Both the position numbers and the translations under genes were made by a program. The notes under the pieces are model-generated. The model did no database searches. It was not told the DNA's origin and saw nothing but the letters and a program-made list of their open reading frames with translations. Of a stretch of 64,000 bases of DNA, positions 1-64,000 are shown one piece after another. Each line of letters begins with the position of its first letter. Positions within the stretch are counted from its first letter, which is position 1. The stretch spans positions 1-64,000 of the forward strand of contig DUBO01000042.1 of assembly GCA_012960245.1 (NCBI GenBank). The letters run 5' to 3'. The DNA comes from Candidatus Binatota bacterium. GTDB taxonomy: Bacteria; Desulfobacterota; Binatia; UBA1149.

Positions 1-63
1 GACGCCGACGCTCTTGAGCAGGACTGCGACCTGTTCGACAACAGCGCAGCTGACAACAGCTGT
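1..63 (+). repeat. Tail of Cys-rich module, copy 1
   Basis: These 21 codons are nearly identical to codons 256-276 of the next two genes and keep the DCDLFDN-x-AAD-x-SC ending. Homology to the neighbouring copies ends just after this point, around base 75, where the gene switches to unrelated sequence. This is the third tandem copy, mostly outside the window. Confidence 0.85.
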
Positions 64-2373
64 TCCGCGCTTGGCATGATCGTCAGCGATTTCGTGGGAA
101 CCGAGCCGGCCTCGAACACGCCCTGGACGGCGACCTCCTACCTGGCGCCGAACCTGGTCTACTCGGGCTGGTACCACGGTGCCGGGACCTACCCGGTCCC
201 CGGGGTAGACGATGCCTTCGGCTTCTACGTGAACGCCACCGCCACTGTCAGCACCCTGGCCGAGGCCGTGGTTGATGACGAGTACCTGGGTTTCACGCTC
301 GAGGATCCGGCGGGGACTGTCGACCTGAACGCGAAGAAGGTCAACTTCAGCATCCAGCGCTTCAGCTGGCACGCACCGAGGCGGTACTCCCTCTTCACCA
401 GCGTCGATGGATTCCAGCCCGGTGACGAGATCTTCACCTCGAGCACCATTGCCCACGGCGACCTCGGTGTCGCCGACTTCGACTTCATCCTGCCTCTGAG
501 CGGCTACGACGCGATCGCCGGGCCGGTCGAGGTCCGCCTGTACGCGCACGAGGGCAGTTACAACCACCAGACGAGCATGGTTGCCTTTGAGATCATCGAG
601 CCCGGGCCGCTCTACACCTTGAATCTCAGTGCCGGACCAGGGGGTTCGGTGACCTCCGACCCGGCGGGGACGGTGTTCGAGGCGGGGACCGTGGTCAAGC
701 TGCAGGCGACGCCGGCGGTCGAGCACTCCTTCGGGGGCTGGACGGGCGAAGTCTCGGGCCTGGGCAACCCCCGCAGCATCACCATGGGAGCCGACACCAC
801 GGTCACCGGCGTCTTCAACGTCAATCCGCCGCCGAATATGACCCTGGGGATGAACCTGGGCAGCGTCGTGGACTGGGCCACCTCGTGGGACTTTGTTGAC
901 GTGTTCCGGATGAGCCGGACCTGGCTCACGCGCAGTGTGGGCGGGAGCGAGTGGGACAGCGGGATGAGCGCAGAGATGCCGACCGACGCGAACGGCTGGC
1001 CAACGGGCCTGCCCTTCCTCGCCAGCGACGGGGCCAATCACTTGGCGCACACGCTGCTGCCCGCGCCCGAAGCGGGGGACTACACCCTGATCCTCGAAGG
1101 CGCGGGCCGTATCCGGCTCAAGGCCCAGGGCGCCGGCACCCAGGAGTTCATCCCCACCGGAGGCGGAACCTCGACCTACACCTTCACCGTGCCCCCAGGC
1201 GGGGAGGGCTACATCTACCTGGAGATGCACGACTCGTCGTCGAGCGCCGACTACATCCGCAATCTGCGCCTGATCCGGCCGGGTTTCGCCGGTGTCTATC
1301 AGAGCGATCCCTTTCACCCCCTCTTCCTGCAGCGGCTCGCGACTTTCGCCAACCTGCGCTTCATGGACTGGGGCGAGACCAACGCCTCGCCGCTGGTCTC
1401 CTGGAGCGAACGGACGACAGTGGACACCTACACCCAGACGCGCGACGAGGGGGTGGCCCTGGAGCACATGGTCGAGCTGGCGAACACTCTCGACCAGGAC
1501 CCCTGGATTTGTATCCCGCACGAGGCCGATGACGACTACGTCCGGCAGACGGCCGCCCTGTTGCGCGACAGCGTGGATCCGTCACTGAAGATCTACGTCG
1601 AGTACTCGAACGAGACCTGGAATGGAATCTTCGAGCAGACCTCATACGTGCAGGCCATGGGATCGAGCCTGGGGCTCGATCCGGACCCTTGGACGGCGGG
1701 GCAGATCTTCTGCGCCATGCGCTCGGCGCAGATCTGGGAGATCTTCGAGCAGGAGTTCGTCGACGACAGCCGGTTGGTCAAGGTGCTCGCGACGCAGTCG
1801 GCGAACCTGTCCATCACGAGCGCGCGTTTCAGCGCCCTGAACGATCCGGCGATTAATCCCGCCTACAACATGCCGGACGCCCTCGCGGTCGCGCCTTACT
1901 TCGGCCAGGTCTACACCCCGGCCGACATTCCGCCCGCCGCGCCATCCTATCCCACGCTGGACGATATTCTGGACGTGGACGCGCCCGCGATGATAGCCAC
2001 GGCGTGGGCCGACGTTGTTGCGCAGAAAGCCGTTGCCGATACGCAGGGCGCGCGGCTGGTCTGCTACGAGGGGGGGCAGCACTTCGTGGGTAGCCTCGGC
2101 GCCGAGAACGACTTGACCCTGACCGGCATCCTGCAGGCGGTCAACCGCGACCCGCGCATGTACCAGCGCTACCTCGAGTACCTCGACCTGCTTCACGACG
2201 CGGGGGTGTCGATGTTCGGCAACTTCAGCTACGTGGGGGACTGGACCAAGTGGGGCTCGTGGGGAGTGCTCGAGGACCAGGCCCAGCCCGTGGCGGACGC
2301 ACAAAAGTACCGGGCCCTGGTTGACTGGACCCCCAGCGTCCCGCGCGTGGCGACGGCCTTGAGCTGCAGGTGA
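1..2373 (+). CDS. Secreted glycoside-hydrolase-like protein, 5'-truncated by the window edge
   Basis: The reading frame is open from base 1, so the start lies outside the window. Codons 1-21 are the tail of the Cys-rich module that also opens the next two genes (DCDLFDN signature, then Cys). A beta-sandwich-like stretch follows. Next comes an InlB-B-like bacterial repeat at about residues 203-278 (GGSVTSDPAGT, GGWTG). The rest is a long region with FMDWGETNA, and YVEYSNETWNGIF at about residues 535-547. Such Y-S-N-E-x-W-N motifs occur in secreted TIM-barrel glycoside-hydrolase-like proteins, where the Glu is a catalytic candidate. The substrate is unknown. The next gene starts 54 bp downstream on the same strand. 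A secreted polysaccharide-active role is inferred from domain type and neighbours. Confidence 0.75.
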   Translation, partial: DADALEQDCDLFDNSAADNSCSALGMIVSDFVGTEPASNTPWTATSYLAPNLVYSGWYHGAGTYPVPGVDDAFGFYVNATATVSTLAEAVVDDEYLGFTLEDPAGTVDLNAKKVNFSIQRFSWHAPRRYSLFTSVDGFQPGDEIFTSSTIAHGDLGVADFDFILPLSGYDAIAGPVEVRLYAHEGSYNHQTSMVAFEIIEPGPLYTLNLSAGPGGSVTSDPAGTVFEAGTVVKLQATPAVEHSFGGWTGEVSGLGNPRSITMGADTTVTGVFNVNPPPNMTLGMNLGSVVDWATSWDFVDVFRMSRTWLTRSVGGSEWDSGMSAEMPTDANGWPTGLPFLASDGANHLAHTLLPAPEAGDYTLILEGAGRIRLKAQGAGTQEFIPTGGGTSTYTFTVPPGGEGYIYLEMHDSSSSADYIRNLRLIRPGFAGVYQSDPFHPLFLQRLATFANLRFMDWGETNASPLVSWSERTTVDTYTQTRDEGVALEHMVELANTLDQDPWICIPHEADDDYVRQTAALLRDSVDPSLKIYVEYSNETWNGIFEQTSYVQAMGSSLGLDPDPWTAGQIFCAMRSAQIWEIFEQEFVDDSRLVKVLATQSANLSITSARFSALNDPAINPAYNMPDALAVAPYFGQVYTPADIPPAAPSYPTLDDILDVDAPAMIATAWADVVAQKAVADTQGARLVCYEGGQHFVGSLGAENDLTLTGILQAVNRDPRMYQRYLEYLDLLHDAGVSMFGNFSYVGDWTKWGSWGVLEDQAQPVADAQKYRALVDWTPSVPRVATALSCR

Positions 2374-2391
2374 CCGACGGTGCATCCGGTC

Positions 2392-2427
2392 CTTCCAGTA
2401 AACTACAGGGTGTGCCACCGTGGGCGG
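2392..2427 (+). promoter_or_regulatory. Duplicated 36-bp leader, copy 1
   Basis: The 36 bases before the GTG start match the 36 bases before the next gene's GTG at all but five positions (CTTCCAGTA ... CACCGTGGGCGG). The duplication therefore includes the translation start region. No good Shine-Dalgarno is visible; GGGCGG abuts the start codon. Confidence 0.55.
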
Positions 2428-4917
2428 GTGAACAGGACCTGGACTCTATGCGCGGCCCTCCTGCTGGTCGCCGGTGCTGCCGGCGCGCAACCCCTGGGCA
2501 AATCTTCGCAGGCCTGCGTCAACGCCATGAACAAGGGCGCCGCCAAGGTTTCGTCGGCCCAGGCAAAAGATAACAGCGGTTGTATTAAGCAGGCCGCGCG
2601 CCTGGAGCCTGCCGGAACGGGCGCCGAGGCTTGCCTCGTGGCCGACCAGCGGGGCAAGATCGCGCGTGCACAGGCCAAGACCCTGGCGGGCGAGACCCGC
2701 AGCTGCGACGTCACACCCAGCTTTGCCTACAGTTCAGGCCAGCTGGTCAACGCGGCCGCCGCGCGTGAAACGATGGCGCTGATACACGACGTGTACGGCC
2801 AGGACCTGGACGCGGCCGTCGTGGGCAAGGACGCGGACCGCAACGGGGCCACCTGCCAGTTGAGCGCCGCCAAGGGATCGGCCAAGTTGCTGGCGGCTGT
2901 TTCTCGCGAGTTCGTTGATACCAAGAAGAAAGGTCTGCGCGATGAGATTTTTGCGGACGCGGCCTCGCTGCAGCAGGCCTGCTTTGACGCGATCAACAAT
3001 GACCAACGCGGCAAGATCGCCCGCGCCGAGCAGAAGCTCGCCTCGCTGCTTGAAAAAAAGTGCGTGGCCCGTGGGGTCGACCTGGCGGCGGTCCTGGCTG
3101 GACAGTGCGCCGGCGAAGCCTCTGCCGGCTCTTCGGCGGCGGCTGACTGCGTCGAGGCGAGGGTACGTTGCCGCGCTTGCCGCCTGTTCAACGACGCCGA
3201 CGCTCTTGAGCAGGACTGCGACCTGTTCGACAACAGCGCAGCCGACAAAAGCTGCCCCGCCTGTGGCGACGGCGTGGTCGATCCCGGCGAAGAATGCGAG
3301 CGCAATCCGGACGGGGAGTGGGGCGTGCCTGAGTTTACCCTTACTATCCCTGCGCCGCCCCTGGGGCAGGGTGCATACCTGGTCGACATCCAGGCATCGT
3401 ATCCAGCCGTCGACTGGAGCACGCTCGACCGCCTTTACCTCGAAGGGGGTGAATACAAGTTTCTTCGTATAGGGAACCTCCCGGTGCGTTCGGCCGACCG
3501 ACCGTTGATCATCACCAACGTCAACGGGCGGGTCCGCGTGGGTGGCCAGGGACACTATTACCTGCTCTCTCTCAGCGGCGGGTCCAACTGGGTCTTGACG
3601 GGCAAGTACGACCCGGTATCCCTGACAGGGGATGCCGCGTTCCCTGGACACAGGGAAAACAACTACGCCAATACCCGTGGAACCTACGGAATCCTCGTCG
3701 ACGACGATTTTTATTTGTTCGGATCTGGGTTCTCAGGGGTCTCAGTAGGGAGCCAGGTACCGGTCGGCATCGTGAATCCGCCGACCAGTGACTACGAGCT
3801 TTCGTTTATCGAGATCCGCGAAGTGGGCTTTGCCGGCATGACCCTCAAGACTGACGACGGTACAGTACCGATGAACAACGTCTACGTTCACGACAACTAT
3901 ATCCACGACACCGGGAGCGAAGGGCTGTACATCGGCAGCACCCAGACGGCTCCGCAACATTCCTTCAACAACCTGCACATCGAAAACAACCGGATTCTGC
4001 GCACCGGGACCGAGGCCCTGCAGGTCGGGCAGCTTGGCGATGGCTGCAAGATCAATAACAACGTGTTCGCGCTCGCGGCCATTGACTGGAAGGACTCCTT
4101 CCAGGCCTTTCAGGACAGCACCAGCCAGATGGATGTGCGCTACGGCCAGAGCTCCATACACGACAACGTGTTCATCGGCGCGGCGAACACGCTGATCGGC
4201 TTCTTCGGTCAGGAAAGTGGAGACGTGCACGCACCCGGTGACGGCATGACGATCCACGACAATTTCTACAGCTCGTTTCGTTTCCTTGGGGCCTTCATGG
4301 GAGGCGACGCCGACGGGGTATCCGCGTACCAGGTCGAGCGAAACGTATTCCGGCAGTTCGACTTCCAACGCGACGAGATCTACGCGGGCAGCGTGCACCC
4401 GGGCCATCTGATCCGCGTGCACGCGACACAAACCAACCCGATCACGCTGCTAGACAACGTTTTTGACGAGCCCAGCCTCGAACTGGTCAACGGCCTGGGT
4501 GGAGCGCTCAACGGCACGGTGGGAAACATTACGGCCAGCGGCAACAGCCGTGGGACCGTCGACCCAGTCACGTTCAACGACTTTATGGGCTTGCCAGCCG
4601 ACGTTGACTACTTGCTGATCGAGCGTTGGAGCGCGACCTCGAGCAGGGCAGGAGGAGTGCCCACGATCTACAACACGGGTGACTACGTCATGCACGAGGG
4701 GAACTTCTATTTGTGTGTCGAAGCAGGCACCCACTCGGGCAAGGAGCCGACGACCAATCCGACCACGTGGCAGCTGTTGCCGTTACCGGGCGACGATGTT
4801 CGGTTGGCCCCCGGCTCGGCTCATACGGGCCTCGGATTGCTCGACACCGTGCCAGTGGGCAAGAAACACTTGCGCGCCGGGAGCAGTGGCAAGGAGTTTT
4901 TTCCGGCTTTTCGATAA
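2428..4917 (+). CDS. Secreted right-handed beta-helix protein with N-terminal Cys-rich module
   Basis: I chose GTG 2428 because it aligns codon for codon with the GTG start of the next gene. An in-frame ATG at 2380 would add 16 uncharged-poor residues before the signal peptide. The product has 829 residues. Residues 1-20 form a signal peptide ending AGA. Residues 24-276 are the shared Cys-rich module, followed by a single degenerate Myxo-type motif (CGDGVVDPGEEC). Residues about 455-720 show parallel beta-helix rungs with recurring N-N and H-D-N turns (VHDNYIHDTGSEG, IENNRIL). Residues about 744-782 (GDYVMHEGNFYLC ... W) resemble a chitin-type CBM5/12. Beta-helix folds of this kind are common in polysaccharide lyases and related enzymes. 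Catalytic residues cannot be assigned. A role in binding or cutting an extracellular polysaccharide is inferred. Confidence 0.75.
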   Translation: MNRTWTLCAALLLVAGAAGAQPLGKSSQACVNAMNKGAAKVSSAQAKDNSGCIKQAARLEPAGTGAEACLVADQRGKIARAQAKTLAGETRSCDVTPSFAYSSGQLVNAAAARETMALIHDVYGQDLDAAVVGKDADRNGATCQLSAAKGSAKLLAAVSREFVDTKKKGLRDEIFADAASLQQACFDAINNDQRGKIARAEQKLASLLEKKCVARGVDLAAVLAGQCAGEASAGSSAAADCVEARVRCRACRLFNDADALEQDCDLFDNSAADKSCPACGDGVVDPGEECERNPDGEWGVPEFTLTIPAPPLGQGAYLVDIQASYPAVDWSTLDRLYLEGGEYKFLRIGNLPVRSADRPLIITNVNGRVRVGGQGHYYLLSLSGGSNWVLTGKYDPVSLTGDAAFPGHRENNYANTRGTYGILVDDDFYLFGSGFSGVSVGSQVPVGIVNPPTSDYELSFIEIREVGFAGMTLKTDDGTVPMNNVYVHDNYIHDTGSEGLYIGSTQTAPQHSFNNLHIENNRILRTGTEALQVGQLGDGCKINNNVFALAAIDWKDSFQAFQDSTSQMDVRYGQSSIHDNVFIGAANTLIGFFGQESGDVHAPGDGMTIHDNFYSSFRFLGAFMGGDADGVSAYQVERNVFRQFDFQRDEIYAGSVHPGHLIRVHATQTNPITLLDNVFDEPSLELVNGLGGALNGTVGNITASGNSRGTVDPVTFNDFMGLPADVDYLLIERWSATSSRAGGVPTIYNTGDYVMHEGNFYLCVEAGTHSGKEPTTNPTTWQLLPLPGDDVRLAPGSAHTGLGLLDTVPVGKKHLRAGSSGKEFFPAFR
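2497..3255 (+). repeat. Cys-rich module, copy 2
   Basis: This segment encodes three Cys-bracketed units, each Cys - linker - GK or AK [VI]xxA[QRE]xK - linker - Cys. A final CRxC ... DCDxFDN ... SC segment closes it. It aligns without gaps to 5069-5827 in the next gene; I count about 25 amino-acid differences over roughly 280 codons by eye. Confidence 0.8.
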
Positions 4918-4963
4918 ACGCACGGTGTACTCCCTCCCCGGACGAGCGATGGTAAAAACCGGG

Positions 4964-4999
4964 CTTCCAGTAGACCACGGGGCGTGACACCGTGGGCGG
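4964..4999 (+). promoter_or_regulatory. Duplicated 36-bp leader, copy 2
   Basis: Second copy of the leader at 2392-2427, same length with five substitutions. An in-frame TGA at 4985 lies 15 bases before the GTG. GTG 5000 is therefore the first possible start in this frame, which also fixes the start of the preceding paralogue. Confidence 0.55.
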
Positions 5000-7900
5000 G
5001 TGACCAGAACCTGGACTCTCTGCGTGGCCCTTCTGCTGGTGGCTGGCGTCGCCGGCGCGCAACCCCTGGACAAACCTTCGCAGGCCTGCGTCAACGCCAT
5101 GAACAAGGGCGCGGCCAAGGTCTCGTCGGCCCAGGCAAAAGAGAACACCGGTTGTATTAAGCAGGCCTCGCGGCAGGAGCCTGCCGGCACGGGTGCCGAG
5201 GCTTGTCTCGTGGCCGACCAGCGCGGCAAGATCGCAAGAGCCCACGCCAAGACCCTGGCGGGCGAGACCCGTAGCTGCGACGTTACACCCAGCTTTGCCT
5301 ACAGTTCAGGCCAGCTGGTCAACGAGGCCGCCGCGCGTGAGACGACCGCGCTGGTACACGACGTTTACGGCCAGGACCTGGACGCTGCCGTGGTGGGCAA
5401 AGACGGGGATCGCAACGGGGCCGGCTGCCAGTTGAGCGGCGCCAAGGGCTCGGCAAAGTTGCTGTCGGCCGTTTTGCGGGAGTTCGTTGATACCAAGAAA
5501 AAAGGCCTGCGCGATGAGAGTTTTGCTGACGCGGGCTCGCTGCAGCAGGCCTGCTTCGACGCGATCAACAATGACCAACGCGGCAAGATCGCCCGCGCCG
5601 AGCAGAAGCTTGCCTCGCTGTTTGAGAAGAAGTGCGTAGCCCGTGGGGTCGACCTGGCTGCGGTCCTGGCAGGACAGTGCGCCGGCGAAGCCTCTGCCGG
5701 CTCTTCGGCGGCGGCTGACTGCGTCGAGGCGAGGGTGCGTTGCCGCGCTTGCCGCCTGTTCAACGATGCCGATGTTCTTGAGCAGGACTGCGACCTGTTC
5801 GACAACGGCGCGGCCGACAACAGCTGTCCTGCCTGTGGCAACGGCGTGGTGGAGGCCGGCGAAGAATGCGACGACGGCGTCGAGACTGCCACCTGCTACG
5901 CTGACTGCACGGCGACCGCCTGCCCCGACGGCACTTGCGGCCTTGGCGAGGATTGCGGCAACTGCGCGACCGACTGCGGTTCGTGTTGTGGCAACGGCAG
6001 CTGCGACAGCGGGCTGGGCGAAGACTACGTGAGTTGCCCGTCGGAATGCGATGCCCCGGGTAACTGCGACGTTGCTACCCCCTGGCAGGACATAGCACCC
6101 AGCCTGCTGGGCATAACCGACCTGTTGCCGTCGCTGCCCGACACGGCGCTGTCGGTTAGCTGGCCCGACCCGCTTCCGACTTTTCTCTCCGACACGCTTG
6201 CGCCCGTTGATCCACCGGTGGGTTGGACGCCCGATGATTCCACCTGCGACGTGTCGGTAAGCTGGGACGTCGATCGCGTCGAGGCGGGCCCCATCAAGGA
6301 CTACGCCGGCGATCCTCACTGCCGTGTCACTCTCACCGACCACCCCACCAACGGCAACGCTCTTTTCTTCGCTAATCGCTGGCCCACGGGCAGCATACAC
6401 ATACCCATTTCGGGCGATCCGACCTGGGCGCAGTTTCGCTTTCCGCTACCGCCCGCGCACCGGGCGGTGCGCCTCAACTACAGGATCGCCTGGGCGCGCC
6501 TGTTCGGCAGCCAGCCCGATCCATGCCACGCCGACGACACCGACGAGCTGGGCAACTGCATTCCCAAGTACAAGGAGGCCGCCGAGGATTGGAGCGAGAA
6601 TGTTCCACCCGGCCTGTTCCTGTTGTGGGGCAAGGCGGGCAACTGCCAGGGCTATGTGATTACCGGGCCCCACGATCCGGCGGCGGAAGTTTCTTACTCG
6701 GGAGCCCAAACTTACAGCGTAGACGTGCCTGAATCCTTGCAGACAGTAGACGAACTGGTGGTGGCGGCGTTCATATACCGCCAGTACCCCGGCGGGTGTG
6801 ACGGGGCCAACTGCCTGTCGGGACGCTTCGTGTACAACAGCATGGCAATACAGGATCTCACGCTGGACACCGAGGAAATCTTTAATCCTCCCTCGCTACC
6901 GGCCCTCGACCATCCGAGGTTGTTCGGGGCGAACGAGCAGTGGCTGGCCGGGCAGGAAGTATTTAACAACCTGCCCTGTTACTACGCGCCGGTTTACGAG
7001 GAAGGCGCGGGCTGGGGCTCGGTAACAAACATCCGTAATATGTGGGACGTCTATACCCGGGGCGGCAAGGTCTGCAACGGCGAGGACCCCGTGCTCATCG
7101 AAGACCATCCCGACGCGGCTCCTTACCTGGACGGTACGGCTGCGGGTAACTGGAACGAGGACCGAGCTATCCGCGTGCTGCACCTGCTGCGCCGCGTGCG
7201 CGCCTGCCACGAGCAGGGTGGCGGTGGCTGCCAGTTTTCGCTGGCTGATATCGACGCGCTGGTGGCACAGTTCATAGCCGTGGAGATCGCCCGTTTCGGT
7301 GACTGGACCTGGGAGAACCAGAGCCTGGTGTTCGACCTGGGGACGCTACCGCCCATGCGCTACTGGTCTATATTTGCCGATACCCTGTGGGATGACCTGT
7401 CGCAGGCCGACCACGACATCATAGCCACCGAGATGGGCAGCCGTATCGATGTCTTTCTGCAGCACGCCGAAAACCACCACTGGGCGTTGTACAACGGCAA
7501 CAACTGGACGCCGGTGTTGTCGCTGGCCGCCATGTACTGGGCGATTACCTATTACCACGAGGACCCCCGTGCACCGCAGGTGGCGCTGACCGCGCTCGGG
7601 GTTTTGTGGCTGCACCGTGATTTTTACCTGGCCGACGGCGCTTACAAAGAAGGGTTGATGATGTACACGCACGTGTCCTTCGACAACCTGCGGCAGATCA
7701 ACATGCTGTCGCGCGCTACTTTCGGCGAGTCCATCGACAGCGTACGCTGGGACCGTATGCCCGCAGTGAGTCAGTGGGCGCTGGAGTTCCTGGCACCCGA
7801 CGGCCTGACGGTGGACTACGGTGACTCCTGGGCCAAGCGCGGTTGGTCGACCTTCATGCCCCTGTACATGGCCATGGCGTCGGAGCTGATCGGGCAGGGG

Positions 7901-9085
7901 CCGGCGACCGTCGATCCCTGCACGGCGCGGGCTTATTTCAACAATCGCTGGTTCGACTGGGGCCTGCGCAATCCCTTTACTATTGATGCTTCGCTTGCGC
8001 GTGACTGGGTGGCCTTGGTCGAACAGTGCTCCGCGGCTGCGCTGGCCGGTACCCAGGTGACCGTGCTTGAGGAAGGCGGCTGGGGCAACATCCGCGTGGG
8101 CCTGCCCGGTTCTACGGTCACGGCGACGCTGGGCGATGTTGAACAACGCTACGAGCAGGCTGACCAGACCTTCTTGTCTGTAAGCGCCATCCCCAACACC
8201 TTCCCGCACACCGAGCTCGATTTCGGCAGCCTTGTATGGGTGGCTTACGGCACGCGACTTCTGGCTGACCTTGGTTACGGCTCGATTGATATCGGCTACG
8301 GGATTCCACCCGACTATGCTCCTGACAACAACCCCACCGGGCACAATACCCTGGTGGTACCCGGGGCCCTGTGGGACGGCGACCCGTCGACCAACACCAG
8401 CCAGGTAGAAGACACGCCGGGCATCATAGAGAGCCTCACCGTTTCTGGCATCGAGCTGCTGCACCTCGACGGTGACGCGGTTTATGGGCGTGATGACCTG
8501 GACGATGGATGGCTCGATACCTTTGACCGTTGGCTGCTGCCGCTCGATGGTGGGCACTTCATAGTCGCCGATGGCTTCCGGGTTAGAGCTGACCGGCCCG
8601 ACAGCAGCGTGCAGGAGTACTGGCACACTTACGACATGCTCACGCCGCCGGCCGCGGTAGACTGCCACTACACCAGCCAGCACGTGGAGATTAGCTTGCC
8701 CGACCCCGGCCGCCTGCACCTGCTGCCGGTCTGCAGTTCGCTCGACCGCTATGGCGCGGCCGAGAGCGCGGGGGAAATTGTCGGGGCCTCGCTCGCCGCC
8801 GGCGGTTTCGTAGTGGATGCCCCCTTCGAGTTTCTCAACCGCCTTGGCGGTACCGAGCGCAGGGGCCGCGCGCGCTGGGTTCCCGACCAGGCGCTAGGCT
8901 CCGACCTGCGGGTATTCCTGCTGCTGGCTGCGCCGTCGGAAGGCGCGCTTCCGGCCGCCACGATCACCCAGGATCCCTGCGCGGCTGACAGTTGCTTCCA
9001 GGTCAGTATCGGGGCCGACACCTGGGAGCTATCCTTCTCGGGCCAGGACGGGGTCTACTACCTGCTCAGTGTCGTCCAGCAGTGA
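5000..9085 (+). CDS. Secreted heparinase II/III-like polysaccharide lyase with Cys-rich module
   Basis: The product has 1361 residues. A signal peptide (ends AGA) is followed by the shared Cys-rich module (24-276). Myxococcus-type Cys-rich repeats follow (about 278-350; CGNGVVEAGEECDDG, then CGNGSCD). A beta-sandwich-like region spans about 350-620. From about 635 the protein resembles the heparinase II/III or alginate-lyase superfamily. It has an alpha-helical toroid with YNGNNWTPV (about 830) and YKEGLMMYTHVSFDN. A C-terminal beta-sheet part contains GHNTLVV (about 1114) and a GGHFIVADG strand. These motifs match the family's N-N-W and H-N-T signatures, so cleavage of a uronic-acid-containing polysaccharide is the likely role, but the substrate is not predictable. 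The gene ends convergently with phzF. Confidence 0.8.
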   Translation: MTRTWTLCVALLLVAGVAGAQPLDKPSQACVNAMNKGAAKVSSAQAKENTGCIKQASRQEPAGTGAEACLVADQRGKIARAHAKTLAGETRSCDVTPSFAYSSGQLVNEAAARETTALVHDVYGQDLDAAVVGKDGDRNGAGCQLSGAKGSAKLLSAVLREFVDTKKKGLRDESFADAGSLQQACFDAINNDQRGKIARAEQKLASLFEKKCVARGVDLAAVLAGQCAGEASAGSSAAADCVEARVRCRACRLFNDADVLEQDCDLFDNGAADNSCPACGNGVVEAGEECDDGVETATCYADCTATACPDGTCGLGEDCGNCATDCGSCCGNGSCDSGLGEDYVSCPSECDAPGNCDVATPWQDIAPSLLGITDLLPSLPDTALSVSWPDPLPTFLSDTLAPVDPPVGWTPDDSTCDVSVSWDVDRVEAGPIKDYAGDPHCRVTLTDHPTNGNALFFANRWPTGSIHIPISGDPTWAQFRFPLPPAHRAVRLNYRIAWARLFGSQPDPCHADDTDELGNCIPKYKEAAEDWSENVPPGLFLLWGKAGNCQGYVITGPHDPAAEVSYSGAQTYSVDVPESLQTVDELVVAAFIYRQYPGGCDGANCLSGRFVYNSMAIQDLTLDTEEIFNPPSLPALDHPRLFGANEQWLAGQEVFNNLPCYYAPVYEEGAGWGSVTNIRNMWDVYTRGGKVCNGEDPVLIEDHPDAAPYLDGTAAGNWNEDRAIRVLHLLRRVRACHEQGGGGCQFSLADIDALVAQFIAVEIARFGDWTWENQSLVFDLGTLPPMRYWSIFADTLWDDLSQADHDIIATEMGSRIDVFLQHAENHHWALYNGNNWTPVLSLAAMYWAITYYHEDPRAPQVALTALGVLWLHRDFYLADGAYKEGLMMYTHVSFDNLRQINMLSRATFGESIDSVRWDRMPAVSQWALEFLAPDGLTVDYGDSWAKRGWSTFMPLYMAMASELIGQGPATVDPCTARAYFNNRWFDWGLRNPFTIDASLARDWVALVEQCSAAALAGTQVTVLEEGGWGNIRVGLPGSTVTATLGDVEQRYEQADQTFLSVSAIPNTFPHTELDFGSLVWVAYGTRLLADLGYGSIDIGYGIPPDYAPDNNPTGHNTLVVPGALWDGDPSTNTSQVEDTPGIIESLTVSGIELLHLDGDAVYGRDDLDDGWLDTFDRWLLPLDGGHFIVADGFRVRADRPDSSVQEYWHTYDMLTPPAAVDCHYTSQHVEISLPDPGRLHLLPVCSSLDRYGAAESAGEIVGASLAAGGFVVDAPFEFLNRLGGTERRGRARWVPDQALGSDLRVFLLLAAPSEGALPAATITQDPCAADSCFQVSIGADTWELSFSGQDGVYYLLSVVQQ
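5069..5827 (+). repeat. Cys-rich module, copy 3
   Basis: Near-identical to copy 2 at the same codon offsets from the start. The same three Cys-bracketed basic units and DCDLFDN ending are present. After the module this gene carries full Myxo-type repeats, whereas copy 2 carries only a fragment and copy 1 none. Confidence 0.8.
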
Positions 9086-9148
9086 CCGTCGGGGTGTGAA
9101 GCCGGCACTGCTGACGGGGCGGCTTGGAACACCACGGCGATGCGGTGC

Positions 9149-9940
9149 TCAGACTTCGACTTCAATGGTGTCGCGAAGGCTGTAATGCCCGCTGACCGCC
9201 ACGTGGTCCACGAGCGTGTGGCAGAGTAGACGTGCTCCCCGTTCGGATAACTGGAGTACGACCACCTTGTCTTTGCCGTGCAGGCTGAGCCACATCGGGC
9301 CCAGCACCGAGCAGGACGAGCCGGTGGCAGGGTCCTCGGGTATACCCATGGCGGGTGCGAAGAATCGGGATTCGATATCGCAGCCGTCGCCGGGAGCGCA
9401 GACTATTACTTGGGCCTTGTCCAGTCCGGCCAGCGCTTTCATGTCGGGCTCAAGCCGTGCTATCTCGCCGGGCCTGTCAAACAGGCCCACGTAGTGGGTA
9501 TCCGTAACCAGCACCGTGGTCGGGATGGCTCCCAGTGCGCCGGCCAGTTGTCCGTCATCGTCTGCAGGTTGGCATGTAAGCGCCGGCAGAATTATTTCAA
9601 TCGATTCTTCGCCAAGCGGTCGAGCCTCCAGGCGACCGCTTCGGGTGTGAAAAGCCAGGCTGTGGATCGCCTTGCCCGCTTGGTCCAATAGCACCGCGGC
9701 GGTGGCCAGTGTCGCGTGTCCGCACAGGTCGACCTCGCAGGTGGGGGTAAACCACCGTAGGTCGTGGTCGCCGTCTTTGCGGGGGACTGCGAAGGCGGTT
9801 TCAGGCAGGTTCATATGAGCGGCGATGGCCTGCATCGCCTTATCGGGCAAGGGAGTATCGGGCAGGCATACCCCGGCCGGGTTGCCTCGCAGCCGCGGCT
9901 GATCGTCGAAGGCGTCTACCGTTGTTACGGGGACGTTCAC
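9149..9940 (-). CDS. PhzF-family isomerase-like protein
   Basis: The product has 263 residues, the usual length of the PhzF (phenazine biosynthesis-like) family with its two diaminopimelate-epimerase-like halves. The N-terminal TVDAFDDQP-RGNPAGVC motif and LPETAF with catalytic-type Glu47 are present. So is the second-half DPATGSSCSVLGP motif. Family members act on varied substrates and no phenazine genes are nearby, so the reaction is unknown. It starts 3 bp after the stop of the DUF2269 gene, so the two are probably co-transcribed. Confidence 0.88.
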   Translation of the reverse strand: MNVPVTTVDAFDDQPRLRGNPAGVCLPDTPLPDKAMQAIAAHMNLPETAFAVPRKDGDHDLRWFTPTCEVDLCGHATLATAAVLLDQAGKAIHSLAFHTRSGRLEARPLGEESIEIILPALTCQPADDDGQLAGALGAIPTTVLVTDTHYVGLFDRPGEIARLEPDMKALAGLDKAQVIVCAPGDGCDIESRFFAPAMGIPEDPATGSSCSVLGPMWLSLHGKDKVVVLQLSERGARLLCHTLVDHVAVSGHYSLRDTIEVEV

Positions 9941-9943
9941 TGT

Positions 9944-10414
9944 CTACAGGCTGCCCCTTGTTACCATGAGCAGGAACACGGCGATCATCGTCACGGTCGC
10001 GATAAGACCGGCGACGCTCCAGCGCCGGCTCAGGCTGATGTACTCCGCCTGGGCCTGGGCGTCATCGGCCGCGGCCGAGTGCGCCAGGCGTGCGAGCGCT
10101 GATTCTGCGCGAAAAGACCAGGCCAGTATGGCAGCCAGGACGGCGTAGAGCAGCAGGGCGGGCGGCAGCCAGCCGCTGCTGAACGAGTGCTCGCCGATCA
10201 GGGCCTGCACCAGTCCGGTGGCGGGCAGCAGCAGCGCGGCAGGCAGCATAAACAGACGATTGTTGAGCAGCACCTGCTGCATGGCCCAGCAGCGCCGCTG
10301 CCAGTCACCGTTGCGATCGGCTGCTGTTTTAAGCAGGCCGTTTGCCAGGCTGACGCCGAAAAATACCGACGCGGCCAGGAGGTGAACCGTCTTGAGCAGC
10401 AGTACCGGGTGCAC
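9944..10414 (-). CDS. DUF2269 integral membrane protein
   Basis: The product has 156 residues and four predicted membrane helices (about 5-27, 53-75, 83-103 and 132-153). The N-terminal LLKTVHLLAASVFFGVSLANG and a conserved W-rich second half match DUF2269. The function is unknown. It lies directly upstream of phzF with 3 bp between, and 70 bp downstream of the M36 protease gene on the same strand. Confidence 0.8.
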   Translation of the reverse strand: MHPVLLLKTVHLLAASVFFGVSLANGLLKTAADRNGDWQRRCWAMQQVLLNNRLFMLPAALLLPATGLVQALIGEHSFSSGWLPPALLLYAVLAAILAWSFRAESALARLAHSAAADDAQAQAEYISLSRRWSVAGLIATVTMIAVFLLMVTRGSL

Positions 10415-10484
10415 GCGGCACTGTTAGCTGTCTAGCTGCGAATGCACAAGCCGAGGCGAGGCAAGGGAAGCGAGTGTCGCCGGT

Positions 10485-13400
10485 TCAGTTGCAGCTGCCG
10501 TCGGCGAGGCCGTTGTCAAACTGGTCGCAGTCGTAGGCCATGTCGTCAATGACGTTGAGCTCCAGGCAGGTTTTGCACAACGTTACTTCGACCGCGCAGT
10601 CTGCAGCCGCTGTCCCGTCCGGGCTGGCCGAGCAACTTCCGGGCAGCGTCTGCGACACGTCAACCGAAGTGCAATTCTTTCTCATTTTACTGGATGTCTT
10701 GTTTCGGGCCCTGGCCAGTTTACCCGAGGAGTCCGTCGCCAGGACATCAAAACAGCCGGCCAGTTGTTCGCTACCCGTGAAACTTCCGGCCTTAAGTCCC
10801 GACTTCTTGCAGGCCTGGAACAGCTTGTGAACTGAGAACGACAGCTTGCTTGCCGAGAATTGCACGGTGGCCTGGCAGCGAGCGCCGTCTCGGTTCTCGG
10901 CCGTGGTAAGCGCTGCCGACGACAGGTCATTGCCGAGTAACCCGGCGACCAACGACAGTTCTCCGTCCTCCGCGCCGTCGCCGGCGGTCGCGGCGTCGGT
11001 GAAACCAAACGAGGGAGGCGACTGGCACTTGCCGAGCACGGTGTCACTCAGCTTCTGGCGGGCCTTGGCAACCTTGCCCTTGGGATCGGTCGTGATGCAG
11101 GCCTGGGCGCCCGCGGTGTCGCCCTTGGCGGCTGTTTTCATACAGCCCTTCGCGATCTTGCCACGGGCCTTGGCGACCTTGGACGCAGCCTTGTTGACCA
11201 ATACGATGCAGGCCTGCTGGGCCTTGTCTGGAGCCACCTCGGCGGCACATTCGTCCGAACAACCGTCACCGGGGGTGTTGTTGCCGTCATCGCAGCTTTC
11301 CACTCCCTGCTCGGTGTAGCCGTCGCCGCAGAAAGCCTCCAGGCAGTTAGCAGTACAGGCGTCGGTGTTACTGGAGTTGCCGTCGTCGCACTGCTCGCCA
11401 CTGTCCTGCACGCTGTCGCCGCACGAAGCGCTGCTGCAGTCGGTCCGGCACGCGTCGGGAGTACTGTCCGAGTTGGCGGGGCCGTCGTCGCACTCCTCGA
11501 CCCCAGCCTGCACCGCGCTGTCACCGCAGGTCGCGTCCAGGCAGGTGGACAGGCAGGCATCGGTATCGTCCAGGTTGCCGTCGTCGCACTGTTCGCCGGC
11601 AGTGGAGTTGACCGCCTGGTCGCCACAGGTCGCCGCCGTGCAATCGGCATCGCAGGTTGCTGATTCTCCAGAATCGTCGCAGTCCTCGCCCGGGTCGGTT
11701 ACGCCGTTACCGCAGGAAGACGTAACCTGGGTAACCACGGCCTGGCTGCCGCTTTGACCCTCGTTTGAACTTCCCTGGGCGCTTGCGCTGAGTGAAACCT
11801 CGGTCCCTATCTCGACGTTATCCAGGTACCAGCCGGTACCGGGCACGCTGCTGTCACTGCCCATGCGCCAGCGCAGCAGCACTTGCTCACCCGTCCAGGC
11901 CGATAGGTCTATGGTGGTCTGCAGGTACTCGCCGCTGCTTCCTGAGAAGGCCTGCCGTCCGCCCAGCGGATTGCTGCAACAGGTGTTAAGGCTGGAATTG
12001 TAGCCGTTGGCCGTCATCGCCGACCCGAGATCGCTCCAGCTGCTACCGCCGTCGCTGCTTATCTCGACGACACCGCCGTCGTAACCGGGCTCGGTGTTGT
12101 AGTCGTGCCAGAAGGTGAGCGTCGGGGTGCCGGCCACGGCGATGGGCGAGGCCGTGCGGACCCACAGGTCACTTTCGATGCCCGGGTCAGGCGCAAACCA
12201 CGACTGGCCCGAGCCGCCACCGGGATCGAAGCAGGTGGGAGAAGACAGGTCGGGTGTGACAAGGGTGAGACCCTCGATGCTGCTGATCACTATCGTTCCG
12301 CTGGCGAAAAACGGGTAAACATTCCACGCCCCCGCGAACGCCGCTGCATCGCTGGCCGGGTAGATGTCGAAGGACGCGACCTCGCACAGGTTTCCGTTGG
12401 CAATGTCGGAAAGGTCGATGATTCGCAGGCCGGTGGTGTAGTTCGATTCGTAGGCGTAGCCGTTCTTGATGTACAGGTTGTGGTCGATGCTGGGCAGGTG
12501 CGATGTGTAACTCGCGCCGAAAACAGGTGCGTCCAGGTCGCTTACGTCCACGATGTAGGTGCGCGTGTTGTGTCCGCCATATGCTTCGTCGAGCTCATCG
12601 TTGAGAAGCACGTAAGCGTGGTCCTCGGTGACCCATCCCTGATGGGTGTATGATACGCCGCTGTAGCCCGTCCGCGAGATCTGCACCGGGCTGCTCTTGT
12701 CCTCCACGTTAACGATGGTGAGCGTGTCCTCGTTGAAGGCGAAGCAGATTTCCTGGCCGCTGTAGGCCGAATCCGGTCCCGCGTAGACCACGCACTGCAC
12801 GTCGTGGGTGTAGCCGTCGCCCGAGTAGCAGCCGGCCTGCACGGGCGAGGCGGGCGACGACAGGTCGACCATGTGCAGCCCGGCCGAGCAGGTGCTGCTG
12901 CCCACCACGTATGCAAAGCCCGTGTCCTCGTTGATCGCTATGTTGTGGGCGTTGCCGAAGTTGGGGTAGTGGGCGGTCTCGCTGAAAGTGACGGGTGGCG
13001 ATGCCACCGAACGCAAGCCGGTGAGATCGAACACCTGCATGCCGTGTGCGCCGTTATTATCGGAGACGATGTAGACGTGGTCGGCGTATACCTTCATGTC
13101 GCGCCAGGCGCTTTCGCCGGTGGCCGTTGGCAGGTCGCCGAGGTAGATAGGAGCGGCCGGGTCGGTGACGTCAAGGAACGAGGTGCCAGTGGAGCGTCCG
13201 GCTATGGCGTACTCGCTCCCGGTGGTGCTGTCGGTCCAGCCCCAGCTGTCGTTACCGTCTCCCCCGCCTATGGCCGACATGGGGAAGAACTGCTCAAGAT
13301 CTACCGAGTTGCAGGAGAATACGTCGGCCTTGCCGTCGATGCAGGCCGTGGCACCCACCGTGGTGGTAGGCACCGACTTACTCGACCCCTTTCCGCCGAA

Positions 13401-15458
13401 AGGATTGCTTCCGCTCAGGCTCCAGTCAGCACTTCCAAGGTTATGGCCAGCCACCCACGCTCCACTGCCCGATTCCATGTCGTCGGAAAACGCTACCTGG
13501 GTACCCGAACCGGGGCCTACCAGCACCTGGTAACTGCGCTGGGCCTGCGCCCCGGCCGCCAGCGAGAACGTCGACCAGCTCACAGTGCCGCCCGATTCCG
13601 AGCCGCCGTCACTGGCCGAGCCGGCGATATAGCTGGAGCCCGAAGGCACCGTGGCAGAAAGAGCGACGCCTGTAAGACTCGATCCCCCGGTATTGGTAGC
13701 AGTCACCGTGTAGTTAAGAGCCGAGCCGGCAAACGCGGGGTCATCGGAGGGTACTATGCCGACAGACAGGGTTGACGGCGGGGTACATGCAACACCGCTC
13801 AATATCCCGCGGTCACAGAACGCCGTTCGGATAGTCGCGTCGTCCAACCCGGAGTAGAGGTTGACGTTTGCCTGCAGCAGGGCCAGTGCCGCGTCTGTCA
13901 TCGTTGCGTTACACGGTACCGAGAAGTGGTGCTCCAGCACCAGCGTGTCGGCCTTGGTCGCGCCAAGTGCCAGCCTTATGTCCCACACGGCGCGCGACCA
14001 GATTTCTCCGTCTGCGTGTGCTGAGCCCACCAGGTCTCCGGGATAGGTCTTGTTGCCGTCAACGCGCCTGAGGCAGGCCGGGTTTCCCGAGCCAAAGGAG
14101 GTGGCGTCCCAGTCGCCCACGCAGGCCGCGTGGGAAGCCTGGTAGGTGGCGTCGCCATTGGGCAAGTAGAAACTGGCGGCCAGGTAGTCGCCGAAGCCCT
14201 CGCCCATGGCTCCCATATCCCCGCCACCCCAGCAGGCATTCTGGTCGTGCTGGACCGCGTGCCCATACTCGTGGGCAATGATGTCGGCGTCCTCTCCGTC
14301 GTCGATACCGCCGTCACCGAAGTGCACGGCGTCGTCGCCAGTGGAGTAGTAGGACTGGTCATCAGCAAACCAGTGCGCGTTGGCCAGCGTTGGAAAGTCA
14401 CGAATGCCGTTGGCCGGTGGCGTGTCGTCGTCAAAGCCGAGCGAGTGAAACCAGCGCTGCAGTGAGTCGATGGAGTGGTAGATGGTTACTTCTTCGAAAC
14501 GATCGTCGTCGCGATCGTAGTTATAGACACGGCTGGGCTCGTCGGCCACGGTCACAACGAGACCTCCAGTCAGCGTGAGATCTACGTATTCTCCCTTGAT
14601 ACGGCCGGTTCCCGCGTCCAGCCCCAGCAGCGTAACCGCGCTTCGCTGGGCGTCAAGAGTTGCGCTGGTCAGGTCCGAGTTATCAGTGAGACCGGTGTTG
14701 CCCGACGTTTGCACCGGGTTAGGCAGGAAGACCAGGCCACTGCCGGTGTCAAAGGCAATGCGGTTTTCCTGGAACAGTATCTTGCCGGTGACCCCGTCGA
14801 CAACGGTGAGAAAATCTCCCAGCGGTTCGGCTGCCCATATCCACAGCTCGTGTGCCACCCTGAGAGTGCCGTCGGCGGCTGCGAACCACACCAGCCGGTG
14901 GTCGTGACGCATGCGCTCGGCGGTCACGCCTGCCGCGGCAAGCGCCGCGCGCCGGGCGGCGGCGCGACGAACCTTTGGTCGCCTGGGCTTGCTTATCGGC
15001 GCGACGCTGTAGTTTGTGTGCAGGGCCTGCACGTCCCCTGAAGGTCCCTGGTGCACCGACAGCCACGCGTTGAACACCGGCCTTCGATTTACGGTCTGTT
15101 CAAAACGGGTATGGGCGCTCGCCAGTCCGCGCTTGATCTGCACGGTTCTGAGGCCGGCCACGCCCTCTGCGCCCATCTTCAGCGCTGGCGAGTATTGCTC
15201 GAGGAAGTGGCGAGCGGTCTGTTCGGGGGTATCAAGGGATCCACCGGCAGAGCAGGCCCGGTAGCTGCGGCGCCGGGTCATGTCGATGGTCTTGGCGTTG
15301 GGTTGCAGCAGGCAGGGAAGCCGTAGCGAATCTTCGGGGTGACGGTCGGTGTCGCGCGCGATCAGCTGGGCAGGTGACGGGGCTACCGCGACCGAGCTGA
15401 GGGCCAGTGTAGCCATGGCCAGAAAGGCCAGGGGACGGGCGGCAAAAGACATTTTCAA
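10485..15458 (-). CDS. Giant secreted M36 (fungalysin-type) metalloprotease with nested propeller and Cys-rich tail
   Basis: The product has 1657 residues. TTG 15458 is preferred over the ATG six bases on because an AGGA sits 7 nt before it. In order it has a signal peptide (1-30) and an FTP/PepSY-like propeptide (about 75-230). The peptidase comes next, with zinc motif HEYGH at 396-400 and GEGFGD at 419-424, giving the third ligand candidate Glu420. A DUF11-like repeat (563-645) and a jelly-roll of the immune-inhibitor-A/MAM type (655-698 and 1080-1218) follow. The jelly-roll is interrupted by a choice-of-anchor-B propeller (about 700-1077). Myxo-type Cys-rich repeats (1248-1405) and the shared Cys-rich module (1410-1657) end it. 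It probably hydrolyses extracellular protein. The domain order mirrors the lyase gene: catalytic part first, module last. Confidence 0.85.
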   Translation of the reverse strand: MKMSFAARPLAFLAMATLALSSVAVAPSPAQLIARDTDRHPEDSLRLPCLLQPNAKTIDMTRRRSYRACSAGGSLDTPEQTARHFLEQYSPALKMGAEGVAGLRTVQIKRGLASAHTRFEQTVNRRPVFNAWLSVHQGPSGDVQALHTNYSVAPISKPRRPKVRRAAARRAALAAAGVTAERMRHDHRLVWFAAADGTLRVAHELWIWAAEPLGDFLTVVDGVTGKILFQENRIAFDTGSGLVFLPNPVQTSGNTGLTDNSDLTSATLDAQRSAVTLLGLDAGTGRIKGEYVDLTLTGGLVVTVADEPSRVYNYDRDDDRFEEVTIYHSIDSLQRWFHSLGFDDDTPPANGIRDFPTLANAHWFADDQSYYSTGDDAVHFGDGGIDDGEDADIIAHEYGHAVQHDQNACWGGGDMGAMGEGFGDYLAASFYLPNGDATYQASHAACVGDWDATSFGSGNPACLRRVDGNKTYPGDLVGSAHADGEIWSRAVWDIRLALGATKADTLVLEHHFSVPCNATMTDAALALLQANVNLYSGLDDATIRTAFCDRGILSGVACTPPSTLSVGIVPSDDPAFAGSALNYTVTATNTGGSSLTGVALSATVPSGSSYIAGSASDGGSESGGTVSWSTFSLAAGAQAQRSYQVLVGPGSGTQVAFSDDMESGSGAWVAGHNLGSADWSLSGSNPFGGKGSSKSVPTTTVGATACIDGKADVFSCNSVDLEQFFPMSAIGGGDGNDSWGWTDSTTGSEYAIAGRSTGTSFLDVTDPAAPIYLGDLPTATGESAWRDMKVYADHVYIVSDNNGAHGMQVFDLTGLRSVASPPVTFSETAHYPNFGNAHNIAINEDTGFAYVVGSSTCSAGLHMVDLSSPASPVQAGCYSGDGYTHDVQCVVYAGPDSAYSGQEICFAFNEDTLTIVNVEDKSSPVQISRTGYSGVSYTHQGWVTEDHAYVLLNDELDEAYGGHNTRTYIVDVSDLDAPVFGASYTSHLPSIDHNLYIKNGYAYESNYTTGLRIIDLSDIANGNLCEVASFDIYPASDAAAFAGAWNVYPFFASGTIVISSIEGLTLVTPDLSSPTCFDPGGGSGQSWFAPDPGIESDLWVRTASPIAVAGTPTLTFWHDYNTEPGYDGGVVEISSDGGSSWSDLGSAMTANGYNSSLNTCCSNPLGGRQAFSGSSGEYLQTTIDLSAWTGEQVLLRWRMGSDSSVPGTGWYLDNVEIGTEVSLSASAQGSSNEGQSGSQAVVTQVTSSCGNGVTDPGEDCDDSGESATCDADCTAATCGDQAVNSTAGEQCDDGNLDDTDACLSTCLDATCGDSAVQAGVEECDDGPANSDSTPDACRTDCSSASCGDSVQDSGEQCDDGNSSNTDACTANCLEAFCGDGYTEQGVESCDDGNNTPGDGCSDECAAEVAPDKAQQACIVLVNKAASKVAKARGKIAKGCMKTAAKGDTAGAQACITTDPKGKVAKARQKLSDTVLGKCQSPPSFGFTDAATAGDGAEDGELSLVAGLLGNDLSSAALTTAENRDGARCQATVQFSASKLSFSVHKLFQACKKSGLKAGSFTGSEQLAGCFDVLATDSSGKLARARNKTSSKMRKNCTSVDVSQTLPGSCSASPDGTAAADCAVEVTLCKTCLELNVIDDMAYDCDQFDNGLADGSCN
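10488..11231 (-). repeat. Cys-rich module, divergent C-terminal copy
   Basis: Residues 1410-1657 of the protease carry the same layout as the three plus-strand copies: three units of Cys - x - GK/AK[VL]AxARxK - x - Cys, then CKTC ... DCDQFDN ... SC. Sequence identity is low outside these positions, so this copy is old, unlike the recent tandem copies. Confidence 0.7.
12228..13361 (-). other. Choice-of-anchor-B type propeller inserted within a jelly-roll domain
   Basis: Residues about 700-1077 carry repeated strand pairs of the type FLDVTDPAAPIYLG, VFDLTGL, MVDLSSPASPVQAG and IVDVSDLDAPVFG, typical of choice-of-anchor-B (LVIVD-like) propellers. On either side are the two halves of one MAM/immune-inhibitor-A-like fold: DDMESGSGAW ... 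FGGKGSS, and SWFAPDPGIESDLWV ... GWYLDNVEIG. The reading frame is continuous. Confidence 0.65.
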
Positions 15459-15886
15459 CTACTTTTCCTATCGGCGCGTGTGGGCGGGCGTGCGGAACGC
15501 GCAAGCGCAGAATAATCCACCGCCCCCCCATAAGGAAAGGGCTAAAATAGTCAAAGAACGTTATTTCTCCTACGTACCCCCCCGACCGGGGGTGTTCGGC
15601 GCCAACCCCATCGGCGTGATCTTTGATCCCGACGATATGCTGGCACACTACGAAGCCGGCGACCCCTTTCGACATGCTGCGCATATAGGCGGGCCTCGGG
15701 TCTCGGTCAGCGTGCCCGGCTCCTTGTTTCTCACCATGGGTGAGGAGCCCCCAACTGGGGTATTTACCCAATCATTTTTCGCGCGGAAGCTCCCATTTCA
15801 GCGCAATAACTATGTTGGCCTCTATGTTGCATACCAGTTGTTTCGAGATGGCCTTTGGTTGGCCTGAGTGAAGGGGGTCCATTGTT
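15459..15886. other. Divergent intergenic region with stacked inverted repeats
   Basis: This 428-bp region separates the protease (minus) and FG-GAP (plus) genes. A minus-strand TTGACT followed 16 nt later by TATGGG is a weak promoter candidate for the protease. A 6-bp hairpin (ACCCCC/GGGGGT) spans 15576-15593. A denser cluster at 15718-15769 contains GGCTC/GAGCC around CTCACC/GGTGAG, then CCCC/GGGG, then GGGTA/TACCC. AAGGGGG at 15870-15876 is the ribosome-binding site of the next gene. No convincing gene is seen. Confidence 0.4.
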
Positions 15887-18800
15887 GTGAAACGTATCAC
15901 TTCAGCGCTAGTCTTGTTTTCAGTAACCGTTTCTTTGTTGGGAATTTCTCCCGGCTCAGCGCAACAAGCGCCGGGCCCGGGCGGCGGCGAAGTGCTGCCG
16001 GTCGCTCCCGGATCGGGGAGCCTGCTCGTCTCCGGGCTGCCGGACTCGCTGATCGAGTCGAACCACGTTTGGTCAGGGAACTTCTCCCCGCCGAACTTCG
16101 GTTCGACCGTCGCCGACGCGGGGGACGTCAACGGTGACGGTTACTCCGACATTGTCGTTGGCGCCTTCGGTTGGGACACTGTCGACGGGCTGTTTGACGA
16201 GGGCGCCGTTTTCGTTTTTCTCGGCGGTCCCGGCGGGATCGTGGGCACCGACCCCTCCACGGCCAACGCGGTGCTGCTGGGGGACCAGGCTGCCAGCGAA
16301 TTCGGTTGGAGCGTGGCGGGGGCTGGCGATGTCAACGGTGACGGCTACGATGACATCGTCGTGGGCGCTCATCACTACGACAGCACCATCGCGGGCGGCA
16401 CCCTGGCGGTGAATGGCGCGGCCTTCGTGTTTCTCGGAAGCGCGACGGGGATTGTAGGCACTGGCCCCTCCACCGCCCACGCCAGTATCTTCGGCCCAGT
16501 GCTCGACTCGCGGCTCGGCCACGCGGTTTCGGGAGCCGGCGATGTCAACAAGGACGGCTTCGGAGACATCATCCTAGGCATGCCCCGCCTGGGAATCCCC
16601 TTTGCCTGTACGCAGACGAACCCGCCGACGTGCACCATTCCTCCAAACAACTATCAAGGCAACGGCGGTGCGGCACTGATCTTTCTGGGCAGCGTGGCGG
16701 GGATCACCGGAACCGGCATCGATGACGCCGACCACGTAATCCTTTCCTATCCTCCTGGCCAGCCGGCGGTCAGCGGGGATCAGGTAGGTGCGGACGTCGC
16801 TGCGGGGGGTGACCTCAACAACGACGGCTTCGACGACGTGCTCGTCGCGGCGGGCTCCTACATCATGGCCTTCCACGGCAGCGCCACGGGGATAGTCGGG
16901 ACCGATCCCGGCAGCGCGGATGCCAGGATCACCTCGGATGCGACCATCTCTCTATCTGCCTTCGTTACGGGCATCGGGGACGTGAACGGCGATGGCTTCT
17001 CCGACATCATGATCTCCGATACCGGCTATCCTACCGGCGTCACCAGCGGCGGCCACGGAGCGTTCCTGGTCTTCCACGGCAGCGCTACCGGTATCACCGC
17101 CAGCAGTCCCGCCGATGCGGACACGTTCATCGAGGGCGACAACCCCATCGTGATCCTGGGCCCGGTTCAGAGGCTGGGCTGGCGTATGTCAGGAGCCGGG
17201 GACGTCGATGGCGACGGCTTCGACGACGTCATCGTGGGGGGTCTCGAATACCCCGGCAGCCTCGACAGGGAAGGAACCGCGTACGTCTTCCGGGGCAGCT
17301 CAACGGGACTGGTGGGCAGCAGCCTTGCGGATGCCTACGTTCAGCTCAAGACGGGCCAGGCGACCGCCGCTTACGCCGGCAATAACCCTTGCTTCGACGT
17401 CGCGGGCGCCGGGGATGTCAACGGCGATGGCTCAGCCGATGTGCTGATGGGAGCCGGCTGTTACACCGCCGGCGAATCCCAGGAGGGCGTGGTCTTCGTC
17501 TTCCACGGGGGAACGGGGGGTACGAACCTTTGCGCCGGCGTGACCTGCACTGCCAGCGACCAGTGCCACTTGGCGGGCATTTGCAATTCGGCAACGGGGA
17601 TCTGCAGCGACCCGGTGTCCACAGACGGCACACTCTGCGATGACGGCAATCCGGCCACAACGGGCGACCAGTGTTCGGCAGGCGTGTGCAGCGGAACGGT
17701 TTCTCCGCCTACCAACCAGGCGCCGGTCGCCAATGCTGGCGCGGACCAGGTCGTTACAGACAGCGATGGCAATGGTACTGAAACCGTAGCGCTTGATGGC
17801 TCGGCCTCCTCGGACATCGACGGCACTATTGTCACCTTCGAGTGGCGCGAAGCGGGGGTCCTGCTGGCAACGGGTGGCACCCCACTTGTCTCGCTAGCTG
17901 TCGGCTTCCACACCGTTGACCTGACTGTCATCGACGATGCGGGGGACTCGGCAAGCGATACGGTGCTTGTAACCGTGGCACCGGCGCCGGTAGCGGCCGG
18001 CCTTGCCTTCGACGGGTTCGAGTCGGGTAACTTTACGGGTGGTACAGGTGACTGGGTAGGGGGGTGGAGCAGAAGTAACGCGAGGATAAGAAACAACAGG
18101 AATGGCCCGCATTCGGGTACCAGGCACGTTCGTTTGCGTAAGTCGGCAGCTTTCCTGCGACGTACGGTCAACCTGCTGGGAGCCAGCGGAGCACGCCTGA
18201 CTTACTGGGGTAAGGGCAACCAGTTCGAGGGTTCGGACAACGTGCGGGTCAAGGTGAGCGTGGACGGCGGCGCCTTCGTTACAGTCGAAACTATTGCCAC
18301 TTCTGACAACATTTATCACTTCCACGACATCGACCTGGCTCAGTTTGCGGCGACTTCCGATGTTCGCATCGAATTCGACTCTAATATGAATAAGGGACTG
18401 TTCTTTATCGACGATGTGGAGATCGTTGGTCTTAGCATTCCTCCCGGGACTTGCAGCGGAACCGAGGTGAAAGATTGTGCGGGGGTTTGTGGTGGAAGTG
18501 CGACAGAAGACTGCGCCGGGATTTGTAACGGAACCTCAGTAGCAGATTGCGCCGGTGTCTGTAACGGAACGGCAGTAGCGGATTGCGCCGGGGTGTGTAA
18601 CGGAACGGCAGCAGCGGATTGTGCGGGGGTTTGTAACGGAACGGCAGCAGCAGATTGCGCCGGTGTCTGTAACGGAACCTCAGTAGCAGATTGCGCCGGT
18701 GTCTGTAATGGAACGGCAGTAGCGGATTGCGCCGGGGTGTGCGGCGGAAGTGCAGCGGAAGACTGCGCCGGTGTTTGTGGCGGAACCACGGTGGTGGATG

Positions 18801-20116
18801 AATGCGGAATTTGCGGTGGTCCTGGGCTGAACCCCGCCGGCTGCTGTGGTAATGAAGCAAGAGATTGCAACAACGTATGCGGCGGAACGGCAGCCGTAGA
18901 TTGCGCCGGGGTCTGTAACGGATCGGCCGCAGTAGATTGCGCCGGACTTTGTGGTGGAAGCGCAGTCCAGGACTGCGCAGGGGTGTGTAACGGAACCTCA
19001 GTAGCAGATTGTGCCGGGGTCTGTAACGGGTCGGCAGCAACAGATTGCGCCGGGGTTTGTAACGGAACTTCAGTAGCAGATTGCGCGGGGGTCTGTAACG
19101 GATCCGCAGCAGTAGATTGCGCCGGACTTTGTGGTGGAAGCGCAGTCCAGGACTGCGCAGGGGTGTGTAACGGAACCGCGGTAGCAGATTGTGCCGGGGT
19201 CTGTAACGGGTCGGCAGCAGCAGATTGCGCGGGCGTGTGTAACGGAACTTCAGTAGCAGATTGCGCCGGGGTCTGTAACGGATCCGCAGCAGTAGATTGC
19301 GTCGGGGTTTGTGGTGGAAGCGCAGTCCAGGACTGCGCGGGGGTGTGTAACGGAGCCGCGGTAGCAGATTGTGCCGGGGTCTGTAACGGGTCGGCAGCAG
19401 CAGATTGCGCGGGCGTGTGTAACGGAACCTCAGTAGCAGATTGCGCGGGGGTCTGTAACGGATCCGCAGCAGTAGATTGCGCAGGGGTTTGTGGTGGATT
19501 GGCAGTAGCCGATTGTGCGGGGGTCTGTAACGGATCAGCTGTGACAGATTGCACCGGACTCTGCGGGGGTACCACGGCAGAGGATGCATGCGGCGTTTGT
19601 GGCGGTGATGGGTCCTCTTGTGCCTCTTGTGATGCTTCGGTACCGCCTGCAAACGGCGCGGTGGGTGATTGCACCGCGACGCTCCCAAGTGGCGCCACGT
19701 GTCAGCCCACGTGCAATGCGGGCTTTTCGCCGAGCGGCGCAACCAGCTGCGATGCGGGCGTCCTCACGGCGGCATCATGTGTTGAAGCGCCCACAGTCCA
19801 GGGCTTGGTGGTGATCACCGGGCCGTCGGCTGTAAATCGCGGAGACCAGGCTACGTTTACCGTAACCCTGACCAACACCGGAACGGCCACCATCAGCTCG
19901 GCTGAAATCAGGTTCAACATCAGTCCCAACCGGCGCGTCCGCAATATCAGCCCCGGCAGGCTCGCGGTGGTCGGAGATGTTCCTCCTGGTGGCAGCGCGA
20001 GCCAGGCCTGGAGCGGACAGGCAGATAAAGAGGGTTCGGCTACCGTGACGGCAGAGGCCTTCAGCGGTGGGGTCAGTATTGCAACCGATACGCGGGCCCT
20101 GACTATAGTGAAGTGA
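15887..20116 (+). CDS. Secreted FG-GAP beta-propeller, PKD and DCAGVCNG-repeat protein
   Basis: The product has 1409 residues from GTG, with AAGGGGG 10 nt upstream. A signal peptide (to about residue 27) precedes seven FG-GAP units (about 65-545), each with a D-x-[ND]-x-DG-x-x-D calcium loop. These would form one complete integrin-alpha-like seven-bladed propeller. An EGF-like Cys cluster (546-605), a PKD domain (608-700) and a jelly-roll beginning FDGFESGNF (705-850) follow. Thirty 12-residue Cys repeats occupy 863-1232. A sushi-like Cys segment (about 1246-1300) and a C-terminal CARDB/DUF11-like domain (1305-1409) end it. It is probably a calcium-stabilised surface adhesin or matrix protein. 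No enzymatic motif is visible. It does not carry the Cys-rich module of its neighbours. Confidence 0.82.
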   Translation: MKRITSALVLFSVTVSLLGISPGSAQQAPGPGGGEVLPVAPGSGSLLVSGLPDSLIESNHVWSGNFSPPNFGSTVADAGDVNGDGYSDIVVGAFGWDTVDGLFDEGAVFVFLGGPGGIVGTDPSTANAVLLGDQAASEFGWSVAGAGDVNGDGYDDIVVGAHHYDSTIAGGTLAVNGAAFVFLGSATGIVGTGPSTAHASIFGPVLDSRLGHAVSGAGDVNKDGFGDIILGMPRLGIPFACTQTNPPTCTIPPNNYQGNGGAALIFLGSVAGITGTGIDDADHVILSYPPGQPAVSGDQVGADVAAGGDLNNDGFDDVLVAAGSYIMAFHGSATGIVGTDPGSADARITSDATISLSAFVTGIGDVNGDGFSDIMISDTGYPTGVTSGGHGAFLVFHGSATGITASSPADADTFIEGDNPIVILGPVQRLGWRMSGAGDVDGDGFDDVIVGGLEYPGSLDREGTAYVFRGSSTGLVGSSLADAYVQLKTGQATAAYAGNNPCFDVAGAGDVNGDGSADVLMGAGCYTAGESQEGVVFVFHGGTGGTNLCAGVTCTASDQCHLAGICNSATGICSDPVSTDGTLCDDGNPATTGDQCSAGVCSGTVSPPTNQAPVANAGADQVVTDSDGNGTETVALDGSASSDIDGTIVTFEWREAGVLLATGGTPLVSLAVGFHTVDLTVIDDAGDSASDTVLVTVAPAPVAAGLAFDGFESGNFTGGTGDWVGGWSRSNARIRNNRNGPHSGTRHVRLRKSAAFLRRTVNLLGASGARLTYWGKGNQFEGSDNVRVKVSVDGGAFVTVETIATSDNIYHFHDIDLAQFAATSDVRIEFDSNMNKGLFFIDDVEIVGLSIPPGTCSGTEVKDCAGVCGGSATEDCAGICNGTSVADCAGVCNGTAVADCAGVCNGTAAADCAGVCNGTAAADCAGVCNGTSVADCAGVCNGTAVADCAGVCGGSAAEDCAGVCGGTTVVDECGICGGPGLNPAGCCGNEARDCNNVCGGTAAVDCAGVCNGSAAVDCAGLCGGSAVQDCAGVCNGTSVADCAGVCNGSAATDCAGVCNGTSVADCAGVCNGSAAVDCAGLCGGSAVQDCAGVCNGTAVADCAGVCNGSAAADCAGVCNGTSVADCAGVCNGSAAVDCVGVCGGSAVQDCAGVCNGAAVADCAGVCNGSAAADCAGVCNGTSVADCAGVCNGSAAVDCAGVCGGLAVADCAGVCNGSAVTDCTGLCGGTTAEDACGVCGGDGSSCASCDASVPPANGAVGDCTATLPSGATCQPTCNAGFSPSGATSCDAGVLTAASCVEAPTVQGLVVITGPSAVNRGDQATFTVTLTNTGTATISSAEIRFNISPNRRVRNISPGRLAVVGDVPPGGSASQAWSGQADKEGSATVTAEAFSGGVSIATDTRALTIVK
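18473..19582 (+). repeat. 36-bp coding minisatellite, 30 units, with 180-bp higher-order period
   Basis: Thirty in-frame units encode DCAGVC[NG]G-x-x-x-x. All are 36 bp except one with a 30-bp insertion near 18800-18870, so 30 x 36 + 30 = 1110 bp, exactly the array length. The variant unit beginning at a GCAGTCCAG stretch recurs at 18961, 19141 and 19321. Successive groups of five units were therefore copied as 180-bp blocks. Confidence 0.92.
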
Positions 20117-20447
20117 TAGCAGCGCCGTAGGTGCCTTTTCGGGCCGGGGCATCTACGACGGTCGTATCGAGTAAGCAGGCGGTTGTGCGCGAGCCGGGCC
20201 CTTTCAGCCTGTTCGTGTGCGCAACATGCAGCGCCGCGTCAAAATCGAGCAGGTCGGGGGGTATTGGCCGAGGGTTGCTTTCCAAGGGGGCTGCCAGCCT
20301 GCGCAGCGCGTTAAAATCAAAGATTGATCGAAAGACGCCAGGCAATCTAGTTTGCCCCGGAACGCCAAGCGAAGCACTACCGGCTGCTAGACTGGGGGGA
20401 CAGGCTCCAACCTGATCGGAGTAATAACAGATACAGTGGAGGTGAAA
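20117..20447. other. Intergenic region upstream of small membrane protein
   Basis: I see no supported gene in this stretch. A short inverted repeat GGCAA/TTGCC (20341-20345 and 20352-20356) is present. A GGAGG ribosome-binding site at 20437-20441 lies 6 nt before the next ATG. No clear consensus promoter could be placed. Confidence 0.4.
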
Positions 20448-20678
20448 ATGCTCGAAGTAGTAAAAAAAGGACTCAAGGAAATAACTGAACTGGGCGTGTT
20501 GCTGGTGGCGCTGGCCATCGTTATGCAGATCCTGTTTGGCCAGGCGGTGCCCTTCGTGGGCGGCGACGTGGTGGCCAACATTACGGGCTTGATAGCCACG
20601 CTCGGAGATAATGGGCTGGTCGGCTTGATGTCCTTGGGGGTCATCCTGTACCTGTTCCAGAAAAAGGGAGCTGCCTGA
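20448..20678 (+). CDS. Small two-helix membrane protein of unknown function
   Basis: The product has 76 residues. ATG 20448 is chosen over the upstream in-frame GTG 20436 because GGAGG sits 6 nt before it and overlaps the GTG context. A charged amphipathic N-terminus (LEVVKKGLKEITE) precedes a hydrophobic helix (about 16-31). A Gly-rich segment with PFVGGDVVANITG leads to a second hydrophobic helix (about 54-70), with a KK-containing cytoplasmic-type end. I do not recognise the family. A strong ribosome-binding site, single-gene unit and strong terminator suggest an abundant protein. Confidence 0.7.
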   Translation: MLEVVKKGLKEITELGVLLVALAIVMQILFGQAVPFVGGDVVANITGLIATLGDNGLVGLMSLGVILYLFQKKGAA

Positions 20679-20708
20679 AGCAGCTGGCTGATTGCTGAGA
20701 AATAATGG

Positions 20709-20740
20709 CGGGCGTCCCTTGCGGGGCGCCCGTTTTTTTT
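20709..20740 (+). terminator. Rho-independent terminator
   Basis: A 10-bp stem (CGGGCGTCCC paired with GGGGCGCCCG, one G-U) with a TTGC loop is followed by eight T residues. It lies 30 bp after the stop codon of the small membrane protein gene. Confidence 0.95.
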
Positions 20741-20894
20741 GTGCTTGAATAACCACCCGCGGGCGCCTGATTGCTTACAGGCGGGGGTGTGCGGCCAACA
20801 ACCGGGGCCGTTGCCGACAGCTGGGAGTAATCCTTCCACGGCCTGGCCGGTCAACTCGACATACCGGGGGGTTACGGCAATCGTCGGCGCCACT

Positions 20895-21695
20895 ATGGCG
20901 AAAACAGCTTTCATCACCGGGGCGAGCTCCGGGATAGGACGCGCGCTGGCCCTTGAGCTGGCTGGGCGTGGTTGGGACCTCGGCTTGGCCGCGCGCAGGG
21001 TACCGGCGCTCGAAGAGCTCAAGGCCGAGATTCTCGCGCGGACAGGAGGCAGCGACCGGCGTGTTGAAACCCGCTCACTCGATGTCACCGACACCGGCGC
21101 GGTACGCGTTGTAATGCAGGATCTGGACGGAGCACTGGGTGGGCTGGACATGGTGGTGGCCAATGCGGGCATAGCCCTCAACCACAAGATCGGCAGCCCC
21201 GGCTTCGAGCGCGATGAGCAGACGATACACACCAACCTGCTCGGCGCCATGGCGACCGTGGACGCGGCGGCCGAGATATTCAACAAGACCGGGGGTGGAC
21301 ACATCGTCGCCCTGTCGTCGGTCGCGGCCTACAGGGGCATGCCGGGGCTGGGGGCTTACTCGGCCAGCAAGGCCGCGCTGCTCAAGTACTGCGAGGCGGC
21401 CAGGGTCGAGCTGCGAGGCCGCGGCACGAGGGTCACGACCCTGCTGCCGGGTTATATAGACACGCCGCTTAACCAGGACGTGAAGTCGAGGCCTTTTCTC
21501 GTCACGGCAGAAGTCGGTGCCAGGCGTATAGCCGACCTCATCGAGCGTGGCGTCAGTACCTCGACGGTGCCGGTCATGCCCTGGAGCGTGTTCGGTTTGC
21601 TCATGCGCGCGGTGCCCAATTTTCTTTGGGACCGCATGCTCGGTGGCCCCATGGTGGGCGTGGAAACCGCGGACGGCGACAACGAGGATGCCTGA
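20895..21695 (+). CDS. Short-chain dehydrogenase/reductase
   Basis: The product has 266 residues from ATG 20895; the longer frame upstream has no dehydrogenase sequence. The NAD(P) motif TGASSGIG is at 8-15, NAG at 90-92, a catalytic Ser at 141 or 142, and YSASK gives Tyr155 and Lys159. The basic ARR after the second strand suggests NADP. The C-terminus (PWSVFGLLMRAVPNFLWDRM) is hydrophobic, as in membrane-associated SDRs that act on lipids or retinoid/steroid-like substrates. The substrate is unknown. Confidence 0.85.
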   Translation: MAKTAFITGASSGIGRALALELAGRGWDLGLAARRVPALEELKAEILARTGGSDRRVETRSLDVTDTGAVRVVMQDLDGALGGLDMVVANAGIALNHKIGSPGFERDEQTIHTNLLGAMATVDAAAEIFNKTGGGHIVALSSVAAYRGMPGLGAYSASKAALLKYCEAARVELRGRGTRVTTLLPGYIDTPLNQDVKSRPFLVTAEVGARRIADLIERGVSTSTVPVMPWSVFGLLMRAVPNFLWDRMLGGPMVGVETADGDNEDA

Positions 21696-21758
21696 CGCGG
21701 CCACCGCAGAGCCCGGGCGGATCCCAATTAAACATTCAAAGCGCGCGAACAGTCATCT

Positions 21759-21786
21759 TACCTAGATCATTGCTATGATCTAGGTA
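21759..21786 (+). promoter_or_regulatory. 11-bp inverted repeat overlapping an extended -10 promoter
   Basis: TACCTAGATCA (21759-21769) and TGATCTAGGTA (21776-21786) are perfect reverse complements around TTGCTA. The spacer and right arm contain TGC-TATGAT (21771-21779), an extended -10 element with 5 of 6 consensus bases. The HupE-like gene starts 85 bp downstream. A repressor or activator bound here would cover the promoter. No T-run follows, so it is not an intrinsic terminator. Confidence 0.6.
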
Positions 21787-21871
21787 GGGCGTCCTCGTGT
21801 GGGGTAGCGCGGCAACGACGAATAGAATGCCCGAACAAAAAAGAAATCACTGGATATCTGCAGGAGTAACC

Positions 21872-22705
21872 ATGAAAGCAATTTGTCTCAGCTTGTTGAG
21901 CTTTTTATTCGGCAGTAATGCCTTTGCCCACAGTATGTCAGAGGCAGACAAAGCCACGGCCCTGGAAGCCGGTAATTGGGAATACCTCGAGCTCGGCGCA
22001 AGCCACATGATAACCGGCTATGACCACCTGTTGTTTCTATTCGGTGTCATTTTTTTCCTTACGCGTTTCAAGGATATCGTTAAGTTCGTAACGGCCTTTA
22101 CTATTGGTCACTCCATCACGCTGGTTTTTGCCACTATCTATCATATCCAGGCGAACTACTTTCTCGTCGACGCAGTGATTGCCCTCACGGTCATGTACAA
22201 AGGCTTCGACAACCTGGATGGTTTTAAGAAATACCTGGGTGTTAAAGCACCTAACCTGGCGTGGATGGTCTTTGCCTTTGGCCTGGTTCATGGTTTTGGC
22301 CTATCAACCCGTCTGCAAATGCTGCCGCTGGCCGAAGAAGGGTTGGTGCTTCGTATTCTTTCATTCAACCTTGGTGTTGAACTTGGCCAGGTTGCTGCCC
22401 TCAGCGTTATGCTGTTCGCACTATCTGGTTGGCGCAAAATGGCATCCTTTAAAAAGTTCAGCAATGCTGCCAACAGCGGGCTCGTTTTTGCTGGTTTTCT
22501 ACTCCTCTTAATGCAGCTGCATGGCTACCAGCACACCAGCCACCCGCACGAATTTTCAATCAACAAGGATGACCTCGCCCACGTGCATAAGGACACGGTT
22601 GCACCGATAGCACCTGATCCGCCCGCTCATGAGGGGCATGAAAAGAAAATCAATCCATCGCCAAAGGGACACAGTCACGGCCATGGCACACCTCATTCAC
22701 ACTGA
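21872..22705 (+). CDS. HupE/UreJ-like membrane protein with His-rich tail
   Basis: The product has 277 residues from ATG 21872, which has CAGGAG 5 nt upstream; the longer GTG frame lacks a signal-type N-terminus. A signal peptide (ends AFA) precedes the HupE/UreJ_2 core. The core has HMITGYDHLLFLFG, an intramembrane-type FTIGHSITL and FGLVHGFGLS, all with conserved His. Six to seven membrane helices are expected. The tail is His-rich (HEGHEKK ... HSHGHGTPHSH). Relatives are proposed nickel or cobalt permeases or hydrogenase/urease accessory proteins. Neither hydrogenase nor urease genes are present here. Its GC content is visibly lower than its neighbours (43% in one 60-base sample). Confidence 0.82.
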   Translation: MKAICLSLLSFLFGSNAFAHSMSEADKATALEAGNWEYLELGASHMITGYDHLLFLFGVIFFLTRFKDIVKFVTAFTIGHSITLVFATIYHIQANYFLVDAVIALTVMYKGFDNLDGFKKYLGVKAPNLAWMVFAFGLVHGFGLSTRLQMLPLAEEGLVLRILSFNLGVELGQVAALSVMLFALSGWRKMASFKKFSNAANSGLVFAGFLLLLMQLHGYQHTSHPHEFSINKDDLAHVHKDTVAPIAPDPPAHEGHEKKINPSPKGHSHGHGTPHSH

Positions 22706-22792
22706 TCCAGGTGGAAATAGCGCAAAAGATTCCCACTAACGGGTTTCTAGAGGGTTGCCGTGATCGACAAAGCAAAGTTCGTAGATAGAGGG

Positions 22793-22882
<90 letters not shown>

Positions 22883-22947
22883 GTTAACAGTATCTTCGGA
22901 GGCCCCGCGTTGAGTGCCCCCCATTGCCGGGTTGTCGGTCAGCCGGT

Positions 22948-24267
22948 TCAGCGGCTGGCCGAGAGCAGTCCGGGAATGGAAAACCAGTCTTCGGCGGCGG
23001 CCGTGTCTACGTCGGGGCCGAGGTCGAGGTACCAGGCCGCCTCGTCCTGAAAGGCCAGCCCGGGTATTGCGACCCTCGTGCCGTGCATGAGCTGGGTGTC
23101 TATGACCGAGTAAGCGTAGGCAAACATTCGTGTCTCGTCGTACTCGAAATCAACCTGTGGGTTGGGGCGCTTCGAAGAGCGAAAACTGAGCATGACCGTT
23201 TTCCACAACTCTTCGCCCTGGTCGTAGAGATCCGACACGCTGACCACGTTGGTTTCCTTGTCCAGGAAGATAACTCGCTTGCTGAACGCGTAGGTCGGCG
23301 ACTTTGATATCCCCTCGATGATGTAGACCTCGGGGCGCATCTCCCACTTTTCGCAGAAGGTCATGCCGCCGTCGCCCTCGCAGGGTTCGGGGGGTAGGCG
23401 CTCGCCGTGTAGCGACAGGTACATGGGCTTGACGCCCAGCAGTCTCCACTCGAACCAGGGAATCTGGCCGGCGTAGCCGCCGAAGCTGTCCACGTCGATG
23501 TCCTGGCCGAACATGGCATCACTGCGCTGGGCGGTAGACATGCGGCGCACCCGCCGCGCGAACGGGATATAGAGCCACGTGTCGTCGTGGCGGCTCTGGT
23601 CCTGGTACCTGAAACTCACTCCACCGACGCCCCTGAGGTCAAAGGGTTCTATGAGCGGGTAAAGGCCGGCCTTGTAGAACACGCTGTCCTTGTTGGGCAG
23701 CAGCAGGGGCTTGGGTTCGTGTACCAGCCTGCCCTCGAAGCGCATCACCCGCAGCCACTCGGGCACGAAGTGCCGCTCCACGTTGTAGTGGTTCTTTCCC
23801 TTCGAGTCGGTGTAGAGGGAGCCGGTGTCGGCATCCATGTAGTTAAGATCCAGCGATTCCGAGAAGTAGATGCTGCGCTCGAAGTTGTACATCACCTTCA
23901 TGGCGGCGCGTGGGTCGTTGGGATCAACGTCCGGAAAAGGCTTACCCGCGACCCAGTTGTGAACGAGGTTATCGTCCTTCAGTTGGACCTGGCTGGAGTA
24001 TTTCTCGGTGGCCTCGGAGTAGATGGCCGGCGGCGGAATGTACTTGTAGGCCACGATGTCCATGGTCATGCCTTGTTCTACGCACCAGCGTACGCCCGGC
24101 GTGATGTAGTCGGCCACCTCGTGCACGTTGCTTTCCTTGATGGTTTCTCCCGGCTGGAGGATACCGGCCTGGGCGCCGGTAGCGGTCAGAAGCAGGGCCA
24201 GCAGTACGGGAAGCACAACCGTAAAAACCGCCGTGACGGGGGCGGCATGGGGTGGAGGGTGATTCAT
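22948..24267 (-). CDS. DUF1329 outer-membrane-associated protein
   Basis: The product has 439 residues from ATG 24267; the frame continues upstream but without signal-type sequence. A signal peptide with a long hydrophobic core (AVFTVVLPVLLALLLTATGAQA) precedes the DUF1329 body. The body includes GGVSFRYQDQSRHDDTWLYIPFARRVRRMS and WEMRPEVYIIEG. DUF1329 proteins have a LolA/LolB-like fold and often accompany DUF1302 barrels and RND/MMPL pumps. Here the gene stands alone, divergent from dnaX, while a DUF1302-like barrel and two MMPL genes lie 30 kb away. A periplasmic lipid-carrier role is inferred. Confidence 0.85.
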   Translation of the reverse strand: MNHPPPHAAPVTAVFTVVLPVLLALLLTATGAQAGILQPGETIKESNVHEVADYITPGVRWCVEQGMTMDIVAYKYIPPPAIYSEATEKYSSQVQLKDDNLVHNWVAGKPFPDVDPNDPRAAMKVMYNFERSIYFSESLDLNYMDADTGSLYTDSKGKNHYNVERHFVPEWLRVMRFEGRLVHEPKPLLLPNKDSVFYKAGLYPLIEPFDLRGVGGVSFRYQDQSRHDDTWLYIPFARRVRRMSTAQRSDAMFGQDIDVDSFGGYAGQIPWFEWRLLGVKPMYLSLHGERLPPEPCEGDGGMTFCEKWEMRPEVYIIEGISKSPTYAFSKRVIFLDKETNVVSVSDLYDQGEELWKTVMLSFRSSKRPNPQVDFEYDETRMFAYAYSVIDTQLMHGTRVAIPGLAFQDEAAWYLDLGPDVDTAAAEDWFSIPGLLSASR

Positions 24268-24437
24268 GTGGGCGATATTGTACTGTTTGTCGATGCAGCG
24301 CAAAGGGGTATCGCGGCTGGGGGGGGGAGGGCTTTCGTTGCCCGTCGGGGCGAACAATGATAGCTGCTTCGAGGCTGGATCGGTGCCGCGCCGCGGGTGA
24401 CGCGGGGCAGCCGGTTTCAGCGATAGAGAACAGGGAT

Positions 24438-26189
24438 ATGGCTTACCAGGTACTTGCAAGAAGATGGCGGCCCAGGACCTTTGCCGAGGTCGTTGGCCAG
24501 CCGCACGTTACCCGTACCCTGGGTGCGGCCCTTGAGCGCGACCGAGTGGGACACGCGTTTCTGTTCACGGGTGTGCGTGGCGTGGGTAAGACCACGGTGG
24601 CCCGCTTGCTGGCGAGGGCTCTCAACTGTTCCGAACGCAAGGGAGCCGAGCCCTGTAACCAGTGCCCGCCATGTACCCAGGCGCTGGCCGACGCGTCGGT
24701 CGACGTCCTCGAGATCGACGGCGCATCCAATAACAGCGTGGACGACGTTCGCGCCATCATCGAGGCGTCGGCCTACCGGCCGGCGGGTTCGCGCTACCGC
24801 GTTTACATAATCGACGAGGTACACCAGCTCTCCAAGGGTGCTTTTAACGCATTGCTCAAGCTACTCGAGGAGCCGCCGGATCATGTGCGCTTCATCATGG
24901 CCACCACCGAGATCCAGAAGATGCCGGCCACCGTATTATCGCGCTGCCAGCGCTACGACTTCCGGCGCATATCGATGACCGACATGGTAGGGCATCTTGT
25001 GCACGTGGCCGAGGTCGACAAACTTGGTGTCGGTCTTGACGCCATTGAGCTCTTGAGCCGCGAGGCCGACGGCAGCATGCGCGATGCCCAGTCGCTGCTG
25101 GAACAGGTGGTCGCGTCGGGTGAAGAAAAAATGGACGCGGCCTTCGTGTCTGATTTTCTCGGCATAGCGGGGCGCGACTCGGTGGCCGCAGTTGTCGAAG
25201 GCATACTCGACGCTGACTGTGCCCGGATGGTAGAGTTGGCGGCACTTTGCCGCGATCGCGGCTACGATACTTCGAACCTGCTGCTGCGGGTCATGGAGCT
25301 GCTGCGCTACGTGACCATAGCGGCCTCGGCCGGTGTCGAGGCCGTGCCCCGCGGAGCCGGCGACGACTATCGACAGCTGGCCGAACGCCTTGCCGACCGG
25401 CGCAGCACGCTCGACCTTCACCGCGTGTTCCAGTGCCTGCTCAAGACCGCCTCGCAGTTGCGGGGCTCGGAATCTCCCGAGCTGGTGCTGGAGATGGGCC
25501 TGCTGCAGGTGGCCTCGCTCGAGCCGGTGGCCATGGCCGCAGAGCTGCTCGAAAGTCTGCGCGATGGGGCCGAAATCCCGCGGCCTGCAGCCCAGGTTAA
25601 GCCGCAAAGCTCGAAGGCTAAAGCTGAACCTCGGAAGGCTGCCCCGTCGAAAGCCACCACTCCAATGGCTGTCAGTCCGAAAGATCCTGCCCCCGTAGAT
25701 GCGGCGCCCCCACTGGGAACGCCGGTCGCGGAGGAGGCAGCAGGGCAGACGGCGCCCGGGCTAGAGAGCGCCGCGACAGCCGCTGAAGGCAGTCACGGCG
25801 AGCGCTGGGAAGGCTTCCTGGCCTCGGTGCAGAACAAGGCAGGCATTGATCTCTACGTGTTGCTCACCAACTGCGAGGTATTGCAGCTCGACACCCACAA
25901 GCTCAGCATCAAGCCGCAGCTGTCTGGCCACCTGCGCCGGTTGGAAGAAAAAGAACTCAGGGGCCGGGTCCTCGAGCTGGCCCGGGGACACTTCGGCGCC
26001 GAGTTGGAGCTCGAAGTACTGGGCCTCAACAACGAGAGTGTTGCCGATTCCTTTTCTGTCAAGACGCTCGAAGCAGGGCGCGACAGCGAGACCGAGGCGC
26101 GAGCCCGCGAGGATCCGTTGGTCAAGGCTGCCCAGGAAATATTGCAGGGGCGCATCGAAAAAGTTACGCGGCTGGATCAGTCAGATTGA
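24438..26189 (+). CDS. dnaX: DNA polymerase III subunit gamma/tau
   Basis: The product has 583 residues from ATG 24438. It is the ATPase of the replicative clamp loader. The N-terminal AAA+ part has Walker A GVRGVGKTT at 45-53, zinc-binding Cys64, Cys73, Cys76 and Cys79, IIDEVH at 124-129, and sensor-1/SRC motif ATVLSRCQRYDFR. An Ala/Pro/Lys-rich linker (about 375-450) leads to a tau-type C-terminal domain. No A-AAA-AAG slippery site for a short gamma form was seen. It heads the conserved dnaX-ybaB-recR operon and is divergent from DUF1329. Confidence 0.97.
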   Translation: MAYQVLARRWRPRTFAEVVGQPHVTRTLGAALERDRVGHAFLFTGVRGVGKTTVARLLARALNCSERKGAEPCNQCPPCTQALADASVDVLEIDGASNNSVDDVRAIIEASAYRPAGSRYRVYIIDEVHQLSKGAFNALLKLLEEPPDHVRFIMATTEIQKMPATVLSRCQRYDFRRISMTDMVGHLVHVAEVDKLGVGLDAIELLSREADGSMRDAQSLLEQVVASGEEKMDAAFVSDFLGIAGRDSVAAVVEGILDADCARMVELAALCRDRGYDTSNLLLRVMELLRYVTIAASAGVEAVPRGAGDDYRQLAERLADRRSTLDLHRVFQCLLKTASQLRGSESPELVLEMGLLQVASLEPVAMAAELLESLRDGAEIPRPAAQVKPQSSKAKAEPRKAAPSKATTPMAVSPKDPAPVDAAPPLGTPVAEEAAGQTAPGLESAATAAEGSHGERWEGFLASVQNKAGIDLYVLLTNCEVLQLDTHKLSIKPQLSGHLRRLEEKELRGRVLELARGHFGAELELEVLGLNNESVADSFSVKTLEAGRDSETEARAREDPLVKAAQEILQGRIEKVTRLDQSD

Positions 26190-26223
26190 TGTCAGCCCCC
26201 GATACCAGGAGAACCTGATCACT

Positions 26224-26559
26224 ATGGCAGAACTCGGAATGCTCGACATGATGAAGCAGGCGCGGAACCTGCAGAAAGAAATGGGTCGCATGCAGGAGCG
26301 TGCCGAAAAACAGCGCGCCACTGCCGATGCCGGCGGGGGCATGGTTACGGTGACGGTGAACGGCCGCATGCAACTGCTCGAGCTGAAGATCGAAGACGCG
26401 CTGGCGGGTTCGGGCGACGCTCGCATGATGGAGGACCTGGTGCTGGCGGCCGTGAACGAGGCGCTGCGCAAGGTGCAGGCAGCGTTAGCCGAAGAGATGC
26501 AGAAAGTAACCGGCGGGCTTAACATTCCCGGCCTCAATATTCCCGGACTCAAGGGCTGA
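26224..26559 (+). CDS. ybaB: YbaB/EbfC nucleoid-associated protein
   Basis: The product has 111 residues. It carries the LGMLDMMKQARNLQKEMGRMQ helix, a central GGGMVTVTVNG beta segment, and NEALRKVQAALAEEMQKVTGG typical of the family. The tail has two copies of LNIPG. YbaB forms DNA-binding dimers. It lies 34 bp after dnaX and 10 bp before recR, the classical arrangement. Confidence 0.95.
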   Translation: MAELGMLDMMKQARNLQKEMGRMQERAEKQRATADAGGGMVTVTVNGRMQLLELKIEDALAGSGDARMMEDLVLAAVNEALRKVQAALAEEMQKVTGGLNIPGLNIPGLKG

Positions 26560-26569
26560 GGCGCGCGGC

Positions 26570-27166
26570 TTGGCCTATACTCCAGCCCTCGAACGCCTGG
26601 TCAAGTTGCTCGCGCGCCTGCCCGGCATAGGCGAGAAGACCGCCTCGCGCCTGGCTTTCTTCGTGCTTGCTGCCGACAATGGCTACGCGGCTGATCTTTC
26701 TGACGCCATAGCGCGGGTAAAGAGCGACACGCGTTTCTGCTCCCTGTGCTTCGGGCTGACAGAGGATGACCCCTGCTCAATATGCAGCAGCCCCGAGAGG
26801 AGGCACGACCTGGTCTGCGTGGTCGAGGAGCCGTCGGACCTGCTGGCGATTGAGCGCAGTCACGGTTTTGACGGACTTTACCACGTGCTGCAGGGGTCGA
26901 TTTCGCCTCTCGATGGCCGTGGCCCCGAGCAGTTGCGCATTCGCGAACTCGTGGTCCGGCTGGACGGCGACGGGGTAACTGAACTCGTGGTTGCAACCAA
27001 TCCCACGGTGGAGGGCGAGGCCACGGCCGTGTACCTGGCCCGCCTGGTAAAGCCGATGGGCATAACGGTGAGCCGCATCGCCCACGGCATACCGGTGGGC
27101 GGCAACCTGGAGTACACCGACAACGTGACCGTCAGCCGCGCGCTCGAAGGCCGCCGCGAAATGTAG
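26570..27166 (+). CDS. recR: Recombination protein RecR
   Basis: The product has 198 residues. TTG 26570 is the start because it places the conserved AYTPALERLVKLLARLPGIGEKTASRLAFF helix-hairpin-helix at the N-terminus, with GAGG 8 nt upstream. The Cys4 zinc finger is FCSLCFGLTEDDPCSIC and the Toprim domain begins VCVVEEPSDLLAIE. RecR works with RecF and RecO at gapped DNA. It ends the dnaX-ybaB-recR operon. Confidence 0.95.
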   Translation: MAYTPALERLVKLLARLPGIGEKTASRLAFFVLAADNGYAADLSDAIARVKSDTRFCSLCFGLTEDDPCSICSSPERRHDLVCVVEEPSDLLAIERSHGFDGLYHVLQGSISPLDGRGPEQLRIRELVVRLDGDGVTELVVATNPTVEGEATAVYLARLVKPMGITVSRIAHGIPVGGNLEYTDNVTVSRALEGRREM

Positions 27167-27196
27167 CTTGGCGCCTGGTTCTCGCGTCCACCCCGC

Positions 27197-27223
27197 TTGA
27201 CAGTCTTGTCCCGCTCCAATAAT
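27197..27223 (+). promoter_or_regulatory. Predicted promoter of the Fur-family gene
   Basis: A perfect TTGACA -35 (27197-27202) is followed after 15 nt by AATAAT (27218-27223, 5 of 6 bases). Transcription should start near 27230, only about 8 nt before ATG 27238, and there is no Shine-Dalgarno. ATAATCATT within it resembles a Fur/PerR half-site, so autoregulation is possible. Confidence 0.5.
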
Positions 27224-27237
27224 CATTCGCAAAGTCA

Positions 27238-27687
27238 ATGAAAGGTCAACAAGCAACAGGTTTTGCTGCTCCTCAGCTTAATGTGGCCGAAGTTTTTCTG
27301 GCCGCCGAATTATCGCCAACCGTGCAGCGCCGGGTCCTCTACTGCGAGCTACGCGAGCGATCGGACCATCCCGACGCTGACGCCTTGTTCGACGCCGTCA
27401 AGCAACGGCTTCCCGACGTCTCGCTGGCGACGGTATACCGCAACCTGCGTTCGTTCGTGAATGCGGGCATGGCCACCGAGCTGAAGGTCGAAGGGAGCAG
27501 CTCCCGGTGGGACGGTAATACGGAGCGCCATCATCACCTTCTCTGCAGTGCGTGTGGCAACGTCAGTGACTTTTTCAGCGAGGAACTCGACCAGCTTGGT
27601 AATTCGCTCGAGCTGGATTCAGGCTTCGAGGTGCAGGGCCTGGATGTTCGCGTAACCGGCCTGTGCGGCGATTGCCGGGCGCCTTAG
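27238..27687 (+). CDS. Fur/PerR-family transcriptional regulator
   Basis: The product has 149 residues. The winged-helix part contains SLATVYRNLRSFVNAG, the family recognition helix. HHHLLCSACGNV and CGDC supply the two Cys pairs of the structural zinc site, and His-rich HHH is a regulatory metal-site candidate. It lies directly upstream of rubrerythrin and its iron-sulfur neighbours, which fits a PerR-like peroxide or iron sensor controlling that module. PerR versus Fur cannot be settled from sequence alone. Confidence 0.88.
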   Translation: MKGQQATGFAAPQLNVAEVFLAAELSPTVQRRVLYCELRERSDHPDADALFDAVKQRLPDVSLATVYRNLRSFVNAGMATELKVEGSSSRWDGNTERHHHLLCSACGNVSDFFSEELDQLGNSLELDSGFEVQGLDVRVTGLCGDCRAP

Positions 27688-27754
27688 AGCTGCTGGAACC
27701 CAGAGAACCAGAAACACGAAACTTAGAAACGAAGGAGCAAAGGAGAGCAACAAG

Positions 27755-28174
27755 ATGGCAGATTTGAAAGGAACGGGAACACTGGACAACCTCAAGGCGG
27801 CTTTTGCCGGTGAGTCGCAGGCAAACAGGCGGTATCTCTACTTCGCCAAGCAGGCCGACGTGGAGGGCTACCCCGTGATCGCGGGAAACTTTCGCGAGAC
27901 TGCCGAGGGTGAGACCGGCCACGCGCACGGACACCTCGACTACATCAAGACCGTCGGCGACCCGGCCACCGACCTTCCCATAGGCGACACGGCCAGCATG
28001 CTGGCCGCTGCCGTGGCAGGCGAGACCCACGAGTACACCGACATGTACCCGGGCATGGCCAAGACGGCGCGCGAAGAGGGCTTCGACGAGATAGCCGACT
28101 GGTTCGAGACCCTGGCCAAGGCCGAGAAGTCCCACGCCGGACGCTTCCAGGCCCTGCTTGACGAAGTAGGCTGA
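27755..28174 (+). CDS. Rubrerythrin-family diiron protein
   Basis: The product has 139 residues, with AGGAG 9 nt upstream. The ferritin-like four-helix bundle has [13 protein letters not shown], ETGHAHGH and the second-half [20 protein letters not shown], supplying Glu and His diiron ligands. The C-terminal rubredoxin domain is absent, as in short rubrerythrins. Rubrerythrins reduce hydrogen peroxide in oxygen-sensitive cells. The electron donor here may be the downstream iron-sulfur protein, which is an inference. Confidence 0.93.
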
Positions 28175-28177
28175 CAC

Positions 28178-28221
28178 GGCCGAATCGGCCCGCCGCCAAG
28201 GGGTGGCGGGTCGATTCGGCC
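28178..28221 (+). promoter_or_regulatory. 17-bp hairpin between rubrerythrin and iron-sulfur gene
   Basis: Arms 28178-28194 and 28205-28221 (GGCCGAATCGG... with ...CGATTCGGCC) pair over 17 bp with one G-U, around a 10-nt loop. It starts 3 nt after the rubrerythrin stop and ends 15 nt before the next ATG. There is no T-run, so it may be an mRNA-stabilising or attenuating element rather than a simple terminator. Confidence 0.65.
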
Positions 28222-28236
28222 TGCAGGCTCAACGCG

Positions 28237-29598
28237 ATGAGTGGTGGTCGAACGATTTCCTACCAGCCCACGGTCGGCCTGAGCTACGATCCCAGCGAAG
28301 CGCTCTACTGGGACAGTGAAGCGCTGAAGGGCGAGGTAGACAGGGTTTTTGACGTCTGTTCGGGCTGTCGCATGTGCTTCAAGTACTGCGATTCTTTTCC
28401 GTTGCTGTTCAAGGAGATCGACGAGGCCTGCGACGGCGATGTGTCGCTGGTTTCGCCAGAGGTCACCGAGCAGGTGATGGACTCCTGCTTCCAGTGCAAG
28501 CTCTGCGAAGTCCAGTGTCCATACACGCCTCGCGACGATCACGAGTTCAAGCTGGATTTTCCGCGCCTGGTGCATCGATGGAAGGCGCAGCGCGCGCGCA
28601 GGAGAAAGGCCAGCCTCGGAGAGCGGGTGCTTGCCAATCCTGACCGCCTTGGCGCCCTGGCAAGAGCGAGCGGCGGCATGGCCAACGTCTTGAACCGATC
28701 GCGTCTTCACCGCTTGTTCATGGAAAAGGTGCTTGGCGTGCACCGCGAAAAGTTGCTCCCGGATTTTGCACGCAGCACTTTCGAGAAGTGGGCCCGCCGC
28801 GACGGCCTGTGCAACAATACCGACGCGCCGGAAGCCGTGCTCTTCCAGACCTGCTTTGTGCAACACAATTCGCCCGAGCTGGGGCGAGACGCTATCGAGG
28901 TACTGCAGCGCAACGGCGTGCAAGTCGTCTGCGCCCAAGGGTTTCGTTGCTGTGGAATGCCGGCTTGGGAAAGCGGCGACCTCGACACCTTGCGGGCCAA
29001 CGCCCGTGTAAACCTTGACCTGCTCGATCCCTTCGTTGAGCTCGGGGCCAGGGTGCTGGCCATCAACCCTACCTGCTCGATGATGATGCGCCGAGAGTGG
29101 CCCGAATTGCTCGAGGGAGAAGATCGCGAGAGAGCACAGCGCCTCGCGCCCCTGGTAGCCGACGTGAGCGAGTACCTGTGGAGCCTGCGCGACGAAGCTC
29201 GCTTCAATACCGATTTTCTCAGCAGCCCCGGCGACAAGGTGGCCTACCACGCGCCCTGTCACCTGCGCGCCCAGGCCGTGGGGTTTCCCGGGCGTGACCT
29301 GCTGCGGGGTATTCCCGGCGTAAAGCCGGCAATGACCATGGAGTGCTGCGGCCACGACGGCACCTGGTCGATGACCGTGCGCGGCTTCGAGGCCTCGGCC
29401 CGCGTGGGCAAGAAGGCCTTCGATGGCATGCAGTCGGCCGACAGCGAAGTGTGGGCCACTGACTGTCCGCTGGCCGCTATACAGTTTGAGCAACACGCCG
29501 GCCGTCGCGCCATGCATCCGCTGACCGTGCTGGCGCGGGCCTACAGGCAGGACGGATTCGAAAAACGATTGCGTGAAGCGGAGGACGAGAGCCCATGA
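28237..29598 (+). CDS. CCG-domain iron-sulfur protein (GlpC/HdrD-like)
   Basis: The product has 453 residues. Two 4Fe-4S motifs lie near the N-terminus ([11 protein letters not shown] at about 46-56, [11 protein letters not shown] at about 85-95). Two CCG domains follow: the first with [13 protein letters not shown], the second with HAPCHLRAQ and [10 protein letters not shown]. These motifs are found in heterodisulfide reductase subunit D and GlpC, which pass electrons or carry thiol-bound clusters. With rubrerythrin and DUF3501 it forms a recurrent cluster, suggesting a peroxide-reducing electron chain. The last 4 bp overlap the next start. Confidence 0.88.
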
Positions 29599-30158
29599 GG
29601 CGTGTAGAGCGTGATGAAATAATCGACTACGTCAGTTACCAGGAGCAGCGTGATCCCATACGGACGAGGGTGATGGCGCTCAAGAAGGTCAGGCGCGTGC
29701 ATGTGGGTGAGTATCTCACCTTCTTGTTCGAGAACCACGACACGGTGCTTTACCAGGTGCAGGAAATGATGCGGGTGGAGTGCATCGTACGCGAGGTCGA
29801 TATCGAGCACGAGATGATGACTTACAATGAGCTGCTGGGCGGGGAGGGTGAACTCGGCTGCACACTCCTGGTTGAAATCGACGACGCAGAAATCCGTGCC
29901 GAGCTGTTGTCACGCTGGCAGGATCTTCCCGACCACGTGTACGTGGAGACCGCCGACGGCAGAAAGCTGGGCCCGGTCATAGACGAGCGGCAACGCGACG
30001 ACCGCAGACTGTCGACCGTGCAGTACCTCAAGTTTGCCCTGGGCCGCTCGGTCCCGGTGGCCGTTGGTGTTGGCTACCCCGCTGGCGGTATAACCGCGCG
30101 CAGCGAGCTGACAGAGGACCAGGCACAGGCCCTGTTGACTGACCTCGGAGACAGCTGA
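29595..30158 (+). CDS. DUF3501 family protein
   Basis: The product has 187 residues. It begins [20 protein letters not shown], continues with [18 protein letters not shown], and ends with [10 protein letters not shown], all typical of DUF3501. ATGA overlaps the previous stop, so translation is coupled. The family function is unknown. Its repeated company with rubrerythrin and CCG iron-sulfur proteins suggests a role in that complex. Confidence 0.85.
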
Positions 30159-30180
30159 AGTACCTACCCAGGGGGAATCA

Positions 30181-30996
30181 ATGGCGAGACTTGAAGGAAA
30201 GACAGCGCTGGTAACCGGTGCAGCCTCTGGCATAGGCGCGGCCACGGCCTTGGCGTTTGCCCGCGAGGGCGCGCGCGTAGCGGGCCTGGACCTGGCCCAG
30301 CCCGATGCGCAGGCCTGGACCGAGGTCGAGGTAGCTGCTTCGGCCGGGGCTGCGCGATTTGAAATTGCCGACGTGACCGATCCCGACGCGGTGTCGGCAG
30401 CCGTTGCCCGCGTGGCCGACGACTTCGGGTCCATAGACGTGCTGGTAAACGCCGCCGGGGTCGGCGGCGGCGGTGCGGTTCACGATCTCGCTATAGAGGA
30501 GTGGGACCGTATCATTGACGTCAACCTCAAGGGCACCTTTCTAGTAAACAGGGCCGTCCTGCCGCACATGATGGAGCGCCGTTCGGGCAGTGTGATAAAC
30601 ATCGCGAGCATCGAGGGACTGGAGGGCACCGAGGGTGGCAGCGCCTACAACGCGAGCAAGGGGGGCGTGGTATTGCTCACCAAGAACATGGCCATGGACT
30701 ACGGCCGGATGGGTATACGGGTGAACGCAATCTGCCCGGGCTTTGTTCGCACGCCCTTGACGGCACTGCTGTTTGAGCAGGGCATGGAAGAATACCTCGA
30801 CTCCTTTATCGAGCATCACCAGCTTGGCCGCATTGGGGAGCCCCACGAGATAGCCGCCGGGGCGCTGTTCCTGGCGAGCGAAGACGCGTCGTTCGTGAGC
30901 GGTCACTCGCTGGTGATAGACGGCGGCATGACGGCCGGCCACAGCGTGGGCTTTCGGAGCATGATGGGGCTGGAACCCGACGGCGAGGATGCGTGA
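30181..30996 (+). CDS. Short-chain dehydrogenase/reductase
   Basis: The product has 271 residues with AGGGGG upstream. Cofactor motif TGAASGIG is at 12-19, Asp37 after the second strand suggests NAD, and the active-site residues are Ser143, Tyr156 and Lys160 (YNASK). PGFVRTPLT follows. It is a classical SDR with an unassigned substrate. The stop overlaps the next gene's GTG by 4 bp. Confidence 0.9.
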   Translation: MARLEGKTALVTGAASGIGAATALAFAREGARVAGLDLAQPDAQAWTEVEVAASAGAARFEIADVTDPDAVSAAVARVADDFGSIDVLVNAAGVGGGGAVHDLAIEEWDRIIDVNLKGTFLVNRAVLPHMMERRSGSVINIASIEGLEGTEGGSAYNASKGGVVLLTKNMAMDYGRMGIRVNAICPGFVRTPLTALLFEQGMEEYLDSFIEHHQLGRIGEPHEIAAGALFLASEDASFVSGHSLVIDGGMTAGHSVGFRSMMGLEPDGEDA

Positions 30997-31457
30997 CGGT
31001 GGCAAAGCTCGACGACATCGAAGAGATACGCCAGCTCAAGTACCGCTATTTTCGTTGCCTGGACAGCAAGGATTGGGACGGGTTGGCCGACTGCCTGGCC
31101 CAGGACTGCAGCGCGGCTTACGACAGCGGCAAGTACTCCTACCAGGGCCGCGACGCGATAATGGAGTTTCTGAGCGGCTCGTTGGGTAGCAGCGAGATCG
31201 TGAGCCTGCACCACGGCCACCATCCCGAAATTGAGCTGACCGGCAGCGACAGCGCGCGCGGCACCTGGTATCTCGAGGATTACCTGGTCTTCGTGGAGGC
31301 CGACGCGCGCTTGCGCGGCGCGGCTTTTTACCACGACGAGTATCGCCGGGTTGACGGCTCCTGGAAGATCAGCCGCACCGGCTACGTGCGCACTTTTGAA
31401 GAAAGCAACGACGGCTCGGGCTGGAAGCTCAACAGTTACGGCGACCAGCTGAAGTAG
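30993..31457 (+). CDS. SnoaL-like (NTF2-fold) protein
   Basis: The product has 154 residues from GTG 30993; a second GTG at 30999 is also possible. The N-terminal IEEIRQLKYRYFRCLDSKDWDGLADCL is typical of SnoaL_4-type NTF2-fold proteins. These act as isomerases, dehydratases or binding proteins, including in steroid and aromatic ring metabolism. Translational coupling to the SDR suggests both act on the same substrate. Confidence 0.82.
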   Translation: MTVAKLDDIEEIRQLKYRYFRCLDSKDWDGLADCLAQDCSAAYDSGKYSYQGRDAIMEFLSGSLGSSEIVSLHHGHHPEIELTGSDSARGTWYLEDYLVFVEADARLRGAAFYHDEYRRVDGSWKISRTGYVRTFEESNDGSGWKLNSYGDQLK

Positions 31458-31480
31458 CCTGTCGGCTGAAAGGCCGGCTG

Positions 31481-32359
31481 TCAGTCGCTGTTAACCGGCT
31501 GTATCACTTCGCGGGCGTAACGCTCGAAGGCCGACAGCTTGGCGTCGAGCGGGACCTGTTCGCGGCCTTCGTACAGCACCCAGGGCATGGTGAGTATGCC
31601 GGTGACTCCTTTTTTGCCCAGCTCACTTATGGCTGCCGGTTCAAAGGCATCGATGGGCGACACCCAGGACTCAAAAGGGGAGTCGGCCTTGCCCAGCTCA
31701 CGCCGCCGTTGCTCGATCCAATCGAGCGAGGCGAGAATCTCTTCGCTGCTCTGCCGTTCGGAAATCCAACCGTCGTTTTCGGCCGCGCGTTTCAGGGCCC
31801 GCTGCGAAGTGCCGCCCACCAGGATTCTCGGCGCCGCGGGAGGCTTCGGCTGCATGGTGATCTCGGGAAAGTCGTAGAATTCGCCGTGGTGTTGCTGCCA
31901 GCCCCCGGTCGAAAGTTTGCGGATGACGGCTATGGCTTCGTCGGCGCGCCGACCGCGCGCGGCAAACTGCTGGTCGGCCAGCTCGAACTCCTCGCGCATC
32001 CAACCCATGCCCACGCCCAGGGCCACGCGGTCGCGGCTCATTACCGACAGCGTGGAGAGTTGTTTTGCCACGTGTACGGGGTGGCGGGCAGGCAGGACGT
32101 AAATGTTGGTAAAGAATTCGAGGGTCTCGGTGGCGGCGGCCATCATGGCGATGGCCACCAGCGGGTCGGGCCAGGGGGTTGTCTCTTGGTCCCACCAGGG
32201 CAGCCCGTCATCGGTGTAGGGATACTTGGATTCAAGCTGCCGCGGAAAGGCCAGGTGGTCGGACACAGCCACGGCGGCAAAACCGTGACCTTCGGCAGCC
32301 CGCGCAAGTTCGACGAAGTGCAGGGGGTCGTTCATGGCGGTGGCGCAGGCAAACTTCAT
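31481..32359 (-). CDS. LLM-class F420-type flavin-dependent oxidoreductase
   Basis: The product has 292 residues with a luciferase-like (bacterial luciferase fold) sequence: AVAVSDHLAFP near residue 30, VALGVGMGWMREEFE near 112, and PRILVGGTSQRALKRAAENDGW. It resembles the probable-F420-dependent TIGR03619 group. Actinobacteria and some other lineages use such enzymes for lipid and xenobiotic redox steps. The substrate is unknown, and F420 versus FMN cannot be decided here. Confidence 0.88.
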   Translation of the reverse strand: MKFACATAMNDPLHFVELARAAEGHGFAAVAVSDHLAFPRQLESKYPYTDDGLPWWDQETTPWPDPLVAIAMMAAATETLEFFTNIYVLPARHPVHVAKQLSTLSVMSRDRVALGVGMGWMREEFELADQQFAARGRRADEAIAVIRKLSTGGWQQHHGEFYDFPEITMQPKPPAAPRILVGGTSQRALKRAAENDGWISERQSSEEILASLDWIEQRRRELGKADSPFESWVSPIDAFEPAAISELGKKGVTGILTMPWVLYEGREQVPLDAKLSAFERYAREVIQPVNSD

Positions 32360-32456
32360 GGTGGTGTTTCACTTACAAGTTGCCGTCGACAGTGACAACA
32401 GACAAAGTGTTCCGTCACGCGCCGGCGAAGCCGGCCGGGCGAAGGGGGAACTCGAC

Positions 32457-34223
32457 TTGAGACTCAACTACAAGACCATGCCAGCGCTGGTGCCAGCGCT
32501 GATGCCAGCGCTGATGATGACACTGCTGCTGTCCTCCTTCGCGTGCGGCCGAGCCGACGACAGCACTGACGGCCCGCGCCTGGTGGCCAGCCCCGAGGGT
32601 CTCGCGCAGCACAGCGCCGAATTCGAGAAAAAGATCTACCGGGTCAATGAAAGCGTGCATGTGGCGGTGGGCTACGCGCTGGCCAACGCCATAATGATCG
32701 AAGGTGACGACGGCGTCATTATCGTTGACACCACCGAGAGCCTGGAGACCGGGCACGAGGTGCGGCAGGCGTTTCGCCGGCTGGTCGACAAGCCCGTCGC
32801 TGCCATCATATATACCCACAACCACAGCGACCACGTGCTGGGGGCGCGCGCCTTCGTGGACGATCCCGACAACCCGCCGGCGGTATACGCGCACAGCAGC
32901 ACCGAGGCTCATATAAACCGCATCATCAACGTGGTGAGGCCGGCCATCGTGCACCGCAGCATGCAGATGTTCGGAAACTACCTTCCCGAAGACCAGCAGG
33001 TGAACTGCGGCATAGGGCCGCGCCTGCACACCGGCCACGGTGGCGGCACCGCGGCCTTGATCAGGCCCACGCATACTTTTGACGACGAGCTCGACGTTGA
33101 GATTGCAGGCGTGCGCATCAGGCTCGTGCACGCACCCGGGGAGACGCCCGACCAGTTATTTGTGTGGCTGCCCGACAGCAGGACCCTGCTGCCCGGCGAT
33201 AATTTCTACCGCGCGTTTCCCAACCTCTACACCATACGCGGCACCGGTTACCGCGATGTCATGGACTGGGTACGCAGCCTCGACGCCATGCGCCGTTACC
33301 AGCCCGAGTACCTCGTGCCCAGTCACACTCGGCCACTGGAGGGCGGGGCTCACATAGAAGAGCAACTCAGGGATTACCGCGACGCTATACAGTACGTTCA
33401 TGACCAGTCGATACGCGGGATCAACAAGGGCCTGACACCCGGAGAACTCGTGGACTTCGTGAGCCTGCCTGTCCACCTCGCCGAGAACCCGTGGCTGCAG
33501 GAGTACTATGGCACCGTGGAGTGGTCGGTGCGGTCGGTGTTCGACGGCTACCTCGGCTGGTTTGACGGCAACACGGCCACGCTTTCTCCGGTGGCGCCCG
33601 ACCGGCGCGCGCGTCTTATGGCCGAACTCGCTTCGGGCGAGCGCACGCTTGAGCAGGCGGCGCAGGAAGCCCTGGATGGGGGTGATGCGGCCTGGGCGGC
33701 CGAGCTGAGCGACCAGCTCGTGCGCCTCGAACCCGGCAACGAGGGTTTCAGGACACTCAAAGCCCGTGCCCTCGAAGCGCTGGCGGCGGGCCAGGTGAGC
33801 CCCAACGGAAGATATTTTTATCTCACCCAGGCCGGTTTTCTGCGCGGCGAGATCGTCCCCGACGAGGGGCCTGAGCTCAACCTGACCGACGAGATGTTCT
33901 ACGGCTTTCCGCTCGCCGACATCATGAGCTCGATGGCTGTGCGCCTCGACGCTGACAAGGCGGCCGACGTGGACCGGGTGGTGGGCTTCGTGTTTCCCGA
34001 CACCGAAGAGAAGTTCATGTTGCACGTCAGGCGCGGGGTCGTCGAGGTGCAGCCCTACTTTTTCGCAGAGCCGGAGGTCACGGTGACGGTCGCGTCGACG
34101 ACGTGGAAAGACATCCTCGTTCGCCGTCGCAACCCGGTGGCCGCGTTTGCATCCGGCGACGTCAAGGTCGAAGGAGGCGCGTTGGACCTGGTGGGCTTCC
34201 TGGCGCTGTTTGACCGGGCCTGA
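32457..34223 (+). CDS. Alkyl-sulfatase-like metallo-beta-lactamase lipoprotein
   Basis: The product has 588 residues. TTG 32457 is preferred because AGGGGG lies 8 nt upstream and it gives an Arg/Lys-containing N-terminus; ATG 32478 is the alternative. The leader ends SSFAC with Cys30, a non-canonical lipobox. The MBL motif THNHSDH has His121, His123, Asp125 and His126. A helical dimerisation-like region and a C-terminal SCP2-like domain match the SdsA1/BDS1 alkyl-sulfatase layout. Hydrolysis of alkyl sulfate esters is the likely role, though related linear esterases exist. It diverges from the LLM gene. Confidence 0.82.
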   Translation: MRLNYKTMPALVPALMPALMMTLLLSSFACGRADDSTDGPRLVASPEGLAQHSAEFEKKIYRVNESVHVAVGYALANAIMIEGDDGVIIVDTTESLETGHEVRQAFRRLVDKPVAAIIYTHNHSDHVLGARAFVDDPDNPPAVYAHSSTEAHINRIINVVRPAIVHRSMQMFGNYLPEDQQVNCGIGPRLHTGHGGGTAALIRPTHTFDDELDVEIAGVRIRLVHAPGETPDQLFVWLPDSRTLLPGDNFYRAFPNLYTIRGTGYRDVMDWVRSLDAMRRYQPEYLVPSHTRPLEGGAHIEEQLRDYRDAIQYVHDQSIRGINKGLTPGELVDFVSLPVHLAENPWLQEYYGTVEWSVRSVFDGYLGWFDGNTATLSPVAPDRRARLMAELASGERTLEQAAQEALDGGDAAWAAELSDQLVRLEPGNEGFRTLKARALEALAAGQVSPNGRYFYLTQAGFLRGEIVPDEGPELNLTDEMFYGFPLADIMSSMAVRLDADKAADVDRVVGFVFPDTEEKFMLHVRRGVVEVQPYFFAEPEVTVTVASTTWKDILVRRRNPVAAFASGDVKVEGGALDLVGFLALFDRA

Positions 34224-34241
34224 AGGGGAGGCCAGTCGCTT

Positions 34242-34676
34242 TCAGAGGATGAGCGTGACCGGGCCCTGGTTGACCAGGCTCACGTCCATCATGGCGCCGA
34301 ACACGCCCTCGGCCACGGTCAATCCGTGGCCGCGCAGCGCTTCGCAGAACTCGCGGTAGATCGGCTCGGCCTGTTCGGGTGGCGCAGCGGCGGTAAACGA
34401 TGGCCGCCGCCCTGATTTTTTTTCGTTAGCGCAGAGGGTGAACTGGGAAATCGCCAGCACCTGGCCGTTGACCTGGGCGAGATCGAGGTTCATGCGGCCG
34501 TTCTCGTCGGCAAATACTCTCAGGCCGGCCACGCGGGTGGCCAGCGTCCGCGCCTGCTCGGCGGTGTCGGCGTGCTCTACGCCCAGGAGCACCACGAAGC
34601 CGGTATCGATGCTGCCCACGCAGCTCCCGTCTACCTCGACCCGCGCTTGGCTCACCCTCTGTATGACCGCCTTCAT
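34242..34676 (-). CDS. dtd: D-aminoacyl-tRNA deacylase
   Basis: The product has 144 residues, full family length. It starts [17 protein letters not shown] and has SQFTL and the Gly-cis-Pro motif in VNQGPVT. The usual NDGPVT is here NQGPVT. Dtd removes D-amino acids and glycine from mischarged tRNAs. Confidence 0.95.
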
Positions 34677-34778
34677 GCCGGCGGTAAAACTGCCCTGAAC
34701 CGGCGCTGGGGTAAAGGGCAGCCGGGCGCAACAAGGCGTGGCGGTTACAAGCAGCGCGTCCTGTGTTAAAGAGAGCAG

Positions 34779-35582
34779 ATGAAGCGAGTACTACTGGAAA
34801 AGCCCCGCGAGCACGTGAGCGTGGTCAGGTTCAACGAGCCCGACCGCATGAACCCGATGAATTTTGCAATGGTGGAGGACCTATACGGCGTCCTCGCCGA
34901 GGTTTCGGGGGACAACGACTGCAAGGTGGTCATACTCACCGGCGCCGGCGCGGGCTTCTGTTCGGGCATGGATCTCGACGACACGGGGCTGCCGCCTGGA
35001 TCGGACGGCCTGCCGATGTCGCGCATTGCGACCCTGGCCATGGACTACATGGCGGGAATAGTGCCGGCGCTCAAGGGTATGCGGCAGCCGGTGATCGGCG
35101 CCATAAACGGCCCGGCCGTTGGCGGGGGGTTCTGCGTGGCGCTGGGCTGCGACATTCGCGTGGCTGCGACGTCGTCCTGTTTCAAGGGTGCGGGCATTAT
35201 TAACGGGCTCACGGGTACCGAGCTGGGCATAAGCTGGCTGTTGCCGCGCATGGTGGGGTTGTCGAGGGCCAACGAGATACTGCTCACCGGCAGGAAGGTC
35301 AGTGCCGAGGAGGCCGAGCGCATCGGGCTGGTGAGCCGGGTGGTAGAAGACGGCGCGTTGATGGACAGCTGCCTCGACATGGCGGCGGCCATCTGCGAGC
35401 TGTCGACGCACGGCGTGGCCATGACCAAGAAAGTGCTGTGGTCTAATCTCGAGACCGCGAGTCTCGACGCGGCCATCGAAATGGAAAGTCGCAACCAGCT
35501 GTTGGTGCGCCTTACCACCAACAACCTGGCCGAGTTTCTCAAGGCCCGCAGCGAAGGTCGTAAACCCGTCTACGAGGACTGA
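34779..35582 (+). CDS. Enoyl-CoA hydratase/isomerase family protein
   Basis: The product has 267 residues of crotonase fold. [12 protein letters not shown] and [21 protein letters not shown] form the CoA oxyanion-hole regions, and [15 protein letters not shown] carries a catalytic Glu candidate. It probably acts in fatty-acid or related acyl-CoA degradation. The neighbouring LLM oxidoreductase converges on it. Confidence 0.9.
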
Positions 35583-35645
35583 GCGCGGGCGTACAGTAAG
35601 GGTGCGGGGACGGCTCGGGGTAGGTCTCGCGGCCGCCAGCAGCCT

Positions 35646-36689
35646 TCAGCCGGCCTGCAGCCCCGCCACCAGCTCGGCCAGGCCGCGGTCTGCTGCCTGC
35701 CCTTCATCGTTGCCGGGTGAATCGGCGGACAGTCGCAGGGTGATGCCGGTGGCGAGTCCTCGGTAGGCGTTCAGCAACAACGGCGCCAGCTCGTCGTGCG
35801 TTCCCGAGAAGACCAGCTCGTCCATCACCCGGTCGTTGAGGAGCTCGGCCATGTTCTGCCAGTCGCCTGCGCGCGTGGCCGCAAGCAGTTTTTCGCCCAG
35901 CTCCGACCAACCGTGCAACTCGAGGGTGGGCCAGTACTGGGGCGTGGAGAACAGGAAGCCCAGTAGCTGTTGCATCTGCTCTCGCTCGGCGGCCACGGCC
36001 GCGGCGTTGGCGCCGGTAGCGACAAAGCAACTCGCTATGACACCTGGTGTTGCCCGGTCGGCGTTTGCGGCAGCTCCCTCGTCCAGGGGTGGGCGCAGGC
36101 GTTCGCGCAGGCAAAGCGGCGATGAGTTGGTGGGGTGGGTGATGATGCCGTCGGCATGGCAACCCGCGACTCGCAGCATGCCGGGTTGTACGGCACCCAG
36201 GTAGACGGGGATGTCTGGCTGGGCTATCGGCCCTGGATTGAAAAACGGTTGCAGGCGATCAAGCGTGTAGGCGTCCGAGTGGTAGTCGAGTCGCTCGCCC
36301 GACTGGAAGGCCCGCCAGCAGGCACGCAGCGCGCCCAGGTAATCGGTCATGCGCGCCGCGGGCGCCGACCAGGGCATCCCGTAACGGCGGGTGATGTTGC
36401 CCTTGACCTGCGAGCCCAGGCCAAGCTCGAAGCGGCCGTCGGACATCGAGGCCAGGTCCCAGGCCGCGATGGCTGTGCTCATCGGGCTGCGCGTAAAGGC
36501 GAGGGCGACGCCGGTCATCACCTGCAGCCGTTCGGTAGCGCGCAGAGCCAGCGCCGCCAGTATGAAGCTGTCGTGTACCCCCTCGGCCACCACCAGCCCG
36601 TCAAAGCCGAGTTGCTCGGCCCGTAGCGCCAGGTTTTCAATACGGTCGGGGCCCAGCGCCACGTCGTCTACTGTCGCGTATACCTTCAT
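35646..36689 (-). CDS. LLM-class F420-type flavin-dependent oxidoreductase
   Basis: The product has 347 residues from ATG 36689; the frame extends upstream without recognisable sequence. LALRAEQLGFDGLVVAEGVHDSF, TGVALAFTRSPM, RFELGLGSQVKGNITRRYGMPW and VYLGAVQPGMLRVAGCHADG fit the TIGR03617-like F420-dependent group. This is the second LLM enzyme in 5 kb. The substrate is unknown. It diverges from yajQ. Confidence 0.87.
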   Translation of the reverse strand: MKVYATVDDVALGPDRIENLALRAEQLGFDGLVVAEGVHDSFILAALALRATERLQVMTGVALAFTRSPMSTAIAAWDLASMSDGRFELGLGSQVKGNITRRYGMPWSAPAARMTDYLGALRACWRAFQSGERLDYHSDAYTLDRLQPFFNPGPIAQPDIPVYLGAVQPGMLRVAGCHADGIITHPTNSSPLCLRERLRPPLDEGAAANADRATPGVIASCFVATGANAAAVAAEREQMQQLLGFLFSTPQYWPTLELHGWSELGEKLLAATRAGDWQNMAELLNDRVMDELVFSGTHDELAPLLLNAYRGLATGITLRLSADSPGNDEGQAADRGLAELVAGLQAG

Positions 36690-36839
36690 GCCTGCAGCGC
36701 CGGGTTGATTAATTACTGCCCCGGCCGCCCGGTTCAAGGCCGCCCCGGGTTTACACCTTGTTGCCGAGCTGCCGGCCGGGCGAGGTCCTCCCCGGGGCCG
36801 GGGCTTCCGAAAAACCGGCACTCGCGCTATGAAGACTTC

Positions 36840-37325
36840 ATGCCATCATTCGACATAGTATCGCAGACCGACATGCAGGAAGTAGACAACGCCGTTAACA
36901 GCGCCCAGCGCGAGATAAAACAGCGTTACGATTTCAAGGGCGGCAAGTGCTCGCTGGAATTGTCCGAGGAGGTCATCAAGGTAACAGCCGACGACGATTT
37001 CAAGCTCAAGCAGGTACACGAATTGCTGAGCTCCTGGCTCACCCGCCGCAAGGTCGACGCCCGCTCGCTCGATTACGGCAAGGCCGAGGAAGCATCGGGG
37101 GGCTCGCTCAGGCAGGAAATTACCGTCCGGCAGGGGATCGACCAGGACACTGCCAAGTCGATCAGCAAGAAGATCCGCGACGCCAAGCTGAAGGTACAGG
37201 CACAGATACAGGGCGATCAACTGCGCGTGAGCGGCAAGAAGCGAGATAACCTGCAGGAGGTCATCGAGCTGTGCAAGGACCTCAAGGTCGACCTGCCGCT
37301 GCAGTACGTCAATTTCCGCGACTGA
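36840..37325 (+). CDS. yajQ: YajQ-family nucleotide-binding protein
   Basis: The product has 161 residues, the standard length, from ATG 36840. PSFDIVSQTDMQEVDNAVNSA opens the first ferredoxin-like repeat, and the end is LPLQYVNFRD. YajQ proteins bind c-di-GMP or other nucleotides in some species and may act with transcription factors. Confidence 0.94.
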   Translation: MPSFDIVSQTDMQEVDNAVNSAQREIKQRYDFKGGKCSLELSEEVIKVTADDDFKLKQVHELLSSWLTRRKVDARSLDYGKAEEASGGSLRQEITVRQGIDQDTAKSISKKIRDAKLKVQAQIQGDQLRVSGKKRDNLQEVIELCKDLKVDLPLQYVNFRD

Positions 37326-37414
37326 CTGACCGCTCTTATGGCGCAGGCTGGGGCGGTTGTTATCCGGCCTTACGCCGCGTTCCATTGCCGGCCGGCCACG
37401 GCTAGGCTCGGCGC

Positions 37415-38218
37415 ATGGAAGCATTCAAGGGACGTACGGCGCTGGTCACCGGCGCGGCCAGCGGCATGGGTCTGGGCATAGCGAGGGGGTTGGCCGCAGG
37501 CGGCGCTCGCGTGGTGTTGTGGGATCTTGACGAGGCCGGCCTGCAGGCCGCGGTCGATAAGATAAACAGCGAGGGCGGCGAGGCGCATGGATTCCGCTGC
37601 GACGTCAGCAATCGAGCTACCGTTGCCTCTGTTGCTGCCCGGGTGAAAGCCGAGCTGGGCGAGGTAGACTTGCTGGTCAATAACGCCGGGGTGGTGAGTG
37701 GCGGTTACCTGCTCGACATTCCCGACGAGAAGATCGAGCAGACCTTCGCCGTCAACACCTTGGCCCTGTACTGGGTCACGCGCGCGTTCCTGCCCGGGAT
37801 GATTGAACGCAACGCCGGCCAGGTGGTGACGCTGGCATCGGCGTCGGGCTACATGGGCGTTGCTCGCTTGTCGGACTACTCGGCGAGCAAGTGGGCCGCG
37901 ATCGGTTTCGACGAATCGCTGCGGGTGGAGTTGCGCAGCCTCGCCCCGGGCGTGGGCACCACGGTTATTTGCCCGTTCTTTGTAAACACCGGCATGTTTG
38001 ACGGCGTAAAGAGCCGCTTGATGCCCATACTCAAGGAAGAAAAAGTGGTGCGGTCCATCCTCAGGGCCATACGCCTTCGTCGCCGACGCTTGGTGTTGCC
38101 CTGGTCGGTCAGGCTGCTACCAGCCATGCGCCTGCTGCCCGTGCCCTTGCTCGACGCTATGGCCAACGCTATGGGCGTCAATCGAGCCATGGACGAGTTC
38201 AAGGGGCGCGCGGGGTAG
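37415..38218 (+). CDS. Short-chain dehydrogenase/reductase, membrane-associated type
   Basis: The product has 267 residues. TGAASGMG is at 12-19, NNAG at 89-92, and Tyr155/Lys159 (YSASK) are present. The tail (RRRRLVLPWSVRLLPAMRLLPVPLLDAMANAMG) resembles the 17-beta-HSD11/RDH10-like SDR group acting on steroids, retinoids or long-chain alcohols. Its TAG stop directly abuts the convergent stop of the next gene. Confidence 0.88.
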   Translation: MEAFKGRTALVTGAASGMGLGIARGLAAGGARVVLWDLDEAGLQAAVDKINSEGGEAHGFRCDVSNRATVASVAARVKAELGEVDLLVNNAGVVSGGYLLDIPDEKIEQTFAVNTLALYWVTRAFLPGMIERNAGQVVTLASASGYMGVARLSDYSASKWAAIGFDESLRVELRSLAPGVGTTVICPFFVNTGMFDGVKSRLMPILKEEKVVRSILRAIRLRRRRLVLPWSVRLLPAMRLLPVPLLDAMANAMGVNRAMDEFKGRAG

Positions 38219-39127
38219 CTAACGTTTTTGTTCGAGCGCGAGCATGTCACGCATCGCGTTTTCGGGGTCGCGGGGTTGCCAGCCGAGCTCTTCCCGCAGC
38301 TTGCGGGTGTCGTAGTGTCGGCGCATGGGGAGCGGTAGTGGAAGCCAGGCCAACGGGGTGCGGCCTCCAACCTGTCGCCACGCCGACAGTAACTGCCAGA
38401 ACGTGGTAGAAGCGTCACCCGCCACGTTGTAAGCGCGTCCCACGGCCGCCTGTTTTTCCAACGACAGGGCGATAGCCTCGGCCACGTCGCCCGCGTATAT
38501 CCAGCTTATGCGCCAGCCCACCGGTACCGGTGCCAGCGGCAGGCTGTAAAGGGCTCTCACCTTGCTCCAGAACACGGTGTCCCAGGCACCGAATATTCCG
38601 CTGGGCCTGAGCGCGGTCAGCGAAAGCCCCAACTCGTCGGCGAGCTTCCACGCGCGTCGTTCACCGAGGGCCTTGGAAAGCGGGTAGACCTTCAGCGGGT
38701 GGCGCGTGCTCAGTCCATCCATGAGGGGTGGCTCGTCGTCCAGGGGTTTACGCGCCGGGAAGCTGTAGACCGATATCGACGACATGTGAACCACGCGCCG
38801 GGTGCCGGTGGCGGCTGCCGCCCGCAGCAGGTTCTCTATACCGCCCACGTTGACGCGTTCGTGGGCACTCCATTTCTGCAGGCCGATGTTGAGCATACCC
38901 GCGTTCGATACCAGCCCGTCGCAGCCCTCGAGCGCTTTTTCCAATGCGCCACGGTCGCCGAGGTCAGCGCGCCTGAGCTCCACGCGGTCCGCCAGCCCCG
39001 GTACCTTGTCGGGGTCGCGCACCACCCCTACCACGCGCGCCCCACGGGCGAGCAGCACTTCTACTATGTTGCGGCCCAGGGAGCCTGTAGCGCCGGTGAC
39101 GGCGATGGTACTGTCGGCAAGGTTCAT
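38219..39127 (-). CDS. NAD-dependent epimerase / 3-beta-HSD-like protein
   Basis: The product has 302 residues from ATG 39127. The extended-SDR cofactor motif TGATGSLG and active-site YPLSK are present, with MSSISVYSF as the Ser strand. FGAWDTVFWSKVR and IYAGDVAEAI resemble the 3-beta-hydroxysteroid dehydrogenase and sterol-modifying branch. The substrate may be a sugar nucleotide or a sterol-like lipid; the neighbouring lipid genes favour the latter. Confidence 0.85.
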   Translation of the reverse strand: MNLADSTIAVTGATGSLGRNIVEVLLARGARVVGVVRDPDKVPGLADRVELRRADLGDRGALEKALEGCDGLVSNAGMLNIGLQKWSAHERVNVGGIENLLRAAAATGTRRVVHMSSISVYSFPARKPLDDEPPLMDGLSTRHPLKVYPLSKALGERRAWKLADELGLSLTALRPSGIFGAWDTVFWSKVRALYSLPLAPVPVGWRISWIYAGDVAEAIALSLEKQAAVGRAYNVAGDASTTFWQLLSAWRQVGGRTPLAWLPLPLPMRRHYDTRKLREELGWQPRDPENAMRDMLALEQKR

Positions 39128-39260
39128 AGCGGCTTCCGGAGAGTAACCGGCAGGCGGGCATCGAGCAAGTAGCGGGCTCAGAACGGTTGACCCCGCCCTG
39201 TACAGGCCGTGGCCGCCGTGATTGAATTGTTGCGATGGACAGGGGGAAGACAGACAGCTG

Positions 39261-40139
39261 ATGGCAATGCCCAAAGACATAGGCGTGATCGATACCATGC
39301 TTTCGATACCGACCAACGACCGCGGTAAGTGGTACGATTTCATGAAGTCGCAGTTGCTCGACAACGAGAGCCGGGAGATGTTCGAGTTCCCGGTTGAGTA
39401 CATGTTCAAGGACGTGCCCGAGACAAAGAAGGGCGATCGCTTTGACGACTACGTGTCCTACACGCTCTCGGAGATGGACAAGTACGGCATTGCCCAGGCA
39501 CTGGTCGGCGTGACACTCGAGCACGAAGACCTGTGTCGTGCGCTCAAGGAAAACCCGGACCGGTTTATCGGCAGCTACCAGGTCAACCCCAACATGGGCA
39601 TGGAAGGTGTGCGCGATCTCAGGCGGGCGGTCAAGGAGCTCAACGTCAAGGCGGCCACCTCGTTTCCGGCTGGTTGCCTGCCGCAGGTGCCCATCGCCGA
39701 CCGTCGCATGTACCCGTTGTACGCGGCCTGCGTCGACCTGGATATCCCCATTTTTGTTTGCGCCGGCGTGCCCGGCCCGCGCCTGCCCATGGCTTGCCAG
39801 CACGTCGAGCAGATAGACGAGGTCTGCTACTTCTTTCCCGAGCTGCGCTTTGTCACCCGCCACGGTTGCGAGCCCTGGACCGACCTCATCGTCAAGCTCA
39901 TGCTCAAGTACCCCAACCTGTACTACTCGACCAGCGCCTTCGCTCCTAAGTACTATCCCAAGGAGGTTATCGACTACGCCAACTCGCGGGGCGGCGACCG
40001 CCTGATCTACGCCGGCTACTTTCCCATGGGTCTGAGTCTCGAGCGGATTTTTGCCGAGCTGGAAAAACTGCCGCTCAAGGACGAAGTGTGGCCAGGCTTC
40101 CTGCGCGACAACGCCGCGCGCGTGCTCAATCTGGAGTAG
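39261..40139 (+). CDS. Amidohydrolase-fold protein lacking the N-terminal HxH
   Basis: The product has 292 residues; AGGGGGA precedes ATG 39261. It resembles amidohydrolase_2 (ACMSD-like TIM barrel): PLYAACVDLDIPIFVCAG, ELRFVTRHGCEPW, YPNLYYSTSAFAPKYYP, and a final LRDNAARVLNL. The first strand reads GVIDTMLSIP where the family normally has D-x-H-x-H, so the N-terminal metal ligands are missing. It may use one metal, be a decarboxylase variant, or be non-catalytic. The end overlaps the convergent thioesterase by 14 bp. Confidence 0.8.
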   Translation: MAMPKDIGVIDTMLSIPTNDRGKWYDFMKSQLLDNESREMFEFPVEYMFKDVPETKKGDRFDDYVSYTLSEMDKYGIAQALVGVTLEHEDLCRALKENPDRFIGSYQVNPNMGMEGVRDLRRAVKELNVKAATSFPAGCLPQVPIADRRMYPLYAACVDLDIPIFVCAGVPGPRLPMACQHVEQIDEVCYFFPELRFVTRHGCEPWTDLIVKLMLKYPNLYYSTSAFAPKYYPKEVIDYANSRGGDRLIYAGYFPMGLSLERIFAELEKLPLKDEVWPGFLRDNAARVLNLE

Positions 40140-40599
40140 AGGTGATCTCTGCCAGCGGCCGACCCACCTTGTAGACGAGGGTCCCGGTGGCACACAGTTC
40201 GCCCTGCTCGTTGCGCACCGAAGCGCGGCAGAACACCGTTGAACGGCCGCGTTTTTCTATCCAGCCCTCCGCTATCGCGTCGCCCACTATCGGTGCCAGG
40301 AAGTCAGTCCTCATGTCTACCGTGAGCATCACGGGCCTTTCGTCGTAGCCGCTGCCTATGGCCGGAACCACGCAGGTGTCCAGCAGGGCGGCGACCATAC
40401 CGCCGTGCAGCATGCCGGCCGGTTGCGTCAACTCCGGCCCGAAGGGCAGGCGCATCCTGGCGTAGTCGCTGCGTACTTCTTCGAGTATCAATCCCACGTG
40501 GGCGGGGAATCCCCTACTCGGGAAGTGCTGCCAGGTTTTTGCTCGGTCGGCTGCGAGTTCGGCGAAACGGCTTCGTTCGGGTGCTGTGGGGTCGTCCAT
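40126..40599 (-). CDS. PaaI-type hotdog thioesterase
   Basis: The product has 157 residues from ATG 40599. The hotdog core has QPAGMLHGGMVAALLDTCV, followed by VDMRTDFLAPI and the C-terminal GTLVYKVG strand. Such proteins hydrolyse acyl-CoA thioesters. Its 14-bp overlap with the convergent gene shows how tightly this region is packed. Confidence 0.88.
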   Translation of the reverse strand: MDDPTAPERSRFAELAADRAKTWQHFPSRGFPAHVGLILEEVRSDYARMRLPFGPELTQPAGMLHGGMVAALLDTCVVPAIGSGYDERPVMLTVDMRTDFLAPIVGDAIAEGWIEKRGRSTVFCRASVRNEQGELCATGTLVYKVGRPLAEITSTPD

Positions 40600-40661
40600 A
40601 AGACAACCGACCCTAACAGAAAAAACCGGCCGGGTCTCGTGGCCTGTGACATTGGCCTTTC

Positions 40662-41882
40662 TCAGGCCGAGGCTCGGGAGAGCGCTTCGGAAAACGAGAT
40701 TCCTTGTTTGAGCCACTCGCCGTACATCATCGAGTAGCGCGGCCGGGCAAAGGTGAGCACACCGGTGAGCGGGCCATCGCGGAAGCCCTGCAAGGCAACA
40801 AACCTGTACTCGGCTTCGTCGCCGTGAACCACCTGCACCGTGTCGCCGGTGCCCGCGCGGCCAACGAACTGTATCTTGACGCCGTGCTGGTCGCTCCAGA
40901 AAAATGGCAGCGGCGAGAACGGTTCGTGCGGCTCGGGCTCGAGCAGGGTACGGGCCACGTAGCCCGCCTGCTCGACTGCGTTGGTCCAGTGCTCCACCCG
41001 TATCGATTCGCCGTAGCCTCGGTGTTGCCAGCGCGCCACGTCGCCGGCGGCGTATATAGCGGGGGCGGCCCTGCAGAACTCGTCGCAGATTACACCGTCT
41101 TCCAGGGCCAGGCCGCTTTTTTCCAACCAGTCGGTGGCGGGCCGGCAACCGGTGCCGGCCACGAGCAGGTCGGCCGCCAGTCGTTCGCCATCATCGAGAA
41201 CGACACTTTCTACCCTGCCTGCTCCCTCCACGCTGGACACCATCCGCTGCAAGCGCAGTTGTACTCCGTGGTCGCGGTGGAGTTGTGCTGCTGTTTGGCC
41301 GGTGGCCTGGTCTAGCGCGCGCGCCATCGGCCACGGTCTCGGTTCGACGACCGTGACCTCCAGGCCAAGTTCGCGACAGGTCGAGGCGACCTCCAGGCCG
41401 ATGAAGCCCGCGCCGGCGATGACGACGCGCGGCGTGCCGCTGGTGAGAGCGGACCTCAGGCAGAGAGCATCGTCGAGGCTGCGCAGGTAGTGCAGGCCCA
41501 ACGGCGCTTTGCCGGCAAGACCGGGAAGAGTCCGCGGCAGCGCGCCGGTGGCTATGACCAGGGCGTCAAAGCCCAGTCGGCGATCGTCTTCGAGCAGCAC
41601 CTGCCTTTCGGCGAGGTCGAGCCCGGTAGCACTGACACCCGGAAAGTATTGCAGCTCGAGTTCGCCAAGACCGTTGGGGCGCAATCTGACTTTGTCGGTA
41701 TCCCAACGGCCGGCAAGCAATTCTTTCGAAAGCGGCGGGCGGTCATAGGGTTGATGAGGTTCGGCGCCCAGGAGGGTGAGTTTTCCGTCGAAGCCGCGCT
41801 CGCGCAGGCCCTCGCAGGTTTTCAGGCCCGCAAGCGATGCGCCTACGACCAGTACGTTTCGTGGCAATTGTGAGCTGGGCAC
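40662..41882 (-). CDS. FAD-dependent ferredoxin reductase-like protein
   Basis: GTG 41882 gives 406 residues and places the first strand close to the N-terminus; TTG 41918 is also possible. VVGASLAGLKTCEGLRERG binds FAD, VVIAGAGFIGLEVAS binds NAD(P), and PAIYAAGDVA closes the FAD site. It belongs to the class of reductases that feed ferredoxins of P450s and Rieske oxygenases. The P450 gene at 61856 is a possible distant partner, but no ferredoxin is seen in the window. Confidence 0.88.
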   Translation of the reverse strand: MPSSQLPRNVLVVGASLAGLKTCEGLRERGFDGKLTLLGAEPHQPYDRPPLSKELLAGRWDTDKVRLRPNGLGELELQYFPGVSATGLDLAERQVLLEDDRRLGFDALVIATGALPRTLPGLAGKAPLGLHYLRSLDDALCLRSALTSGTPRVVIAGAGFIGLEVASTCRELGLEVTVVEPRPWPMARALDQATGQTAAQLHRDHGVQLRLQRMVSSVEGAGRVESVVLDDGERLAADLLVAGTGCRPATDWLEKSGLALEDGVICDEFCRAAPAIYAAGDVARWQHRGYGESIRVEHWTNAVEQAGYVARTLLEPEPHEPFSPLPFFWSDQHGVKIQFVGRAGTGDTVQVVHGDEAEYRFVALQGFRDGPLTGVLTFARPRYSMMYGEWLKQGISFSEALSRASA

Positions 41883-42069
41883 ACCGGCGAGATAGCAGGC
41901 CCGAGCGACCGTTAACAATCACGGTTCGGCGACGTCCGGGCCGGACTTCACGTTGTCTCACCCGCGGACTCCGGCTAGTTAAACAGTGACTCTACGATCA
42001 TCGCGCTGCGGCGAACGACGCGCGCAAGCACACACGGCAAGCCCGGCGGGCCTGTACAGAGGAAAATCA

Positions 42070-43272
42070 ATGGATTTTGAATATTCGCAGAAGACCAAGG
42101 ACTACGCGGAGCGCGTTGGCGCATTCATAGAGGAGAATCTCTACCCCAACGAGGAAGAGCTGGAGCAACAGATCGAGGATGGCGGCCGCTGGTGTGTCAT
42201 CCCTTTGCTCGAAGAGATCAAGGCCAGGGCCAAGGCCGACGGATTGTGGAACCTTTTTCTGCCAGAAAGCGGCCGAGGAGCCGGCCTGAGCAACCTCGAG
42301 TACGCGCCGCTGGCGGAATTGATGGGGCGTAGCCACTTCGCCTCGGAGTCATTCAACTGTTCGGCTCCCGACACCGGCAACATGGAAGTCATTGAGCGCT
42401 ACGGCAACGAGGAGCAGAAAGCCGAGTGGCTGGCTCCTTTGCTGGAGGGCGAGATCCGTTCGGTGTTCTGCATGACTGAACCGGCGGTCGCCAGCTCGGA
42501 CGCCACCAACATCTGCTCGACCATCGTGCGCGACGGCGATGAGTACGTGATCAACGGCACCAAGTGGTGGTCGTCGGGCGCCGGCGATCCGCGTGCGAAG
42601 ATTTCGATCTTCATGGGCAAGACCGATCCCGACGCCGCCCGCCATCAGCAGCAGTCGATGATACTGGTGCCACTCGATGCGCCGGGTATAAACATCAAGC
42701 GCATGCTCAGCGTATTCGGTTATGACGACGCGCCGCATGGCCACGCCGAGATTGAGTTCAAGGACGTGCGCGTGCCGGTGGCTAATCTCCTGCTGGGCGA
42801 AGGCCGTGGCTTCGAGATAGCCCAGGGCCGGCTGGGCCCCGGGCGCATTCACCACTGCATGCGCACGGTCGGTGCGGCCGAGAGGGCGCTCGAGGCCATG
42901 TGCCGGCGCGCTCTTGAGCGCAAGGCTTTTGGCCGTCACCTGGCCGAGATGGGAGTCACCAGGGCGCGCATAGCCGAGGCTCGTATTGATATAGAGCAGT
43001 CGCGTTTGCTGACGCTCAAGGCCGCATGGCTGATGGACACGGTGGGCAACAAGGAAGCCCGCAGCGAGATCGCCCAGATCAAGGTAGCAGCCCCGCGCAT
43101 GGCCCTGAAAGTGGTCGACAACGCCATGCAGGTGCACGGCGGCGCTGGTGTCTGCCAGGACTTCAACCTGGCCAGGCTCTACTCGGGCCTGCGAACACTG
43201 AGGCTTGCCGATGGACCGGACGAGGTCCATCTCGAGCAGATCGGTCGCCTCGAGCTGAAGAAGTACCTCTAG
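42070..43272 (+). CDS. Acyl-CoA dehydrogenase family protein
   Basis: The product has 400 residues from ATG 42070 (AGAGGA upstream). [15 protein letters not shown] and [17 protein letters not shown] form the FAD/substrate region. [41 protein letters not shown] and [20 protein letters not shown] are typical of the FadE/ACAD10-11-like branch. It oxidises acyl-CoA at the alpha-beta bond. Its TAG stop lies in a CTAG shared with the convergent gltD stop. Confidence 0.92.
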
Positions 43273-44747
43273 GCGAGCGGCCGGCCGCCGGTCTCCGGGC
43301 GGGCGGGTGAAGAGGGCAGGCGACTTTCGCCCTGCAGGAAAGCATCCACGCCGCGGGCACATTCGCGTCCTTCCCACAGCGCCCACACCACCAGCGACTG
43401 GCCGCGCCTCGTGTCTCCACAGGCGAACACTCCGGGCACGTTTGTAGCGTAGTCGGGGTCGGCGGCGATGTTGCCCCTGGCGTCAAGCGCGACGCCGAGT
43501 TGCTCGACCAGGCCCGTGGTCCTCGGGCCGGTGAAACCCATGGCCAGCAGCACCAGCCCGGCCGGCACCGTGAATTCGCTGCCCTCGATCTCGCTCATCT
43601 GCATGCGCCCGTCCTCCGAGCGTTTCCACTCGATGCGCACGGCTTCAAGTGCCTCTACCTTTCCGTCCTTGCCCAGGAGGCGACGGGTGTTGATAGCAAA
43701 ATCACGCTCGGCACCTTCTTCGTGGCTGCTCGAGCTACGGTAGATCATGGGCCAGTAGGGCCAGGGCATGCTCTCGGTGCGCTGGTGCGGGGGCTCGGGC
43801 ATGATCTCAAACTGGGTGACGCTGGCCGCTCCCTGGCGGTTAGATGTTCCCACGCAGTCACTGCCCGTGTCGCCACCGCCTATCACGATCACGTGCTTGC
43901 CCTCGGCGAGAATTGCCTCCTGCTTGGGCACGGTGTCGCCGGCTACGCGCTTGTTCTGCTGGGGTAGAAAGTCCATGGCGAAGTGAACTCCCTCGAGTTC
44001 TCGTCCGCTGACCTCGAGGTCTCTCGGCACCGTGCAGCCCAGCGAAAGTACCACGGCATCAAAATCTGCCCTCAATTTGTCGGTACCGATGTCGCTACCC
44101 ACGTCTACACCGCAGCGCATGGTCACACCCTCGGCCTGCATCTGCTCCACGCGGCGATCGATGAGCTGCTTTTCCATCTTGAAATCGGGAATCCCGTACC
44201 TGAGCAGCCCCCCCACGCGGTCGGCCCGCTCGAAGAGGGTCACGTCGTGACCGGCACGGGCCAGTTGCTGGGCAGCCGCCATGCCGGCTGGACCCGAGCC
44301 TACCACGGCAACGGTTTTCCCGGTCTTGACCGGCGCGGGCAGCGGGGTGATCCAGCCTTCCTGCCAGGCGCGGTCTATGATGTTTTTCTCGATCAGCTTT
44401 ATGTTGACCGGGTCGCTGTTGATGTTGACAACGCAGCTCTCTTCGCAGGGGGCGGGGCAGACGCGGCCGGTAAACTCCGGGAAGTTGTTGGTCTCGTGCA
44501 GCACCGAGATGGCTTCGCGCCATTCGTGGTTGTAAACGAGGTCGTTGAACTCGGGGATGGTGTTGCCCAGCGGACAGCCGTTGTGACAGAACGGTACGCC
44601 GCAGTCCATGCAGCGGGCCGCTTGCCGGTTGAGCGCGTCGGCATCAAGCTTGCCCTCAAGTTCGCGGTAGTCGCCCAGCCGTTCTTTGACGGGTCGCCGA
44701 GTCGGCGTCTCCCGTTCAAAATCCATGAAGCCCGTAGCTTTACTCAC
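43269..44747 (-). CDS. gltD: Glutamate synthase small subunit
   Basis: The product has 492 residues. [17 protein letters not shown] and [10 protein letters not shown] are the N-terminal Fe-S Cys motifs. [33 protein letters not shown] binds [15 protein letters not shown] binds NADPH, and [18 protein letters not shown] closes the FAD site. It passes electrons from NADPH to the large subunit. It lies just downstream of gltB. Confidence 0.96.
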
Positions 44748-44776
44748 CGTGATTGCCTCGCGGCGCTGTCGCTTGC

Positions 44777-47700
44777 TCAGGCCGAGGCCTGGGCGGCGGC
44801 GCCGCTTTTCTCCTTTTCGGTTTCCTCGAGCACGCGTCGGTACTCGCTGGGAAACACCTTGACGAACCGCGCCAGGGTGTTGTTCCAGTCGCCGAGCAGG
44901 CGCTCGGCCAGCTCGCTGCCGGTGAGCTGTACGTGTCGCTGCACTAATCGCTTGATCTCGGCCGCCTCGTCGGGGTCATCGAGCTTGAACAACTCGATCA
45001 TTCCCATGTTGCAGCGCTCGGCGAAGCGCCCGTCGACGTCGAGCACGTAGGCAAACCCACCGCTCATCCCGGCAGCAAAGTTGCGCCCGGTGGTACCCAG
45101 GCACACCAGTCGGCCACCGGTCATGTACTCGCAGCCGTGGTCACCCACGCCTTCGACAACGACCGTGACGCCGCTGTTACGCACGCAGCAGCGTTCGCCT
45201 ACCTGGCCGCGCACGAACACTTCGCCGGCGGTGGCGCCGTAGAAAGCCACGTTGCCAATGATGATGTTGTCCTCGGCCACGAAGGAGGCCTCGGCCTGCG
45301 GGGCTATGCTCACCTGTCCGCCCGACATTCCCTTGCAGAAGTAGTCGTTGGCGTCACCGTGGATGTGGGCGGTTATGCCGGGGGCCATGAAGGCACCGAA
45401 GCTTTGCCCGGCAGAGCCGGTAAAATTGAGCTTGATGGTGTGGTCGGGCAGGCCCTCTTCACCGTACTTCTTCGTTATCTCGTGGCTCAGGGTGGTACAC
45501 ACGGTGCGGTTGGTGTTGGCAATAGGCAGGTCAATCGCCACCGCCTTGCCCTCGTCCAGGGCTGCCCGCACCAGTTGGATGATCTCGTTGTCCAGCGCTT
45601 TTTCCAGGCCGTGATCCTGGGTACCGGTGCCGCTTATGCCCACGCCGGGTAAGGCCGGCGGGCGGGCGAGTATGGGCGCGAGATCCAACCCGCGCGCCTT
45701 CCAGTGGTCCACGGCTTCAGAAATGTTGAGAAGATCCACGCGACCGGTGAGCTCCTGCACGGAGCGCACTCCCATGGCGGCCATTATCTCGCGAAGTTCT
45801 TCGGCCACGAACATCATGAAGTTGATCACTTGTTCGGGCGTGCCCGAGAATTTTTTGCGCAGCGATTTGTCCTGGGTGGCGATGCCTACCGGGCAGGTAT
45901 TGAGATGGCACTTGCGCATCATGATGCAGCCTTCCGCCACCAGGGCGGCGGTCGCAAATCCGAACTCGTCCGCACCGAGCATGGCAGCCACGGCCACGTC
46001 GCGCCCGGTCTTGAGCTGTCCGTCGGTCTCGACCCTGATGCGGCTGCGCAGGTCGTTGTCCACCAGCACCTGCTGGGTCTCGGCGAGTCCCAGTTCCCAG
46101 GGCGCACCGGCGTACTTGATCGAGCTGAGAGGCGAAGCCCCGGTGCCGCCGTCGTGGCCGCTTATGAGCACCACGTCGGCCTTTGCCTTCGATACCCCGG
46201 CCGCGATCGTGCCCACCCCGACCTCGGAAACCAGCTTGACGCTGACCCTCGCCGCCGGGTTTGAGTTTTTCAGGTCGTGGATGAGCTGTGCGAGGTCCTC
46301 GATGGAATAGATGTCGTGGTGGGGCGGGGGAGAAATCAGGCCTACCCCCGGCGTGGAGTAGCGGGTGCGGGCTATCACCCGGTCCACCTTGTGTCCCGGC
46401 AACTGGCCGCCCTCGCCGGGCTTGGCTCCCTGCGCCATCTTTATCTGCAGTTCCTTGGCGTTGGTGAGGTAGTTGATGGTCACGCCGAACCTGCCCGAGG
46501 CCACCTGCTTGATGGCCGAGCAGGCCGAGTCGCCGTTGGCCATGGGCTTGAAGCGGTCGGGGTTCTCACCGCCTTCGCCCGTGTTGGAACGTCCGCCTAT
46601 GCGGTTCATGGCGATGGCCAGGTTTTCGTGCGCTTCGCGGCTGATCGAGCCGTAGGACATGGCGCCGGTCTTGAATCTCTTAACGATCTCGGTGGCCGCT
46701 TCAACTTCGTCGAGGGGTACGGGCGTGGTGTCGTTCCTGAAACTCATCAGGCCCCTGAGCGTACACAGGTTGCTGCTCTGCTCGTTGACGAGCTTGCTGT
46801 ACTGCCCGAATACCTCGTAGTCGCCCGAGCGTACCGCCAGCTGCAACCTCGACACGGTTTCGGGGTTGAACAGGTGGTATTCTCCGCGCCGACGCCACTG
46901 GTACTGGCCGCCTGTTTCAAGCGCGTCGGCGTCGCCCACCGCTTGTCCGTAGGCGCGATCGTGGCGCAGTCGCGACTCCTCGGCTATCACATCGAGGCCG
47001 ATCCCGCCTATGCGAGAGGCAGTGCCAAAGAAACAACGCTCTATGACCTCGGGGGCGATGCCTATGGCTTCGAAGATCTGCGCGCCGCGGTAGCTGGCCT
47101 GCGTAGAGATGCCCATCTTCGACATGGTCTTGAGCAGACCCTTGCCGATAGCCTTGCAGTAATTCTCAACGGCCTGTTCGGCCGACACTCCATCGAGCGC
47201 GCCCTTGCCCGCGAGGGCATTGAGCGTATCCATGGCCAGCCAGGGGTTTACGGCCGACGCGCCGTAGCCCGACAGCAGGCAGAAGTGCATCACCTCGCGC
47301 ACTTCGCCGCTTTCCACTACCAACCCGACCAGCGTTCGGCTGCCCTCGCGTATGAGGTGGTGATGGACGGCGCCGATAGCCAGCAGCGCCGGTATCGGCG
47401 CGCGCTCGGCGTCGGCCGCGCGGTCGGAGAGGATGATGATGTCGAAGCCTTTTTTTACGGCCTCCGAGGCCTGGTTGCAGATAGCCTGCAGCGCCTCGTC
47501 CAGGGCGTCTTCACCGCCGGACGCATCAAACAGGGAGTCGAGGGTCGTACTGTGTATACCGTTGGCGTCGATCTCGCGTATGCGCGCGAGCTGGTCGTTG
47601 CTGATGCAGGGCGCGGGTATGTGCAGCTGGCGGCAGTGGTCCTCGGTCTCGTCGAAAAGGTTCTGCTGGCGCCCGCACATGGCGTCCAGCGACATGATCA

Positions 47701-49321
47701 GCTCTTCGCGGATGGGGTCTATGGGCGGGTTGGTCACCTGGGCGAACAGCTGCTTGAAATAGTTGTAGAGTAGCTGCGGCTGGTTCGACAGCACGGCCAG
47801 GGGGGTGTCTGTGCCCATCGAGCCCAATGGTTCCTGGCCGTCACGGGCCATGGGCAGCAGCAGCATTTTGAGTTCTTCGCGGGTGTAGGCGTGGAGCTTC
47901 TGGGCGGTCTTCAGTTCGCCACCGGTGGTCGTTGCCGGCATCCCGCCGGGCTCGGGCAGCTCGTCGAGTTCGACGACGTTCCTCTCGAGCCATTCTCCCC
48001 AGGGCAGGCGTGCCGCCATGGCAGCCTTGGCTTCCTCGTCGTCGATGATGCGGTGCTCGTCGAGGTCAACGAGAAAGATTCGGCCCGGTTGCAGGCGTCC
48101 CTTGCGCTCCACGTTTTCGGGGGGTACGTCGATCACGCCCGTTTCCGAGGCGACGATCACCAGTCCGTCCTTGGTCACGAGGTATCTCGAGGGGCGCAGC
48201 CCGTTGCGGTCGAGTATGGCACCCACGCGGTGGCCGTCGGTGAAGGGAATGCAGGCCGGTCCGTCCCAGGGCTCAAGCAGGCAGCCGTGGTAGCGATAGA
48301 AGTCGCGGCGTTGCTGGTCCATGTCGTCGTGCTTTTCCCAGGCTTCGGGCACCATCATCATGGCGGCGTGGGGCAGTTCACGGCCGGTCTGGAACAGAAG
48401 CTCCAGTGCGTTGTCGAAGGTGGCCGAGTCGGACTGGCCGGGCTTTACTATCGGCAGCAGGCGCTCGAGCTCGGGCCCGAAAGTCGACGATTCGAACAGC
48501 TTTTCGCGGGCGTTCATCCAGTTGATGTTGCCGCGCAAGGTGTTGATCTCGCCGTTGTGGCACATGTAGCGAAACGGTTGCGCCAGGCTCCATGCGGGCA
48601 GCGTGTTGGTGCTGAAGCGCGAGTGCACCAGCGCCAGGGCTGACTCCATGTCTGCTTCGGCGAGGTCGGGGTAAAAACTGGCCAGCTGGCCGGTGAGCAG
48701 CATGCCCTTGTAGACCAGCGTACGGCAGGACAGGCTGCTGGGGTAGAAATCCCTCGCCGAGGCGCCGCCGGCGGCCGCGGCCTTGTTCTCGGCCACCTTG
48801 CGCATGGTGTAGAGCTTGCGCTCGAATGATTCCTCGTCGAGTTCGAGCCCGTTCTTACCCACGAACACCTGGGCAAAGTCGGGCCTGGTCGTAAGCGACG
48901 TGCTACCACAGTGCTGCTCGTTGAAGGGGACCTCGCGCCAGCCGAGCACTTCGAGGCCCACGCTCCTGGCGGCGCTGGCCACGATTTCTTCGCAGAGGCT
49001 ACGCTCGGCAGCTTCACGGGGCAGAAAAAGCATGCCGACGCCGTATTCCCGGGCTGGGGGCAGGGGGATTCCCAGTTTTTCTGCGCGGGTGCGCAGAAAA
49101 CGATCGGGGACCTGTATGAGCACGCCCGCGCCGTCACCCGACTCGGGGTCGCAGCCCGACGCGCCGCGGTGGTCAAGGTTGTGGAGTCCCGAGAGGGCTT
49201 TTTCGATCAGGTCGTGGGTGGGGACGTTGTCCAGGCGGGCGAGGAACCCAATACCGCAGGCGTCGTGTTCGGTCTCCGGGAGGTAGAGAGAAGGTATGCT
49301 GCCGTCGCTGAGTTGTCTCAT
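44777..49321 (-). CDS. gltB: Glutamate synthase large subunit
   Basis: ATG 49321 gives 1514 residues; a TTG at 49372 would add 17. The class II amidotransferase nucleophile is Cys22 (DACGIGF), preceded by a short propeptide that must be removed. The central FMN domain contains [33 protein letters not shown] and the 3Fe-4S motif C-x5-C-x4-C ([13 protein letters not shown]). The C-terminal beta-helix has [11 protein letters not shown] and [11 protein letters not shown]. It makes two glutamates from glutamine and 2-oxoglutarate. Confidence 0.95.
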
Positions 49322-49474
49322 TAGCTGTGTCCGCGCCGGTTGCTCGAGTGCTACGCGCTCCGGCCGAGACAAGAAAGCTAGTAGAAAGTAGGGAATCTGT
49401 CAATAGCTAAGCTAGAATGACCAAATCAGGCCAAAAGGTTGACAGAACACCGGGGATTCGTCAGATTACTACCC
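49322..49474. promoter_or_regulatory. Divergent gltB / Lrp-like control region
   Basis: On the minus strand TTGACA (49403-49398) with a weak TAGCTT -10 17 nt on would drive gltB. Directly upstream of it, TAGCT-A-AGCTA (49404-49414) is a perfect 11-bp inverted repeat. On the plus strand TTGACA (49439-49444) lies 36 nt before ATG 49475, leaving almost no leader. One bound regulator could control both genes. Confidence 0.5.
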
Positions 49475-50071
49475 ATGACTAGACGAAAAACCGACCCGCG
49501 TATACTCGATGCCCAGGAGTTGAAGATCGTCCGCGCCCTGGTTCGCGACCCCCGCTTGTCGGACAACAAGCTGGGCGAGCAGAACCGAATCCCGGTGCGG
49601 ACGGTCAGCCGGAAGCGCGCGCGCATGGAGCAGGACCAACTTCTGCGCTACTTCACCGAACTCGACATGGGCGAGTCGGGCACCGGCCATTTTCAGTGCC
49701 GGCACATGTACATCATCCGCTTTGAGGTCGACGTGCGGCTCAGCCGCTTCCTGGAAGAAATAAACCGCGAGCCCAAGGTCGTGACCGTATTCACCCGCTC
49801 GGTCTACGAATCCCACGTGGCCGAGATCGACGGCCGGGTGGCCCTGGTGATGATCATCGACGGGGTGTCGGACGCGGATATCGTTGAGCGATTCCAGGAA
49901 GAAATACTGCCCGCACTCAAGTCCAACCATGGAAAGAAGGCGATAGAGGACGTATCAACCTTCAGGCTGCTGTCAAAGGTGCGCATGCTGCGCAACTACA
50001 TCCCCGACGTAAATATGGACAACGGGCGGATCAGCGACAGCTGGCACAGCGACGCGATCTTCGTGGCCTGA
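49475..50071 (+). CDS. Lrp/AsnC-like transcriptional regulator
   Basis: The product has 198 residues from ATG 49475, longer than the usual 150-165. The N-terminal helix-turn-helix (LDAQELKIVRALVRDPRLSD ... NRIPVRTVSRKRARME) fits Lrp/AsnC. The effector domain is divergent, so RAM homology is uncertain. Its divergent position to gltB suggests control of nitrogen assimilation; in E. coli, Lrp regulates gltBD. That link is inference here. Confidence 0.65.
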   Translation: MTRRKTDPRILDAQELKIVRALVRDPRLSDNKLGEQNRIPVRTVSRKRARMEQDQLLRYFTELDMGESGTGHFQCRHMYIIRFEVDVRLSRFLEEINREPKVVTVFTRSVYESHVAEIDGRVALVMIIDGVSDADIVERFQEEILPALKSNHGKKAIEDVSTFRLLSKVRMLRNYIPDVNMDNGRISDSWHSDAIFVA

Positions 50072-50159
50072 GGGAGGCGCCGGGTCTTTTTGCCCTGAGG
50101 AGGCTGGTAAACGGCCAGAATCTGCTGGCGCGATGGTCACTGTCGGGGTACCCTGAGGC

Positions 50160-50537
50160 ATGGCCCGGTTGACAATCTGCGCACTTTTTTTTGCAGCCCT
50201 GTGCCTGGCACCTGTTTCCCTGGTGGCCTACGTTGACGACCAGGAGCCGGGGGCGGGGCAGGGCGAGCGCAATGAACTCATGCTACCCGACCCCTTCCTG
50301 GACGACGACTGGCCGGAGATCGAAAAACCCCGCATGGTCGAGCCCCCGTCGCGTCTAGAGGGGGAGACCTCGGCCGAGCGCGCGTTTCGGGAGCAGGCAG
50401 ACCGTGATCTGCAGATTGAAAAAGAGTTTGACGACGATGGCATGGATGGCAGCGGCATAGGCGACGATCTGGACGATGATCTGAGCGGCAGCGGTTTTGA
50501 GCGGGAACTGCAGCAGCTCGAAGACTTTATGGACTGA
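50160..50537 (+). CDS. Small acidic secreted protein of unknown function
   Basis: The product has 125 residues. A signal-type N-terminus (LTICALFFAALCLAPVSLVA) is followed by an acidic, low-complexity mature part with DDD runs (FDDDGMDGSGIGDDLDDD). No family is recognised. It may bind cations such as calcium. It lies 30 bp upstream of the PPOX gene. Confidence 0.6.
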   Translation: MARLTICALFFAALCLAPVSLVAYVDDQEPGAGQGERNELMLPDPFLDDDWPEIEKPRMVEPPSRLEGETSAERAFREQADRDLQIEKEFDDDGMDGSGIGDDLDDDLSGSGFERELQQLEDFMD

Positions 50538-50567
50538 CCGCTCGGGCTACAGGGGAACACGACAAGC

Positions 50568-51056
50568 ATGGCTAATGTACGCGATCGCATAGCGCTCAGC
50601 GAAGAAGAAATCAGCGCGTTCATAGAGAACGCACAGACCGTGATAGTTGGCAGCAACAACCACGACGGCGTACCCCACATGATGCCCATGTGGTACTCGA
50701 TGGTGGACGGTCTTATCTCGATGCACACCTACGGAGCTTCGCAGAAAGTCGTCAACCTGCGGCGCGACCCGAGGGGGTCCGCCCTGGTCGAAGACGGTGA
50801 TACCTACGGTACCCTGCGCGGCGTTTTTCAGCGCGGTTACTACGACGTCATCGACGATCAGGATCTTTGCGTGGAGATAGGGGTTAAGTCGGCCAACAAG
50901 TACCAGGATATTCCAGAAGATCTTTCTCGGCCTCACGTGGTAGAGGCCGTACGCAAGAGGGTGGCGTTGGTGTTTCACCCCGAGAAGACCACGAGCTGGG
51001 ATCACCGCAAGCTGCGTGCCGCCGGCGCGTCGGACAACGGCCCCGGCGCCGACTGA
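50568..51056 (+). CDS. PPOX-class (pyridoxamine oxidase-like) flavin/F420-binding protein
   Basis: The product has 162 residues with a split beta-barrel sequence: TVIVGSNNHDGVPHMMPMWYSMVDG, TYGASQKVVNLRRDPRGSALVEDG and RGVFQRGYYDV. It resembles F420- or FMN-dependent PPOX proteins. With two LLM enzymes in the window it adds to the case for F420 use, which is not proven because no F420 biosynthesis gene is present. Confidence 0.8.
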   Translation: MANVRDRIALSEEEISAFIENAQTVIVGSNNHDGVPHMMPMWYSMVDGLISMHTYGASQKVVNLRRDPRGSALVEDGDTYGTLRGVFQRGYYDVIDDQDLCVEIGVKSANKYQDIPEDLSRPHVVEAVRKRVALVFHPEKTTSWDHRKLRAAGASDNGPGAD

Positions 51057-51062
51057 CCGCCA

Positions 51063-51710
51063 GTGGCTTTGCTGACAGCCAGGACCGTGGCCACGCTGCT
51101 CGTGCTGCTGGCTTCCTGCACTGTCCATGAATACGGTGCGCCCGCCCGTGAGGCGCCCTCGGCCGATGCCCCGGTTGTCCTGTTTTTTGGCGACAGCATC
51201 ACTGCTGGCACCGGCGTGGGCCAGGCCGCTGCGTTTCCGGCGGTGGTGCAGGAAAGGATAAACAGCGAAGGTTTGGACTACCGCTGCGTCAACGCAGGTG
51301 TCTCCGGCATAACCACCGGCGGGTCCCTGTTGCGCCTGCCTGAGTTCCTGCGGGAGCCGCCAGCGGTGGTAGTTGTTGAGCTGGGCGCCAACGATGTGTT
51401 CCGACGGGTGCCGTCGGAGGCCTGGACGAAGAATCTTGTCGAGATCGTTGAGCGTTTCCAGGCGGCGGGCTCCGGGGTTCTGATAGCCGGGACCCTGTTT
51501 CCACCGTTTGAGCTGCGTTCGGGGGGAGCGGCAGAAGCCGTGTACCGAGACGTAGCCCGTCTCAGCTCGGCTCCGCTGCTGGTGGACCTGATGGCTGGGG
51601 TAGCTGGAGATCCGGCTCTCAACGTGGCCGACGGCGTGCACCCCAACCTCGAAGGGCATCGTCGCCTGGCAGAGACCCTGTGGCCCTACCTGCTGCCCTT
51701 GCTCGATTGA
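51063..51710 (+). CDS. GDSL/SGNH hydrolase lipoprotein (TesA-like)
   Basis: The product has 215 residues from GTG. The signal peptide ends LLASC with lipobox Cys19. The nucleophile block is FFGDSITAG (Ser45), GAND supplies the oxyanion Asn, and DGVHPN supplies Asp190 and His193. It is likely an esterase, thioesterase or lysophospholipase in the periplasm. The last 25 bp overlap the convergent MMPL gene. Confidence 0.88.
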   Translation: MALLTARTVATLLVLLASCTVHEYGAPAREAPSADAPVVLFFGDSITAGTGVGQAAAFPAVVQERINSEGLDYRCVNAGVSGITTGGSLLRLPEFLREPPAVVVVELGANDVFRRVPSEAWTKNLVEIVERFQAAGSGVLIAGTLFPPFELRSGGAAEAVYRDVARLSSAPLLVDLMAGVAGDPALNVADGVHPNLEGHRRLAETLWPYLLPLLD

Positions 51711-54067
51711 CCAGTTCCACCCGAGCCCGGAATACGCACCAGCCGTGAAAGGGTGGCCGGGAACAGAAGTATAGACACCAGGTAACATACCGCGACCGTG
51801 ATGGCGGTGAGCGCGCCCAGCTTGATCTGCGGGTAGAGATCGGCGGCGAGCAAAACCAGGAAGCCTGCCAGGAGCACCACCGCGTTGAAGAACAACGCGC
51901 GCCCGGCCGTAACCGCTGTAATCACGGCCGCTTGTTCGTGCGCGACACCAGCGCGTCTCTCTCCCAGGTAGCGGTAGAGGTAGTGGATGGCGAAGTCGAT
52001 GCCTATTCCAAGCGTCATGGCGCCGAGCATTACTATGGGTATATCGACCGGTACCCCGGCAAAGCCCATGCTCCCGTAGGCAGCCAGCAGGGCAAAAGTA
52101 ACGGGCATCACGGCAAGCACTCCCAGCGGCAACCGTCCGAACACCGCCCAGCAGATCAAGGTCAGCAGGGGCAGACATATGGCCAGCGCTCGGATCTGGT
52201 CGTTTATGACGTGCAATTCCATTCGCGAACTCGTCATGGCGTCACCCGAGAATACTATTTTTGCCGACGGCAGCCCCGGACCGTTGAACAGTTCCTCGGA
52301 GAGGTCCCTTGCCTGTTCGAGAGTAGCTTTTGCCCAGGCGGTGCCGGTGCGGTTGATGAACATCTGCATGCGGGCGTGGCGGTAGTCGTAGTCCACCATG
52401 TCGTCAAAATCGCCGGGATCACCCGACATGGAGTAGAGCAGCAGGTACTGGGCCACCAGCTCACGCGAGCCGGGTATCTCGGCCTTGTGGGGGTCATCGC
52501 CGTGCATTACGCGGTTCATGCGGGCTACCAGTTCGGCCAGTGACAAGGAGCCACCTACCTGCGGCAGCTCGTCCATTCGCCGTTGCATTTCAAGCATGGC
52601 GGAGAGTAGCGCGGGATCCTTGATGGCGTCGACCGAGCCGCCGTCTATTACAACGTCGAGTATGGTGCTTCCCGAGAAGTGGGCGTTGACCGCGTCGTCG
52701 GCGTCCCTGATTTCGTGGCCCGGCGGAAACTGGGCTATGCGCGAACTGTCCACGGTCAACCTGCTGGCTCCAAAAATTCCAGCCACTACCAGTGCTGCGA
52801 AAACGGCCACTACCCAGTTTCTTCTCCGCGACGCCGCGCGCGCTACGCCAGCGAACAGGCGCACGCTGCTGTTGTTGTCGTCAAACAGGCTGCGGCGGGT
52901 GCCCAAACGCGGTGCCTTCAGCGGCAACAGGGCAAACAGCGCAGGAATGAGCAGGAGCGTAAGCACGAAGGCCGCCGTCACCCCCACCGCGGCGAGCACA
53001 CCGAAGTCGCGTAGCGGCGCCATCGATGACATCGAGGTCGACAGAAAACCGACCGCCGTAGTCACCGAGGTAAGCAGCACGGGAGGACCCATGTCCATCA
53101 TCGTTACGCGCACGATCTCGTCGCGCCCTGCGTCGGGTGACTCGACCTGCGCGTCGTAGTAGCGACTGAGCAGGTGTATCGAATCGGCAACGGCTATGGG
53201 TACGAGAACGACCAGCAGTATGGAACTGATGGTGTACATCGGGTGTCCCCACCAACCCAGGAATCCGAAGGTCCAGATTTCGGTCGCGGCTATAACGGCG
53301 AGGCAGATACCAACCGAGCGAAGCGTGCGAAATGACAAGAGTACCAGCAGGCTGATCACCGCAAGTACGAAGGGCATCAGGCGACGGCCCTCGGCGGGGA
53401 TGGCGATGTAGAAGATTCCTTCGATCACCGGGCGGCCGGCGAGAAAAAACTGTTCGGGATGGCCCGCCTCGCTGAGCCCGTCGACGTAGGCCTTGAGCTT
53501 CAGGTAGGAGCCGGCCTGGTCGGCGTGACCCTGCTCGGACTCGCGCACCATTATCAGGGTGCCCTTATCGTCGAGAGCCGCGAGGGTGCCTTCGAACATA
53601 CCGTTGTCTCGTATGGCTTGCCTCAGCCGCCGGGCTCCCTCGGGATCATCGGGAGCCAGCTCCATGAAGGGCTCCACTTCCATGCCCTCCTCGGTGCCGC
53701 GCACATTGTTTACGGTGGACAGCGACCTCAGATCCGAGTTGACGGCCGTTTCAAATTCGGGCTGTTCCTGCAGCCAGTCGGTGATGCGGCTCACCAGCGC
53801 CAGTGTCTCGGGGTTGAAGGCACCGTCGGGGTGGTCGGGCCTGAGCACGGCGATCATGTGCAGGCTTACATCGCCGAAAACTTCTTCGATGTACGCCAGG
53901 TTGTCGCGCGCTATGTCCTTGTCGGGGAGGAACTGCCTCGCGTCGCTGTCTATGTAGACTCGTGGAAGGCCGGCGGCCATGAAGGCGGTGGCGGCCAGCG
54001 CGATGAGCAGTGCCACCAGTGGCCTGCGGATGACCGCATCGATGTAGCGTTGCCAGGCGCGTTTCAC
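51686..54067 (-). CDS. MMPL/RND-family transporter, subunit 1
   Basis: The product has 793 residues and a two-fold RND layout: one helix, a large periplasmic domain, five to six helices, then a repeat. VPIAVADSIHLLSRYYDAQVE and GIGIDFAIHYLYRYLGERR mark the two halves, each with the Asp typical of proton-coupled MMPL/HpnN-like exporters. Members move lipids such as hopanoids or mycolates. It overlaps its upstream paralogue by 4 bp (ATGA). The two share only moderate similarity, so they may form a hetero-oligomer or handle different steps. Confidence 0.9.
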   Translation of the reverse strand: MKRAWQRYIDAVIRRPLVALLIALAATAFMAAGLPRVYIDSDARQFLPDKDIARDNLAYIEEVFGDVSLHMIAVLRPDHPDGAFNPETLALVSRITDWLQEQPEFETAVNSDLRSLSTVNNVRGTEEGMEVEPFMELAPDDPEGARRLRQAIRDNGMFEGTLAALDDKGTLIMVRESEQGHADQAGSYLKLKAYVDGLSEAGHPEQFFLAGRPVIEGIFYIAIPAEGRRLMPFVLAVISLLVLLSFRTLRSVGICLAVIAATEIWTFGFLGWWGHPMYTISSILLVVLVPIAVADSIHLLSRYYDAQVESPDAGRDEIVRVTMMDMGPPVLLTSVTTAVGFLSTSMSSMAPLRDFGVLAAVGVTAAFVLTLLLIPALFALLPLKAPRLGTRRSLFDDNNSSVRLFAGVARAASRRRNWVVAVFAALVVAGIFGASRLTVDSSRIAQFPPGHEIRDADDAVNAHFSGSTILDVVIDGGSVDAIKDPALLSAMLEMQRRMDELPQVGGSLSLAELVARMNRVMHGDDPHKAEIPGSRELVAQYLLLYSMSGDPGDFDDMVDYDYRHARMQMFINRTGTAWAKATLEQARDLSEELFNGPGLPSAKIVFSGDAMTSSRMELHVINDQIRALAICLPLLTLICWAVFGRLPLGVLAVMPVTFALLAAYGSMGFAGVPVDIPIVMLGAMTLGIGIDFAIHYLYRYLGERRAGVAHEQAAVITAVTAGRALFFNAVVLLAGFLVLLAADLYPQIKLGALTAITVAVCYLVSILLFPATLSRLVRIPGSGGTGQSSKGSR

Positions 54068-56415
54068 GAGGGTCCCTTCCCGGTGCTTGATTGCTCTGCT
54101 GCAAAAAGTCCCAGCGCTGCCGGGAAGAGATACAGGGTGTAGACGTAGCAGATCACCATGGTCGTGGTCACCAACAAGCCGAGTTTTACCTGCGGGTAGA
54201 AGCGCGCTCCCAGCAGGACGAGGAAGCCTCCGACCAGTACCACTGCGTTAAAAAACAGCGCGCGACCGGCGGTGGCGGCGGTGAGAACGCTGGCGCCTTC
54301 GTGCTCCATGCCGCGGTTTCGCAACTCGCGGTAGCGATGCAGGTAGTGCACCGAGAAATCGACGCCGATCCCCAGTGTGATCCCGCTCAGCACGGCAATG
54401 CCAAAGTCGGTGGGGATGCCGGCAATGCCGAGCGCGCCGTAAGTGAGCAGGACGGCGAAGGCCACCGGTGCCACCAGCAGCAGCGCCATCACAAGGCTCC
54501 TGAACACGAGGAAGCCAATCGCGACGAGCACCGGCAGGCAGATAGACGCAGTCATGAACTGGCCCGAGATAATGGCTTCTTCCAGCGTGGTGGTAAACTG
54601 TGCTCCGCCGGCTGCCACGGCACTGGCGTTGGGCAGGTCAGCAAAGTGAAGCGACACCAGTTCGTCACTGCGCTCGAGCACCTGCCGGGCCGCTGTAGTG
54701 CCCGGGTCGCGCAAGAAGGTACGCAGGCGGGCGTAGCGGTAGTCGTAGTCTACCAGGTCTTCGAAGTCTCCGGGGCTGCCCGACATCGAGTACAAGAGCA
54801 GGTACTGGGCCACTAGCTCTCTGTCGGCCGGCATCTCCCGGCTACCGTTGGGCAGGCCGTTCATGACGGCGTGCATTCGCGCCACGAGGTCGGCCAGCGA
54901 AAAGCTGTCGCCCACCAGCTCCATTTCTTCGAGCCCGTCCTGTACCGAGGCCATGGCCTTGAGCAGGGCCGGATCCTTGAGGCCCCCTTCGCTACCGCTG
55001 TCGATCAGTATGTCGGTGGTAGTTCCACCGGCAAAGTAGAGGTCGGCTACGTTGTTGGCGACTCTTACCCTGTGGCCGGGTGGAAACTGGCTCACCATGG
55101 AGCTGTCGGCCGTGACCAGGCGGATACCGAACACGCCCACGCTCGACAGCAGGGCGAACAGGGCCAGCGTGACCCAGGGGTTTCGATTCACGAGCACGGC
55201 CGATCCGGTGAGCTGTCGCACCAGCCACGACCCGCGGTCGAGCAAGCTGTTTCTCGAGCGGCCGCGGCCGGGCTGCAGCGGCAACACCATCAGCACGGCA
55301 GGCATCAGTACCAAGGTGAGCAACAGCGCTACCATTATTCCACCGGCCGCCGCCAGGCCGAACTCAAAAATCGGTATCAGCCTCGAGACCGACATGGCGC
55401 TGAAGCCAACCGCCGTGGTGATCGATGTCAGCAGTACCGGGGAAGCCATTTCCTGCATGGTCAGGCGGACGACGGCCTCTCGGTCGAGCGACGGGTTTTC
55501 GACCTGGGCATCGTAGTAGCGGCTGAGAAGGTGGATGGAATCGGCCACCGCTATGGGCACCAGGATCACCGGCAGGATGGTCGTGATCGGGTAGATGGGG
55601 TGGTCCAATGCCGCCAGCGCGCCCATGGTCCACAGCTCGGTTCCCAGTATGACTGCAAACGGCAGTAGCACCCCGCGTACGCTGCGAAAGGTCAGCCACA
55701 GCATTATGCCGATCAGGCCTATCACCGCGGGCAGCATGTTGCGCGTGTCGCTGCGCATGTTTTCATCGAAGATGCCTTCAATGATAGGTCTCCCCGCGAG
55801 GTGGAAGGTCTCGGGGCGGCCATCGGCAGACAACTTGTTGACGTAGGCTTCCAGTTTCCTGGAGGCGCCCTGTCGGTTAAGGTTCCCCGCCGCTGATCGC
55901 CTGACCATGATGGTGGCACCCTTGCCATCGGCAGACACCAACGACCCGCTGTAAACCGGGTCGGCGTCGAGCGCCCCGCGAAGTGCCAGCGACTGATCCC
56001 GGTTGGCGGGGATCTCGTCCATGAAGGGGAGCACGAGCAATCCGCTGTCACTGCCGACGATGTTGTTTACGGTGGCCAGCGACCTGAGGTCCGAGGGCAA
56101 GGAGGTTTCGAACTCGTCCTGCTGCTCGAGCCACTCGCCCATTTCGCGGATGAGAGCCAGCGAGGATGGATTGTAGATGCCGTCGCGGTGGTCACGGCGA
56201 AGGACCAGGATCATGAACAGGTCCTGCTCACCGAAGATATCTTCCATGCGGTCAAGCGCTTGGCCGACCGGGTCGTCCTTGCCCAGGTAGGAACGCGCGT
56301 CGCTGTCCGTTCTGATCGATGGCAACTGCCAGGCGAACCAGCCGGTAAGCAGCAAGGTGGCCAGCAGGATTGGCAGGGGGCGCGAGAGGACAAGGTTTGT
56401 GAAGCGGTGATACAG
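54064..56415 (-). CDS. MMPL/RND-family transporter, subunit 2 (start unresolved)
   Basis: This is a second MMPL protein of about 783 residues, with VPIAVADSIHLLSRYYDAQVEN and GIGVDFSVHYLHRYRELR marking the halves. The conserved N-terminus is [25 protein letters not shown]. No ATG, GTG or TTG occurs at the place matched by its paralogue's ATG. The nearest in-frame option is CTG 56415; TTG 56490 and GTG 56508 lie inside the upstream gene. A CTG start, a coupled non-standard start or a sequence error are all possible. Confidence 0.8.
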   Translation of the reverse strand: MYHRFTNLVLSRPLPILLATLLLTGWFAWQLPSIRTDSDARSYLGKDDPVGQALDRMEDIFGEQDLFMILVLRRDHRDGIYNPSSLALIREMGEWLEQQDEFETSLPSDLRSLATVNNIVGSDSGLLVLPFMDEIPANRDQSLALRGALDADPVYSGSLVSADGKGATIMVRRSAAGNLNRQGASRKLEAYVNKLSADGRPETFHLAGRPIIEGIFDENMRSDTRNMLPAVIGLIGIMLWLTFRSVRGVLLPFAVILGTELWTMGALAALDHPIYPITTILPVILVPIAVADSIHLLSRYYDAQVENPSLDREAVVRLTMQEMASPVLLTSITTAVGFSAMSVSRLIPIFEFGLAAAGGIMVALLLTLVLMPAVLMVLPLQPGRGRSRNSLLDRGSWLVRQLTGSAVLVNRNPWVTLALFALLSSVGVFGIRLVTADSSMVSQFPPGHRVRVANNVADLYFAGGTTTDILIDSGSEGGLKDPALLKAMASVQDGLEEMELVGDSFSLADLVARMHAVMNGLPNGSREMPADRELVAQYLLLYSMSGSPGDFEDLVDYDYRYARLRTFLRDPGTTAARQVLERSDELVSLHFADLPNASAVAAGGAQFTTTLEEAIISGQFMTASICLPVLVAIGFLVFRSLVMALLLVAPVAFAVLLTYGALGIAGIPTDFGIAVLSGITLGIGVDFSVHYLHRYRELRNRGMEHEGASVLTAATAGRALFFNAVVLVGGFLVLLGARFYPQVKLGLLVTTTMVICYVYTLYLFPAALGLFAAEQSSTGKGPS

Positions 56416-56443
56416 TGTTTTTTCTCTAGCTGAAAACGGTTTC

Positions 56444-58378
56444 TCAGAAACTGCGCCGTACGGTGAACAGCAGCATGTCGTTGCGATCAAAGCGGCCAAA
56501 GGTTCCACCAGTGCGCGCCATCGGGTTGTAGGCATGGCCGAAGAATGCGTCGTACTCGGCCGAGAACTTCCAGTTGTCCATGGGTTGGTAGTCGACCTTG
56601 GCCTGCAGCCAGGCGTCGTTGCCCCTGACATTGACCATCGTAAACAGCCACGGCTTGATCGTTTCGGCCATCCAGGCTCCCGAAAGGCGTAGCCCCACGT
56701 AGTCGGTCTCTCGCGGGTGGAGCAGCGCGGAGTGAGGGTCGATGATCTGTTCGTGCACCAGCTGCAGGCTTGCGTCGGCCTGTTCCCACCAGTCGAAGTC
56801 AGGCTTGGTGTCGAGCGCCAGCAGCACGCGGGCCACGTCCTGGCGGGCGCGGAAACCGCGGCCGGCGGTTTCGGGCGCGGCCAGCGGTGAGACCGAGAAC
56901 ATCCTGTTGTTTTCGAAGGCCGCGTCCAGCCGGTAGAGGAGGTTTCCTCTCGGGTGCACCACGTTGAAGGTCAGCAGGTCAAACTGTTCGTGGCGCGGGG
57001 TCGCCGTGCCCGAGAGAGGGTCCACTGCCAGCGAAGGACGGTCGTCCCAGCTCCTGAGGTAGCCGATCGACCAGTCGGCCGCCAGCGGGTGACGGCTGTA
57101 GCGCAGGCCAAACTCAGAGTTCGCGAAGCTCGCGGCTGGCCTCTCGGCTGGCAACAGCGCCAGCCCTCCCAGCGCGTCGGGGTCCACGAAGGACCAGGGC
57201 GAGCCAAGGTCGGGGAAGTCGGGGCTGGTGAAACGCCCGAGCCACAGCAGCTGCAGGTCGCTGCCATCATCGAAGTAGTAGTCCAGGGTTACTCCGTCCA
57301 CGCCCAGCCGTATCTCGTCGAACTCGGGGACGATGAAGTTGGTGAGGTCAAAGGGCGAAACCTGGTCCGACACTATCGCGCCGTCGGCTTCTCCCCAGGC
57401 GATCTGCTGGCGACCCAGGCGAAGGTCTACCTTGTCAAAGCGCAGCCTGAGGTAAGCCTCGCGCAGGCGCGATTTTACCGTCGATTCGTCCTGGAAGGAG
57501 GCGTCGTCACGGTAGACGTCAGCCGCCAGCCGCAGCATGTGGCCGCCTCCGGTGTAACCTTCGAGTTCCATGTGCAGCGTTTGTCGATGGAACAACAGCT
57601 CGTCGGGGTCGTCGAGGCTGGGGGCCACTGATTCCTGCAAGTAGCCGAGGGTGCTGAAGTCCAGGTCGATGGGGGAAATTTTCTTTTTTGTCGCGGGTGC
57701 TGGCGTCGGGGTGGCCCGGGAGGGGGCGGCCTCGATGGTCGTGGCTGCAGGCAGCTGTTTGCCGGGAGCGGCGGGTGTCGCGCTCGTGGAGGCCTGCTCG
57801 AGCATGGCCTCCATGTCTGCAACGACCGCCGCACGCTGTCGCACCTGCCGGGCGGTAGCGGGGTCCTCGGCGATGGCTGTTACCGCGAGAGGCGGTGAGG
57901 TGACAGCTTTTTCCCGTATCACCACCGCGCCGTCGAGCAGGTCTACCACCAATCGGTCGGGCCTGTCGCCGTCGGGGGGCAGGGTAAAAACAGTCGGGCG
58001 CACTGGGGCCCTGAGATCAAAAACGATTCGAGCCTTGTCGGTTCGATTCTGCGAAGCCCTCATCCTGAGCACGCGGGTGTCGTTGGATACCAAGGCAGTC
58101 TCGATGCCACCGCCGTTTGTTATCCCGTATAGATCTACCCAGACCCTCGAGGGTCGGCCCAGCGAAGGGTCGGCGCGCAGTTGCCCCCATTTAAAGGAAA
58201 CCGGGCCGTCAAGGTCTAATACCACCCGGGTTCGAGTCGCACTGGTAGACGATTTTACGCCGGTTACCACCGGGGAGGCGCCGGCGGTTGTCGCGGTCAG
58301 CGGCAGGGCGAGTGCACAGGACGCCACCAGCAACGCGGCGCGGGCCAATAGACCGGCAACTGTGGGTCGCCGTTTCAC
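56444..58378 (-). CDS. AMIN-domain / DUF1302-like outer-membrane barrel fusion
   Basis: The product has 644 residues. After a signal peptide (1-34), residues about 36-150 look like an AMIN domain (TRTRVVLDLDGPVSF, SRVWVDLYG, ARIVFDLRAP, DRLVVDLLDG). AMIN domains bind peptidoglycan or guide periplasmic location. An Ala/Pro/Thr-rich linker (175-235) leads to a barrel-type region (240-644) with YLRLRFDKVDLRLGRQQIAWGEAD, similar to DUF1302, ending in an aromatic-rich RRSF. It lies between a LolA-like gene and two MMPL genes, which suggests the outer-membrane part of an exporter. Confidence 0.75.
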   Translation of the reverse strand: MKRRPTVAGLLARAALLVASCALALPLTATTAGASPVVTGVKSSTSATRTRVVLDLDGPVSFKWGQLRADPSLGRPSRVWVDLYGITNGGGIETALVSNDTRVLRMRASQNRTDKARIVFDLRAPVRPTVFTLPPDGDRPDRLVVDLLDGAVVIREKAVTSPPLAVTAIAEDPATARQVRQRAAVVADMEAMLEQASTSATPAAPGKQLPAATTIEAAPSRATPTPAPATKKKISPIDLDFSTLGYLQESVAPSLDDPDELLFHRQTLHMELEGYTGGGHMLRLAADVYRDDASFQDESTVKSRLREAYLRLRFDKVDLRLGRQQIAWGEADGAIVSDQVSPFDLTNFIVPEFDEIRLGVDGVTLDYYFDDGSDLQLLWLGRFTSPDFPDLGSPWSFVDPDALGGLALLPAERPAASFANSEFGLRYSRHPLAADWSIGYLRSWDDRPSLAVDPLSGTATPRHEQFDLLTFNVVHPRGNLLYRLDAAFENNRMFSVSPLAAPETAGRGFRARQDVARVLLALDTKPDFDWWEQADASLQLVHEQIIDPHSALLHPRETDYVGLRLSGAWMAETIKPWLFTMVNVRGNDAWLQAKVDYQPMDNWKFSAEYDAFFGHAYNPMARTGGTFGRFDRNDMLLFTVRRSF

Positions 58379-59196
58379 TGCCTGAGACTTCTCTGGCTGA
58401 ACAGCGATGGCTTCACCTCGACGTCGAGCTCCAGCGTCGTCATGTCCAGCACGGTATTGTGGCCGGTGATGAGGTTGCTCATGATCATGCGGTGTCCGCG
58501 CGGGCGGGGGTCGCTGTCAGAGGTGGGGTGAATGTCTTCTACCAGCAGTCGCTTCGCCAAGCGCCCCTTTTTGTCCCAGTACTCGCCCTTGCGGCTGAGC
58601 ATGTCGCTCTTGGCTATCCAGCTGACGGTCTTTGAGTAGCTGGTCTCACCGGCTTCCTTTTCATTGGCGGGCACCGCCTCCACTACCCAGCAGGGCTCGC
58701 CGGCAAAGGTCTCCGGCTCTGCGAAGCTGTAGTTCCAGTTTACGATGTCGATGTTTTCCATGTCCTCGTAGGTGAAGTCCGAGCCCATGAAGTAATCTTT
58801 CTTGTTCGACGAAAGGATGCGCTTTATTTTCTTGAGAGCGGGCAGGTACAGCCAGGTGTCGTCGTCGCGTTCGTCGTTGTAGTCGTAGCTCAGCAGGGTG
58901 GTGTTGCGCACGTCCGAGGGCTTGAGGAATCGCGAAAAACGGTGTTCCTCGACGTCACTCAGCTCCTTTGACCAGCCCTCGATAGTGCGCACGCGAGACT
59001 GACCGCGCTTGTTGGTAAGCGTCATCGTCATGACCTGGTGCTCGGTTTTTGAGCGCCTGGCCTCGTCCGAAGCCTTGGCTGTTTGTTTTGCCGTCATCTC
59101 GGCCGCTTCGGCTGGTGTCGCAGCAAAAATTGAGGCCGCTAACGTCGACGCTGCAAGTACTCCCAGCGTTCTTGTTGACATCCGTGTCTTCTTCAT
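58375..59196 (-). CDS. Outer-membrane lipoprotein-sorting (LolA-like) protein
   Basis: The product has 273 residues. A signal peptide ending in AEA precedes the LolA-like fold. DDDTWLYLPALKKIKRI and SFAEPETFAGEPCWVVEAVP are typical of the LolA_like/DUF1329-related group found beside MMPL transporters. It probably carries a lipid across the periplasm. It overlaps both neighbours by 4 bp (TetR stop and AMIN-barrel start), which indicates one tightly coupled operon. Confidence 0.87.
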   Translation of the reverse strand: MKKTRMSTRTLGVLAASTLAASIFAATPAEAAEMTAKQTAKASDEARRSKTEHQVMTMTLTNKRGQSRVRTIEGWSKELSDVEEHRFSRFLKPSDVRNTTLLSYDYNDERDDDTWLYLPALKKIKRILSSNKKDYFMGSDFTYEDMENIDIVNWNYSFAEPETFAGEPCWVVEAVPANEKEAGETSYSKTVSWIAKSDMLSRKGEYWDKKGRLAKRLLVEDIHPTSDSDPRPRGHRMIMSNLITGHNTVLDMTTLELDVEVKPSLFSQRSLRQ

Positions 59197-59882
59197 CCTG
59201 CTGTCTCCCTGTCTTTGCTGTGTCCTGGTGATTTGCGCGGTGAATTTTCTGCCCTGAGCATGGCGGCGGCGTAGCGCTGGGCATCGGCCAGGACCTGGGC
59301 AGCTGGATTGGCAGCAGGATCTTCGAGGTGGGCAAGGTAAAGGTTGGTGCTTACCGCTTCCAAGGCAGCCGCAGCGCGGGACGCGTCCTGGGGCGCGAAC
59401 AAGCCGTCGCGTATGCCTTCGCTTATGACAGCGGATGTTTCGGCCATGCCCTGCTCAAAGGTCAGTCGGGCTTGTTCCGGAAAACTCGAGACCAGCGACA
59501 TACGCGCTCCCGGATTGACGCTCAAGTGCACGTGGATGGTGTCGGCTTCCTGTTGAAAGAGCGCGAGTTTCTCGACTATCATTTTTTCCATGCGCTCGGC
59601 CGGGTTGCCGCCCGAGTCGCGGGCCTGCCTGAGGCGTTCGTAGAAATACTGCGTGCGGTTGATGATCAGGTCGCGGTACAGGGTTTCCTTGTTTTCGAAG
59701 AGATTGTAGAAGCCGCCCACCGAGACGTCGGCCTCACCGGCTATCGAGGCGATCGATGTTTCGGCGAAACCTTTGCTCGCAAACAGGGCTGTAGCCGCCT
59801 CCAGTACCCGCTGACGGGCATTCTCGCGGCGTTTCTGTACACGGCTCACAGCCGCACTTGCACTTATTGAACTGGTCTTCAT
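59193..59882 (-). CDS. TetR/AcrR-family transcriptional regulator
   Basis: ATG 59882 gives 229 residues. The in-frame TTG 59900 lies inside the predicted -10, so it is rejected. The N-terminal TetR helix-turn-helix is RVLEAATALFASKGFAETSIASIAGEADVSVGGFYNLFENKE. The ligand domain follows. As first gene of the operon it likely represses its own promoter and responds to a substrate of the MMPL exporter, by analogy with AcrR. Confidence 0.9.
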   Translation of the reverse strand: MKTSSISASAAVSRVQKRRENARQRVLEAATALFASKGFAETSIASIAGEADVSVGGFYNLFENKETLYRDLIINRTQYFYERLRQARDSGGNPAERMEKMIVEKLALFQQEADTIHVHLSVNPGARMSLVSSFPEQARLTFEQGMAETSAVISEGIRDGLFAPQDASRAAAALEAVSTNLYLAHLEDPAANPAAQVLADAQRYAAAMLRAENSPRKSPGHSKDRETAG

Positions 59883-59894
59883 TTGTGAACGGCA

Positions 59895-59923
59895 ATTCAA
59901 TCCCTTTGGTAATGCCCTGTCAA
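59895..59923 (-). promoter_or_regulatory. Predicted promoter of the TetR-led operon
   Basis: On the minus strand TTGACA (59923-59918) and TTGAAT (59900-59895, 4 of 6 bases) are spaced 17 nt apart. Transcription should begin near 59888, about 6 nt before ATG 59882, so the transcript has nearly no leader. Confidence 0.6.
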
Positions 59924-60071
59924 TAGCCGACGCATACCTGCGAAAAGGCCTATAGCGTAAGGGTTCGCAGCGCGTTATTGCGTGGCAGAAAGAAAAACGG
60001 TGTTTTAGAGAAGCTGATTGGCTAACGCTTAATCATCGTCCTGCCCAGGGCAGGCTCAGCGCCCGTGCTGA

Positions 60072-61703
60072 TCAGACATAGATACCACCGGAGAACTCGC
60101 GGTCCTGGCGCATCATGACATTCACGCAAGCCGGCTTACCACTGGCGTAGGCCCGCTCAAGGGCCGGTCGGATCTGGTCGGGTTCGGTCACAAGCTCGCC
60201 GTGGCCGCCCAGGGCCTCGACGACCTTGTCGTAGCGGGTGGCCGCCAGCTCGGTGGCCACCAGCCGATCCTCGCCGAACAGGCCGGCCTGGGGCCTGAGC
60301 ATCTGCCCCCAGGCCTGGTCGTTGCCGATGATGCCGACGATGGGGAGTCCAAACCGCACGGCCGTGTCGAACTCGAAACCGTTCAGCCCGAAACTTCCGT
60401 CGCCGTAGACGATGAGCACGCGCTTGTCGGGATGGGCTAGCTGCGCGGCCAGCGCAAACGGCATGCCCACGCCCAGCGTGCCCAGCGGGCCCGGGTCCAT
60501 CCACGCGCCGTTTTTGGGCACCTTTATGACCTTGGCCGCCTGCGCCACTATGTCGCCGCCGTCGCCGATCACTATGGTGTCGTCGTCCACGAAGTCGGCT
60601 ATCTCGCGGCACAAGCGTTGCGGGTCGATCGGCACCTCGTCGGAGTTGAGCCGAGCGCGCATGGTTTCTTCGGCCTCGTCCTCTTTCGCGCGCCAGGTCT
60701 CCACGACGCCTGACCAGTCCATGCTGACATTGTCTTCCTGCATGACCTCGAGCATGGTCTGCAGGGTTAGCCCGAGGTTGCCCACCAGGCCAATGTCGGC
60801 CCGGCGGTTCTGGCCGATCTGCACGGCGTCGAGATCGAGTTGTATGATTTTTGCCGTGGCCGGGATCGAGGCGCCGAAGCGCATGCGGAAGTCCAGCAGC
60901 GAACCGGCCAGTACCACGCAGTCGGTCTGCTCGAGGTAGTCGCGACGCGTGCGGTTGAAGAACCAGGGAGAGTCGTGGTCGACCTGCCCGCGGCCCATGC
61001 CGTTGCAGAAGGCGGGCATCTTAACGGCGTCGAGAAAGCGGCCCAGCGACTCGCGGCCGTTGGACCACTTGACGCCAGTGCCGACCATTATCATGGGCTG
61101 CTTTGAAGCCGCCAGCATCGTTACGGCCTCGCGCACCGACTCTCGGGCCGGCCTGACCTGCGGCGTGGGCAGCGGCGCGGGGCAGTAGGCGGTGTCGAGG
61201 TCTACCGGTCCACCCAGTACGTCCATGGGGATTTCAATGTAAGCCGGGCCGGGGTTGCCCGACAACGCGTGGCGTATGGCTTCTTCCACGTACTCGCCCA
61301 GGCGGTCAGTGGCGTAGCATGCCTCGGCCCACTTGCTTATAGGTCGCATGACCGAGATGTGATCCATTTCCTGCAGCGAGCCCTTGCGCAGGTTGGCCAG
61401 CGGTCCCTGGCCGCCAAAAACAAGGATGGGCGAGTTGGCCCGCCAGGCGTTGGCCAGCCCGGTAACGCCGTCGGTGGCGCCGGGCCCCGCGGTGAGTATG
61501 GCCACGCCCACCTTGCCGGGGTTCAGTCGGGCCCAGGCGTCGGCCGCGTGGACGGCGGCCTGTTCGTGTCTCACGTCGACAACTTTTATCCCCTCGTCGA
61601 GGCAACCATCGTAGATCGCCATCACGTGTCCGCCCGAAAGCGTGAAGACCACTTCGACCCCCGCCTGTTTCAGCGCCTTCGCTACCAGTTTGCCACCGTG
61701 CAT
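60072..61703 (-). CDS. Thiamine-diphosphate-dependent enzyme (2-hydroxyacyl-CoA lyase / acetolactate synthase-like)
   Basis: The product has 543 residues. The cofactor-activating Glu47 is in DVRHEQAAVHAADAWAR. The thiamine-diphosphate motif is GDGSFG (434-439) with Asn461 and FGLPIVGIIGNDQ. RKGSLQEMD and the C-terminal SGGIYV recall oxalyl-CoA decarboxylase and 2-hydroxyacyl-CoA lyase, rather than anabolic acetolactate synthase with its usual small subunit. It may cleave 2-hydroxyacyl-CoA in lipid degradation. It diverges from the P450 gene. Confidence 0.8.
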   Translation of the reverse strand: MHGGKLVAKALKQAGVEVVFTLSGGHVMAIYDGCLDEGIKVVDVRHEQAAVHAADAWARLNPGKVGVAILTAGPGATDGVTGLANAWRANSPILVFGGQGPLANLRKGSLQEMDHISVMRPISKWAEACYATDRLGEYVEEAIRHALSGNPGPAYIEIPMDVLGGPVDLDTAYCPAPLPTPQVRPARESVREAVTMLAASKQPMIMVGTGVKWSNGRESLGRFLDAVKMPAFCNGMGRGQVDHDSPWFFNRTRRDYLEQTDCVVLAGSLLDFRMRFGASIPATAKIIQLDLDAVQIGQNRRADIGLVGNLGLTLQTMLEVMQEDNVSMDWSGVVETWRAKEDEAEETMRARLNSDEVPIDPQRLCREIADFVDDDTIVIGDGGDIVAQAAKVIKVPKNGAWMDPGPLGTLGVGMPFALAAQLAHPDKRVLIVYGDGSFGLNGFEFDTAVRFGLPIVGIIGNDQAWGQMLRPQAGLFGEDRLVATELAATRYDKVVEALGGHGELVTEPDQIRPALERAYASGKPACVNVMMRQDREFSGGIYV

Positions 61704-61855
61704 GTGTTCGTTTCCTCCAGGAGTCCCGCCGTCGGGGCGGGCAGCCGCATCTTATAGCCCACAACCGTGGTTGAGAGAAAGCGCTTACAGCGGGTTCTTG
61801 TCGCCGCCCCGTCGATGCAGTATGTCTTGGCTGGCGGGGCGAGGGAGGGCCGATA

Positions 61856-63067
61856 ATGAATAAGCAGGGCAATTCCGAGGTACAGCAGGTGGCGCACTTT
61901 GAGCTTCGCAGCGGCGAGGGCTGGCGGGATCCCTTCCCCATGTACCGCGCGCTGCGAGAGCACGACCCTGTGCACCTGGTCGAGGAGGGCGACTACTGGG
62001 TGCTTTCGCGTTTTGCCGAGGTGTTCGGCGCAGTTACAGACGCGGCCACTTTCTCTTCGGCCAGCGGACTGACTGTCGATTACAGCGAGATGAAAGAGCT
62101 GGGCCTGGAGGCGCCCATCGTGATGATGGATCCTCCCGCCCACAACGCGGTGCGAAAGCTCGGCGTAAAACAGTTCACCCCGGCCAAGGTGAGGCTCATC
62201 GAGAAACTGGTGCGTGTCCTGGCCGTGGAGCGCATCGAAAAACTTCGCGAGATGGGCAGTGGTGACATCGTCGCCGAGCTGTTCAAGCCCATTCCCAGCC
62301 GGGTCGTGGGTCATTTTCTCGGGGTACCCGAGTCGGTGCGCGAACGCTTCGACGATTGGTCCGAGGCCATAGTGGCGGCCAACGCTGAGGGCGAGTTAGA
62401 CCGGGCGAGGGACGCGGTGGGAGAAATGTTCCTGCTCTTCAGCGAGCTCATCGAGCGACGCCGCGCTGACCCGGGGGATGACCTGTTCTCTGCCCTGGTA
62501 ACGGCCGAGGTCAACGGCGAGCCACTGTCGATGGCGGTCATACTGGGCTTTGGCTTCACGATGGTGGCCGGCGGCAACGACACCAGCACGGGCCTGATGG
62601 CGGGTGCCGCCGAGCTGCTCACCGCCAGCCCCGAGCAGCGGCGGGCGCTGGCGGCCGACCCCTCGGGTCTGCCGGCCGCGGTTGAGGAGTTCCTGCGCTT
62701 GACCAGCCCGGTGCAGGGCCTGGCTCGCACGACTACCCGTGACGTGCAGCTGTGTGGACGTACGATACCGGAGGGCAGGAAAGTGATGTTGCTCTACGCC
62801 TCGGCAAATCGAGATGAGCGCGAGTTCGGCGACGACGTCGACCACTGCGACCCCCGTCGGAGCGTCGCTCGTCACCTGGCGCTGGGTTACGGGCAGCACC
62901 ACTGCATCGGTGCTGCTGCGGCCAGGCTCATGGGCAGGGTCGCCCTGGAAGAACTACTCGTGCGTTGCCCCGACTTCAGCGTTGACGCGGCCGCTGGCCG
63001 TTACGCCGAGGGCAACTACGTGCGCCGCTTCAAGACCCTGCCGTTCGAGGCCCGGGGCCTGGCCTAA
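61856..63067 (+). CDS. Cytochrome P450
   Basis: The product has 403 residues with GAGGGAGGG 6 nt before ATG. The I-helix oxygen motif is AGGNDTS (238-244), ExxR is Glu278-Arg281, and the heme ligand is Cys350 in LGYGQHHCIG. The canonical Phe of F-G-x-G-x-H-x-C-x-G is replaced by Leu343. It is a soluble bacterial class I P450 that needs ferredoxin and reductase; the reductase-like gene at 40662 is a candidate partner. The substrate is unknown but lipid-like by context. Confidence 0.93.
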   Translation: MNKQGNSEVQQVAHFELRSGEGWRDPFPMYRALREHDPVHLVEEGDYWVLSRFAEVFGAVTDAATFSSASGLTVDYSEMKELGLEAPIVMMDPPAHNAVRKLGVKQFTPAKVRLIEKLVRVLAVERIEKLREMGSGDIVAELFKPIPSRVVGHFLGVPESVRERFDDWSEAIVAANAEGELDRARDAVGEMFLLFSELIERRRADPGDDLFSALVTAEVNGEPLSMAVILGFGFTMVAGGNDTSTGLMAGAAELLTASPEQRRALAADPSGLPAAVEEFLRLTSPVQGLARTTTRDVQLCGRTIPEGRKVMLLYASANRDEREFGDDVDHCDPRRSVARHLALGYGQHHCIGAAAARLMGRVALEELLVRCPDFSVDAAAGRYAEGNYVRRFKTLPFEARGLA

Positions 63068-63182
63068 AACCCGTTGCCGGGCGGGGGAAGTTCATGGCCA
63101 ACCCGCAGCGCTATTGGCACAACCGCCGAGCGCGGCTAGTTTCTCCTGTCGGCCTTGCCGCTGGCCCCTCGAGGAGATCAAG

Positions 63183-63572
63183 ATGAGCGAGAGAGTAATC
63201 CCGGCCTCCATGCAGTCGCACTATGACGGCTTTCACTTTGCGCCCGCGGTCAAGGATGGCGGCAGGCTCTACTGCTCGGGACAACTCGGGGTGGGCCCGG
63301 GCGACGTCTTATCGGCGGACCCCGGCGAACAGTTTGTCCAAGCCTTTGAAAACCTGGCCACGCTGCTCGCGGAGGCCGGCGTGGCAATGGCCGACCTGAT
63401 CGAGATGACCACCTACCACGTTGACATGGCCGATCACCTGCCCGCGTTTATGCAGGCCAAGGATCGCTTCGTGGCCGAGCCTTACCCGGCGTGGACCGCG
63501 ATCGGGGTCTCCGCACTGGCCTTTCCCGGTGCGCTGGTCGAAATTCGCGCCATCGCCCGTCTCGCCGAGTAG
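63183..63572 (+). CDS. RidA/YjgF-family protein
   Basis: The product has 129 residues with GAGGAG 6 nt before ATG 63183; the longer frame upstream is not RidA-like. LYCSGQLGV, MTTYHVDM and the conserved Arg122 in VEIRAIA mark the family. RidA hydrolyses reactive enamines and imines. It lies between the P450 and nitronate monooxygenase genes, so it may have a pathway-specific role. Confidence 0.92.
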   Translation: MSERVIPASMQSHYDGFHFAPAVKDGGRLYCSGQLGVGPGDVLSADPGEQFVQAFENLATLLAEAGVAMADLIEMTTYHVDMADHLPAFMQAKDRFVAEPYPAWTAIGVSALAFPGALVEIRAIARLAE

Positions 63573-63602
63573 TCAAGACAGCCCGGGAACTGGAGAACTT
63601 AC

Positions 63603-64000
63603 GTGAAGAAAGTACTGCGAACACGGCTCTGCGACATGCTGGGCATCGACTACCCGATACTGAGCGCCGGCATGGGTCCGAGTCTGATCGGTGAACGCAC
63701 GGGTGCGCCTGTAGAACTGGTGGTGGCCGTCTCCGAGGCGGGCGGCCTTGGTGTTCTGGGCGGCGCTGGCTTTTCGGTAGACGGCTTGCGCCAGGCCATA
63801 CGCAAAATCCACAAGCTCACCGACCGGCCGTTCGGCGTTGACCTGCTCCTGCCCGGGCAGATAGTGAGCGCGGGGGACAGGCCCGAAACCGAGGAAGACC
63901 AGCGCCCGCTGAACGAGGTAGTAAAGGCACTGCCCAAGGCCCATTACGATTGGTTGATGAAGATGAAGGAGGAGTTCGACCTCCCCGATACCAACACTAC
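63603..64000 (+). CDS. Nitronate monooxygenase-family protein, 3'-truncated
   Basis: GTG 63603 has GGAG 7 nt upstream, and the frame is open to the window end (132 codons). KKVLRTRLCDMLGIDYPILSAGMG is the N-terminal FMN-binding strand of the NMO/2-nitropropane dioxygenase family. VVAVSEAGGLGVLGGAGFS and DRPFGVDLLLPG follow. Such enzymes oxidise nitronates or act as FMN enoyl-type reductases. The rest lies outside the window. Confidence 0.88.
   Translation, partial: MKKVLRTRLCDMLGIDYPILSAGMGPSLIGERTGAPVELVVAVSEAGGLGVLGGAGFSVDGLRQAIRKIHKLTDRPFGVDLLLPGQIVSAGDRPETEEDQRPLNEVVKALPKAHYDWLMKMKEEFDLPDTNT

Follow-up and report, generated by a model that had tools for sequence, protein, structure and literature searches.

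How uncultured diderm lineages keep their extracellular enzymes is largely unknown. Among described terminal attachment modules, SLH units measure ~55 aa, occur in threes and are not Cys-rich. The CTERM signals follow another scheme, in which a short C-terminal signature is joined to a TM helix and a basic tail and is cleaved by a dedicated protease. In CWB2, three motifs are placed at one or the other terminus of proteins of Clostridioides difficile, where they bind to an anionic polymer (PMC4973711).

Here we describe a Cys-rich module on secreted proteins of the class Binatia (Binatota/UBP10), starting from a genome of UBA1149, an order known from gas-rich vents and from Lake Kivu (PMC8262859). 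The analysed stretch (the window) covers the initial 64 kb of a contig of 78 kb, which belongs to a MAG of 2.8 Mb. An earlier note on this DNA had described the module on four large proteins and proposed a common targeting, anchoring or glycan-binding role.

Module copies in the window

In agreement with that note, the beta-helix protein, the lyase and the M36 protease carry full copies of the module, and gene 1 carries its tail (Table 1). The copies measure ~247-253 residues, which corrects the ~230 given before. Genes 2 and 3 carry modules with 92% identity at both the protein and the DNA level, and the protease module shares 36-37% identity with them over 249 residues (BLASTP, E = 6e-45), a likeness that, judged by sequence, lies far beyond chance. 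Gene 2 likely begins with a GTG at 2428 and encodes the signal peptide VNRTWTLCAALLLVAGAAGAQ; a weak CBM5/12-like stretch at its C-terminus (CBM_5_12, below cut-off) lies outside the module. The protease gene product stops directly after the last Cys of its module. Myxo-type repeats between module and enzyme, also reported earlier, were recovered in the protease by DUF4215/TIGR02232 matches and can be made out in the lyase. The "heparinase-like" label of the lyase finds weak backing in PDB entry 8khv (heparinase II/III-like, E = 2.4e-6) and none in Pfam. Elsewhere in the window, positions 15887-20116 (+) encode a secreted propeller protein of FG-GAP/integrin-like type, after which come over 20 tandem repeats of 12 residues each (DCAGVCNGTA, 36-nt period, ~18394-19623).

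Gene 1 is cut by the assembly only. The end of another contig of the same genome (C3, locus L055, G000:C3, 1-205) holds a signal peptide and the first 31 residues of another module, 95.6% identical to gene 2. This fragment is probably the missing start of gene 1, so that C3 would join the window's contig (C42) there. Contig ends of the MAG fall within near-identical modules, and the assembly break at window position 1 is probably due to such near-identical copies.

Table 1 Features of the module-bearing genes in the window
Feature	Position	Strand	Remarks
C-terminal 22 residues of a module, DADALEQDCDLFDNSAADNSC	1..66	+	At contig edge; N-terminal end of first visible gene
Gene 1, truncated at contig start, enzyme part unassigned, InlB-like repeat PF18998	1-2373	+	
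Block of upstream region, signal peptide and gene 2 module	2392..3299	+	blastn, 91% identity to 4964-5871 of gene 3
Gene 2: module, short Cys-rich start, parallel beta-helix protein	2428..4917	+	Beta_helix
Gene 2 module copy, 253 aa	2503..3261	+	Without Cys equivalent to 140
Gene 3: signal peptide, module, Cys-rich repeats, heparinase II/III-like enzyme	5000..9085	+	
Gene 3 module copy, 253 aa	5075..5833	+	
M36-like protease gene: DUF11, choice-of-anchor B, MAM-like domain, Myxo-type Cys repeats, C-terminal module	10485..15458	-	
Protease module copy, C-terminal, 247 aa	10488..11228	-	All 14 conserved Cys; AlphaFold2-modelled
Myxo-type/DUF4215 Cys-rich repeats linking enzyme to module, protease	11229..11681	-	Approximate limits, from translation
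Choice-of-anchor B domain of protease	12270..13346	-	TIGR04312, 485 bits

Reuse of the module on different enzymes

A 908-nt block of 91% identity is common to genes 2 and 3; it reaches from upstream of the gene to just past the module, and the enzymes behind it are unrelated. With a dN of 0.041 against a dS of 0.247, the two module copies are under purifying selection. In the sister genome UBA1149, the locus contains the module-heparinase gene only, and the heparinase-like enzyme of gene 3 was found in only 2 of 145 class genomes. Along with the signal peptide and the region upstream, the module has been copied onto different enzymes; it is the older, shared part of these proteins, and the cargo is recent.

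Anatomy and predicted fold

The module spans ~247 residues with 14 conserved Cys and consists of two tandem four-Cys helical hairpins followed by a six-Cys acidic tail (CxxC..DCDxFDDG..SC). In an alignment of 52-64 copies, the 14 Cys columns are kept in 86-100% of copies; in the protease copy they correspond to positions 7, 29, 44 and 68 (first hairpin), 118, 140, 159 and 186 (second hairpin), and 199, 211, 218, 221, 234 and 246 (tail). Each hairpin unit is built of a long helix (Cys-x21-Cys), a loop and a shorter helix closing in Cys. The two hairpins go back to an internal duplication: a profile-profile comparison matches them with a probability of 98% (E = 3e-13), whereas the highest value among 50 column-shuffled controls was 2.7%. 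The three repeated units described in the earlier note are actually three of the four helices in the two hairpins; the fourth bears two Cys of its own (positions 118 and 140 of the protease module), one of which is lost in the tandem genes.

AlphaFold2, run on the protease copy with a 52-row alignment, yielded an all-alpha model (pLDDT 95.8, pTM 0.92), and the module is predicted to form one compact domain, in which the 14 conserved Cys would pair into seven disulfides. Lys or Arg occupies 14 non-Cys columns in at least 75% of copies, compared with 4 acidic columns. In both long helices, basic columns fall at Cys+6, +10, +17 and +24 and form a stripe on one side of the helix, with the register shared by the two hairpins (p = 0.004 and 0.002 when compared with random helix positions, values that are generous since the null ignores the forced exposure of charged residues). 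On average, the hairpins carry charges of ~+5.5 and +4.3 and the tail ~-5.4; the net charge of the whole module spans -14 to +14.

Furthermore, the window's genome encodes divergent proteins with one or two half-modules, i.e. single hairpins (L057 5214-7391, L056 9352-12174, L058). The four-Cys hairpin may represent a wider repeat family.

Distribution, position and partner domains

Profile searches detected the module in 46 of 148 Binatia genomes. From the other classes of the same phylum, 379 genomes were searched as part of an even sample, and none has it. These sensitive searches covered the phylum, and the taxonomic clustering that the earlier note had suggested looking for is clear at that scope. 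A scan of 84,980 species with very narrow peptide patterns returned UBA1149 only, the patterns being too narrow to show absence outside the phylum; plasmid records gave no match. Within Binatia, the module is near-universal in families f1-f4, f8, f9, f11 and f113 and almost absent in f5, f7, f12 and f117. The window's genome has 17 matches, and the highest count per genome is at least 18.

Positions were counted in 71 module proteins from fetched loci. The module begins ~13 residues past the predicted signal-peptide end in 43 (mature start like AQxQTxxQQxC) and ends at most 25 residues from the C-terminus, mostly within 1-5, in 23; the remaining five fall in neither class, one of them being N-terminal by eye. 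With 66 of 71 terminal, before the enzyme in the two tandem genes and after it in the protease, the reported use of either end extends well beyond the window. Repeated switching between the ends is suggested by the tree rather than proved (10-11 changes by parsimony; a tree that unites the C-terminal modules in one clade escapes formal rejection, AU p = 0.055). A signal peptide was recognized in 62 of the 71 by a simple hydrophobicity rule; of the nine proteins in which it failed, three are truncated at a contig end. Lipobox-like motifs occurred in 2 and a C-terminal TM-like tail in 1 of 88 module proteins. In one genome (G022), C-terminal modules (L086 8717-8779, L207, L208) share ~15 extra residues past the last Cys, ...GAF(L/V)DGxxxxF, possibly a lineage-specific sorting or processing tail.

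The 53 partner regions fell into 29 mutually unrelated clusters (BLASTP 1e-5, Cys-rich linkers masked). Pfam assigned M36, BNR/sialidase-like, PD40, SASA esterase, Abhydrolase_10 and beta-helix partners, as well as FG-GAP with haloperoxidase-like domains, EGF, RHS/PKD, lamin-tail and reprolysin. Two proteins are little more than signal peptide and module (L201, 296 aa; L202, 324 aa). Neither an absence of fusions to unrelated catalytic domains nor a match to a described domain, both set beforehand as grounds against the module, occurred.

Searches for a named family

Consistent with the earlier failure to name the module, searches against Pfam and NCBIfam with whole proteins, against Pfam with 52 isolated modules, and against solved structures returned nothing above noise. 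The best sequence-profile hit in the PDB had an E of 0.25, and Foldseek found no match at E 0.001 in the PDB or among viral models. The best VIA match of the module model was PhoU-like (Z 9.8, rmsd 5.9, 6% identity), within the noise for helical bundles. None of the 52 modules matched CBM Pfam models, nor SLH or CWB2 models, in which three repeats would face the two seen here; DUF4215 matched whole proteins outside the module only and none of the 52 modules scanned alone. The comparison with a dockerin drawn in the earlier note finds no support as kinship, since the 52 modules yielded no reliable match to dockerin, cohesin or EF-hand models (PF00404: 0/52 at E 0.1; isolated weak EF-hand matches in single members) and dockerins occur on other proteins of the same genomes. 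No description of the module was found in the open-access literature, subscription papers being outside the scope of that search. In summary, this is an unnamed domain family with a well-supported architecture and a function that we infer, falling outside every known attachment family for which membership could be tested.

Alternative tails on choice-of-anchor B proteins

TIGR04312 is named for proteins with varying anchors, and full-length matches were present in nine genomes of the class. In six of these (G000, the window's own, and G001, G002, G003, G017 and G022), the protein ends in the module. Relatives elsewhere end differently: an M36 relative of the same layout has a tail of five disintegrin-like Cys repeats (G485); a TIGR04312 relative in G473, a genome with no module match, bears a dockerin-like pair (22.6 bits, just below the cut-off of 22.9); and another has a lipoprotein-type N-terminus, read by eye (G495). 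In choice-of-anchor B proteins of the class, the module takes the end where relatives have dockerin-like repeats, another Cys-rich tail or a lipoprotein signal. The same logic of alternative tails on homologous proteins was earlier applied to GlyGly-CTERM (PMC3237569).

We rejected dockerins as a genome-level alternative to the module: they co-occur with it in 28 of 46 module genomes and are found in 13 of the rest, so the two can be alternatives per protein at most. On one and the same protein they almost never meet (2 loop-like matches in 88). Across the class, dockerin-like domains occur in 41 and cohesin-like domains in 20 of 145 genomes; within the window's order, 12 of 13 genomes have no cohesin-like domain, and the window's own has a marginal match below cut-off. 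MYXO-CTERM-like tails were detected in 14 class genomes from four families and in none of the 13 of the window's order.

Proposed role and alternative explanations

We propose that the module is a Binatia-specific, non-catalytic terminal attachment module that would hold its cargo non-covalently on the cell's own envelope or coat via the Lys stripes, a reading to which we give about even chances. The targeting and anchoring part of the role suggested earlier agrees with the position of the module at the termini and with what the choice-of-anchor proteins show; the role itself we infer. After leaving the cytoplasm by Sec, module proteins would acquire their seven disulfides in the periplasm and then pass through the outer membrane in folded form, probably via the type II system. 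The module would then keep the cargo at the cell surface or extracellular coat, with the conserved Lys stripes on the hairpins as the likeliest contact and an anionic envelope polymer as the candidate ligand. Two GspD secretins scored over the cut-off. GspD is nearly universal in the class, so the type II step is no more than plausible and GspD uninformative as a discriminator; the type II system was dropped as a discriminating partner of the module for the same reason. With lipoboxes and TM tails almost absent, the module is the candidate for retention, if the proteins are retained at all, and the substrate-agnostic cargo speaks for attachment to self. Counting against a pure anchor are the proteins of 296 and 324 aa, which would be needless; a further point against the proposal is that dockerin domains and modules share genomes and do not stand in for one another. 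The Lys stripes could serve folding or solubility instead.

The cargo also bears on the reading that comes nearest, a substrate- or glycan-binding, CBM-like module bringing enzymes to an external polymer and not to the cell. CBMs likewise sit at either end of enzymes, and a number of the partners are directed at polysaccharides or glycans (heparinase II/III-like, beta-helix, BNR, SASA esterase); the proteases, haloperoxidases, alpha/beta hydrolase, EGF, RHS and lamin-tail partners, however, have no common substrate, and an all-alpha fold that has conserved Lys but, a few core-like Phe apart, lacks a conserved aromatic platform makes this function unlikely in our view. The stand-alone modules, high copy number and dipolar charge that would suit a self-assembling matrix, in which head-to-tail copies build an extracellular sheath or coat carrying the enzymes, are set against a net charge that varies widely; oligomers remain a prediction, and we consider such assembly quite improbable.

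Disulfide-rich domains might also mark cargo for the type II system, or aid folding or protease resistance. GspD is present, and the similarly varied MYXO-CTERM and GlyGly-CTERM proteins depend on or co-occur with a T2SS (PMC11980579, PMC3237569). The T2SS, however, occurs in nearly all Binatia and the module in a third, and the M36 and choice-of-anchor relatives of G485, G473 and G495 do without the module, which leaves a secretion or folding determinant very improbable. A prodomain or inhibitor that silences the enzyme until its removal would match the N-terminal position directly past the signal peptide in 43 of 71 proteins; given 23 modules at the C-terminus and one module family on unrelated enzymes and non-enzymes alike, we find it scarcely credible.

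Across several families of Binatia, the module marks up to ~20 secreted proteins per genome, and neither Pfam nor NCBIfam has a name for it. A module profile would annotate hundreds of hypothetical proteins and give a handle on the Binatia surface, and the module itself is a potential compact, disulfide-rigid fusion tag.

Comparison with known attachment systems

The closest functional parallels are CWB2 and SLH, with which the module shares a terminal position on varied exoproteins (66/71; 29 clusters), a parallel that is one of function only. Like the CWB2 repeats of Firmicutes cell wall proteins, it is non-catalytic, built of repeats, found at either end of many different surface proteins and proposed to anchor non-covalently (PMC4973711). 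Unlike CWB2, it is one disulfide-rich two-hairpin domain and not three tandem motifs, and its host is diderm. SLH modules are likewise terminal attachment modules on unrelated exoproteins, built of repeats, and bind an envelope polymer. Type I dockerins resemble it as small modules that also occur in Binatia, in the corresponding place of the choice-of-anchor B relative in G473; the module differs from them in fold and size and lacks the dockerin calcium loops. With MYXO-CTERM, GlyGly-CTERM and PEP-CTERM, it has in common that one tag serves many unrelated secreted proteins and that homologues bear alternative tags (PMC3237569), whereas the module is a 250-aa folded domain without a TM helix and is also found N-terminally. 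The DUF4215/Myxo repeat (TIGR02232) is similarly disulfide-rich and often adjoins the module as a linker, but it is a separate sequence family.

By analogy, the module is best read as working like SLH, CWB2 or dockerin modules and as not homologous to them. More tentatively, and on the doubtful side, it might be the founding member of a new diderm class of non-covalent surface attachment, a duplicated disulfide-stapled hairpin whose paired Lys stripes grip an anionic envelope polymer, serving as a general anchor for the extracellular proteins of Binatia, with copies that stand alone being part of the coat. If the attachment role is true, the module would be an independently evolved addition to the short list of terminal surface-attachment modules.

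Follow-up and report, generated by a model that had tools for sequence, protein, structure and literature searches.

Described systems related to the locus

AmeABCD of Castellaniella defragrans is described as a characterised monoterpene exporter; its deletion lowered monoterpene tolerance, and the Nile Red effect was slight (PMC6394551). In P. putida, growth on Tween 20 was reported to require DUF1302 and DUF1329 proteins, for which a complex was predicted (PMC10866462). An MMPL+LolA-like protein was reported to rise 42-fold on the alkane n-C28, and the porin-like protein beside it is described as detected on n-C28 only (PMC6304351). A P. gingivalis operon encoding a TetR regulator, an MMPL protein, a LolA-like protein and a hypothetical protein was reported to be strongly induced by iron/hemin limitation (PMC10434189, PMC10470040). 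The routes by which apolar lipids and hydrocarbons cross the Gram-negative periplasm, beyond Lpt, Lol and Mla, are poorly known.

We analysed a stretch of 64,000 nucleotides (the window) from a genome of UBA1149, described as an order of Binatota/UBP10 (PMC8262859). A preliminary description of its TetR, LolA-like, AMIN/barrel and tandem MMPL genes held that no described system with this exact set was known. This can no longer be maintained in view of a four-family Prevotella operon, the P. gingivalis operon and the characterised look-alike AmeABCD (PMC6394551). The Bacteroidota operons (Prevotella nigrescens locus L162; P. gingivalis PG1178-1181) contain the same four families as the window, PG1178, annotated as hypothetical, being the putative DUF1302 part. 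The Prevotella LolA-like protein is 34% identical to that of the window. Both systems keep the four families in one cluster, but the Bacteroidota operons have a different gene order with a pair of ABC genes, not found in the window, a single MMPL gene and no AMIN domain, and are regulated by iron/hemin.

AmeABCD resembles the locus in its DUF1302 outer-membrane protein, LolA-superfamily periplasmic protein and HAE3-type RND pump, and differs in having AmeC (YCF48/COG4447), a 451-aa DUF1329 protein (AmeB) and only one pump. Like AmeABCD, the window combines a DUF1302 barrel with a DUF1329-type periplasmic protein, both over the cut-off. Within its five-gene cluster there is no AmeC-like (YCF48/COG4447) gene, and in an MMPL tree that left out AmeD itself and used four Ame-type loci as a proxy, these loci formed a separate clade (100) with the MMPLs of the window outside it. 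We therefore do not class the locus as AmeABCD.

The P. putida system (PP_0765/PP_0766 with PP_2018/PP_2019), as far as it is described, has DUF1329 instead of a short PF17131 protein, and its pump is encoded elsewhere, as at the MMPL-less loci of the window's order. In Thalassolituus (TOL_3187/TOL_3188) and Acinetobacter (locus L163) the MMPL and LolA-like parts also occur together with a porin-like neighbour, but appear as a fusion, unlike the separate genes of the window; no TetR gene was found in the Acinetobacter stretch. The hopanoid transporter HpnN and the sterol transporter BstA belong to the same superfamily as the MMPLs of the window.

Organization of the locus

The source genome (2.8 Mb in 60 contigs) is 96% complete. 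Five open reading frames on the minus strand between 51686 and 59900 encode, in order of transcription, the TetR regulator, the LolA-like protein, the AMIN+DUF1302 barrel, MMPL1 and MMPL2; the frames, together with Pfam domains over their cut-offs, confirm that all five genes described previously exist. Also confirmed, from the coordinates, was the statement that three of the four junctions are 4-bp overlaps: TetR/LolA-like at 59193-59196, LolA-like/barrel at 58375-58378 and MMPL1/MMPL2 at 54064-54067. At the barrel/MMPL1 junction we looked for a suitably placed ATG, GTG or TTG and found none. A CTG at 56413-56415 aligns with the GTG starts of two related genomes (G008 and G007), and the stretch preceding it contains a 2-nt indel between members of the genus. 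Taking this CTG as the likely start of MMPL1 leaves a gap of 28 bp after the barrel gene.

The TetR gene (59193 to 59882, minus strand) likelier starts at a conserved ATG at 59882 than at the TTG at 59900 from which the open frame runs. Just upstream lies a promoter-like block, TTGACA-N17-TTGAAT (59895 to 59923, minus strand), conserved in the window and two related loci (L039 and L040); we treat it as only a candidate promoter because a consensus promoter scan did not list it. The range first given, 51686-59923, thus contains real genes, but 59923 is the first base of the conserved TTGACA and belongs to no gene. Further upstream is a TPP-dependent enzyme gene (60072 to 61703, minus strand), HACL/benzaldehyde-lyase-like; the nearest solved relatives of its product are 2-hydroxyacyl-CoA lyases/synthases and benzaldehyde lyase.

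Domain content of the five proteins

The regulator matched TetR_N over the Pfam cut-off (E 1.3e-11); it may act as a repressor and may sense a ligand.

The carrier (58375 to 59196, minus strand; 273 aa) has a signal-like hydrophobic N-terminal segment and matched PF17131 LolA_like strongly (E 4.1e-52, 177 bits against a cut-off of 30). DUF1329 also exceeded its cut-off, covering residues 74-147 only, and no LolA model was among the Pfam matches. Matches to PDB entries 9tp6, 3bk5 and 4z48 had E-values from 1.6e-38 to 3.8e-27, the best solved relative being 9TP6, P. gingivalis LolA3. A scan of viral contigs with the carrier gave no match.

The third protein (56444 to 58378, minus strand; 644 aa) ends in Phe and matched DUF1302 (PF06980; E 2.1e-18, 67.1 bits against 23.2). 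AlphaFold models of the barrel and the carrier were poor (mean pLDDT 37.5 and 35.4) and the alignments thin; the barrel fold is predicted from family membership. At its N terminus, residues 74-147 (57938 to 58159, minus strand) form an AMIN domain (PF11741; E 1.2e-8, 35.3 bits against 20.5), also detected in the barrels of two congeners with 34.5 and 36.7 bits. Peptidoglycan binding is reported for the AMIN domain family (PMC9239104), and the domain of the window would bind it too.

MMPL1 (54064 to 56415) and MMPL2 (51686 to 54067), both on the minus strand, are tandem paralogues with 48% identity, and matched the RND-type family MMPL (PF03176) with E 1.1e-34 and 5.1e-22 (120.4 and 78.7 bits against 20.5). 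The best NCBIfam match of both was TIGR00921 (HAE3), at 214.6 and 221.7 bits, below the cut-off of 351.9. Equivalog status was rejected for HpnN (104 against 751.85) and for BstA (35.9 against 1400), and MMPL2 had no PDB match at 1e-7. Proton-driven RND pumps carry transmembrane aspartates in TM4 and TM10. By eye, Asp is present in the segments AVADSIHL and GIG(V/I)DF; a motif script, whose pattern was probably too strict, found none. In the MMPL tree both proteins fall within one eight-row clade of the order, the inner branches of which are open.

Conservation of the gene set

Eight of the 13 genomes examined from the order have genes closely related to the LolA-like and barrel genes; in the other five, DUF1302 matches were short and weak only. 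One relative's barrel is 95% identical to that of the window, and outside the genus, but within the order, identities are 50-55% for the barrel and 58-60% for the LolA-like protein. The five-gene order, searched for beyond the window, is present in all three members of the genus and so is not unique to this locus. Retention in 3/3 genomes means that the set goes beyond chance. The MMPL1 of G011, one of the three, is without residues 54-659, and may thus be dispensable or misassembled.

Across the eight pair loci of the order, the HACL-like TPP gene adjoins the LolA and barrel genes in every case, an MMPL gene is adjacent in five (the window's genome, G011, G012, G008 and G007) and a TetR gene in four (the same set without G007). 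G008 shows the order of the window with a single pump, TPP-TetR-LolA-barrel-MMPL. Tandem MMPLs at the locus were seen in the genus only; the G007 contig stops after its first MMPL. In G006, G009 and G010 a convergent neighbour comes directly after the barrel gene, which indicates that the MMPL gene is absent there; these genomes contain 9 to 12 MMPL matches elsewhere. The constant core is thus smaller than the five-gene set first described: MMPL is missing from 3 of 8 loci, whereas LolA, barrel and TPP enzyme stay together. Five further loci of the phylum (L079 and L152-L155) have the LolA-like and barrel genes and no MMPL within the 3 to 20 kb covered, two of them spanning less than 6 kb.

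Relatives in other phyla also carry the set, and its uniqueness was rejected on that ground; it is of a widespread but poorly understood kind. The order is TetR-ABC-ABC-MMPL-LolA_like-DUF1302 in P. nigrescens and barrel-LolA-MMPL-TetR in Photobacterium; in Acinetobacter a single open frame, SRPBCC+MMPL+LolA_like, precedes the barrel gene, and at two other loci (L210 and L211) TetR stands in front of an MMPL/LolA/barrel set. In the class represented by genome G208, 88 of 185 sampled genomes have a PF17131 match with an E-value of 1e-30 or lower. At the 30 best-scoring loci from these 88, examined with flanks of about 1.5 kb, MMPL, LolA and barrel lay side by side in 23, the others having MMPL+LolA (four), TetR+LolA+barrel (one), LolA+barrel (one) or LolA alone (one). 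When 30 loci were centred on the barrel, all three families were present in 22 and LolA in 25; the HMMs behind both sets of counts had been iterated on pooled open frames that took in most of the counted loci.

A profile of the order's barrels matched the pair loci of the phylum with 100% probability, Prevotella with 99.7%, Ame-type barrels with 98.7%, Photobacterium with 98.3% and Acinetobacter with 97.2%. The match to the class of G208 was 69% (E 4e-5; no value above 1.6% among 15 column-shuffled controls) and two barrels of that class match no Pfam family, so that gene context is part of the case for their kinship.

Wall-binding domains on barrels

What is new is that barrels beside LolA-like genes bear N-terminal domains of three families, AMIN, SPOR and FimV-type LysM, that are predicted to bind peptidoglycan. 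Over the curated cut-offs, AMIN was found on barrels of the window's genus, G158, G542 and G660, SPOR on those of G749, G344, G238, G386, G648, G338 and G653, and FimV_core on that of G355. Below cut-off were AMIN on G580 (19.8 against 20.5) and G197 (16.7) and FimV_core on G309 (29.7 against 43.45); the barrels of G062, G588 and G414 have long N termini without a match to such a domain. Among 18 long-extension lineages, counting the genus as one and picked by open-frame length and not by random draw, 12 thus have such a domain over the cut-off, three below it and three none. The majority of sampled barrels have no N-terminal extension. The class of G208 accounts for ten long-extension barrels: seven with SPOR, one with AMIN and one with FimV_core over the cut-off, and one with FimV_core below it.

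These cell-wall-gripping domains appear to have been added repeatedly to an outer-membrane barrel. A tree of 57 barrels with four states (none, AMIN, SPOR, LysM) required at least eight changes, four for AMIN and two each for SPOR and LysM; the changes are undirected, gain and loss counting alike, and the sub-threshold G580, G197 and G309 were coded as carriers. Within the order AMIN occurs in this genus only, the barrels of the five other pair-bearing genera having no Pfam match to it. The AMIN domain of the window resembles that of the genus's own AmiC (45-47% identity) more than the fused AMIN domains of G158 and G542 (26%), which argues for a separate fusion in the genus; judged from these alignments, the AMIN-barrel fusions look independent. 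AMIN of AmiC, SPOR and FimV domains direct proteins to the septum or pole. Secretins are described as anchored to peptidoglycan through AMIN (PilQ), LysM-like (TsaP) and SPOR (LspD) domains (PMC9239104), the same three kinds of domain as in the barrel fusions. A literature search, largely of non-subscription sources and little aimed at this point, turned up no report of a wall-binding domain joined to a DUF1302 barrel.

Transport model and alternative explanations

Our best reading, held with about even confidence, is that the locus encodes a TetR-controlled, wall-anchored, proton-driven transporter that exports a hydrophobic compound. The RND-type MMPL1 and MMPL2 would pick the compound up at the inner membrane and pass it on to the LolA-like carrier; the carrier would bring it to the DUF1302 barrel, which would let it out into the outer membrane or through it. 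The AMIN domain would fasten the barrel to peptidoglycan in the way that AMIN, SPOR and LysM domains fasten secretins. Export direction, order of hand-over and the hydrophobic nature of the substrate are those that we infer. The claim that parts for each envelope compartment are present is borne out, the parts are also kept together in distant bacteria, and an envelope-spanning role gains support from the recurrent wall-binding domains and the Acinetobacter MMPL-LolA fusion. That fusion makes transfer from pump to carrier likely, and SRPBCC, a lipid-transport domain in front of it, points to a hydrophobic cargo. The constancy of the LolA-barrel pair suggests contact between carrier and barrel, with MMPL as the usual but replaceable source of energy. 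A wall anchor on the barrel suits a fixed exit point better than a free porin. Counting against the model are the three loci of the order, and the five of the phylum within the DNA covered, at which no MMPL adjoins the pair, and the incomplete MMPL1 of G011. The substrate in Binatota may be tied to the neighbouring TPP enzyme, a lead rather than a test.

The absence of a linked MMPL from 3 of 8 loci at which LolA, barrel and TPP enzyme remain would also suit uptake, with the barrel admitting fatty acids, alkanes, terpenoids or other hydrophobics, the LolA-like protein carrying them inward and MMPL optional or clearing a toxic excess. The TPP enzyme resembles 2-hydroxyacyl-CoA lyases, and the window's genome has seven PhyH-family matches; in P. 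aeruginosa isolates from crude oil, RND-DUF1302-DUF1329 genes are described next to genes for phytanoyl-CoA dioxygenase (PMC7145413). The reported Tween 20 growth phenotypes of P. putida (PMC10866462) and induction by n-C28 fit uptake as well as export. We nevertheless consider uptake unlikely: MMPL is a neighbour at most loci elsewhere, and RND pumps generally export. The AmeABCD data, as reported, also point to efflux, slight as the Nile Red effect was (PMC6394551).

The Pfam and PDB names of the carrier would suggest a true LolA variant in outer-membrane lipoprotein sorting, with the barrel as receptor. This we regard as very improbable, since PF17131 and no LolA model was matched, the genes associate with MMPL, and the related LolA3 (9TP6) is reported to bind LolB very weakly and to be without the LolA arginine and the LolB leucine (PMC13103446). 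It is quite improbable that the locus encodes an envelope or iron/redox stress pump with no dedicated lipid substrate. Expression of PG1178-1181 and similar Prevotella operons is reported to increase strongly when iron or hemin is lacking (PMC10434189, PMC10470040), but no iron-related neighbour was noticed in the window, and the Bacteroidota MMPL forms a long branch distant from those of the window.

Export by a wall-anchored transporter can be extended into a tentative and rather doubtful proposal. LolA-like/DUF1302 systems would form a class of exporters that carry lipid across the whole envelope, and their barrel would function best with an anchor in the peptidoglycan, probably at a pole or where the cell divides. 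Evolution would have arrived at this several times by fusing AMIN from AmiC, SPOR or FimV-type LysM to the barrel; lipid would be inserted where new outer membrane forms, and the two MMPLs of the genus would form a heteromeric pump. The module offers a concrete, testable architecture of inner-membrane pump, lipid carrier and wall-tethered exit barrel, and the recurrent fusions make the location of the barrel (septum or pole) and its need for anchoring directly testable. A linked MMPL is absent at some fused-barrel loci, and every fused barrel over the cut-off adjoins a LolA-like gene.

The neighbourhood of the carrier and barrel genes

In all eight loci of the order UBA1149 that carry the pair of genes for the LolA-like carrier and outer-membrane barrel, this pair is adjoined by a gene for a TPP enzyme, a more constant neighbour than MMPL. 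The window's copy (60072-61703, minus strand) encodes a HACL/benzaldehyde-lyase-like protein. At the other end of the operon, MMPL2 converges with a GDSL esterase gene, and the 3' ends of the two genes share 25 bp (51686-51710).

The apparent start codon of MMPL1 is CTG (56413-56415) in all three genomes of the window's genus, whereas relatives have GTG at this position. In G011, one of these genomes, MMPL1 (L040/L064, 9906-10427) lacks residues 54-659 and the two matching ends abut, reflecting either a deletion or a misassembly. The third genome, G012 (L039/L065), has a more diverged TetR and an additional MMPL gene, a distant relative, on the opposite strand between the TPP enzyme and TetR genes.

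Related proteins and loci

Another MMPL protein of the window's genome carries a PDZ domain (L073, 7528-10194). An Acinetobacter reading frame (L163, 4081-7731) encodes SRPBCC (Polyketide_cyc2), MMPL and LolA_like domains fused in a single 1216-aa protein, and its end is overlapped by a barrel gene. In G749, one of the genomes with a SPOR-fused barrel, a second locus (L306, 521-5501) has the window's gene order, LolA-barrel-MMPL.
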